A stretch of DNA of 35,318 nt from a virus, in the IMG/VR virus record IMGVR_UViG_3300042882_000356, positions 1-35,318 of that record; one strand, written 5' to 3'. Position numbers and translations under genes: made by a program. Under the pieces are notes generated by a model. That model was not told where the DNA came from and made no database searches. It saw only the letters and a program-made list of their open reading frames with translations. The stretch's first letter is position 1, and each line of letters starts with the position of its first letter. This document shows, piece after piece, positions 1-35,318 of the stretch.

Positions 1-127
1 TTTTGAGGTGTATATAGATGAGTAAGTTAGACATTAGAGTAGATAAAGAAGCTGTACTTAAACATGATGATATAGTTAGACTTGGCAGGGAGTTTGGGGG
101 ATTGAAGGAGAGTAGGTTTTTGAATTG
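1..127. repeat. Left copy of exact 127-bp inverted terminal repeat
   Basis: The first 127 bases equal the reverse complement of 35192-35318 with no mismatch; identity stops at base 128 (t here, g in the other copy). The repeat holds the ribosome binding site and first 36-37 codons of the rep gene. A length of exactly 127 matches the largest k-mer used by common de Bruijn assemblers, so the repeat may mark a branching node shared by both ends and not a true terminus. Confidence 0.97.
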
Positions 128-749
128 TTGTTTAGTTGGGTTAGATAACTATAATAGACTAGCTGACTTTGAATATTATCCTGTTAATATACAAAGATAC
201 GCGGACAAGAATGGGTTAGCTTACTCTGAAGCTTATAAAGAAGTTAAAGAGTTTGCTATTAAACACATGGAGGAAACCTTATTCGTAAAGTTAGCTAATG
301 GGTCAACTTGGGGAACTCCTCTAATCTACGACATAGAGTTCTGCGATGACATTAAGTTTTTAAAGATTAAGTGGAACAAAGAAGTTATACCTCTAATCAG
401 CGGAACTATGGAGAATGGAAAGTTCTTACGCTATGACGCTAGAATGGACTCTACCTCTAGCAATAAAGTTTATTTACTTTCTGAACTTTTACAGAGAAAC
501 TTGTACAAGTTAAGTCTAAGACCTTTTGCTTTTACCTTGAGTATCATGGAAATTAGAGAAGCTACTGGAACTATACATAGTTATCCAGAGTACTACGAAC
601 TAAAACGTAATGTTATTACTCCTACTTTAAAGGAAATGGCAGAGACTATAGGAGAGAAGCTTACCTTAGTTAAAGGAAATAGACGAGAAGTTACCTTTGT
701 ACGAGCTAAAGAGACTGAACCTAAAACCTTACTACCAACTGGAGTTTAA
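18..749 (+). CDS. Rep_3 family replication initiator protein
   Basis: A 243-aa protein with the layout of plasmid/phage-plasmid initiators of the Rep_3 (RepA/RepB/RepE) family, which bind iterons at an origin and recruit host replication proteins. Visible family features are the winged-helix signature around LLSELLQRN and LSLRPFAFTLSIMEIREATG (residues about 155-185), then YPEYYELKRNVITPTLKEM, where family members carry the helix that leads into the second winged-helix domain, and the closing VKGNRREVTFVRAKE. The start is ATG at 18 with GAGGTG 7 bases upstream. Only 17 bases precede the gene, so any iterons or promoter lie outside the window. The first 36 residues recur at the other end of the window. 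A phage-plasmid lifestyle is inferred from this gene only. Confidence 0.85.
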   Translation: MSKLDIRVDKEAVLKHDDIVRLGREFGGLKESRFLNCCLVGLDNYNRLADFEYYPVNIQRYADKNGLAYSEAYKEVKEFAIKHMEETLFVKLANGSTWGTPLIYDIEFCDDIKFLKIKWNKEVIPLISGTMENGKFLRYDARMDSTSSNKVYLLSELLQRNLYKLSLRPFAFTLSIMEIREATGTIHSYPEYYELKRNVITPTLKEMAETIGEKLTLVKGNRREVTFVRAKETEPKTLLPTGV

Positions 750-750
750 A

Positions 751-1146
751 ATGAAACTATGCAGTAAACTACAAGTATCTTATGAATATGGTTTAGCCGA
801 TTATGATGCTATGCACTTTGGAACTACAGTAGGGATTTATCCAGCTGTATATACTGACTTACATAAGCTTATGAAAACTATAAATGGAGTTTTGGTAGAT
901 GAAATTTGTCACTGGAAATTAGACGAAAAGACTTTAACTAGAAGAACTAGACCTGCTTTATGCCTACTAAATAAATATTATGGGCTGTATAAAGCTGACT
1001 TACTTATGTATTATAGTAGTGAAACATTAAGTATAACTATGTATTTTGCTAATGAAAATATAAATGTAACTGAACTTTTGACTGCTTTTGAAGACCAAAA
1101 TGCCCATAAACTAAGTTTTGACCCAGTTAGAACTTGGATTAGCTGA
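751..1146 (+). CDS. Unknown 131-aa protein downstream of rep
   Basis: I do not recognise this protein. The ATG at 751 follows the rep stop codon by one base and has GGAG 6 bases upstream, inside the end of rep, so the two genes are probably one transcription unit and translationally coupled. A longer open frame runs back to 697 within rep, but its start lacks a good ribosome binding site. The protein is mixed alpha/beta in character with many Tyr and Leu (YEYGLADYDAMHF; LLNKYYGLYKADLLMYY), no signal peptide and no membrane segment. A role in replication control or copy number is possible from position alone. Confidence 0.75.
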   Translation: MKLCSKLQVSYEYGLADYDAMHFGTTVGIYPAVYTDLHKLMKTINGVLVDEICHWKLDEKTLTRRTRPALCLLNKYYGLYKADLLMYYSSETLSITMYFANENINVTELLTAFEDQNAHKLSFDPVRTWIS

Positions 1147-1162
1147 CAATATCTGTTATAAT
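1134..1162 (+). promoter_or_regulatory. Probable sigma70 promoter upstream of the small ORF and nrdJb
   Basis: A perfect -10 box TATAAT (1157-1162) sits 17 bases after TTGGAT (1134-1139). It overlaps the last codons of the 131-aa gene and lies 25 bases before the ATG at 1188, which is preceded by AAAGGAG. The -35 box is weak (3 of 6). It would separate expression of the NrdJb region from rep. Confidence 0.55.
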
Positions 1163-1187
1163 AGTCTCTAACTTAAAGGAGACTCCA

Positions 1188-1331
1188 ATGACCGACACAC
1201 AACAACCAACTGAACCTAGCTATTTAGATAAACTTAGAGCTAGAGAGCTTAAAGACACACCACTAAAACAAGAGGACACTAAAGATGAGCTTCAAAATCG
1301 ACCAGAAGATAACGGGTTACAAAGTAGTTGA
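1188..1331 (+). CDS. Small charged 47-aa protein
   Basis: A 47-aa reading frame starts at ATG 1188 with AAAGGAG (1174-1180) 7 bases upstream and a TATAAT promoter just before it. The peptide is hydrophilic and rich in Asp, Glu, Lys and Gln (for example YLDKLRARELKD, LKQEDTKDEL), with no membrane segment. It ends 47 bases inside nrdJb in another frame, so it might be a translationally coupled leader for nrdJb. I recognise no family. Confidence 0.5.
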   Translation: MTDTQQPTEPSYLDKLRARELKDTPLKQEDTKDELQNRPEDNGLQSS

Positions 1332-1935
1332 TAAAACTGAACCTACAACTACATCTCAAGAGGAGTCAGCTATTCAAGTAATGAATGAATTTATCTCTCG
1401 CCCAGACTTTTTAGCAGGAACTACCTATAAAATCAAAACTCCCCAGTCAGAACACGCCATGTATATAACTATTAATGACATGATTCTAAACGAGGGAACA
1501 GCTGACGAGTCCAAACATCCCTATGAGATGTTCATTAACTCCAAGAACATGGAACACTTCCAGTGGGTACTTGCACTAACGAGGTTAATCAGCGCAGTTT
1601 GGCGTAAAGGAGGTAATGCGCACTTCCTCATCGAGGAGTTGAAGAACGTATTCGACCCCAAGGGAGGTTACTATAAGAAGGGCGGAGTCTATATGCCCTC
1701 AATAGTTGCTGAAATCGGACATACTATCGAGAAACATCTACTAGCAAGTGGCAGTTTAGTAGTTGAAGTAGACCCTAACTTGGAAAAGTTCCTAAAAGAG
1801 AAGCGGGAAGAGGTCAGTTCAGACGGTAAGTTCCCAGAATCAGCTACTCTCTGTCCGAAATGTAGTGTAAAGTCAGTTATCATCCTTGATAACTGTAAAA
1901 CTTGTCTGAATTGTGGAGAATCTAAATGTGGGTAG
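1285..1935 (+). CDS. nrdJb: NrdJb-type subunit of split class II (B12-dependent) ribonucleotide reductase
   Basis: A 216-aa protein matching the C-terminal (TSCPD) part of adenosylcobalamin-dependent ribonucleotide reductase, which in Pseudomonas-type split enzymes is the separate subunit NrdJb. Telling segments are GYKVVDKTEP near the N terminus, FINSKNMEHFQWVLALTRLI (about 84-103), SAVWRKGGNAHFLIEELKNV, FDPKGGYYKKGGVYMPSIVA, and a Cys-rich tail with Cys at 190, 193, 204, 207, 210 and 215 (CPKC, CKTCLNCGESKCG) that should bind zinc or carry reducing thiols. The start is ATG 1285 with AGAGGA 8 bases upstream. The catalytic partner NrdJa is not in the window. It is probably a phage-carried helper gene that raises dNTP supply, alone or with the host subunit. 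Confidence 0.85.
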   Translation: MSFKIDQKITGYKVVDKTEPTTTSQEESAIQVMNEFISRPDFLAGTTYKIKTPQSEHAMYITINDMILNEGTADESKHPYEMFINSKNMEHFQWVLALTRLISAVWRKGGNAHFLIEELKNVFDPKGGYYKKGGVYMPSIVAEIGHTIEKHLLASGSLVVEVDPNLEKFLKEKREEVSSDGKFPESATLCPKCSVKSVIILDNCKTCLNCGESKCG

Positions 1936-2009
1936 ATAACGATTCACTTGTATTATGTTCAATGGCAATAGCTATATTAGTTTTAACCTTCTACTTCTCA
2001 AGCTACTAA
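1926..2009 (+). CDS. 27-aa single-pass membrane peptide overlapping the nrdJb end
   Basis: ATG 1926 overlaps the last codons of nrdJb (10 bases shared) and has GGAG (1915-1918) 7 bases upstream. The peptide has a short polar start (MWVDNDS) followed by a hydrophobic run, LVLCSMAIAILVLTFYF, long enough to cross the membrane once. It ends 4 bases before the stop codon of the convergent endolysin gene. Function unknown; its neighbours make a lysis-related role conceivable, but nothing in the sequence shows one. Confidence 0.5.
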   Translation: MWVDNDSLVLCSMAIAILVLTFYFSSY

Positions 2010-2013
2010 CCAG

Positions 2014-2364
2014 TTAACCTCTCCACCGTGCATGACCTTCTCTTACATCAACATGAGTGAAGGTCTTGTAGCTTCCCAAACCTCCAATCCTATCTCCAAA
2101 TACAGTTTCCAAGTAACCTTGTACATCATGTGCTGTCATATCTTTAATTTTAATATCAGCTGCATTACCTAAGACGTGTTGAGACTTCTTAGCTCCGCCA
2201 ACTTTAGCATTATGCTTCTCGCAGCGTTTTCCGCTCATAATAATAATAGGCTTGCCAACTTTAGTGCGGATTTCCTCTAGTAAGTCAACTAACTTCTCAC
2301 TCACCTCCATCTCACCACACCCACAATGGCACGTAAACTCACTAGGTTTAAAGTGTTTGCTCAT
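2014..2364 (-). CDS. Peptidase M15-family endolysin
   Basis: A 116-aa zinc peptidase of the M15 (D-Ala-D-Ala carboxypeptidase-like / L-alanyl-D-glutamate endopeptidase) type used by phages to cut peptidoglycan cross-bridges. The metal and catalytic motifs are visible: SQHVLGNAADIKI (His and Asp ligands) and FTHVDVREGHARW (second His and following Asp). The N terminus FKPSEFTCHCGCGEMEV is typical of the M15_3 group. There is no signal peptide, so release should depend on a holin. The start ATG overlaps the stop of the upstream holin-like gene (ATGA) and has AGAGG upstream. It is the last gene of the minus-strand operon. Confidence 0.9.
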   Translation of the reverse strand: MSKHFKPSEFTCHCGCGEMEVSEKLVDLLEEIRTKVGKPIIIMSGKRCEKHNAKVGGAKKSQHVLGNAADIKIKDMTAHDVQGYLETVFGDRIGGLGSYKTFTHVDVREGHARWRG

Positions 2365-2603
2365 TTCTTACCTCTCAAGAGTAAAATAGTTTTAAGTTTC
2401 TGTTCCAGCCGTATCATATCATTATCTAGGACTCGGATTTGGTCAATTAGCTCTACAAGTACAATATAAGCTTCTTCCAGTATCGGCTTGACCATAGTTG
2501 TAGTCCAAATCCACACAAAGTAGACAATATAACCCATCCCAGCCGCAGATATTATAGGAAAACCATACTGATTTATATAGTTAGCAAGCTCTTTAAGGTC
2601 CAT
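2361..2603 (-). CDS. Holin-like protein, second of a tandem pair
   Basis: An 80-aa protein with a short N terminus, one long hydrophobic segment (about residues 14-40, GFPIISAAGMGYIVYFVWIW) and a charged heptad-like C terminus (LIDQIRVLDNDMIRLEQKL). This is the layout of BhlA-like and other single-membrane-segment phage holins. It overlaps the endolysin start by 4 bases and the upstream paralogue by 11 bases. Both proteins share the N-terminal GFPI..A...G pattern, so they look like a duplicated pair, perhaps holin and antiholin. Family assignment is by architecture and context, not by a diagnostic motif. Confidence 0.7.
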   Translation of the reverse strand: MDLKELANYINQYGFPIISAAGMGYIVYFVWIWTTTMVKPILEEAYIVLVELIDQIRVLDNDMIRLEQKLKTILLLRGKK

Positions 2604-2844
2604 TAGGCTTATCCTCTTCTTTTGGAAGTTCTAAAGCTGTCGAAAGTAGTTTATCTATTTTCAAAATGTCCTGTGACATAGAGCTGACCCGTAGGTCGAG
2701 CTGTTTTATAATAGCTATTAGACTTTTAACCTTCTCAAGTACAGAATCTAGGATAAACTTCTGCGTGAGGAAGACAAAATACATCCCCACGCAAGCAGCT
2801 GCTATTGGAAATCCTACTTCAGTGATAAAGTTTAGAAAGTCCAT
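2593..2844 (-). CDS. Holin-like protein, first of a tandem pair
   Basis: An 83-aa protein with one predicted membrane helix (about residues 10-34, VGFPIAAACVGMYFVFL) and a C-terminal amphipathic coiled-coil region (SLIAIIKQLDLRVSSMSQDI) ending in an acidic, Pro-containing tail. It resembles the downstream 80-aa protein in size, topology and the GFPIxAA start of the membrane segment. It lies just before the second copy and the M15 endolysin, so a lysis function is likely. Confidence 0.7.
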   Translation of the reverse strand: MDFLNFITEVGFPIAAACVGMYFVFLTQKFILDSVLEKVKSLIAIIKQLDLRVSSMSQDILKIDKLLSTALELPKEEDKPNGP

Positions 2845-2855
2845 AGGCTTTTAGG

Positions 2856-3011
2856 CTAAGAAATAGCTTCAGACACTACATCAACTACTGAATCTACCGT
2901 TACGTCAACAACTGTTTCTACAATTTCATGGGGAAGAATAGGAACTGCTGTTTCAATAGCAACTTCAGCTACGTCTTTTACTGTTTCTACTAAATCGTCA
3001 AAGATAGACAT
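2856..3011 (-). CDS. Small acidic Val-rich 51-aa protein
   Basis: A 51-aa frame from ATG 3011 with GAGGT about 6 bases upstream, ending 11 bases before the first holin-like gene. The peptide (beginning MSIFDDLVETVKDVAEVAIE) is dominated by repeating Val/Glu/Asp patterns such as ETVVDVTVDSVVDVV, which could form an amphipathic helix or strand. There is no clear membrane segment. Its place at the head of the lysis genes suggests co-expression with them; function unknown. Confidence 0.6.
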   Translation of the reverse strand: MSIFDDLVETVKDVAEVAIETAVPILPHEIVETVVDVTVDSVVDVVSEAIS

Positions 3012-3030
3012 ATAAACCTCGAAAAGAATT

Positions 3031-3048
3031 GCCTAGAATCCGCTAGGC
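3031..3048 (-). terminator. Short hairpin between the 132-aa gene and the 51-aa gene
   Basis: GCCTAG (3031-3036) and CTAGGC (3043-3048) form a 6-bp perfect stem with a 6-base loop. Read on the minus strand it is followed by AATTCTTTTC, a poor U-run. It could be a weak or leaky terminator that limits read-through from fibre genes into lysis genes, or simply chance. Confidence 0.3.
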
Positions 3049-3060
3049 TCGGTTACTTTA

Positions 3061-3459
3061 TTAAGCTGAAGGAGCAGATTGAGCATTAACTTTAACTAAA
3101 GCATCAGCAACTAAAGCATCTAGTTGGTCAGCAGGGATTTGAGCTTTCAGTGCGTCAAGAACTCGTTTAGCTTTACCTTGTTCAATAGCTTCAGTACGGA
3201 TTAAGAAAGTAATACGTTTACGATATTGATAGTCTGCAATCAATGAAATAGTATCTAAAGGGATAAACGCTGGTAGCTCTTCAGTTGGTGTGTCCATATA
3301 AGGTGCAATGTCAGCAGGTACTTCGCCTTGTGGTAGAGCAGCTAACATAGCTGTATAGTTATCAATGTTAATTTGGTATTGATGAACTTCTCTTTCACGG
3401 TGAACTACGTTAAGAGCTAAAGTATCGATTGTGTCTTGGTTTGTGATTGTTAAATACAT
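3061..3459 (-). CDS. Unknown 132-aa protein following the propeller fibre gene
   Basis: Not recognised. The start ATG at 3459 has AGGA about 7 bases upstream on the minus strand. The protein has a helical N-terminal half with charged stretches (HREREVHQYQINIDNY), a Pro-rich middle (GEVPADIAPYMDTPTEELP) and an Ala-rich C terminus (RVLDALKAQIPADQLDALV). No membrane segment or signal. A gene of this size directly after a fibre gene is often a fibre assembly or accessory protein, but I see no motif that proves this. Confidence 0.65.
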   Translation of the reverse strand: MYLTITNQDTIDTLALNVVHREREVHQYQINIDNYTAMLAALPQGEVPADIAPYMDTPTEELPAFIPLDTISLIADYQYRKRITFLIRTEAIEQGKAKRVLDALKAQIPADQLDALVADALVKVNAQSAPSA

Positions 3460-3482
3460 TGTAAATGTCCTGTTGTTAAAAG

Positions 3483-4889
3483 TTAATTTGAAAATGCTAC
3501 GTTTGAAAGAGATGACCCATGTAGTGTGGAAGTATCTGCGTACTTAGTTCCATAACCATTACTCCAAGCATAGGCTCCGAGCCAAGGAGTAGAACCTTGC
3601 GAAAATACTAAACTATTATTTGCTGTATTAAATTTTACTGCAGTAGTTGAACCTATAGTAGTAGATGGTGCGCTGTATTTAGTCCCAAACCCACTACTAC
3701 TCCATGCCCAAGCATTAGTTCCTGGAGATGCCGCGTTTGATGTAACAATAGCTGTACTAGTAGAATTAAAAACTATATCTGAGCCATTAGCAGATAAAGT
3801 TGCAGGGTCTGAAAATTTAGTACCGTACCCACTTCCGCTAAAAGCGTAAGCATGAATAAAGGGCGTGGTAGAAGTAACAAAAACTATAGCGGAAGAATCG
3901 CTATTAAATCTACTACCTCCTGTGAATGATGCGTTAGTTGTAAAAGGGCTAGTAAACTTAGAGCCAAATCCAGAAACATCACTCCAAATATATACGTTTG
4001 GTTCCCAAGGACCTCCACTACTACCACAAGATGTTGTAACTAAAGTGCTAGTTGAATTAAATTGTAGGTTGCGTTGACTACCCGAAGTAGTAGTAGCTGG
4101 GTTAGCATATTTAGTCCCAAAACCAGAGCCATCGCTCCAAGCATAAGCAATTACAGGAAAACTGGTAACATTATACAAAAATGCAGCTACTGTACCCGCT
4201 GTATTAAAAGAACAACTTCCAGATGATGTAGGTACTGTAGCAGGTATTGTGTATTTGCTACCAAAACCATTACTCCAAGCATAAGCGTTGACAGTTGGAG
4301 AACCTCCAGAACCTACAATAATAGCTGAATTACTTGGGTTTATAGAAACACCAGTGCTTGAGGTACCTGCTGCTGTAGAAGGATTAGTAAATTTAGAACC
4401 AAAACCTACACCATCACCCCAACCATAAGCTGTAACATAAGGAGATGTTGAACCAACAGCAGCTACAAACCCTCCAATAGGAGTTACACTATTACTAGCA
4501 GCACTTTCAGCACTAGAATATCCTAAACTGTTATTAGCACGAACTGTAAAAGTGTAAGCCGTTCCATTAGTTAGCCCAGTTACAGTAATTGGACTTGTTG
4601 CTGAGGTTGCGGTAATTCCAGAAGGAGTGCTTGTAGCTGTGTAAGTTAAACTTCCTCCACCAGTTACAGAGCTTCCAGTAAAACTTACTGTCGCTAAAGT
4701 GCTACCTCCATTAGCAGTTCCTATAGTAGGGACTGAGGGCGCACCAACAGCACCCGCCCATAACCCAGCTTGTTTTTGCTGTAGTTGACTATTTAACCCC
4801 CAAGAGCCGTTAGCTACTCCAGTATAAATAGTACCGCTAGAAGTAGCTGCAGTAGCGACAACAAAATTACCTTTCCAACGATTAGCCAT
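3483..4889 (-). CDS. Fibre protein: FN3 domain plus seven propeller-like repeats
   Basis: A 468-aa Ser/Thr/Gly-rich protein. Residues 1-48 form a small head (WKGNFVVATAATSSGTIYTG). Residues about 50-137 are a fibronectin type III domain (ITVTGLTNGTAYTFTVRANN followed by SLGYSSAES). Residues 139-468 hold seven repeats of about 45-50 residues with the pattern AYxWSxGxGFG(S/T)K(F/Y)xxP and a trailing hydrophobic strand with FN. Seven such units, with the last lacking its final strand and an extra FVAAVGS strand before the first, fit a seven-bladed beta-propeller closed by strand exchange. There is no signal peptide. AAGGAG precedes ATG 4889. It lies among fibre genes and is a candidate receptor-binding protein; function is inferred. 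Confidence 0.75.
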   Translation of the reverse strand: MANRWKGNFVVATAATSSGTIYTGVANGSWGLNSQLQQKQAGLWAGAVGAPSVPTIGTANGGSTLATVSFTGSSVTGGGSLTYTATSTPSGITATSATSPITVTGLTNGTAYTFTVRANNSLGYSSAESAASNSVTPIGGFVAAVGSTSPYVTAYGWGDGVGFGSKFTNPSTAAGTSSTGVSINPSNSAIIVGSGGSPTVNAYAWSNGFGSKYTIPATVPTSSGSCSFNTAGTVAAFLYNVTSFPVIAYAWSDGSGFGTKYANPATTTSGSQRNLQFNSTSTLVTTSCGSSGGPWEPNVYIWSDVSGFGSKFTSPFTTNASFTGGSRFNSDSSAIVFVTSTTPFIHAYAFSGSGYGTKFSDPATLSANGSDIVFNSTSTAIVTSNAASPGTNAWAWSSSGFGTKYSAPSTTIGSTTAVKFNTANNSLVFSQGSTPWLGAYAWSNGYGTKYADTSTLHGSSLSNVAFSN

Positions 4890-4900
4890 TAGAAAGCTCC

Positions 4901-5293
4901 TTATGAAATATCTTCATAACTTAAAGTGTAAGTGATTTTACTAGCTGTACCAGAAGTGACAGTAATTGAAGTACCTTCTTCTAAATAAACAGCAGTAGAC
5001 TTATCAAGTACGTTCAAAGATGCACCTGCTGGAATAGCTACTGTAAAAATAATAGGGTAAGCTGTACCGCCAGAAGGAGCAGAGCCTTGAGCTACTGCGC
5101 CATTAGTATAAATAGAAACAGTTGCATTGATAGAGTTAGTTCCGTCAACATTAGCTGCTAAAATTTGGTTTACTTTATAAACTTTACCGCTTGCTGCTGC
5201 ATTAGGCAAAAGAACAACTGCGGTCGTTACCGCTGGGGTAAGGTAAGTTGTCTTTGCATAGATGTTTGCAACATTAACTATGTTTGGAGCCAT
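4901..5293 (-). CDS. Beta-rich phage structural protein (130 aa)
   Basis: A 130-aa protein starting MAPNIVNVANIYAKTTYL, a beginning I associate with small virion-linked proteins near fibre genes in many tailed phages. It is almost entirely predicted beta strand (TTAVVLLPNAAASGKVYKV; TSITVTSGTASKITYTLSYE), without Cys, membrane segment or signal. AAGGA lies before ATG 5293. It sits 11 bases upstream of the propeller fibre gene on the same strand, so it is likely a fibre-associated or tail-tip decoration protein. The exact role is unknown. Confidence 0.65.
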   Translation of the reverse strand: MAPNIVNVANIYAKTTYLTPAVTTAVVLLPNAAASGKVYKVNQILAANVDGTNSINATVSIYTNGAVAQGSAPSGGTAYPIIFTVAIPAGASLNVLDKSTAVYLEEGTSITVTSGTASKITYTLSYEDIS

Positions 5294-5316
5294 ATTTGTT
5301 TCCTTTTACTAAAATA

Positions 5317-5817
5317 TTAGATTGCAAAGGCACCGTGAAATTTATCATGTGCTTCTAAAGATACAAGTTCAGCTAATTCAAAATCGTCAAAGTAGCCTAT
5401 GTTTTTACGTTTTTTATTAATATCAATATACACAAACCATTTCTTAGAAATTTTATGCCATGAAACACCTTTTGCTCCAGAGGTATTTGATGAGAATATT
5501 TTTCTATTACTTGCATTTTCAGATATTGTTGCTGAACGTAAGTTTTCAATTCTATTGTCCAATGTAATTCTGTTTATATGGTCTAATTGTTTTGGTAAGT
5601 AGCCATTATGCCATAAAAAAATCAATCTGTGAACTTTATAAGATATTCCTTGTATTTTAGTTGATATATATTTCTTATTAGGGCTATTACTATAAGTAGA
5701 TATACTACCGATAACAGCACCAACTTCACCAGAAGGACCTCCAGTTGAGATTTTTCTAATAAGATTTCCATCATCTCTATAATCAAATAATCTTTTTAGT
5801 TCGGCTTGAGTTATCAT
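5317..5817 (-). CDS. HNH homing endonuclease with AP2 DNA-binding domain
   Basis: A 166-aa protein with an HNH_3 core around residues 62-105: VHRLIFLWHNGYLPKQLDH, then INRITLDNRIENLR and SENASNR. A C-terminal AP2-type domain (about 113-155) follows: GVSWHKISKKWFVYIDINKK, then IGYFDD. This HNH-AP2 combination is typical of free-standing homing endonucleases in phages. Its ribosome binding site, GGAGGT, overlaps the stop codon of the upstream fibre gene, so it is well fitted into the operon. The gene is more AT-rich and Lys/Asn/Ile-rich than the Gly/Thr-rich fibre genes on both sides, consistent with insertion. All HNH residues look present. Confidence 0.9.
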   Translation of the reverse strand: MITQAELKRLFDYRDDGNLIRKISTGGPSGEVGAVIGSISTYSNSPNKKYISTKIQGISYKVHRLIFLWHNGYLPKQLDHINRITLDNRIENLRSATISENASNRKIFSSNTSGAKGVSWHKISKKWFVYIDINKKRKNIGYFDDFELAELVSLEAHDKFHGAFAI

Positions 5818-5822
5818 TTAGA

Positions 5823-6926
5823 TTAACCTCCGAATACGATTGCCATAGCAATGGCTTTACCTGTTGAAACTCCACTAGAACCTCCAGAAATAGTTATATC
5901 CCCAGAACCTAAAAGCGAGTTACCATTAACTGTCTTGATATTTGTACCGCTAACAAGAGCTTCTTGTTTTGTATTAAAAGTAGTCCAATCAGCAGAAGTT
6001 AAAACCCCTCTAGCAGTTGCACTTGCATTAGGAAGATTCAAAGTAATAACTGGAGTTGTAGTTCCAGTAGCTACAGTTGAATTAACATCAGTTCCTGTAG
6101 TTCCTAAAGTTAAAGCTGCTACTGAAGTTACAGTACCAGCATTACCTCCAGTCCCATTAGCTGCCGCAGTAATTCTACCTTGAGCATCTACAGTAATATT
6201 AGCAGTTGTATAACTTCCTGCTGTTACTGCTGTATCTGCAAGAGCAATAGTTCCAGTAGTTGTTATAGTTCCACCAGAAAGACCTGTACCTGCTGTAATA
6301 GAAGATAAAGTTCCAGTTCCATTTGTACCTGCAGGTCCTTGAGGTCCAGTAGCTCCAGTAGGACCCGCTACACCTTGAGGTCCAGCAGCACCTGTAGCTC
6401 CTGTTAAACCAGTATCACCTTTATCACCTTTAATAAGAACCCATTCATAATCACTAGCTGTAGTAGATTCTGTAGTAGAAGTCTTATTGACTGCAAAACC
6501 GATATAACTCTTGCCAGTTGAAGTATTACTTAACCCAGTTCCAATAGCATCATCGGCATATTTAATCCAAGTATAAGTTGGACTGCCATCATTACCTTTA
6601 ATCTGTGACCAAGTATAATCAGTAGCAACTGTAGATTCAGTAGCTGAGGTCTTGTTAACTGCAATACCGATAAATATTTTATTAGCTGGTGAGTCAGAAA
6701 GTCCAGTTCCTATAGAATCGTCTGCATACTTTATCCATGTATATAAAGAAGCACCATCTCCAGCAACTAAATCCCAGTCTGTAGTTACAGTTGGTAAAGC
6801 AGTTGTAGTTGTTTTAGCAATATAGCTAGACCCATTATACCTAACTAAATCTAATGGCTTGTTTGTACCAGCTGTATAAGTGCCTTTAGGTACTATAGCA
6901 ACTCTACCTAAATTTGTAGTCGTCAT
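5823..6926 (-). CDS. Fibre protein with tandem repeat and collagen-like stretch
   Basis: A 367-aa fibre-like protein. The N terminus (about 5-55) is a small beta domain (KPLDLVRYNGSSYIAK) like those that anchor fibres. Residues about 60-170 contain two copies of a module starting YTWIKYADDxIGTGLS. Residues about 170-205 are collagen-like G-x-y (GDKGDTGLTGATGAAGPQG). Residues 264-345 (SVAALTLGTTGTDVNST through GSGDITISG) match the larger upstream fibre. The end is Gly- and Ala-rich (GKAIAMAIVFGG). ATG 6926 overlaps the upstream stop by 1 base with GGAG before it. Role in host recognition is inferred. Confidence 0.8.
   Translation of the reverse strand: MTTTNLGRVAIVPKGTYTAGTNKPLDLVRYNGSSYIAKTTTTALPTVTTDWDLVAGDGASLYTWIKYADDSIGTGLSDSPANKIFIGIAVNKTSATESTVATDYTWSQIKGNDGSPTYTWIKYADDAIGTGLSNTSTGKSYIGFAVNKTSTTESTTASDYEWVLIKGDKGDTGLTGATGAAGPQGVAGPTGATGPQGPAGTNGTGTLSSITAGTGLSGGTITTTGTIALADTAVTAGSYTTANITVDAQGRITAAANGTGGNAGTVTSVAALTLGTTGTDVNSTVATGTTTPVITLNLPNASATARGVLTSADWTTFNTKQEALVSGTNIKTVNGNSLLGSGDITISGGSSGVSTGKAIAMAIVFGG
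5892..6137 (-). repeat. Shared fibre module, copy in the 367-aa fibre
   Basis: Codes for about 82 residues with the landmarks PVITLNLP, ATARGVLTSADWTTFN, KQEALVSG, IKTVNG and LLGSGDI. The same landmarks in the same order occur in the 678-aa fibre at 7163-7402, so the two genes share a duplicated or recombined module. Confidence 0.8.
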
Positions 6927-8962
6927 TAATTATACTCCGAAATAAATTCACCATCTACTATAGATAGAGTGAAAGAGGATGAATGTTCTACAACAAGTTC
7001 ACCATCTACAATAGAGAAAGATGCAAAAGCTCCAGTGCCGCCACTTCCACCACCTACAGCTGTAATCTTACCAGCTCCGTCTACAGTAATTGTAGTGCCG
7101 TCAACTTTAACACCACCGAGAGTAGTTGGGGTTGCAGGAGGTAAAGTGTATGAACTAGCTACTACAATATCTCCAGAACCAAGAATAGAACTGCCATTGA
7201 TAGTTTTTATTGTAGTTCCAGATACTAAGGCAGCTTGCTTACCGTTAAAGATACTCCAGTCTGTTGCACTTAAAGCACCACGAGAAGTAGCATTAGCTGT
7301 TGGTAAGTTTAAAGTAATAACTGGAACTGTAGTGCCATTAAGAACTGTAGAACTTACATCATTCCCATTAGTTGTAATGTTAAGAGCTGAAACAGATACA
7401 ACTCCACCAGCTGAACTAATCTGAACATATACAGAAGTTGCCCAACGATAACTTAAATTTGTATCAATTGCAATATAAATCTTTCCAGCTTGCCCAACTG
7501 TAGGAAATTCAGCTAAACTTGCAAACTCAACAACATCATCTACATAGGAAGGTAAGTTGACTGAAGGAATCAAGCCGCCAACTAAAGGCGCAACACTAAC
7601 TCCAATATCTGAGGTCTTAACCCCGTCTGTAATACCTAAACCAGTTAAAGTTGTAGGGTTAGTTGCTGAAGTTACAATACCTTTAGCATTTACACTAACT
7701 TTAGTATAAGTTCCAGCAGTAACCCCAGAGTTCTTTAGACTTGCAACCCCAGTTACGTCAGCTGAACCATCAAAAACCCCAGAACTCCAAGTAACATCTC
7801 CAGTCATAGAGATATTTCTAGATGTATGGAACTTCATAGCTTCGTCAGCTGTACCTGCAGAACTAATCTCTACATAAGCTGAACCAGAAAATCTATAAAT
7901 CTTATTATCATCTAGGACGAGATAGATAACTGACGATGAACCATTTACAGGTAGGTCAACGAAAGTACCAATCTCTATAATCTGGTCAACCGCAGCTGGC
8001 ATTTGAGAAGTAGTTAGCTTTCCATTAGCTCCTAAAGTAGCTAACCCCGAATCTGCACCTACAAGAGCAGAATTAACTCCGTCAAGGATGCCATACCCAG
8101 CTAAAGTAGTTGGTTTACCTAGAACGTCAGTAAAGTTTACAGTAGTAGAGCCGCCTGCTTGCCCAACATTGATGTAAGCTGACCCAGACCATCTAAAAGA
8201 AGCCTTAGTACTTGCGTCAATATAGATAATCCCAGAAGTTCCTGTAACTGGAAAGTTAGAAACGGTAGGATACTCTATAATATCGTCAATGTAAGAGGGT
8301 AACTGGCTAGGAGGAACTTTAAGATTATTTCCTAAAGTTGCAATCGAAACTCCAAGTTGAGTTCCGCTAATCCCGTCTATAATTCCATAACCTGCAAGAG
8401 TACTTGGTTTGCCAGTCAAAGTTTCAAAACTTGGAGTAGCACTTGAAACAGCTGCGTCAACTTCAGCCTTAGTATAAGCATCAATAATGCCCATAGTTCC
8501 GAGAGTAGCTGGGTTAGTTCCGCCTATAACTCGACCTTTTTCATCTACAGTTACTTTTATATAACTTCCAGCATTAACTCCAGTACTAGCTAGAGTTAAA
8601 ACAGTATTACCTGCAACAGTTGAAGCATCTCCAGAAAAAGCTGGCATTCTATCTGTCTGAAAGACACCAGAAATAACCGAAAGAGCGTCTAAAAGAATTA
8701 CACTTTCACCTGCAGCTTGCAGACGACCTTTAGAGTCTACTGTAAAAGTTACTGTTTTACTTGGAGAACCATAACTTCCAGAAGCAACTTGAGTATTAGC
8801 AAGAGAAGTAGTAACAGCTTGTCCCGTAGTACCAGAACCAGTTACATCTCCAATGAAAGAAAGTGAGGGATTAAAGTCAGTAATTCCAGGAGGTCCTTGC
8901 TCGCCACCAACTGCAATAACAATAGTATCTACAATCTCATTAACTACTATAGTATCAGCCAC
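6926..8962 (-). CDS. Large modular tail fibre protein (678 aa)
   Basis: A 678-aa Gly/Thr/Ser-rich protein made of repeated fibre modules: several copies of a (S/T)TLAGYGI(I/L)DG segment followed by a LPSYIDDIIEYPTVSNFPV-like segment and YIDxxTxxSFRWSGSAYINV. Stretches like VTVDEKGRVIGGTNP and VSVNAKGIVTSATNP also recur. Residues 521-599 match the neighbouring 367-aa fibre. The C terminus carries two copies of SIVDGE. The start is GTG at 8962 with a strong AGGAGG 5 bases upstream, overlapping the previous gene by 8 bases. It should form a trimeric or elongated side fibre; this is inferred from composition and repeats. Confidence 0.8.
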   Translation of the reverse strand: MADTIVVNEIVDTIVIAVGGEQGPPGITDFNPSLSFIGDVTGSGTTGQAVTTSLANTQVASGSYGSPSKTVTFTVDSKGRLQAAGESVILLDALSVISGVFQTDRMPAFSGDASTVAGNTVLTLASTGVNAGSYIKVTVDEKGRVIGGTNPATLGTMGIIDAYTKAEVDAAVSSATPSFETLTGKPSTLAGYGIIDGISGTQLGVSIATLGNNLKVPPSQLPSYIDDIIEYPTVSNFPVTGTSGIIYIDASTKASFRWSGSAYINVGQAGGSTTVNFTDVLGKPTTLAGYGILDGVNSALVGADSGLATLGANGKLTTSQMPAAVDQIIEIGTFVDLPVNGSSSVIYLVLDDNKIYRFSGSAYVEISSAGTADEAMKFHTSRNISMTGDVTWSSGVFDGSADVTGVASLKNSGVTAGTYTKVSVNAKGIVTSATNPTTLTGLGITDGVKTSDIGVSVAPLVGGLIPSVNLPSYVDDVVEFASLAEFPTVGQAGKIYIAIDTNLSYRWATSVYVQISSAGGVVSVSALNITTNGNDVSSTVLNGTTVPVITLNLPTANATSRGALSATDWSIFNGKQAALVSGTTIKTINGSSILGSGDIVVASSYTLPPATPTTLGGVKVDGTTITVDGAGKITAVGGGSGGTGAFASFSIVDGELVVEHSSSFTLSIVDGEFISEYN
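7163..7402 (-). repeat. Shared fibre module, copy in the 678-aa fibre
   Basis: Codes for about 80 residues with the landmarks PVITLNLP, ATSRGALSATDWSIFN, KQAALVSG, IKTING and ILGSGDI. It is paralogous to 5892-6137 in the downstream fibre gene. Confidence 0.8.
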
Positions 8963-9314
8963 GAGTAACCTCCTCTTTAATAGTTACTTTACCTTCAATC
9001 AAGCGGACTGTTTTAGCTGGATAATAGACCTCAAGGTCATAAACTGCATCTTTAGTAGCTACAAGCCCAGTTGTATCTGTACTTGGAATAGCTAATTCAA
9101 TCTTTCCAGTAGAACCTGTAATGATTATTCTCCCATTTGCAGTACTTAGTTCTCCAAGAAGAACTGAGCTGTCAACTGTAGGGCGGATTTGCATTTTAGC
9201 TGTGCAGTTTGTGAGGTTGATTGCTGTAGTTTTATCTGCGGCTCTCCAGTACACAACATGAGAATACGTTGCGCCTTTTTCTATAGGAGGAAGATTAAGT
9301 TTAACGGCAGTCAT
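8955..9314 (-). CDS. Small beta-sandwich phage protein (119 aa)
   Basis: A 119-aa protein with the plan of small beta-sandwich proteins found beside phage fibre genes: an N-terminal KLNLPPIEKGATYSHVVYW, then NLTNCTAKMQIRPTV, a turn-rich centre (ANGRIIITGSTGKIELAIP) and VYDLEVYYPAKTVRLIEGKV. It probably makes a small structural or adaptor subunit of the tail. It overlaps the large fibre gene by 8 bases, so the two are translationally coupled. No catalytic motif. Confidence 0.7.
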   Translation of the reverse strand: MTAVKLNLPPIEKGATYSHVVYWRAADKTTAINLTNCTAKMQIRPTVDSSVLLGELSTANGRIIITGSTGKIELAIPSTDTTGLVATKDAVYDLEVYYPAKTVRLIEGKVTIKEEVTRG

Positions 9315-9322
9315 AAAACCTT

Positions 9323-9556
9323 CTATTGATAAAATTTATTAAATATATAACCTACAGCAGCTACTAGAATACCAATCACTGCGGAAACTCCAGCTATAAA
9401 TCCTACTTGCTTTTCTCTTTGCATTTTCATAACTTGAACTGAGTCAGATATTTCCAAAAGAGCATGGCGTATTTCAGCTCTAAACTCTTTACTATCTTCA
9501 GTCTCATTATCTAGTTTAACTTCAAGTCTAGTGACTCTGCAAGGTAAATCTGGCAT
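9323..9556 (-). CDS. XhlA-like coiled-coil membrane protein (possible lysis protein)
   Basis: A 77-aa protein with an N-terminal acidic coiled-coil region (VTRLEVKLDNETEDSKEFRA), a middle helix (QVMKMQREKQ) and a C-terminal membrane helix (VGFIAGVSAVIGILVAAVGY). This is the layout of the hemolysin XhlA family, small proteins often paired with holins. It sits at the start of the minus-strand operon, more than 6 kb from the endolysin and the other holin-like genes, so a lysis role is likely but not certain. An alternative is a membrane protein linked to superinfection exclusion or DNA entry. Confidence 0.6.
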   Translation of the reverse strand: MPDLPCRVTRLEVKLDNETEDSKEFRAEIRHALLEISDSVQVMKMQREKQVGFIAGVSAVIGILVAAVGYIFNKFYQ

Positions 9557-9558
9557 AT

Positions 9559-9918
9559 CTAAACCTGTAAGTAAGTAACTGACTTAGGGAACTGTAAATC
9601 ATTCCAAGGAAGTCTATTTTCTATAGCCTGTCTTCTATTAGATAACTTATGACCGCTTTTTCTATGTAAGCAGAATGAGGTTAAGTTTATTCTCCGAAGA
9701 GTAGCTCTTTCAATCCTAGACCATTCATCTTTATATAAAGGGTTTAACTTATTAGCTCTAACTTTTCTTCTATAATTGTGTAAGGCAGTCCAAAAAGTCT
9801 GACACTGGAGAATAGCTTCTGGCTTTTCAGTAAAGTCTAAGACTATAACTTCTTTGTTAAAAGCTCTTTCCCAGAGGTCTTTAAGTTCTACAGTTAGTTC
9901 ATAAGCTTGGTACTTCAT
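9559..9918 (-). CDS. Unknown basic 119-aa protein, first gene of the minus-strand operon
   Basis: Not recognised. A soluble, helical protein with many Arg, Lys, Leu and Trp (ELKDLWERAFNKEVIVLDF; FWTALHNYRRKVRANKLNP; WSRIERATLRRINLTSF). No membrane segment, signal or zinc motif. It starts at ATG 9918 about 15 bases after the expected transcription start of a good minus-strand promoter, so it is the first translated gene of the fibre/lysis transcript. The basic middle could bind nucleic acid; a regulatory role is conceivable but unsupported. Confidence 0.65.
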   Translation of the reverse strand: MKYQAYELTVELKDLWERAFNKEVIVLDFTEKPEAILQCQTFWTALHNYRRKVRANKLNPLYKDEWSRIERATLRRINLTSFCLHRKSGHKLSNRRQAIENRLPWNDLQFPKSVTYLQV

Positions 9919-9939
9919 ATAAACACTCTATTTTCTTGG

Positions 9940-9968
9940 ATAGTAACATAACTGACCGCGCAAGTCAA
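9940..9968 (-). promoter_or_regulatory. Sigma70-type promoter for the minus-strand fibre/lysis operon
   Basis: On the minus strand TTGACT (9963-9968) and TACTAT (9940-9945) are separated by 17 bases, and TGT directly precedes the -10 box, giving an extended -10. It points at the 119-aa gene starting at 9918. Confidence 0.7.
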
Positions 9969-10015
9969 TCAATTTCGGTTAATTTTAAACTTTTATAACT
10001 ATTTTAGCTTAAATT

Positions 10016-10044
10016 TTGCTTTTTAGATAAAAATAATGTATATT
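10016..10044 (+). promoter_or_regulatory. Probable promoter for the packaging genes
   Basis: TTGCTT (10016-10021) and TATATT (10039-10044) are 17 bases apart and lie 31 bases before the terminase small-subunit ATG, which has GAGGA upstream. The -10 box is good and the -35 box weak. With the minus-strand promoter at 9940-9968 it forms a divergent control region of about 157 bases, very AT-rich at 9970-10050. Confidence 0.5.
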
Positions 10045-10075
10045 CTGGACAAAATTTAACTTAGCCGAGGACGAC

Positions 10076-10651
10076 ATGACCACCTTAGACCCAACTAATA
10101 AAGCTATTATAGATATAGATGCTCAAGCTAGTCCAGCAATTCTGGCTGGTATTTTAGATATTCCTGTGTCTATGGTTCATCAAGGAAGACAAGATGGAAA
10201 GTTGCCCTCAAGAACCTCAGCTAGCTACCGTGAGTCCATCCAACAGTACATTTATCATTATAAGAAGAAAGTAAGCACACGGTCAACTTCTATGGGCGAA
10301 GCTAAACTAGCTCAAGACATTAGGAATGGTATTGCCAAAGAGGAACTTCAATGGCTTGAGATTAAAAAGGAAAAGGAACTTCTGCTAGATGTGAATGAAA
10401 TGAAAGAGCTATTTGAGCCTATCTTTCAGATTATCCGAAGCTCTCTAGTTAATTTAGCGCGTCAACATCCTGCTACAGTAACTGACATTGATAATATGCT
10501 AGAGAGTCTAAGTGAACTTGGCAGAAAGGTAGCTATTAAAGCTAATGCAGACGCAGAGTACTTTGTACAGTCTATGCTTGAGAAAGAACTTTCACTAGAA
10601 CAATCTGAAGAAGAAGTTGAAGAAGCTCTAAAGGTAAATGACTATGCTTGA
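10076..10651 (+). CDS. Terminase small subunit (lambda Nu1-like)
   Basis: A 191-aa protein placed directly before the GpA-type large terminase. The N-terminal third contains a helix-turn-helix-like segment (ILAGILDIPVSMVHQGRQDG, residues about 22-41) expected to bind the packaging site. The middle is a long charged helix (EELQWLEIKKEKELLLDVNE), followed by a helical region (IFQIIRSSLVNLARQHPATV) and an acidic tail (LEQSEEEVEEAL) that probably contacts the large subunit. It overlaps the large-subunit start by 14 bases. Identification rests on context and architecture. Confidence 0.8.
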   Translation: MTTLDPTNKAIIDIDAQASPAILAGILDIPVSMVHQGRQDGKLPSRTSASYRESIQQYIYHYKKKVSTRSTSMGEAKLAQDIRNGIAKEELQWLEIKKEKELLLDVNEMKELFEPIFQIIRSSLVNLARQHPATVTDIDNMLESLSELGRKVAIKANADAEYFVQSMLEKELSLEQSEEEVEEALKVNDYA

Positions 10652-12569
10652 GTTAGACACTAACTGGGCAGAAAGACTCTTCTTTGGGAAAGCTCTTCAG
10701 CTATTTAAGAAACCAAATAGAATGTCTACTAGGGAGTGGGCAGAAACTAATAGGTTCTTAACCTCAGACGTTTCTTCACGCCCAGGAAAGATGAACTGTA
10801 TGGAAACTCCTTGGATGCTGTATGTAATGGAGTGTCTTGATGACCCAGAGATTATGGTTATTGTAGGTAAGAAGTCAGCTCAGATTGCGTGGACAGAAAC
10901 TATTAACAACTGGATAGGTAGAACTATTGACTTAGACCCTAGAAATATAATGATTGCTTTTCCTAGAGCAGCTTCAGCTCAAAAGTTCTACAAAGAAAAG
11001 TTAGTCCCTTATATTAAACACACACCTGTACTTAAAGAAAAGATTGGGAGTTTGGCTAAAGTATCTCATAAGCATATCCCTTACGATGGAGGTTTCTTAG
11101 TTTTAGCTAATGCGGGGACAGCTGAAGACGGAAAGTCCTCTGTAATACCTTATGTAGTGGTAGAAGAGCCAGATGGTGTTAAGAAAGACGTTAATAATCA
11201 AGGGGATGGAATGTCTATCCTCAAACAACGGATGAAGTCTTTCTCAGACAGTAAACTTATATATGCTGGAACTCCTACAGACAAAGACTTTAGTCAAGTA
11301 GATTTAGCTTATGAACAAAGTAATAAGATGGTTTACCTAGTTCCTTGTCACCTTTGTGGAGAGTTTCATTCTCTAAGTTTCGATAACTTAAAGTGTGACG
11401 AGTGGCAGGAAAGAAGAATAGATGAGTTCTACGGGATATATAACCCCGAAACAGCTTATTATGAATGTCCCTTTTGCTTAGGAATCTGGAACAATGACGA
11501 TAAGAAACGAAATGTTATTGCTGCTCTCGGCCATCACAATCTGGGTTGGGTTAGTTCTAACCCTAGCGTATCTGATACTTATGGATTCGCCTTTAATGAG
11601 TTGCTAAGTTCCTTTGAAGCTTCTTCACTTGTAAACCTAGCTAAACAAAAGCTTAAAGCTCAAAAAGCATATGACAATGGACATGAAGGTCTAATGAAAA
11701 GTTTTACTAATAACTCTAAAGGTGAAGCTTATGTACCTTTAAATGCTGGCTTGAGCATAGATGAAATGAAAGCTAGAAGACTAAACTACCCAGAAACAGT
11801 AGTTCCTTATGAAGGTCTTATCCTCACAGCAGGTATTGACGTACAGCATAATCGTTTTGCTATAGTAACTAGAGCTTGGGGTAGAAACGGTAACTCTTGG
11901 CTAGTGAACTGGATTGAAATCTTTGGAGATGTACTTGATTATAGTGACCCAGTTTGGGGTAAACTGACTGATTATATCTTTCAGAAATGGGCGCATGGAG
12001 CTGGTAAAGGTAAGTTCCTAACAATCTCAGCTGCTTCTATTGACTCTGGGGATGGGGCAACAGCTGAACTAGTATATAGATGGGTCTCAGAGATGAACCT
12101 TAAACATCAACATATCTTTGCTTGTAAAGGTATCGGAGAACTTAAATACAACAACTATGAGATATTTAACGAACCAAACACTATGGAAGTAGGTTCAAGT
12201 ACTCAAGAAAGAAAGACTTTAGCTCAAACTATGGGAGTAAATGTCTTTCCTATGGGAGCTTACCGTGCGCATGAGGAAGTTCTTCGCAGGTTTAACCTTA
12301 AAGGTAATCGAGATAGACACTATCACTGCGAAACTATGTACGGTGGTTACGAGGAAGGAGTTCTCTCTTGTAGAAAAACATTTGAAACAGATACAACTAA
12401 AGCTGGGTATAAGCTGATTGCAGGTAAACATAAAGAAGCTATTGACTGTGAAAAGATGGCTCTCCATGCTGCTTATGCTATACAGATTAGAAACTATAAC
12501 AACTTCCACTTTTCCGCGTTGGAACAACACTTACACGTTACTACAGAATCTGGAGACTTTAATGCCTAG
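10638..12569 (+). CDS. Terminase large subunit, lambda GpA family
   Basis: A 643-aa packaging motor and nuclease of the Phage_GPA family. Visible parts: N-terminal RMSTREWAETNRFL (adaptor of GpA proteins), a lambda-style Walker A variant GKKSAQIAWTE (77-87), a divergent Walker B VVVEEPDG (173-180), coupling motif AGTPTD (210-215), a zinc ribbon with Cys pairs CHLC (237-240) and CPFC (277-280), and the RNase H-like nuclease with acidic residues in LTAGIDVQHNRFAIV (Asp401), SIDSGDGATAELVYRWV and DCEKMALHAAY. Length is close to lambda gpA (641 aa). It cuts concatemers and pumps DNA into the prohead, consistent with cos-type packaging. Confidence 0.95.
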   Translation: MTMLELDTNWAERLFFGKALQLFKKPNRMSTREWAETNRFLTSDVSSRPGKMNCMETPWMLYVMECLDDPEIMVIVGKKSAQIAWTETINNWIGRTIDLDPRNIMIAFPRAASAQKFYKEKLVPYIKHTPVLKEKIGSLAKVSHKHIPYDGGFLVLANAGTAEDGKSSVIPYVVVEEPDGVKKDVNNQGDGMSILKQRMKSFSDSKLIYAGTPTDKDFSQVDLAYEQSNKMVYLVPCHLCGEFHSLSFDNLKCDEWQERRIDEFYGIYNPETAYYECPFCLGIWNNDDKKRNVIAALGHHNLGWVSSNPSVSDTYGFAFNELLSSFEASSLVNLAKQKLKAQKAYDNGHEGLMKSFTNNSKGEAYVPLNAGLSIDEMKARRLNYPETVVPYEGLILTAGIDVQHNRFAIVTRAWGRNGNSWLVNWIEIFGDVLDYSDPVWGKLTDYIFQKWAHGAGKGKFLTISAASIDSGDGATAELVYRWVSEMNLKHQHIFACKGIGELKYNNYEIFNEPNTMEVGSSTQERKTLAQTMGVNVFPMGAYRAHEEVLRRFNLKGNRDRHYHCETMYGGYEEGVLSCRKTFETDTTKAGYKLIAGKHKEAIDCEKMALHAAYAIQIRNYNNFHFSALEQHLHVTTESGDFNA

Positions 12570-12831
12570 AACACTTATAGAAGTACAAGCAGATTTAGCA
12601 GTTGTTAATGCTGCTCTGCAAGATTTAATAGCTGGTAAACGCTTAACTCAACTTCGTCTAGGTTCTGGAGACTTTACGCGACTCTTCCAGTATCAAGAAA
12701 TTACCTACGATGTTCTTAAAGCTGAACAAGCTGAACTTACACAGGAGTTAGCTAGTCTACAGGCTCAACCTCAGATGCAGTTTAGAACTATGACTAACAT
12801 TCCTCTTAACGTAACTAAATTCAGAGCCTAA
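12562..12831 (+). CDS. gpW-like head-tail joining protein
   Basis: An 89-aa protein similar in plan to lambda gpW (68 aa): an N-terminal helix (EVQADLAVVNAALQDLIAGK), then a beta hairpin with the family-like TQLRLGSGDFTRLFQYQEIT, and a second helix (LKAEQAELTQELASLQAQ). Lambda has the same gene between terminase and portal. The start is ATG 12562, overlapping the terminase stop by 8 bases with TGGAG 6 bases upstream; the frame is open further back but only inside terminase coding sequence. Confidence 0.85.
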   Translation: MPRTLIEVQADLAVVNAALQDLIAGKRLTQLRLGSGDFTRLFQYQEITYDVLKAEQAELTQELASLQAQPQMQFRTMTNIPLNVTKFRA

Positions 12832-12832
12832 T

Positions 12833-14278
12833 ATGTCCTTACCTTATGATTCAGAAGAATTCTACTACTCAAGAGCTACTCAACAAGCTTTTGATGGTGC
12901 TGTTACTAACTATAGACTTGAGCAGAAAGGTTTAATTACTGGAGAGTCTGACTTACTTGCTGCTAGAGAACTTAACCTTCTTTGGCAACGCTCACATCAT
13001 GCTGTTAGAAATAACGGTTGGGCAAAGACAGCTAAAACCAAGAACCTTATCAACCTTAACGCTATCTCTGTAAAGTGGAAAGACGATAAAGGTAAAGTTA
13101 ATAAAAAGATGCAAGCTCTTTGGGATACTTTTGCAGCTGACCCAAACCTAGATGGTTATGGTACTTTAGACAATACTCAAGAAGCTTGGAACGGAGCTAT
13201 GTTTGAGTCTGGAGAAGCTCTATGCAGAATGTTGATTAAGAAAAGAGCTGGTCATCCTATTCCTTTAGTTCTTCAGAATATTGAACCAGAGTACTTAGAC
13301 CCTAACTTTACTAATGGGTTTCCTCAAACTACCCGTAATGGCATTAAGTTTGAGAATAGTAAACCAGTTATTTATTACTTTAGTAAAAGAACTCCTAACT
13401 TTAACCTGTTTAATTTGTATTCTATTGAAAAAGTTGAAGTACCTGCTGACGAAGTTCTACATCTATTTGTCCGAGATAGACCTGGGCAATGGAGAGGTAT
13501 TCCAGCCTTAGCTCCTATCCTTTTACCTTTATATGAACTGGACGACCTTACCGATGCTACAGTTGCTAAACAAAAAGCTGCCCAAGCTATTAGCTGGGTT
13601 GTTCGCAATACTAATCCTTCTGCCGCTGTTTCTGTCGGTTCTGCTCTTAATAGTATTGACCCAAACGATATTGATAAGTCTACAGGTCAGCGGAGAGTGG
13701 TTACACAAGCTTCTGGAGGAGGTGTCCAATATCTAAATAAAGGTGAAGATATTAACTTCTATCAAGGTACAGATATTGGAGCTAACTTACCCGAATTAAT
13801 CAAAGCTGAACTACATAAAATTGCCCAAGCTTCTGGACTTACTTATGAAGTTTTAACTGGAGACCTTACAGGTATTAGTTTTTCAGCTCTTCAGCAAGTA
13901 GCTATTGATATGAAAACAAGAGCAGAGTTCATGTATAAGTTTTATATTGTAAACTTAGGTTTGAAACCTCTTTGTAATCGTTTTCAAGAACTTGCAGCTA
14001 TTTATAGTAATAAAAGCTTTGCTAACTTAACTCCTACATTCCAATATCCAAGAAAGTATGGCGTTAATGACTTGAAAGATGCTCAAGCTGACCTACTAGA
14101 AGTTCAGTCTGGTTTTGCTACTTGGGAAAGTAAACTTGAAGAAAGAAACTTGACTGTAGAGGAGATTGTTGAGGACAAGAAAATTCAGCAACAAAGTGGA
14201 GTTAGCTTTGAACCTATAATTAAAGATACAACCCAGAGTAAGAACGTGAAAGCAAATCCTAATTCTGCTGGAATGTAA
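12833..14278 (+). CDS. Portal protein, lambda gpB family
   Basis: A 481-aa portal protein. Family features include SRATQQAFDGAVTNYRL near the N terminus, LWQRSHHAVRNNGWAK, the long-conserved MFESGEALCR, IEPEYLDP (about 148-155), EVLHLFVRDRPGQWRGIP (about 208-225), and a C-terminal region with QASGLTYEVLTGDLTGISFS followed by ALQQVAIDMK. Twelve copies form the ring at the capsid vertex that DNA enters through. It starts 1 base after gpW and is 481 aa compared with 533 in lambda. The C-terminal tail is Lys/Ser/Asn-rich. Confidence 0.93.
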   Translation: MSLPYDSEEFYYSRATQQAFDGAVTNYRLEQKGLITGESDLLAARELNLLWQRSHHAVRNNGWAKTAKTKNLINLNAISVKWKDDKGKVNKKMQALWDTFAADPNLDGYGTLDNTQEAWNGAMFESGEALCRMLIKKRAGHPIPLVLQNIEPEYLDPNFTNGFPQTTRNGIKFENSKPVIYYFSKRTPNFNLFNLYSIEKVEVPADEVLHLFVRDRPGQWRGIPALAPILLPLYELDDLTDATVAKQKAAQAISWVVRNTNPSAAVSVGSALNSIDPNDIDKSTGQRRVVTQASGGGVQYLNKGEDINFYQGTDIGANLPELIKAELHKIAQASGLTYEVLTGDLTGISFSALQQVAIDMKTRAEFMYKFYIVNLGLKPLCNRFQELAAIYSNKSFANLTPTFQYPRKYGVNDLKDAQADLLEVQSGFATWESKLEERNLTVEEIVEDKKIQQQSGVSFEPIIKDTTQSKNVKANPNSAGM

Positions 14279-14290
14279 GTAAATAAATCA

Positions 14291-14335
14291 GATAACCCTT
14301 GACTTTCTCGCTCAAAGAGAGTATAAAGGGTTATC
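14291..14335. repeat. 10-bp inverted repeat enclosing the capsid-gene promoter
   Basis: GATAACCCTT (14291-14300) and AAGGGTTATC (14326-14335) are perfect inverted copies separated by 25 bases. The inner ends overlap the -35 and -10 boxes of the promoter at 14299-14327. This could be an operator for a dimeric regulator or, in read-through RNA from the portal gene, a hairpin. Confidence 0.85.
14299..14327 (+). promoter_or_regulatory. Strong sigma70 promoter before the capsid genes
   Basis: TTGACT (14299-14304) and TATAAA (14322-14327) are separated by exactly 17 bases, each matching 5 of 6 consensus positions. It lies in the 74-base gap between portal and protease and about 26 bases before the ATG at 14353. 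It would add late transcription to the most highly needed head proteins. Confidence 0.75.
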
Positions 14336-14352
14336 ATTTCCAAGGTGGGTAT

Positions 14353-15594
14353 ATGAACAAACATCATAGACTTTTAACAAGATTAATTAACACTCCTCTG
14401 GCTATTAGCCAAGATAAGCTAGAAGTTATCTCTAGTAATGTGAGTTTAAAGTTATTAGCAGGACAAGCTCTCGATTCTGGAGTTGCTTATCCTACAGATA
14501 AGACTGTAACTACTGAAGGTAAGACTTCGGTAATTAACGTATTTGACAGTTTAGTTTCTAAAGGAGGAGCTGGTGAGTCTGGCTTTACTTCTTATTCAAG
14601 TCTTAAAGGTCAAGTAGAAAATGCAGTAGCTAAAGGTGCAAGTAAGATTTTATTCTACATTGACTCACCTGGCGGGGAAGTATCTGGTCTTTTTGGGCTT
14701 TCAAGCTATATAGCTTCTTTACCAGATACCTATGGCGTTGAAACAGTTGCATTTACTGACGGTTCTATGACCTCAGCTGCTTATGCAATCGGTTCTGCCG
14801 CTCAACAAGTATATGCTACTGAAAGTTCTACAGTAGGTTCTATTGGGGTTATCATGTCCCTAGTAGATGTTACTGAAGCAGATAAAGCCAACGGCTATAG
14901 CTATACTATCCTTAGAAGTAAAGAGGATAAAGCTATTTATAACCCACATGAACAAATATCTTCTGCTGTTATTGACAAGTATTCAGAGATGTTAGCTGAA
15001 CTTGATAGTCTTTTCAACGCAGAAGTGGCGAAGAACCGCCCACAATTAACCTTAGAGTCTATTGTCAACATGAAAGCTGATGCTTTCTTAGGGAATAAGG
15101 CACTAGAGTTAGGTCTTATAGATGGAATTGTATCCTCTATGGACGAAGTTATAAACTTAAATCTAAATTCAACAACTAAACGAGGTGATGTTATGACACT
15201 AGAAGAGTTGAAAGCTCAACTTAGTGCTAAAGATACGGAGTTAGCTACACTGCAAGCTAGTGTTACTAACACTGTAGCAAAAGCTATTGCTGATGAACGT
15301 GCAAGATGTATTGACATCTTAGGCGCAGGTCAGACTTTGAAAATTACAGCTGAACAAGTTACTAAACGTATCTCAGCTGGTACAGCTAAAGAAGATGCAG
15401 TTGACATCTTTACTGCTATTGCTGATGCTATCGGCACTTCAACTGCTATCGATACAGCTGCTCCAGTAGAAGCTACTGTTTCTAAAAACTTAACAACTGA
15501 TGCAACTGAAACTAAAGTAGAGATTGAAGGTTCTTCTTACTCTATTAAAGATATTGTTGCTGCTGCTCACGCTATCTCTAAAGGAGTTAAATAA
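14353..15594 (+). CDS. Capsid maturation protease with C-terminal scaffold (S49, lambda gpC-like)
   Basis: A 413-aa protein with an S49/SppA-type serine protease domain (about 35-280) and a C-terminal scaffold (about 281-413). Visible are FYIDSPGGEVSGLFGL (about 101-116), the nucleophile region TDGSMTSAAYAIGSA with Ser141, STVGSIGVIMS and ADAFLGNKALELGLIDGI. The C-terminal part is helical and charged (LKAQLSAKDTELATLQASV; AIADERARCIDILGAG). The start is ATG 14353 with AAGGTGG about 5 bases upstream; the frame is open back to a TTG at 14299, but that lies in the promoter. It cuts the scaffold and itself during prohead maturation. Confidence 0.92.
   Translation: MNKHHRLLTRLINTPLAISQDKLEVISSNVSLKLLAGQALDSGVAYPTDKTVTTEGKTSVINVFDSLVSKGGAGESGFTSYSSLKGQVENAVAKGASKILFYIDSPGGEVSGLFGLSSYIASLPDTYGVETVAFTDGSMTSAAYAIGSAAQQVYATESSTVGSIGVIMSLVDVTEADKANGYSYTILRSKEDKAIYNPHEQISSAVIDKYSEMLAELDSLFNAEVAKNRPQLTLESIVNMKADAFLGNKALELGLIDGIVSSMDEVINLNLNSTTKRGDVMTLEELKAQLSAKDTELATLQASVTNTVAKAIADERARCIDILGAGQTLKITAEQVTKRISAGTAKEDAVDIFTAIADAIGTSTAIDTAAPVEATVSKNLTTDATETKVEIEGSSYSIKDIVAAAHAISKGVK
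15193..15594 (+). CDS. Probable internal-start scaffold protein (lambda Nu3-like)
   Basis: Inside the protease gene and in the same frame, ATG 15193 has GAGGTG (15182-15187) 5 bases upstream. It would make a 133-aa protein consisting only of the C-terminal helical scaffold (MTLEELKAQLSAKDTELATL onward). In lambda the same arrangement yields Nu3 from inside gene C. The start falls at the boundary between the protease domain and the scaffold, which supports a real site. Confidence 0.7.
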   Translation: MTLEELKAQLSAKDTELATLQASVTNTVAKAIADERARCIDILGAGQTLKITAEQVTKRISAGTAKEDAVDIFTAIADAIGTSTAIDTAAPVEATVSKNLTTDATETKVEIEGSSYSIKDIVAAAHAISKGVK

Positions 15595-15950
15595 TGCCTG
15601 CCGAAACTTTTACATATACCCCTAAAAGACTTCTTGCTAGCTCAGACCCAGATGTAGTAGTTAAAACTGGTACTGTAGTTACTGGACAAAACCTAGCTCA
15701 ATACACACTTCTTGAAAGTGATGCAGCTGGTAAATGGAAAGTACACGCTGGTGTTAACAAAGTAGCGGGTATCTTACTTTACGCTGTAGATGCTACTTCA
15801 GCTGACCAAGCTGCTCAAGCTTATATTGCAGGTGATTTCTTTGCTGACCAGTTAGTATTTCCTTCAGCAATCAACACTAACTTGTTAAAACAAAAACTTG
15901 TTGAAGGTAGTATGATTGCCTTAACATTCTTAGATACTGGTGAGGTATAA
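15594..15950 (+). CDS. Head decoration protein, lambda gpD family
   Basis: A 118-aa small capsid protein that fits the lambda gpD (HDPD) family in size and place: TFTYTPKRLLASSDPDVVVK, then GTVVTGQNLAQYTLLESDA and GKWKVHAGVNKVAGILLYAV, ending near LTFLDTGEV. Trimers of such proteins clamp the expanded capsid at its threefold points. The ATG overlaps the last base of the protease stop codon (TAATG), giving coupled translation. Confidence 0.9.
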   Translation: MPAETFTYTPKRLLASSDPDVVVKTGTVVTGQNLAQYTLLESDAAGKWKVHAGVNKVAGILLYAVDATSADQAAQAYIAGDFFADQLVFPSAINTNLLKQKLVEGSMIALTFLDTGEV

Positions 15951-15952
15951 TA

Positions 15953-17098
15953 ATGGCTCGTTTTGCTACTCCTTATGAATTAAATGAGATTTACGGTACA
16001 CTTACTGACCGTGAATACCCAACTCCTACCGAGTTACAATCTAACTTTGGTATCATGCAACCTTTTGAAACTGAAACTATTAACTTAGATAAAGTTTCTC
16101 CAGATTTGCGTATTGGTATCTTTGTAGCTCCAGATGCACAAGCTAAACCAACTGTTGCTCGTGGCTACCAAACTAAAGTATTCTATCCAGCTTACTGGAA
16201 AGATAAAACTACAGTTGACTTCAGAAACATTCGTGCAAGAAGAGTTGGCGAACAGATTTCTGTTCCTACTTCAAATGCTGGGCGTATCGCAGCTGCATTA
16301 CAAGATAACATGATGTTAATGCAAGCTAAACGTGACCGTTTACTTGAATGGATTGCATCACAAATCTTACTTTATGGCTCTTATGTTGCTACTTCAGAAA
16401 GACATCCTTCTGTATTAGTAGATTTAGAACCAAACATTGCAACTGACGCTGCTACTTTAAATGGTGGTCGTGCTAACCGTGCAAACTTAACAGCTACTGC
16501 AGTTAACTTACCTACAGGTTCTACTTTACCAGTTATTACTGATAATGGTGGTGCAGGTAAACGTGCTTGGGGTTCTACAGGCGGTACTAAAGCTGTATCT
16601 CCTATTGCTGACTTACAACAAATGTTAGACGCATCTTGGGAACCTATCTCTAAGATTTATATGTCTGACGATGCTTGGTTAGAAGTAACTAAAGACGCTA
16701 GTTTTGCAACTGTGATTTCAACTTTAATCACAACTACTTCTTCTTTCTTAGTTGAGTTGTTACCTAAACAACAATCTAAAGAAGGTTTAAAACTTCGTGG
16801 CACTATTGCTGGTATTCCTATCTGGACATACAATGCAGCATATCAAGGTACTTCAAGTTCAGCTAGTACTTTAACTAAGTTTATTCCTAATGGTTGGGTA
16901 GTTATGGTTCCAGCTGCTAACTACGGTGTACAAGCTTATGGTGCTATTCAACATGGTGCGGCTGACTTTGTAGCAACTGAAATGTTCTGGAACTCTTGGG
17001 TAGAAGATGAGTTTGGTACTCCTTGGTTACAAGGTCAATCAGCTCCTTTATTCATGCACACCAAAATCAATTCAACTGTTAGTTGGAAAGTAATGTAA
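15953..17098 (+). CDS. Major capsid protein, lambda gpE family
   Basis: A 381-aa major capsid protein (Phage_cap_E). Family-like segments are PDLRIGIFVAPDAQ, the P-domain/spine region RNIRARRVGEQISVP, a helix AALQDNMMLMQAKRDRLLEW, and KIYMSDDAWLEVTKDASF, with a C-terminal EMFWNSWVEDEFGTPWLQGQ and QSAPLFMHTKINSTVSWKVM. It starts 2 bases after the decoration gene stop. Its codon use favours common phage codons more strongly than its neighbours, as expected of a highly expressed gene. No Ig-like insertion is seen. Confidence 0.95.
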   Translation: MARFATPYELNEIYGTLTDREYPTPTELQSNFGIMQPFETETINLDKVSPDLRIGIFVAPDAQAKPTVARGYQTKVFYPAYWKDKTTVDFRNIRARRVGEQISVPTSNAGRIAAALQDNMMLMQAKRDRLLEWIASQILLYGSYVATSERHPSVLVDLEPNIATDAATLNGGRANRANLTATAVNLPTGSTLPVITDNGGAGKRAWGSTGGTKAVSPIADLQQMLDASWEPISKIYMSDDAWLEVTKDASFATVISTLITTTSSFLVELLPKQQSKEGLKLRGTIAGIPIWTYNAAYQGTSSSASTLTKFIPNGWVVMVPAANYGVQAYGAIQHGAADFVATEMFWNSWVEDEFGTPWLQGQSAPLFMHTKINSTVSWKVM

Positions 17099-17110
17099 GG
17101 TAGAACAACT

Positions 17111-17782
17111 ATGGCTTTCACTGCAACGATTACAGGATTAGATGAAATTGTTCAAGCTTTTGAACAAACTAACTTTGAGAAAGATGTAGCGAAAGCCATA
17201 GGTTCTGTTGCTAGAGAATTAAATTCAGTTCTAAGTACACAGGTTAAAGCAACTTATTCCATAGGGAATAGAAGTTTAAACTCTGTTCTTGTAGGAGGAA
17301 CTGAATCTAATTTAAAAAGAGGTTTAGGTTTTATAGAGAATGGTCTGGTTTACCAGTCAAAACCAATACCTTTACAAGACTTTCCTTGGTCAGCTGGAAG
17401 TAGTGGTTTACTTAGTTCATTTATAGCTCCTAACGTATTTACACCAGAATTAGCTGGTAAGATTAAAAGAAAGAAACAAGTAGAAAATATTGTAGTCAAT
17501 ATTAGAAAAGGGAAACAAACTCTAATACGAGGTGCTTTTAGAGGTGAAGTTAAAGATAAAATTAGACTTATGCGGAGAAAGAACTTCTTTACTGGAGGGG
17601 AAACTTGGGATGAACTTCCTAGTCGAGCTAACTTACTAGGTAAAAGAAGTCCTTATTACTGGGTTAATGGTCCTAGCTTATCTCAGATGGCAGCTAAAGT
17701 CTATGATACAAATCCTTACTTACAGAAATTTAAAGATGACTTTGGTGAAAAAATAGCTGTTAAATTATGGGGTGAAAGATAA
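17111..17782 (+). CDS. Minor tail protein Z-like / neck protein
   Basis: A 223-aa protein in the connector region, similar in plan to prophage minor tail protein Z: LDEIVQAFEQTNFEKDVAKA, an N-terminal helix with SVARELNSVLSTQVKATYSI, then a basic beta-rich part (IKRKKQVENIVVNIRKGKQT) and an aromatic C terminus (RSPYYWVNGPSLSQMAAKVY). In lambda gpZ acts in the last step of tail maturation before joining to heads. It overlaps the next gene by one base. Identification is by position and overall pattern. Confidence 0.7.
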   Translation: MAFTATITGLDEIVQAFEQTNFEKDVAKAIGSVARELNSVLSTQVKATYSIGNRSLNSVLVGGTESNLKRGLGFIENGLVYQSKPIPLQDFPWSAGSSGLLSSFIAPNVFTPELAGKIKRKKQVENIVVNIRKGKQTLIRGAFRGEVKDKIRLMRRKNFFTGGETWDELPSRANLLGKRSPYYWVNGPSLSQMAAKVYDTNPYLQKFKDDFGEKIAVKLWGER

Positions 17783-18096
17783 TGGAAGATATACAAATGG
17801 TTCTTGAAAAAGCTGGAGTACTTCTAACTTTTACTCAATGTGAGATTTACGGAATTCCTGGATTTCAAACTGAATCTTTAGTTAACCTAGATACAAATTA
17901 CGAAATAACTAAACAAGCTTTTACTTTTCAAGTTTCTACTTTAGACTTAGCGGATAATGGGGTACAAGTTGATGACACTTTCACTATTGATGACACAACT
18001 TACACATATACATTTAGTTTAACCAAAACCCCAGTCCCAGACCTTACTGGGTACTCTAAACTTTATGTAGATTACATCTCCAAGGTTCTTCTATGA
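17782..18096 (+). CDS. Head-tail connector protein (FII-like)
   Basis: A 104-aa mostly beta protein: ALPHA-poor N terminus (QMVLEKAGVLLTFTQCEIYG), then FTFQVSTLDLADNGVQVDDT, FTIDDTTYTYTFSLTKT, and DLTGYSKLYVDYI. The order of strands and the final GYxxLxV pattern recall head-tail attachment proteins of the lambda gpFII type. It lies between the Z-like and U-like genes, overlapping one base with the former and 4 bases with the latter. The role is inferred from size and place. Confidence 0.6.
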   Translation: MEDIQMVLEKAGVLLTFTQCEIYGIPGFQTESLVNLDTNYEITKQAFTFQVSTLDLADNGVQVDDTFTIDDTTYTYTFSLTKTPVPDLTGYSKLYVDYISKVLL

Positions 18097-18506
18097 TAAC
18101 TTTAGATACTTTAAAAACTAGATTAGATACTACAGGATATACAGTTCAGTTTGCCCGTGACCGTGAGGTTGACTTACAAGAACTAACTGACTTACCTATT
18201 ATCTACATCGGTTATAATAATATAGATAATAAAAACCCTAATCAGCCAATAGCTTATGACACATATGACCTTAATGGCGAGAACTTAGTACAAAACTTTA
18301 CTATACAGCTGGTTTGTCAGCAAGCAGAATTTAGTACAATTTGGAAAGCAGTCTATAAAAAGCTTATAGGATGGAATCCAGTTGTTGCTAATAGTATTCA
18401 TACAAGCTTCACTTACGTCCAAGGTGGAGTTATGGGTTTATCTAATAGTAAGTTCTATTGGGTAGATATTTGGCGAATTGGTTTTCCAACAACTTCAATT
18501 TTATAG
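18093..18506 (+). CDS. Tail terminator-like protein (gpU position)
   Basis: A 137-aa protein with the plan expected of tail terminators, which form the ring that stops tail-tube growth: an N-terminal helix then strand (LDTLKTRLDTTGYTVQFARD), a central strand (LPIIYIGYNNID), NFTIQLVCQQAEFSTIWKAV and a C-terminal strand (SKFYWVDIWRIGFPT). It sits directly before the tail tube gene in the place of lambda gene U. No stronger motif is visible. Confidence 0.6.
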   Translation: MITLDTLKTRLDTTGYTVQFARDREVDLQELTDLPIIYIGYNNIDNKNPNQPIAYDTYDLNGENLVQNFTIQLVCQQAEFSTIWKAVYKKLIGWNPVVANSIHTSFTYVQGGVMGLSNSKFYWVDIWRIGFPTTSIL

Positions 18507-18514
18507 AGGTATTT

Positions 18515-18673
18515 ATGGCTAGTAGTGTTATTCAAGAAGATGGAAGTGTAGTAGATACTTCTTTATTCCAAGAAACAAATAAACTTCCTGCAGATAGTGT
18601 CTGTGGTCAGTTACAAGCTGCTCAAGAGTTACTTGTAGCAGAAGAAGCTCAAACTATCGTAGAAGGAGCATAA
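18515..18673 (+). CDS. Small 52-aa protein before the tail tube
   Basis: A 52-aa protein from ATG 18515 with AGAGGT 4 bases upstream. It is acidic and Gln/Ala/Val-rich (VIQEDGSVVDTSLFQETNKL; QAAQELLVAEEAQTIV) without a membrane segment. It ends 4 bases before the tail tube gene. Not recognised; the open frame extends back to 18458 but only inside the previous gene. Confidence 0.65.
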   Translation: MASSVIQEDGSVVDTSLFQETNKLPADSVCGQLQAAQELLVAEEAQTIVEGA

Positions 18674-18677
18674 CGAA

Positions 18678-19943
18678 ATGGCTGTTAAATTTCATGAAAA
18701 GAACCAAGCTATTTACTTTGGTTTACAAACTGACTCTGGTACTGCAAACAAAGTAGCTACAGGTTCTTTAGGTTCTACAACTGCTATTGCTTGTACAGCT
18801 ATTACGGGCGACCCTACCCGTGATACAGGTTCTTACCAGTACCTAGGTGATTCACTTTCAAGAGATGAATACACTTACGAAAAAGATAAATACATTGACT
18901 TACAGATTGATACTTTCCAACAAGTACTTTCTGATATGACTACTGCTATTAACCCTAATACAGCTAGTTTGTGGAAACTTTATCAAGTTTGTGGTGGTAA
19001 TGTTATTGTCGATGCAACTACTAAAGAAGTATTTGTAGATAATGCAACTGACTCTCCAGATTACGGTACAGCTGACTTTAGAAAATCATCTCCAGACGAC
19101 GCAACTAACGACAAACTTTATAAGTTTTGGGATTTACGCGGAACTGTAGACGTAACTGCAACTGTAGGGGAAGTACCTTCTTTGAAATTCTCTTTGAAAG
19201 GTAACTCTGATGACCCTGTACCTGTTGCTAAACAAGTTGCTAACTTTGGCTCTCAGACTACACGAGTAGCTAGTTCCGTATTGTATTCTACAATTAAAAC
19301 TGCTCAACTTGTAGAGATTTCTCCTTCAGATACTTTTACAGCTACTACAGGTACAGTAACTTCAGTTGCTTATGTAAATGCTCAAGCAACTATCACTTTT
19401 TCAGCGGCTCACTCAATTCCTTTAGGTGAGATTCGTAGAATTAGAGTTTCTGGTTTAACTCCAGCAGCTTTAAATGGTGACTTTACTTTCTATGCAACTA
19501 CAACTACTAAAGGTATTTATTACGTTAAAGGTAATAATACCTCTGGTACTGCTACAGGCACTGCAGTAGTTAAAACTTCTGACGTAACTCCTTCAAGTTT
19601 CTGCTTCTCAACCTTGAATGCAGCTAACTTCTTTGGTTATGACTTCCAAAGATATATGACGGGTTGTGATACTGGTTTTGCTAAAGGCGGTACTCCAACT
19701 GACGTATCAGTATCTATGCTAGAAGACCAAGCTAATGCTGCAGGTGTATTCTCACCAGATACTAAAGCTGGTAGTTTCTTCTCAGCTGTATTGAAGTTTG
19801 GTGGTTCAACTTCTGGCTCAACTGTAGCCTATATGTGGGATAAACTACAATTAGCTAATACAAAACAAGGTAAAATTGCAACTTATTTAGGTCGTGATGT
19901 TACTTTCCGTAATACTGGTAGTTCATTTATCTTCTACCAATAA
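18678..19943 (+). CDS. Major tail tube protein (gpV-like, with inserted beta domain)
   Basis: A 421-aa protein in the place of lambda gene V (246 aa). The N-terminal part (FHEKNQAIYFGLQTDSGTAN; GSYQYLGDSLSRDEYTYEKD) and the C-terminal part (DVSVSMLEDQANAAG; AYMWDKLQLANTKQGKIATY) look like tail-tube strands. The extra length includes an inserted Thr-rich beta domain at about 215-300 (TFTATTGTVTSVAYVNAQAT; KGIYYVKGNNTSGTATGTAV), perhaps a surface decoration. A strong terminator follows, consistent with abundant production of this subunit. Confidence 0.8.
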   Translation: MAVKFHEKNQAIYFGLQTDSGTANKVATGSLGSTTAIACTAITGDPTRDTGSYQYLGDSLSRDEYTYEKDKYIDLQIDTFQQVLSDMTTAINPNTASLWKLYQVCGGNVIVDATTKEVFVDNATDSPDYGTADFRKSSPDDATNDKLYKFWDLRGTVDVTATVGEVPSLKFSLKGNSDDPVPVAKQVANFGSQTTRVASSVLYSTIKTAQLVEISPSDTFTATTGTVTSVAYVNAQATITFSAAHSIPLGEIRRIRVSGLTPAALNGDFTFYATTTTKGIYYVKGNNTSGTATGTAVVKTSDVTPSSFCFSTLNAANFFGYDFQRYMTGCDTGFAKGGTPTDVSVSMLEDQANAAGVFSPDTKAGSFFSAVLKFGGSTSGSTVAYMWDKLQLANTKQGKIATYLGRDVTFRNTGSSFIFYQ

Positions 19944-19960
19944 GATTTTGTGCGCTTCAA

Positions 19961-19989
19961 AGGAGGGGTGAAAGCTCCTCCTCTTTTTA
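19961..19989 (+). terminator. Rho-independent terminator after the tail tube gene
   Basis: AGGAGGGGT (19961-19969) pairs with GCTCCTCCT (19974-19982; two G-T pairs near the loop), giving a 9-bp stem closed by the tetraloop GAAA and followed by CTTTTTAT. This is the clearest terminator in the window. No good promoter is seen before the next gene, so it is probably leaky and lowers expression of downstream tail genes relative to head and tube genes. Confidence 0.85.
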
Positions 19990-20014
19990 TATAACTTTAG
20001 AGGACAACACTAAA

Positions 20015-20458
20015 ATGGCTAAAAAACTATTTGTAAAACTTCAAACTCCGAGTATCGAACTTAAAGTAAAAGCTACTGATGCTTCAAGCGCAACTAGCGA
20101 GATTCTTGTAGGGTTCAAACGATATGACCTTTCGCAGCTGGAAGCAAAATTTAAAGAACAAACTCCAGACTCTGCCACAGATACTAATGCTGATTTCAAC
20201 TTTATCTCTAAAGAAGTTATCTACATTAAAAATGCTGTTCTTGAAATCTATGACGAAAAAGGCGAGTACTTAGAGGACTTAGTAGTTGCCGATACAAGAA
20301 CAGTTGAACCAAATGAGTTCTTCCAAACCCCAGCTGAAGCTTTAGTCGTCCTCCTAGAGCATTATATGGGTTCTAATCCTTGGAAGAACTCCCTTTTTGA
20401 AGCTTATAGAGATGCACTAGTTAATGTATCCTATAAGGAAGCTGAACTAAAAAACTAA
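20015..20458 (+). CDS. Tail assembly chaperone, lambda gpG-like
   Basis: A 147-aa protein between tail tube and tape measure, the usual place for tail assembly chaperones that bind the tape measure protein. It starts FVKLQTPSIELKVKATDASS, contains VGFKRYDLSQLEAKF and YIKNAVLEIYDEKG, and ends PAEALVVLLEHYMG with SYKEAELKN. AGAGGA lies before ATG 20015. Its last codons contain a slippery heptamer, and a second product is expected by frameshift into the following frame. Confidence 0.85.
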   Translation: MAKKLFVKLQTPSIELKVKATDASSATSEILVGFKRYDLSQLEAKFKEQTPDSATDTNADFNFISKEVIYIKNAVLEIYDEKGEYLEDLVVADTRTVEPNEFFQTPAEALVVLLEHYMGSNPWKNSLFEAYRDALVNVSYKEAELKN

Positions 20459-20850
20459 TAGAAGCGGGAGAGTTTCTAGGAAGAGCAGCTTTAGAGAGTT
20501 CACAATCTCACAAACTAGCTAAAGCTAAAAAAGTTGAGGATGACTTTAAAGCTGCTTTTCAATCTCTCGCTTTTGAAGAATCTAGTGAAATAGAGGAAGA
20601 TGAAGAAGTTTACTTCTACCTCTGGGAAAGCTTAGAGGAGATAGTTACTGTTTATAGAACTCTTACTAACTATCTTTCTGAGTACTATGCAATAGATACA
20701 GTAGTTCTTTTAGCTTTAGTTAAAGATAAATGTATGCCTGTAGAGAGAACTTTACAGTTGATTCCCTATATCCATTCTGGGTATTTAGATATTATTGTTG
20801 ATAAGGCAGAAGATAATGGCAGACCAGACAACCAAGACATTAACCCTTAA
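20015..20850 (+). CDS. Frameshifted tail assembly chaperone, gpGT-like fusion
   Basis: A -1 slip at AAAAAAC (20449-20455) would continue translation in the frame that is open from 20455 to the stop at 20848-20850. This adds 131 residues to the 147 of the shorter product, a 278-aa fusion. The extension is acidic and helical (LIEAGEFLGRAALESSQS; SSEIEEDEEVYFYLWESL; VVLLALVKDKCMPVERTL). Without this slip the 20459-20815 interval would have no gene although its codon use is coding-like. It ends 35 bases inside the tape measure gene. The layout matches lambda G/GT. Confidence 0.85.
20449..20455 (+). promoter_or_regulatory. Programmed -1 frameshift site
   Basis: The heptamer A AAA AAC, read in the gpG frame as the end of CTA then AAA AAC, has the X XXY YYZ form. 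The in-frame stop TAA (20456-20458) follows immediately. The -1 frame stays open for 131 codons. A downstream stimulatory structure was not found by eye. Confidence 0.85.
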
Positions 20851-23800
20851 ACTTACTGCTGATACAAAAGGTATTGACGTAGTTAAAAATGCTCTTAAAG
20901 ATTTAGAAAAAGATACTACTTCTCTTTCTAATCTACAACTACAGTCTAATGCCTTAGAAGAAGTTAAAGGTAAATTACTTTTACAACAGGCTAAACAGTT
21001 AGAAGCTATTAATAGCTCAATAGCTTCTTCTAAACTTAAAGAGAATTTCTCTGCTAAAGTCGTAGAAGAATTTGGTAATGAATTATCTAAAGTAAGTAGT
21101 CTATTAGCTGCAATTAAAACAAATACACCAGATATAGGTAAAAGTTTAAGAACTTCAGCTACTAAAATGCTGTCTGAGGAAGAACTTAAATTACAAGCTG
21201 ACTCGCAAGGTAAATATGCAGCTCAACGTATAAAAGCAGAAGAAGATTTAGCTGATAAAACTAGAAAAATAACTCTTGACTCTTTAAGAAAAACTATTGA
21301 AGAACGTAATGCAATTCTAAATGCAGCTAGTAAACAAAGACTAGGGACTGCTATAGGAGATATTACGTCTGCAGAATCCTCTGACCGTAAGAAACTACTA
21401 AGAAGTCTTAGAGAGGATATGACTGAAAGAGCTAAACTCCAACAAGAAGAGTTTAACTTAGTAGAACGTGGTTTGCAACAAACTAGAGTTAGAGAAGCTG
21501 AAAGAGCTAGACTTGAAGAAACTGCTGCTAGACAAAGACTTGAAAGACAAGCTGCAACTAATAGACAACTTTTAGCTAATGAAACTGACTTTAACGAAAG
21601 ACAAAGACAGAATCAGCTTAGAGGAATGCGGACTTCAGCTACTGAAGCTTTTGCGCCTACACCTACCGCAAGATTGTCTCCTATTCCTAGAGTTCCAGAA
21701 GATGTTAGAAATTCTTATGACAGTCTATTTGCTCGTATTGGTGCGATTAATATAGAGTATAGACTTTGGAATACAGCTATTAATACTGTAACTGAAAGTT
21801 TAAGAGGTATTCCTAGAGTAGGTATTGAGTTAGATTCTGTTAAAGCATCTTTAGAATCTACTATGGGTAGTACTGCCGCAATGAACTCAGCCCTAAAAGC
21901 TTTAGATTCTGAAGCTGAACGGACTGGTATTAATATTGGAATTTTAAGAGACAACTTTAAAGGCTTCCAAGCATCTACGTCTCTTTCTGGAGTTAGTTTA
22001 GATTCTACATGGAGAATGTTTACTAACTTAAATACAGTAATTACAGGTTTGCATCTTAGTGCCGATAAAGCAAACCATGTATTCTTAGCTATGTCTCAGA
22101 TTTTTAATAAATCTAAAGTACAGTCTGAAGAGTTAGTTAAGCAATTAGGTAACTTACTCCCAGGCGCATTTGCTAGTTTTGCAGCTTCTATGAATATTGC
22201 TCCTCAAGAATTAGCTAAACAGATGAAAGCAGGTACGGTATTTGCTAAAGATACTATGGAGAATTTCATACAGTATATGGCAACTAAGTTTACCCCAGCT
22301 TTCAATGCTTCTATAGATAACTTAAACGCTAATACAGGCAGAATGCAAACAAGTTTTGTGCATTTGCAAGAAGCTATCTACGAGAAAACTGCTCCTGCAA
22401 TGAATAGCTTTGTAAAAAGTGTAACTGAAACTGTAAAAAGCATGACTTTATTTGTAAGTACAGGTGATAACCTTGCAAGTACTTTACAAACTGTAGTTGT
22501 AGCTGCTTTAAGTTTAGTAGCAGGTCATATAGCTAAATTGATTTTAGCCTATGCAGCTATGGAAACTCAAGCTAAAGCAACTAAAGTAGCTATGATGTGG
22601 TCTAATGCGGAAGCAGCTGCAGTTATTACTTTCTTTGTAACTTTAGGAGAAACTATTTCTGCTACTTACAATGAGTTTGAAAAAATTAAGAATGCTAGAA
22701 GAGATTTTAATGCTCTTTATAAAGAAGCTTTAGTTATAGGAGAAAAAGAATTAGGCACTGATACTTCTAAATTAAAATCTGAAGCAGAACTTCTTAAAAT
22801 TAGAGTAGAAGAAGATAAAACTTTGGGGGATATTAATAATAAGCTTACAGCTATGCAAGCTAAAATGAAAGATACTCCAGAGCAAATTAAAAGAGATAAA
22901 GGTCAAGCTTTAACTAAAGCAGAATGGGATAAAATAAATCAAGATGAAGCTGCTATTACGGCTGTTAAGGAAGAAGCTCAGACTGTCAGAAATAAAGTTA
23001 CTCAAAAGTTATTGCAACAAGATAAGGATGCTGCTGATAAAGTTCATCAAGATAGAATTCAAAGTGAGAAAGATTTTCAAGAAAAGATGGTAACTCTTGC
23101 TGATAAGATTCCAAAAACTCAACAAGAAGCTGTTGCTAATGCTTTAAAAACTTTTAGAGAACAGACTAAAACTCAGTTAGAGCAAGATAAAGCTACTATA
23201 GATAGATATACAGAGTTACTTAAAAAACCTACTGGAAGTGTAAAATCTGATGCTGTTGAAAAAGCTAAAGCTGAAGCTGAGGAAAGTTCTCGCTCTATAG
23301 CTACAGCTAGAGAAACTGAATCCAGAATTACAGAAAAAGCTATTAAACAGTATAATGATAGATTAGAAGCTGAACGAAATAGAGCTTCCTCTAAAAGACT
23401 TGCTGGTATCAAAGAAGAGATTAGTCAAGTAAGACAATTTGAAAGAACAGCTGCTAATGACGCTGAGAACAAAATTAACGAACTTAACTCTGAAAATGAC
23501 CGTAAAGTTTTATCTTTTGAGGATTACCTAAGACGTAAACAAGCTATCCTTGATAAAGACTATAATACTGAAAAAGATTGGTACGAAAAACAAAGAGAGC
23601 TAGCTCAACAGTCTGGTAAAAAAGGTCTAGTAACTCAAGCCGAAGAGCAACTTAAACGTCTTGAGCAAGACTACCAATCTAAGTCTAAAGTAGCTGCAGA
23701 CGAAACAGCTACTAAGATGAATGAGTATGAAACTAACTTAGCTAATATTCATCAACAGTATCAAGATATTCTGGGAATCGAGAGAGATTCTGTAGAGATT

Positions 23801-24871
23801 ACTAAAGTTAAAGTTGAACTTTTAAACCGTCAACTTGAAGCTGAGATTAGAGAAGGTGGAGAAGCTGGAGCTAAAGCGGCTAGACTTAAAGAAGAATTAG
23901 TTATTCTGAATGAAGCTAAAAATCTTAAATCTAAGATGGCTATCTATGATAGAGAAACAGCTACTGCGGAAAAGATTCATGCTGACGCTATAAGTCGGAT
24001 TAATGAGTTACAATCAGCTGGTCAGTTAAATGACTTGTCAGCGGCTATGGCTAAAACTGAAGCTAACCAAAAACTTCTAGCTATAAGAGAGAAAGATGTA
24101 GCTTTAGCTAAAGAAGCTTTAGATTTAGCTAGAGAGGAAGCTAGACCAGCTGCCCAGGACAAATACGATATAGCTAAACAAAAACTTGAAAGTTTAAAAC
24201 TAACTGCAGATGCTACTGGGCAGTTTATAGAGCAATCTTTAGGTAGTGCTTTTGAAAGTTCTTTCCAAGGTTTAATTACTGGAACTATGAATGCGCAACA
24301 AGCTTTCAAGAGTTTTGCAGCTAGTATTGTTTCAGATATTGCTAAGATTATTGCGCAAGAAGCTAGAAGTGCTATTTTAAGACCTATTATTGGAGCAGCC
24401 TTTAATGCTTTAGGAGGTCTGTTCAGTTCTGGTCCTAGTGTTGCCGCAGGTAATTCTACAAGTTTTACCCAAACTATGCAAGGCAGTAATTGGATGACAG
24501 CTAAAGTAGCTAATGGTGGAGTTTTCTCTGGAGCTGGAATCTCAGCACACTCTGGCACAATGGTTAATTCTCCTACATTATTTCCCTTTGCAAAAGGTGT
24601 TGGTTTAATGGGTGAAGCAGGTCCAGAAGCTATTCTACCTTTAAAAAGAAATTCTCAAGGAAAACTAGGCGTTAGTGTAGATAATACTGGACAGCAAGGC
24701 GGCAGTAATATATACTATGTCAACACTACAGTTAATGCTGGGTCAAATGCGTCTCCAGATTCTATAGCTAATAAAGCTTCTGAAGCTATTGTAAGAGCTA
24801 TAGCTAGACAAGAGATTAACTCTGCAGCTAGACCTGGAAATAGACTTAACCAAGTAACTAAATACGGATAG
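20816..24871 (+). CDS. Tail tape measure protein (lambda gpH-like)
   Basis: A 1351-aa protein. The N-terminal 290 residues are coiled coil with the start MADQTTKTLTLKLTADTKGI. Residues about 300-520 form the tape-measure domain (NTVITGLHLSADKANHVFLA; SEELVKQLGNLLPGAFASF). Membrane-like segments are at about 553-581 (LQTVVVAALSLVAGHIAKLI) and 597-617. A long coiled coil with many charged residues spans about 630-1140. The C terminus has the lambda gpH-type GAGISAHSGTMVNSPTLF and VGLMGEAGPEAILPL. ATG 20816 is chosen over an upstream in-frame start because it overlaps the chaperone end normally. At about 0.15 nm per residue the tail would be near 200 nm. Confidence 0.93.
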   Translation: MADQTTKTLTLKLTADTKGIDVVKNALKDLEKDTTSLSNLQLQSNALEEVKGKLLLQQAKQLEAINSSIASSKLKENFSAKVVEEFGNELSKVSSLLAAIKTNTPDIGKSLRTSATKMLSEEELKLQADSQGKYAAQRIKAEEDLADKTRKITLDSLRKTIEERNAILNAASKQRLGTAIGDITSAESSDRKKLLRSLREDMTERAKLQQEEFNLVERGLQQTRVREAERARLEETAARQRLERQAATNRQLLANETDFNERQRQNQLRGMRTSATEAFAPTPTARLSPIPRVPEDVRNSYDSLFARIGAINIEYRLWNTAINTVTESLRGIPRVGIELDSVKASLESTMGSTAAMNSALKALDSEAERTGINIGILRDNFKGFQASTSLSGVSLDSTWRMFTNLNTVITGLHLSADKANHVFLAMSQIFNKSKVQSEELVKQLGNLLPGAFASFAASMNIAPQELAKQMKAGTVFAKDTMENFIQYMATKFTPAFNASIDNLNANTGRMQTSFVHLQEAIYEKTAPAMNSFVKSVTETVKSMTLFVSTGDNLASTLQTVVVAALSLVAGHIAKLILAYAAMETQAKATKVAMMWSNAEAAAVITFFVTLGETISATYNEFEKIKNARRDFNALYKEALVIGEKELGTDTSKLKSEAELLKIRVEEDKTLGDINNKLTAMQAKMKDTPEQIKRDKGQALTKAEWDKINQDEAAITAVKEEAQTVRNKVTQKLLQQDKDAADKVHQDRIQSEKDFQEKMVTLADKIPKTQQEAVANALKTFREQTKTQLEQDKATIDRYTELLKKPTGSVKSDAVEKAKAEAEESSRSIATARETESRITEKAIKQYNDRLEAERNRASSKRLAGIKEEISQVRQFERTAANDAENKINELNSENDRKVLSFEDYLRRKQAILDKDYNTEKDWYEKQRELAQQSGKKGLVTQAEEQLKRLEQDYQSKSKVAADETATKMNEYETNLANIHQQYQDILGIERDSVEITKVKVELLNRQLEAEIREGGEAGAKAARLKEELVILNEAKNLKSKMAIYDRETATAEKIHADAISRINELQSAGQLNDLSAAMAKTEANQKLLAIREKDVALAKEALDLAREEARPAAQDKYDIAKQKLESLKLTADATGQFIEQSLGSAFESSFQGLITGTMNAQQAFKSFAASIVSDIAKIIAQEARSAILRPIIGAAFNALGGLFSSGPSVAAGNSTSFTQTMQGSNWMTAKVANGGVFSGAGISAHSGTMVNSPTLFPFAKGVGLMGEAGPEAILPLKRNSQGKLGVSVDNTGQQGGSNIYYVNTTVNAGSNASPDSIANKASEAIVRAIARQEINSAARPGNRLNQVTKYG

Positions 24872-24875
24872 GGTA

Positions 24876-25226
24876 ATGACTACAGTAGCTATGCCAGTGG
24901 TTAATAAAATAACCTTAGATAGTTCTTTAAAGGTGGGATTTAGTCAAATCTCAGCTAAGTTTGGGGATGGTTATGAGCAAATAGCTCCTAACGGTTTAAA
25001 CAATACAATGGACACTTGGGATATTGTTTGGGGAGCTTTAACTACAGCTGAATTTCAAACTGTCATAGCTGCTTTAAAGTCAGTAGGAACTTGGGGTATT
25101 ATTACTTGGACTCCTTGTGACGAAACTGTACAGAAGAAGTTTAGAATCTCTGGAGACATTACTCGTACCCGTGAAGGAACTTTCTATAATGTAACTTGCA
25201 CTATAAGACAGGTATTTGACGTATGA
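24876..25226 (+). CDS. Minor tail protein M-like
   Basis: A 116-aa protein with the gpM-family signature FGDGYEQIAPNGLNNT (about 29-44), preceded by KVGFSQISAKF and followed by TWDIVWGALTTAEFQ, WGIITWTPCDETVQKKF and YNVTCTIRQVFDV. Lambda gpM is a small tail-tip protein that joins the tape measure complex and the tip. It starts 4 bases after the tape measure stop and overlaps the L-like gene by 4 bases. Confidence 0.88.
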   Translation: MTTVAMPVVNKITLDSSLKVGFSQISAKFGDGYEQIAPNGLNNTMDTWDIVWGALTTAEFQTVIAALKSVGTWGIITWTPCDETVQKKFRISGDITRTREGTFYNVTCTIRQVFDV

Positions 25227-25759
25227 CAATAGCTCAAGATGTTTTAAAGAATGAAGTCCCAGCTTTCATTGAGCTATTTGATATTGATTTATCTTCTACT
25301 AACGAAGCTAGTCTTGTAAATAGCATTCTAAGATTTACTCCTATGGCGGACGGAACTGACCTTTCTAACTTACATAATGTAATGTTTGGTGGAAATACTT
25401 ATTACCCATTTCCTATTCAGTTATCTGGCTTATCTTTAAGTTCAGAAGGCGCACCTCCTAGACCTCAGCTTACTATAGCTAATATAGATAAATCTATAGG
25501 TGATTTTGTCTTTAAGTACGGTGATATTATAGGAACTACTATAATTTACACTAGAACTTTTGCCCCTTACCTAAATACAGCTAATAAAATTTCATTACCA
25601 CCTTTAAAATACTTTATAGCTAAGAAACTTAGTCATAATAAAAACCTTTTATCCTTTGAGCTTAGAGATTTTAGAGATAAAGAAAGAGCTATGTTACCTA
25701 AAAGGCAGATGTTAAAGAAGGATTTTCCTGGACTTGGGATTAATAAATATGTCAGATAA
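25223..25759 (+). CDS. Minor tail protein L-like, without Fe-S domain
   Basis: A 178-aa tail-tip protein in the place of lambda gpL (232 aa). Matching features are the N-terminal VPAFIELFDIDL, FTPMADGTDLSNL, the beta strands YPFPIQLSGLSLSSEG and PPRPQLTIANIDKSIG, and the C-terminal RDFRDKERAMLPKRQM. Lambda gpL continues into a C-terminal region with four Cys that bind an iron-sulfur cluster. This protein ends before that region and contains no Cys, so the cluster is absent. It overlaps genes on both sides. Confidence 0.82.
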   Translation: MTIAQDVLKNEVPAFIELFDIDLSSTNEASLVNSILRFTPMADGTDLSNLHNVMFGGNTYYPFPIQLSGLSLSSEGAPPRPQLTIANIDKSIGDFVFKYGDIIGTTIIYTRTFAPYLNTANKISLPPLKYFIAKKLSHNKNLLSFELRDFRDKERAMLPKRQMLKKDFPGLGINKYVR

Positions 25760-26480
25760 GATTATACTTAGCGAGCTGCAGTTGCAGCAGATAGAAGATG
25801 CTACTCTACAAGCTTATCCTAATGAAATGTGTGGCTTCTTAACAGCTGAGGATTTTATCCCAGTTACTAACATCTCAGATAGACCTCAAGAGTCTTTCAA
25901 GATTGATTCAGTTGATTATATAAAATGGTATAAAGAAACTTTAGCTATTGTTCACTCTCATACAAGAGAAACTAGAAAAGCTGAACTATTTGATTTAAGA
26001 ACTCCAAGTTATGCTGACTATGTAGGTCAAAAGAAAACTGCAAAACCTTGGCTTATTGTTGGATGTGAGGGTATGAGTGTAAGTGACCCTATTCAATTTC
26101 CAAGAGTTAGGTCAAATGTTTATATTGGTAGAAGGTTTCAATGGTTTCTAAACGACTGTTATAACTTAGTTCAAGATTTCTATTGGTTTGAGTTAGGTAT
26201 TGACCTTCCAGAAGCTAAAATAACACCAGACTATGATAAATTAAGAGTTTTTGATGGAATCTTTGATATTTATATAGAAGAATACGGTTTTATTGAAGTT
26301 CCTTATGAGGAATTAAAAGAAAATGACTTAGTTCTTTTAGATAATGGAGGTTTCCAAAGTAATCACTTAGGGATTTATACTAAAGGGCAAATACTTCATC
26401 AAGGTCTTGTCAGTGTTAGTGTTCCCTTTGAAACTTATATAGGAAGAATTAAAAAGGTACTTAGATATGTCAAAGATTAA
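25749..26480 (+). CDS. Tail tip peptidase K-like: JAB/MPN plus NlpC/P60 domains
   Basis: A 243-aa protein in the place of lambda gpK. An N-terminal JAB/MPN metalloprotease domain (about 5-115) shows Glu26 in YPNEMCGFL, His69 and His71 in IVHSHTRE, and Ser87 and Asp90 in TPSYADY. A C-terminal NlpC/P60 peptidoglycan hydrolase domain (about 130-243) shows Cys137 in LNDCYNLVQDF and His206 in SNHLGIYTKG. The spacing between the second His and the Ser is longer than the family pattern. ATG 25749 is preferred over TTG at 25734 in the same frame. It probably helps the tail cross the cell wall. Confidence 0.88.
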   Translation: MSDKIILSELQLQQIEDATLQAYPNEMCGFLTAEDFIPVTNISDRPQESFKIDSVDYIKWYKETLAIVHSHTRETRKAELFDLRTPSYADYVGQKKTAKPWLIVGCEGMSVSDPIQFPRVRSNVYIGRRFQWFLNDCYNLVQDFYWFELGIDLPEAKITPDYDKLRVFDGIFDIYIEEYGFIEVPYEELKENDLVLLDNGGFQSNHLGIYTKGQILHQGLVSVSVPFETYIGRIKKVLRYVKD

Positions 26481-27042
26481 AGTTATTGTTATTGGAGCTG
26501 ATACTGAAAGTTTTGAGTTTCATGCTGATTCTTTAAAAGAAGTTCTATCTCTTATGCAGCTGCAAAAGGGAGAAGAGTTTGTATCTAGTTTAATTAAAGA
26601 AGAGCATAAGTTTATTTTAGCTAATGAAAAAGATTATGAAAATATGATAGCTTTAACCCCAGAAGTTATCTTTTCTAGTTTTGAAGGTTTTACTGATTTA
26701 TATATTATAAAAGAAATTGAAGGGGAAGAACCTATATCTCTAGGAGTATCTGCGGCAGCTGCTTTAGGAGCTACTGGAGCAGCTGCAACCGCTATTGCTT
26801 ATGCTGTAACTCTTGTAGTTTTAATCGCAGTTAGTATGGCAGTTTCAGCTATTATGTCAGCTATTTCGCCAACACCAGAATTTGGTAAAGACCCTTCATC
26901 ACAACAACAAGAATCTAACTTATTTAATAGCGCACCTATAGTAAGAAACCAAGGTGGAAGTGTTCCACTTATTTTTGGTAACCCTTATTGTGGGGCAGTA
27001 CTTATATCATCGGGACTATTTTCAGAAGAGGTAACTGTGTAA
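26467..27042 (+). CDS. Tail assembly protein I-like
   Basis: A 191-aa protein in the place of lambda gpI. An N-terminal ubiquitin-like beta-grasp region (KIKVIVIGADTESFEFHADS) is followed by a long hydrophobic, Ala-rich stretch (about 92-133, ALGATGAAATAIAYAVTLVV then AVSMAVSAIMS), and the C terminus GGSVPLIFGNPYCGAVLIS typical of gpI proteins. It overlaps K by 14 bases and J by 1 base. It acts in tail-tip assembly. Confidence 0.87.
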   Translation: MSKIKVIVIGADTESFEFHADSLKEVLSLMQLQKGEEFVSSLIKEEHKFILANEKDYENMIALTPEVIFSSFEGFTDLYIIKEIEGEEPISLGVSAAAALGATGAAATAIAYAVTLVVLIAVSMAVSAIMSAISPTPEFGKDPSSQQQESNLFNSAPIVRNQGGSVPLIFGNPYCGAVLISSGLFSEEVTV

Positions 27043-30000
27043 TGGAAAACCTAGACTTAGATATTTATGGCGAAAAAGGTGGTGGCGGACATACACCCGT
27101 AGAAGCTAAAGACACTTTAAAATCAAAACAAACCATGAGATTGCTTTTTGCACTTTCAGAAGGTGAAATTGATTCTGTTAGTGATGTTCTAGTTAATAGT
27201 GCTAGTATTTCTAATTATGCAGCTGATGTAGTTACTTGGGAAACAAGAACTGGTACACTAGACCAAGAAATTATAAAAGGTTTTTCTGAAGTTGAAGCTC
27301 CTATTGCAGGTTCTGGTACTTTTCCTATTGAGTTAAAATATAACGTAGAAAAGGTTTATACCCTTTTAGGTCAGTATGATGCTGCACGAGTTACTTTATC
27401 TATAGATAGACTTATGCAAGTAACTGACCAAGGAGATAGAGTAGGTTATCAAGTTTCTTTAGATATTTATAAGCGTAGAAAATTAGCTAATGGTACTACA
27501 GAAAACTGGCAATTAGCAGCTGCCGTTACTAAAAAAGGTAAATGTACAAATATTTATGCTTGGGATGTTAGAGTTGATAAGCCAGCTGGAACTTTATTCG
27601 CTGATTCTTGGGAAATTAAAATAGTTAGAACTTCTCTTGATGATGCTGAAGATAAGTTAATGAGTAAAACTTTTCTAGCTAACATCATAACTATTACAGA
27701 AAGAACTTTAACTTACCCAAAAACTGCTCTTTTAGGCGTAACTATTTACGATGCTAAAACTTTTGGAACATCTATCCCAGAGTTGAAGTTTAAAGTCAAA
27801 GGTATGAAGTTCTTATTACCTTCTAACTATACAGTTTCTGGCAGAAACTATAACGAAAATACTCCTTGGAATGGTTCTTTTAAATCCTACACAGAATATA
27901 CTGATAACTTAGCTTGGGTAACTTACTGGGTACTTAGAAATGAGGATTGGGGTTTAGGAGTTTCAGCTGCTGATATAGACTTAGGTTCTTTCTATACCTA
28001 TGCTAAACATTGCGATGAGATGGTTCCAGCGGGTAATATTACCGAACCTAGATATACAGTTCATCTTCAGTGTATTGAAAGAGAGAATGTACCTACTTTC
28101 TTAATGAAACTTTTGACTTTAGGTAATGCTAACTTCTCTTCTAATGCGTTTGGGCAGATTAAGATTGTCTGGGATGGGGCAGGGCAAGCTATTACTAAAG
28201 TAGTGTCTAATGCTACAGTAGTTGATGGTATGTTTGACTATACTTCTAATGACTTAGAAGGTAGAACTAACTTAGTCAATGTAACTTATGCTAGAGAAGA
28301 TTTCTTTGGAGATAGTGATACTGTAACTCACTATGAAGACTCTTTAATTACTAGATATGGTTTGCAAACTTCAGATGTTATTCTTTTAGGCTGTAAAAGT
28401 GAATACCAAGCTCTAAGAAAAGCTCGTTGGACTTTATATAATAACTGCTATAGCGGGGATTTAGTTACTTTTAAACAACTGTTTCAAGGGGCGCATTACC
28501 AAATTGGAGAGCTAGTCTCTGTAATGGATAGTGATAATGTTAGCTCTAATGCTAAACATGGTATTATTAAAAGTTCTTCAGTCTCTGGTGGACAAGTTAC
28601 AATAGTCTTAGACCGTACAATCACTTTAGCTAATGCAAGTTACTCAGTTGAGTTTATAGGAACTGACGGAACTACATTTAGCTCTAAAACTATCAATCAA
28701 AGTAATGGGTCTTTTTCTACTATAACTTTTGTAGGTACTGACTCCCCTTATACTGGAAGTACTATTCTATTTAAGACTGCTGCTTTAACTCCTAGAGTTA
28801 TTAAAGTTTTAAAGATTGAGAAAGACGATTCTCACGTCTATACTATAACTGGACTTACCCATGATGAAGACAAATACAACTATATTGACTCTACAGGGAC
28901 TATAGTTAAGCCGTCTACTTCTGGTAGTTATGTAAACTTTGATAACTTCAGCATACCTGCAGTTACTAATTTAGTTATCGACCAAGTTCATGTAGTAAAT
29001 CGTGGTGTTGAGTTCTCTAAGTTAGACATTTCTTGGGATTGGAGTTCTGGAAGTACTACAAATGACTTTAAAGCTATCTTTGAAGTGAGCTATAGACGAG
29101 ATGCACAGGACTTTGTACAGTTAAAAGACTTATCTACAACTAACTTTGACATTGAGTACCCACTTCCAGGTGTTTATGAGGTCTATGTTTGGGCAGTTAA
29201 TCCTTTCTCTGGGATTAAATCTATAGTTACAACTACAATAAACCCTTACAACTATAGAGTTGCAGCTGCTATGTCCTCTTTAGTGCCTCCTACTAGTGTT
29301 GTAGTGCCTAATACAGTGGGAGTTGCATTTACTCAACCAGATTTACACCTATCTTGGATGTATAATACTGTAAATGATACTAAAGAAGATGCTTTAAAAG
29401 ACTATGTAGTTCAAGTTCTTGACACAGCAACTAGAACTGTTAAAGGAACTTATACAGTAGCTCCTAATAAAGACAAAGGCGGTGAGTTTGTATTTAGTTT
29501 TTATGAAAACTTTACTATCTTTGGAACTCCGCAAAGAAACTTCATTGTTAAAGTTTATAGTAGAGATATTATAGGGGATTTATCTAACTATGTAGAGGTT
29601 AATCCGACTAATATAGTTCCTGTAGTACAAAGTTTTGACATTCTATCTGGTGTTTCTTCTGTATTTGTACATATTACAACAACTCCAGAAGCAGATATAG
29701 CTGGTTATCAAGTATTTAGAAGTTTAACAGCTAACTTTACTAAGGACTCTAGTACTCTAGTCTATGACGGACCAGATACTTATATTACTTTGAATGTACC
29801 TTCAAGTAGTACTTACTATTATGCAGTTGCAGCTTATGACAGCTTTAGTAGGACTGGACTTAATGTTTCTGGAGAGCAGAATTCAACTCCTTTAAGTGCG
29901 GATGCGACTACTTGGACTAAAACTGGACTTCAATTTACAGTTGACTCTGTAGTTACTAATAAACTTAACTGGACTGCTGGGACTGTCATTAGAAATGGCT

Positions 30001-32753
30001 CAAATACTTATACAATTACAGCAGGAACTACAACTTGGACTTCTGGTTTTGTCTATGTTTATTTTAACCCAGCTGTATCTTTAACTGCTCTACAAGTAAC
30101 TACTACTTTACTTATTGCCGTAGGAGTTGGTTGCTATCCTATTGCAACTTATACTGGAGGTTCAGCTAGTAATATTAAAGGTGGAGATGGTAATGCTTTC
30201 ATCTCTGGTTCTCAGATTATAGCTGGAACTGTAGGTGCTTCCGAGATTAAAGCTGGTTCTATTGTTGCAAGTCTTTTAGATACTACAAATGCAGTTATTA
30301 CTGGAACAGCTCAGATAACTGATGGTATTATTACTAACGCCAAAATTGGCAACTCGATTATGAGTTTAAACTATAATCCAACTACTTATAAAGGGTGGAG
30401 TATAGATAAAACTGGTAATATTAATACTTATGGGTCTTTAGGACTTTATGATACTAGTGGAAATGTAATCTTTGCAGGCGGTAACTTTAACTGGAATAAC
30501 GCTAAAGGTCCTGGAGTTCCTCAAGTAGGAGCTACTAGAAATGTATTCTTAGGTAATTGGTCTAGTGGGTATAGCTATGTAGTTGGTGATATAGTTATGG
30601 ATGCTCTTGGGTATGGTTGGTCTTGTGTAACCCCGCATACTTCGGGCGGTAGTGCATCAACTCCAGTTTATCCTATAACTTCTAACTCTTACTGGGCATT
30701 ATATACTATTAAGGGTGGAACTGGTCCTGCAGGTTTAACTACTGCTACGGTTTATATTTATAGAAGACTAGCTGGAGCTAATCCTCCTGCACTGCCAACA
30801 CAACCAGTAACTTATACTTTTAGTTCTGCAGTTGTTACTGGATTAGATAATAATTGGTCTTATATATTACCTGTTGGTACTGACCCTCTGTATGTTTCAG
30901 CTGCTACTGCTTCTGGAGGTGGAAATACTGATACTATTCAAGCTAATGAATGGGCAACTCCAGTTGTGTTAGCTAAGAATGGTACTGATGGAACTCCTGG
31001 AACTCCAGGAACTAATGGTATAAACACAGCTACTATCTATTTATACCAGACTACAAGTACTTCTGCAGCTCCTACACCGCCAAATGTAGATTTAACTTAT
31101 ACTTTTTCTAATGGAGCTTTAGTAACTTCTACAGGACTACAACCAGACCCTTGGAAAAGAAGTTTACCAACTACAGGAGCTTATCGCTGGATAACCACAG
31201 CTACTGCATTAGGAACTGGAACTACAGACGTAATTACAAGTGCTGAATGGGCGGCTGTAAGTCTATTAGCTAAAGATGGAGCTGCGGCTACTTATGTTAT
31301 AGTTACTGGTGAACAAGCATTTAAGTTTTTATCTGGGCAATCTACTCCTACAGTTGCAAATATAACTTTAACTGCCGCTTTATTCGGTGGCTTAACTACT
31401 TATTCTTGGGAATATTGGTCTGGAGCTACTTGGGTTTCTCTTAGCGGTACTAATACTAACCAAACTTACACTTTAGCCTATAATAATACTGCATTTACAG
31501 CTGCTTCTCTAAGAGTTAGATGTGCTTCTGGCGGTACTTTTGACGAAATAACTGTTCTTAAACTATATGATGGGTCTAATGGGGCTAACGGCACTAACGG
31601 AGTTAACGGAAGTCCAGGAGCTAACGGAAGTAATGGCTCTAATGGAGCTAATGGCATAAATGCTATTAACGGCTACCTTACTAACGAGAGTTCTACCCTT
31701 CCAGCAGATAGTAATGGTACTGTATCTAGTTATGCTGCAGCAGCTGGTAACTTTAAAGTTTTTAGCGGAACTACAGATGTAACTTCCCTTTGTAGTTTTT
31801 CAAAATCTGGAGCTACTAGCGGACTTACTTGTACTATTACAGATGCAGGAGCTTATAGCATCTCTGGTACTATGAATGCTGATACTGCTGTATTTACTTT
31901 AAGTGCAGTATATAGCGGAGCTACTATAAGTAAAGTTCTTAATATTACTAGAGCTAAGGCTGGTACTAACGGTACAAATGGAACCAATGGTACAAATGGT
32001 AATAATGGAGCGCAAGGTCCTGCAGGTCCAGCTGGGGCAGGCACTAACTATACAGGAACTAGTGACCCAACTACTTCTAACCCCTCAGCTGCTATTAATG
32101 GTGATAGTTACTTTCAAACAACTACTCAGTTGATGTGGGTTAAAATTGCTGGAACTTGGAAGAAGGTAGTTCCTCAGATTACTAACGGAAACATAAGTAC
32201 ATTTATATCTAGTGCTGCTATTGGGCAAACTCAAATTGGCAGCGCAGCTATTGGAACTGCTCAGATTATTGATGCTAATGTTAGTACTTTGAAGATTCAA
32301 GGTAATGCTGTTACTGTGCCTAGTACTGCTTTTACTACAACTTCTGTGACTAATACTACAGCATACACTGGTACTACTTGGAGTCCAGCTATACAATCCC
32401 TAACTTATGTTAATGATTTACCAAATGCGTTATCTGTCAATGTAACTTTTGGGTTCTCTATCAGATTTATAGGTCCTACTACTAGATATGATAACTTTTT
32501 ACAAGTATCCCTACAGCAAGTAATTGCAGGAACTACAACTATACCGTATAATGCTACTTGGGCTTACAGCGGGTTTCAAGTTAATGGCGGAGGAGGGCAG
32601 ATGAGCTACCAACCAGCTCCAGGTAGCGCAACTTTAACTTTACAAATACCTGCAAATAGTACTTGCGTATTTAACATGAAACACCAAAAACCTAGCGGAT
32701 GTACGCTAATTTATTCAAATGCCTTTATTACTGTAGTAGGATGTAAACGATGA
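27042..32753 (+). CDS. Tail tip/central fibre protein J-like (host specificity)
   Basis: A 1903-aa protein, much longer than lambda gpJ (1132 aa). The N terminus has the gpJ pattern: GGGHTPVEAKDTLKSKQTMR, LSEGEIDSV and LGVTIYDAKTFGTSIPELKF. Fibronectin-like domains lie at about 640-950 (ADIAGYQVFRS). A WSIDKTGNINTYGSLGLYD segment follows. A carbohydrate-binding-like stretch (GYSYVVGDIVMD, about 1168-1216) and two tandem beta modules starting TATVYIY/TATIYLY come next, then three collagen-like Gly-rich runs near 1313, 1509-1546 and 1639-1666. The C terminus is a beta domain likely to touch the receptor. ATG 27042 overlaps the I stop codon (TAATG). Confidence 0.9.
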   Translation: MENLDLDIYGEKGGGGHTPVEAKDTLKSKQTMRLLFALSEGEIDSVSDVLVNSASISNYAADVVTWETRTGTLDQEIIKGFSEVEAPIAGSGTFPIELKYNVEKVYTLLGQYDAARVTLSIDRLMQVTDQGDRVGYQVSLDIYKRRKLANGTTENWQLAAAVTKKGKCTNIYAWDVRVDKPAGTLFADSWEIKIVRTSLDDAEDKLMSKTFLANIITITERTLTYPKTALLGVTIYDAKTFGTSIPELKFKVKGMKFLLPSNYTVSGRNYNENTPWNGSFKSYTEYTDNLAWVTYWVLRNEDWGLGVSAADIDLGSFYTYAKHCDEMVPAGNITEPRYTVHLQCIERENVPTFLMKLLTLGNANFSSNAFGQIKIVWDGAGQAITKVVSNATVVDGMFDYTSNDLEGRTNLVNVTYAREDFFGDSDTVTHYEDSLITRYGLQTSDVILLGCKSEYQALRKARWTLYNNCYSGDLVTFKQLFQGAHYQIGELVSVMDSDNVSSNAKHGIIKSSSVSGGQVTIVLDRTITLANASYSVEFIGTDGTTFSSKTINQSNGSFSTITFVGTDSPYTGSTILFKTAALTPRVIKVLKIEKDDSHVYTITGLTHDEDKYNYIDSTGTIVKPSTSGSYVNFDNFSIPAVTNLVIDQVHVVNRGVEFSKLDISWDWSSGSTTNDFKAIFEVSYRRDAQDFVQLKDLSTTNFDIEYPLPGVYEVYVWAVNPFSGIKSIVTTTINPYNYRVAAAMSSLVPPTSVVVPNTVGVAFTQPDLHLSWMYNTVNDTKEDALKDYVVQVLDTATRTVKGTYTVAPNKDKGGEFVFSFYENFTIFGTPQRNFIVKVYSRDIIGDLSNYVEVNPTNIVPVVQSFDILSGVSSVFVHITTTPEADIAGYQVFRSLTANFTKDSSTLVYDGPDTYITLNVPSSSTYYYAVAAYDSFSRTGLNVSGEQNSTPLSADATTWTKTGLQFTVDSVVTNKLNWTAGTVIRNGSNTYTITAGTTTWTSGFVYVYFNPAVSLTALQVTTTLLIAVGVGCYPIATYTGGSASNIKGGDGNAFISGSQIIAGTVGASEIKAGSIVASLLDTTNAVITGTAQITDGIITNAKIGNSIMSLNYNPTTYKGWSIDKTGNINTYGSLGLYDTSGNVIFAGGNFNWNNAKGPGVPQVGATRNVFLGNWSSGYSYVVGDIVMDALGYGWSCVTPHTSGGSASTPVYPITSNSYWALYTIKGGTGPAGLTTATVYIYRRLAGANPPALPTQPVTYTFSSAVVTGLDNNWSYILPVGTDPLYVSAATASGGGNTDTIQANEWATPVVLAKNGTDGTPGTPGTNGINTATIYLYQTTSTSAAPTPPNVDLTYTFSNGALVTSTGLQPDPWKRSLPTTGAYRWITTATALGTGTTDVITSAEWAAVSLLAKDGAAATYVIVTGEQAFKFLSGQSTPTVANITLTAALFGGLTTYSWEYWSGATWVSLSGTNTNQTYTLAYNNTAFTAASLRVRCASGGTFDEITVLKLYDGSNGANGTNGVNGSPGANGSNGSNGANGINAINGYLTNESSTLPADSNGTVSSYAAAAGNFKVFSGTTDVTSLCSFSKSGATSGLTCTITDAGAYSISGTMNADTAVFTLSAVYSGATISKVLNITRAKAGTNGTNGTNGTNGNNGAQGPAGPAGAGTNYTGTSDPTTSNPSAAINGDSYFQTTTQLMWVKIAGTWKKVVPQITNGNISTFISSAAIGQTQIGSAAIGTAQIIDANVSTLKIQGNAVTVPSTAFTTTSVTNTTAYTGTTWSPAIQSLTYVNDLPNALSVNVTFGFSIRFIGPTTRYDNFLQVSLQQVIAGTTTIPYNATWAYSGFQVNGGGGQMSYQPAPGSATLTLQIPANSTCVFNMKHQKPSGCTLIYSNAFITVVGCKR

Positions 32754-33235
32754 ATGCTATCATTTATAACATTGATGGGAAAATACTTAGAGTTCTGAAT
32801 ATGCCAGAAGAGCTGATAACTAGTAATGTAGGTATAGATGAGTATTTTATAGAAGGAGAAGCTGACGATAGTACTCAGTTTATAGAGAATGGAGAAATTA
32901 AATTTATTCCAGATAGACCAAACCAATATAGTGAGTTCAACTGGACTACTAAACAATGGGAAGACCCTCCAACTATTCTTGACACTGCAAAGACTGACTA
33001 CAAAGATGAGGTTAATAGGCTTTCTGGAGCTAAGATATTATCTGTATATCCAACTTACCGTCAGATAAACTACAATAGAGAGCCAACAGCTCCAGCTACT
33101 ATAGAAATGAATCTCTGGATAGATAATATACGAGCTGAAAGTAATATAGCTACTTCAGCTATAGATTCAGCTACTGATTTAGCAACTATAGAGGGTATTG
33201 TAGATGGATTTATAGCTTATTTAGCTAGTTTGTAA
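32750..33235 (+). CDS. Fibre-associated protein, probable tail fibre assembly type
   Basis: A 161-aa protein that overlaps the J gene by 4 bases. The N-terminal half (IYNIDGKILRVLNMPEELIT; DSTQFIENGEIKFIPDRPNQ; SEFNWTTKQWEDP) has the look of small fibre-associated proteins. The C-terminal half is helical with TAPATIEMNLWIDNIRAESN, similar in style to DUF4376-like domains attached to fibre assembly proteins. It may assist folding of the long J fibre. No diagnostic motif; role inferred. Confidence 0.65.
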   Translation: MNAIIYNIDGKILRVLNMPEELITSNVGIDEYFIEGEADDSTQFIENGEIKFIPDRPNQYSEFNWTTKQWEDPPTILDTAKTDYKDEVNRLSGAKILSVYPTYRQINYNREPTAPATIEMNLWIDNIRAESNIATSAIDSATDLATIEGIVDGFIAYLASL

Positions 33236-33458
33236 GGTTTATGCGTCAAGTTTCTGGCTAATGTCGGATTCTTGGCGCAAAATTACCTTAAATATGTCTT
33301 GAAATTGTAACAAAACAAGAGTAAACTAACTAGAAATAGCAATTTAACTTTATAATTAACCTCGTTTAGTTATAAACTTAACTTGCTGATAAAGGTTTTG
33401 AGTAGCTATTACTCAGAAATGACACTGCATTACAGTGGGAAGAACTAGGAGATTGACT
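33236..33458 (+). other. Non-coding gap with hairpin and possible promoter
   Basis: This 223-base AT-rich gap holds a 9-bp hairpin, TGCGTCAAG (33242-33250) with CTTGGCGCA (33271-33279), with one G-T pair and a 20-base loop, but no T-run after it. TTGAAA followed after 17 bases by TAAACT (near 33299-33327) and a TATAAT (33351-33356) are candidate promoter elements for the next gene. CACTG/CAGTG (33423-33437) is a small inverted repeat just before its TAGGAG ribosome binding site. No gene is seen here. Confidence 0.4.
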
Positions 33459-34313
33459 ATGGCAGTCGATTCTACAAGTACAAGTTCAGGTATTGACTTG
33501 AACAATCTCTTTCAATCAGCAATTACAGGTGGTAATATGGGTAACATCTTCGGTGGCGGTAATGATGGTAGTGGCGGCTTTGTAATGGGAGCTTTATTAG
33601 GTAGATTACTATTTAATCCTAATGGTAATGACCTAAATGGTAATGGCAGCCAAAATGCTGCTATTGATGCCGCAGTTGCAGCTGCTCTAGCTAATGCTAA
33701 TCAAGCTAATAACAATGCTATGCTACTCTTGAAAGACATTCAAGATAGTTCTCAAGAAGTTATCTCAACTATCAATGCTTCAGAAAATGCTATTAACTCT
33801 ACAGTTAATGCTACCGCGCAGACTGCTTTAGTACAACAACTACAAGCTCAGATTGCAAACCTCCAAGGACAAGGCGAGATTAAGGCTTCAGTAGCAACTT
33901 CTACTGGAACTATTGTCAACGAGTTGCATGAATCTACTCAGCAAATTGGCAATCAGTTAGATGGTATTACTGTATCTATGCTTAATGGGTTTAATAACGT
34001 AACTAGAGAAATTACTAATGATGGTGATAAAACTAGAGCGTTGATTACAGCTAATATGGTTACTGACTTGAACAATCAGATTGCAGACTTGAGAACTCAA
34101 CGTCATGTAGCTGATAGTGGAGTTAATGTTACTAATAACATCAATCAAAACCAACTTCAACAACAGCAACAACAACAGTTAGGGTATGTAGTTAATGCTC
34201 TAAATGGAGTTGTTAGTGAGTTACAGAGAAACACGCAATCTGTGGTTAATCTTGGAACTATGTCGGGGTCAGCAGGTTCTCAAACAGCTAATAACACTAG
34301 AGTTAATGGCTGA
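33459..34313 (+). CDS. Unknown 284-aa Asn/Gln-rich coiled-coil protein
   Basis: Not recognised as a named family. The N terminus is Gly/Asn-rich (GGNMGNIFGGGNDGSGGFVM) with a hydrophobic patch (GALLGRLLF). Then follows an Ala/Asn-rich helix (AIDAAVAAALANANQANNNA) and a long coiled coil (QTALVQQLQAQIANLQGQGE). A LNGFNNVTREITNDGDKTRA segment follows, then a run of Gln near residues 229-238 and an Asn/Ser-rich end. ATG 33459 has TAGGAG 7 bases upstream and is preferred to GTG 33435. Similar Gln/Asn-rich coiled-coil proteins occur as phage virion or ejected proteins, but I cannot confirm this. Confidence 0.7.
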   Translation: MAVDSTSTSSGIDLNNLFQSAITGGNMGNIFGGGNDGSGGFVMGALLGRLLFNPNGNDLNGNGSQNAAIDAAVAAALANANQANNNAMLLLKDIQDSSQEVISTINASENAINSTVNATAQTALVQQLQAQIANLQGQGEIKASVATSTGTIVNELHESTQQIGNQLDGITVSMLNGFNNVTREITNDGDKTRALITANMVTDLNNQIADLRTQRHVADSGVNVTNNINQNQLQQQQQQQLGYVVNALNGVVSELQRNTQSVVNLGTMSGSAGSQTANNTRVNG

Positions 34314-34357
34314 AATCGGTATGGTCTGGTTAGTTTAGGTTCTAAATCGAGGTAAAG

Positions 34358-34741
34358 ATGAGTTCTTCAATAGATGAGTTACAAAAACGGATAGCAGAAC
34401 TGCAAGTAGCGGGAGGTTTAGTCCCTAAACAGCCAGTTCCAGCTGTAAATGACAGTCCTAGTGACATAAAAAGTTTAATTAGGGATGTTATTCGTGAAGA
34501 AATGAGCTTATTGAAGGACTCAACTCTAGTTAAGCCCGAACCTCCTGTAGTTCCAGCGCGAGAATTAACTATGTTGGAAGCTATAGGTCAGTGTTTAACC
34601 CCAGAAGAGCAAGTTTGGCTCTCTAAACCAGATATTCTACAACAAGTTGACAAGAAATTAGCAACTTATTTCCAGACGGAGGAAGGAAAGTCAGCTGTAA
34701 AGACTTTCTTCACCTACTTTCGAGGGTTCTATGAAAATTAA
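34358..34741 (+). CDS. Unknown 127-aa protein with coiled coil and Pro-rich linker
   Basis: Not recognised. It has a short N-terminal coiled coil (SSIDELQKRIAELQVAGGL), a helix with SDIKSLIRDVIREEMSLL, a Pro-rich linker (KPEPPVVPARE) and a helical C-terminal domain (LEAIGQCLTPEEQVWLSK; LATYFQTEEGKSAVKTFFTY). GAGGT precedes ATG 34358 and it overlaps the next gene by 11 bases. The two genes probably work together. No membrane or catalytic motif. Confidence 0.7.
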   Translation: MSSSIDELQKRIAELQVAGGLVPKQPVPAVNDSPSDIKSLIRDVIREEMSLLKDSTLVKPEPPVVPARELTMLEAIGQCLTPEEQVWLSKPDILQQVDKKLATYFQTEEGKSAVKTFFTYFRGFYEN

Positions 34742-34988
34742 ACATACAGTTGAAGCTACTGCGAAGGAGGTTAATGACCTTTTCGACATTAGTATGAAGG
34801 CTTGCCTAGCTAGTTATAGTACAGTTGAAGAGCAAGCAGTTGCTATCTCAGCTGCTAAGGTTGAGTTTGAAAAGTTACTTAACTGCTACGCGGATGTGGC
34901 ACTGCAGTTAGGTAAGAAGTTGGGTAAAGTTAGTGCTGATTCAGAAGATGATGAGATGTATGCGGCTATGGAAACTCCTGTAGCTTAA
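34731..34988 (+). CDS. Unknown small 85-aa protein
   Basis: Not recognised. A helical soluble protein (VEATAKEVNDLFDISMKACL; VAISAAKVEFEKLLNCYADV) with an acidic end (SADSEDDEMYAAME). Its start lies inside the last codons of the 127-aa gene, so it is translationally coupled. It is the last gene of the plus-strand block before the right-end repeat. Confidence 0.7.
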   Translation: MKIKHTVEATAKEVNDLFDISMKACLASYSTVEEQAVAISAAKVEFEKLLNCYADVALQLGKKLGKVSADSEDDEMYAAMETPVA

Positions 34989-35000
34989 CTTCAACTTAGT

Positions 35001-35045
35001 CCTCTTTCGGGTATGTATTAGAAGTTAGTATATAGCTGAAAGGGG
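35001..35045 (+). terminator. Possible hairpin after the last plus-strand gene
   Basis: CCTCTTTCGG (35001-35010) can pair with CTGAAAGGGG (35036-35045) over 10 positions with two G-T pairs and a 25-base AT-rich loop. It follows the stop at 34988 but is not followed by a T-run, so a rho-independent terminator is only possible. Confidence 0.35.
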
Positions 35046-35049
35046 ATTC

Positions 35050-35301
35050 TTAACTAGAGCGGAGTTTATATAAACTTTCTAAAGTATCTGGAACTGTGCT
35101 GAAAGTCTTAGTTAGAGGTTCAAGTGTAGCTGGAGTTACTAGCTGATATGGTAAGTTATATAAGTTTATAGGTGGGAAGTGTGGCTCTGCCCAATTCAAA
35201 AACCTACTCTCCTTCAATCCCCCAAACTCCCTGCCAAGTCTAACTATATCATCATGTTTAAGTACAGCTTCTTTATCTACTCTAATGTCTAACTTACTCA
35301 T
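35050..35301 (-). pseudogene. Truncated or chimeric rep frame at the inverted end
   Basis: The first 36 residues equal the Rep_3 initiator at 18-749. At the end of the 127-bp repeat the sequence changes and continues in frame for 47 residues (AEPHFPPINLYNLPYQLVTP, then ATLEPLTKTF, ending YKLRSS). The new part has codon use like the phage's other genes (many TTA, ACT, CCA, GCT). It could be a second gene sharing the rep start, a recombined partial copy, or an artefact of a contig ending at a shared k-mer. It lacks all Rep_3 winged-helix motifs. Confidence 0.45.
35063..35076. repeat. 14-bp perfect palindrome near the right end
   Basis: AGTTTATATAAACT is its own reverse complement. It lies in an AT-rich stretch inside the truncated rep-like frame. 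It could be a protein-binding site or a coincidence of AT-rich sequence. Confidence 0.6.
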
Positions 35302-35318
35302 CTATATACACCTCAAAA
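35192..35318. repeat. Right copy of exact 127-bp inverted terminal repeat
   Basis: Reverse complement of bases 1-127 without mismatch; base 35191 (c) breaks the match. If the two ends were joined they would form one perfect palindrome of 254 bases, which argues against simple circular closure. Confidence 0.97.

Follow-up and report, generated by a model that had tools for sequence, protein, structure and literature searches.

A probable long inverted repeat carrying the start of a replication-initiator gene at both ends of a 35-kb tailed-phage arm

The structural arm and its two ends

The window, by which we mean the whole stretch of 35,318 nucleotides that was analysed (positions 1 to 35,318 of IMG/VR record IMGVR_UViG_3300042882_000356), consists of a unique arm, S, bounded by two copies of an inverted repeat, X (Table 1). 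S encodes a TSCPD protein, an endolysin, fibre genes, an HNH endonuclease, the terminase large subunit, portal, protease, major head protein, tape measure and tail proteins. The initiator gene rep is its only replication gene, and protein and profile searches of S found no DNA polymerase, helicase or recombinase. No match was returned when annotated phages and plasmids were searched by DNA with window positions 1-25000, or from phages when rep and the 47-aa tail were used as queries; the relatives in IMG/VR amount to only about ten related contigs. Within the arm, about 0.5 kb of additional DNA is present in relatives at window 10624-10650 (G001, G007), 12562 and 17071-17096 (G018), possibly mobile endonuclease insertions. 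Window 3483-4889 and 5317-6926, a repeat-bearing gene and the fibre/HNH region, are replaced or rearranged in relatives, which likely reflects host-range variation.

Direct comparison of the two ends shows that X matches over its full length with 0 mismatches and that identity is lost from base 128 on the left and 35191 on the right, the next 20 bases agreeing at only 2 positions. A repeat search of the window found other inverted pairs of 26-27 nt at about 80% identity, leaving X as the sole long repeat, and chance is excluded as the source of an exact match of 127 nt. The first-pass annotation had described the ends as exact 127-bp inverted repeats with an abrupt loss of identity, and that description was borne out; it did not recognize X as the 5′ end of a Rep_3 initiator gene, comprising the Shine-Dalgarno sequence, the start codon (ATG at 18) and the first 36 codons. 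The left copy continues into the whole of rep, which is 96% identical to its counterpart at L003 over residues 43-243, and the right copy is a truncated duplicate. Truncated copies of a similar kind occur in relatives (44 aa in L006). Separately, a second rep-like gene follows the first in tandem in L043/G018 (704-1321) and is about 35-38% identical to the window rep; the 149-aa ORF found there in the window looks unrelated.

At the right end the structural operon closes with a conserved hairpin, predicted to fold at about -27 kcal/mol in the window, G004, G003 and G007. In G002, G004, G008 and G009, 74-93 bp of inverted X directly follow this hairpin, and only the window has 137 bp more between the two. 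The segment is in frame with the rep start, and its first ~20 codons (WAEPHFPPINLYNLP) are similar to the N-terminal part of a small protein (WSDLTLPPINLWNLP) that other phages encode, for example at L079 (E 1.65e-04, small database). At L011, L014 and L016, which carry remoter relatives of the right-end gene, other genes come next, so these loci are uninformative on the junction.

Table 1. Features of the window and their coordinates
Feature	Positions	Strand	Remarks
X, left copy: 17 nt with Shine-Dalgarno (GAGGTG), ATG and first 36 rep codons	1..127	+	Exact reverse complement of 35192-35318
Rep_3-type replication initiator (rep), complete, 243 aa, start inside X	18..749	+	Pfam Rep3_N 1.7e-07, Rep3_C 6.7e-06 (both above cut-off); PHROG replication initiation protein
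21-nt block GGAGAGTAGGTTTTTGAATTG, inner edge of X	107..127	+	Identical in all relatives compared
Unique 35-kb arm (S) between the repeats	128..35191		Remainder of rep, TSCPD, lysis and fibre genes, terminase, head and tail genes
149-aa ORF after rep	697..1146	+	No family match; L043 has a second rep-like gene here
47-aa 'leader' ORF	1188..1331	+	In Rep2-type relatives, part common to both arm ends
Ribonucleotide-reductase-like TSCPD protein, 216 aa	1285..1935	+	Database and profile matches
Strong 51-nt hairpin ending the structural arm	34998..35048	+	Conserved in relatives; X or Rep2 starts just beyond
Truncated second rep start, 83 aa: 36 X codons in frame with 47 other codons	35050..35301	-	Leaves the rep sequence after codon 36
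137-bp segment between right X and hairpin	35055..35191	-	In no relative; absent from G002, G004, G008, G009
21-nt block GGAGAGTAGGTTTTTGAATTG, second copy	35192..35212	-	At inner edge of right X
X, right copy	35192..35318	-	Reverse complement of 1-127; homologous sequence at the equivalent place in L004/G002, L006/G004, L010/G008, L015/G009

Where related contigs break

Related contigs from independent assemblies end at the same place as the window. G001 (34,363 bp) spans window 142-35047 only, with both of its ends within about 15 bp of the edges of S. In metagenome 3300036985, G018/L043 at its left end and G008/L010 at its right end have exactly 127 nt in common, inverted and at the equivalent position in rep, and then diverge, which is the finding of the window again in another sample and another phage. 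G009 stops exactly 127 nt past the junction, if its edge is placed at the base found for G008, and in G002, from another sample, the corresponding overhang is exactly 99 nt. The lengths of direct terminal repeats (DTRs) examined with CheckV peak at k values such as 55, 77 and 99, and only 33.2% of the ITR contigs having an estimate were >90% complete (PMC8116208). The overhangs of 127, 127 and 99 nt track the assembler k in the same way, so that 127 is a word length and not a biological one. The resemblance to the k-length repeats of CheckV lies in this equality of repeat and k-mer; direct repeats are there attributed to circular genomes (PMC8116208). The repeat of the window is inverted, an indication that the genome itself contains a real inverted repeat.

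These results bear on the proposals made from the window sequence at first pass. Entry of both ends into one 127-mer node, with a longer inverted repeat or an invertible segment lying beyond base 1, gains support from assemblies that break independently at the same gene position (127, 127 and 99 nt) and from relatives that run on past the node into real sequence. The exact 127-bp terminal repeat of a phage-plasmid and the chimera, both offered as options, are disfavoured. Inverted chimeras arise in amplified or mis-assembled DNA; a chimera or amplification artefact is nevertheless most improbable here, as the same junction is found in several metagenomes and in divergent phages. The shared node is real, since chimeras formed by chance would not keep arising at a single gene position in several metagenomes. 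A two-strain mixture was also considered and rejected, since it would give a second branch at each end of S, where the window instead passes into X without a break. From this continuity it follows that, in the sample, the arm is bounded by X at either end in each of its dominant copies.

A real terminal inverted repeat of exactly 127 bp, marking the physical ends of a linear phage-plasmid, would fit both the exactness of the inverted ends and an end gene that is a plasmid-type initiator. It is very unlikely, however, given an overhang that follows the assembly word length (99 in G002, 127 elsewhere), sequence that continues past the edge in G003 and G004, a terminase and portal that imply concatemer packaging, and an arm with no replication gene besides rep. 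The protein-primed linear phages (phi29, PRD1) differ from the window on similar grounds: their repeat lies at the physical ends, whereas homologous sequence continues past the edge in G003 and G004, and they have a terminal protein and a protein-primed DNA polymerase without a headful or cos terminase, whereas the window has a large terminase subunit and a portal and no polymerase was found in S. As for telomere phages of the N15 type, which have a protelomerase and a palindromic telomere site, protelomerase gave no match in S, the early region lying mostly outside the contig.

Comparison of X among phages gives a further indication. X is 100% identical within a phage (127/127 in two phages) and 70-90% identical between phages, and this difference points to homogenization by recombination. 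The 21-nt block GGAGAGTAGGTTTTTGAATTG is invariant among the relatives compared and the remainder of X varies. An exact 60-mer of X matched no other contig, and a degenerate pattern of X matched only relatives already known. On comparison of these contigs, the inverted repeat is judged to be real and to flank the 35-kb structural arm in several related uncultured phages.

Sequence on the far side of the junction

Two relatives show what may lie outside the arm. G004 crosses the junction and extends about 770 bp outward, with a predicted sigma-70 promoter matching 12/12 consensus bases and a 103-aa ORF upstream of the truncated rep. G003 extends outward for more than 5 kb through Rep2 (a full-length Rep_3 gene distinct from rep), a promoter, three 21-bp iterons and a homologue of the ORF of G004, and then through exonuclease, ligase, thymidylate synthase and kinase genes. 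The iterons of G003 lie upstream of the rep promoter, and the corresponding place in the window is beyond base 1, where the layouts of G003 and G004 lead us to expect the rep promoter, probably an origin, and early genes. Since both contigs cross the junction, the repeat must be resolvable or absent in those samples. Among the approximately ten related contigs none holds both outer flanks of one phage, queries from the outer region (ORF100, ligase, leader) returned known contigs only, and contig scans with terminase and with Rep2 found no relative.

In L005 (G003, 11994-12767) and L009 (G007, 11628-12386), Rep2, about 20-24% identical to the window rep, occupies the right end in place of the truncated rep. 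The part shared by the two ends in these Rep2-type phages is the 47-aa leader with the first ~11 codons of the next gene, from which G017 (left end) goes on into TSCPD and G007 (right end) into Rep2; these two contigs end 126-129 nt outside that edge. Judged by this arrangement, Rep2-type phages appear to have the same architecture as the window with the edge in another gene and another sequence, and they support it more weakly because their left and right ends come from different metagenomes.

The invariant 21-nt block invites comparison with site-specific inversion, in which X would hold a recombination site and a dedicated recombinase would flip the 35-kb arm as Cin and Gin do in P1 and Mu. 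The C segment of P1 and the G segment of Mu are invertible phage DNA between inverted repeats, a few kb long, carrying tail-fibre genes with the recombinase adjacent. The window likewise has inverted repeats at both ends of the segment, both ends of S meet the same sequence, and the block is invariant among the compared relatives within an otherwise variable X. However, the arm of the window is 35 kb, its repeat carries the start of rep, searches of S and of the scanned part of the G003 early genes turned up no recombinase, the edge of the Rep2 type sits in another gene with a different sequence, and a short repeat should be resolved by paired reads. This alternative is therefore unlikely, if less so than the others considered here.

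A linear genome with long terminal inverted repeats, several kilobases in length, including early genes and having inner edges that drift, is also improbable, somewhat more so than site-specific inversion. The drift of the edge and the truncated edge genes are the expected residue of repeat expansion and contraction, but the early genes would then be duplicated, and the contigs have no common outer end point. We know of no tailed phage with such long terminal inverted repeats.

Proposed genome architecture

The reading we prefer, and consider probable, is that the 35-kb arm lies between two inverted copies of the rep promoter and origin region that are too long for short reads, that the assembler stopped at the 127-mer common to both, and that the copies are kept identical by recombination. 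The 127-base repeat is the visible edge, cut to the assembler word length, of an inverted repeat that is real and probably longer. The contig would represent the long unique arm of a tailed-phage genome with the same sequence inverted on either side. This flanking sequence would start with X and continue beyond base 1, where the rep promoter and an iteron origin probably lie, over more than the reach of a short-read insert; a repeat of several hundred bases or more is likely, because short-read assemblers normally span any repeat that fits within a read pair. On the left, the promoter and start within the repeat would drive the complete rep, and on the right they would run into the truncated rep, set against the hairpin that ends the structural operon. 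Both flanks would receive their promoter, ribosome site and start codon from the repeat, whose edges lie just inside gene starts. Homologous recombination between the copies would keep them identical and could invert the arm relative to the early genes, an inversion that probably does take place. We infer that the repeat extends well past 127 bp, that it includes the promoter and origin in this phage, that recombination both preserves the identity of the copies and inverts the arm, and that the genome has a circular map.

This architecture has partial counterparts in other genomes. In genomes of the plastid type, identical inverted repeats enclose a large single-copy arm and their edges drift, leaving truncated gene copies there; the arm of the window is also unique, flanked by identical inverted repeats and bordered by a truncated edge gene. 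The window differs in that it belongs to a tailed phage and its edge gene is a replication initiator. The window rep has the Rep3_N and Rep3_C domains of iteron replicons of the Rep_3 (RepA/RepB) type, and iterons occur in its relative G003; here, however, the gene start, and probably the origin as well, is present twice, inverted, within a tailed-phage genome. A search of the literature found no description of such a phage.

An extension of this proposal, which we offer tentatively, is that, in a group of tailed phages, each end of the structural arm retains its own copy of an iteron origin with the rep promoter and start, the two being identical and in inverted orientation. By recombining, these copies might flip the 35 kb, give both flanking operons the same promoter and, through double rolling-circle replication of the kind known from the yeast 2-micron plasmid, perhaps also amplify the DNA.

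Contigs with inverted ends usually either pass for complete linear genomes or are set aside. The contig examined here appears to be neither, and would instead be one arm of a larger phage genome. Recurrence of the same break in several metagenomes points to a conserved genome architecture hidden by short-read assembly, and if the repeat does carry the replication origin twice, it would constitute an unusual replication or inversion arrangement for tailed phages.
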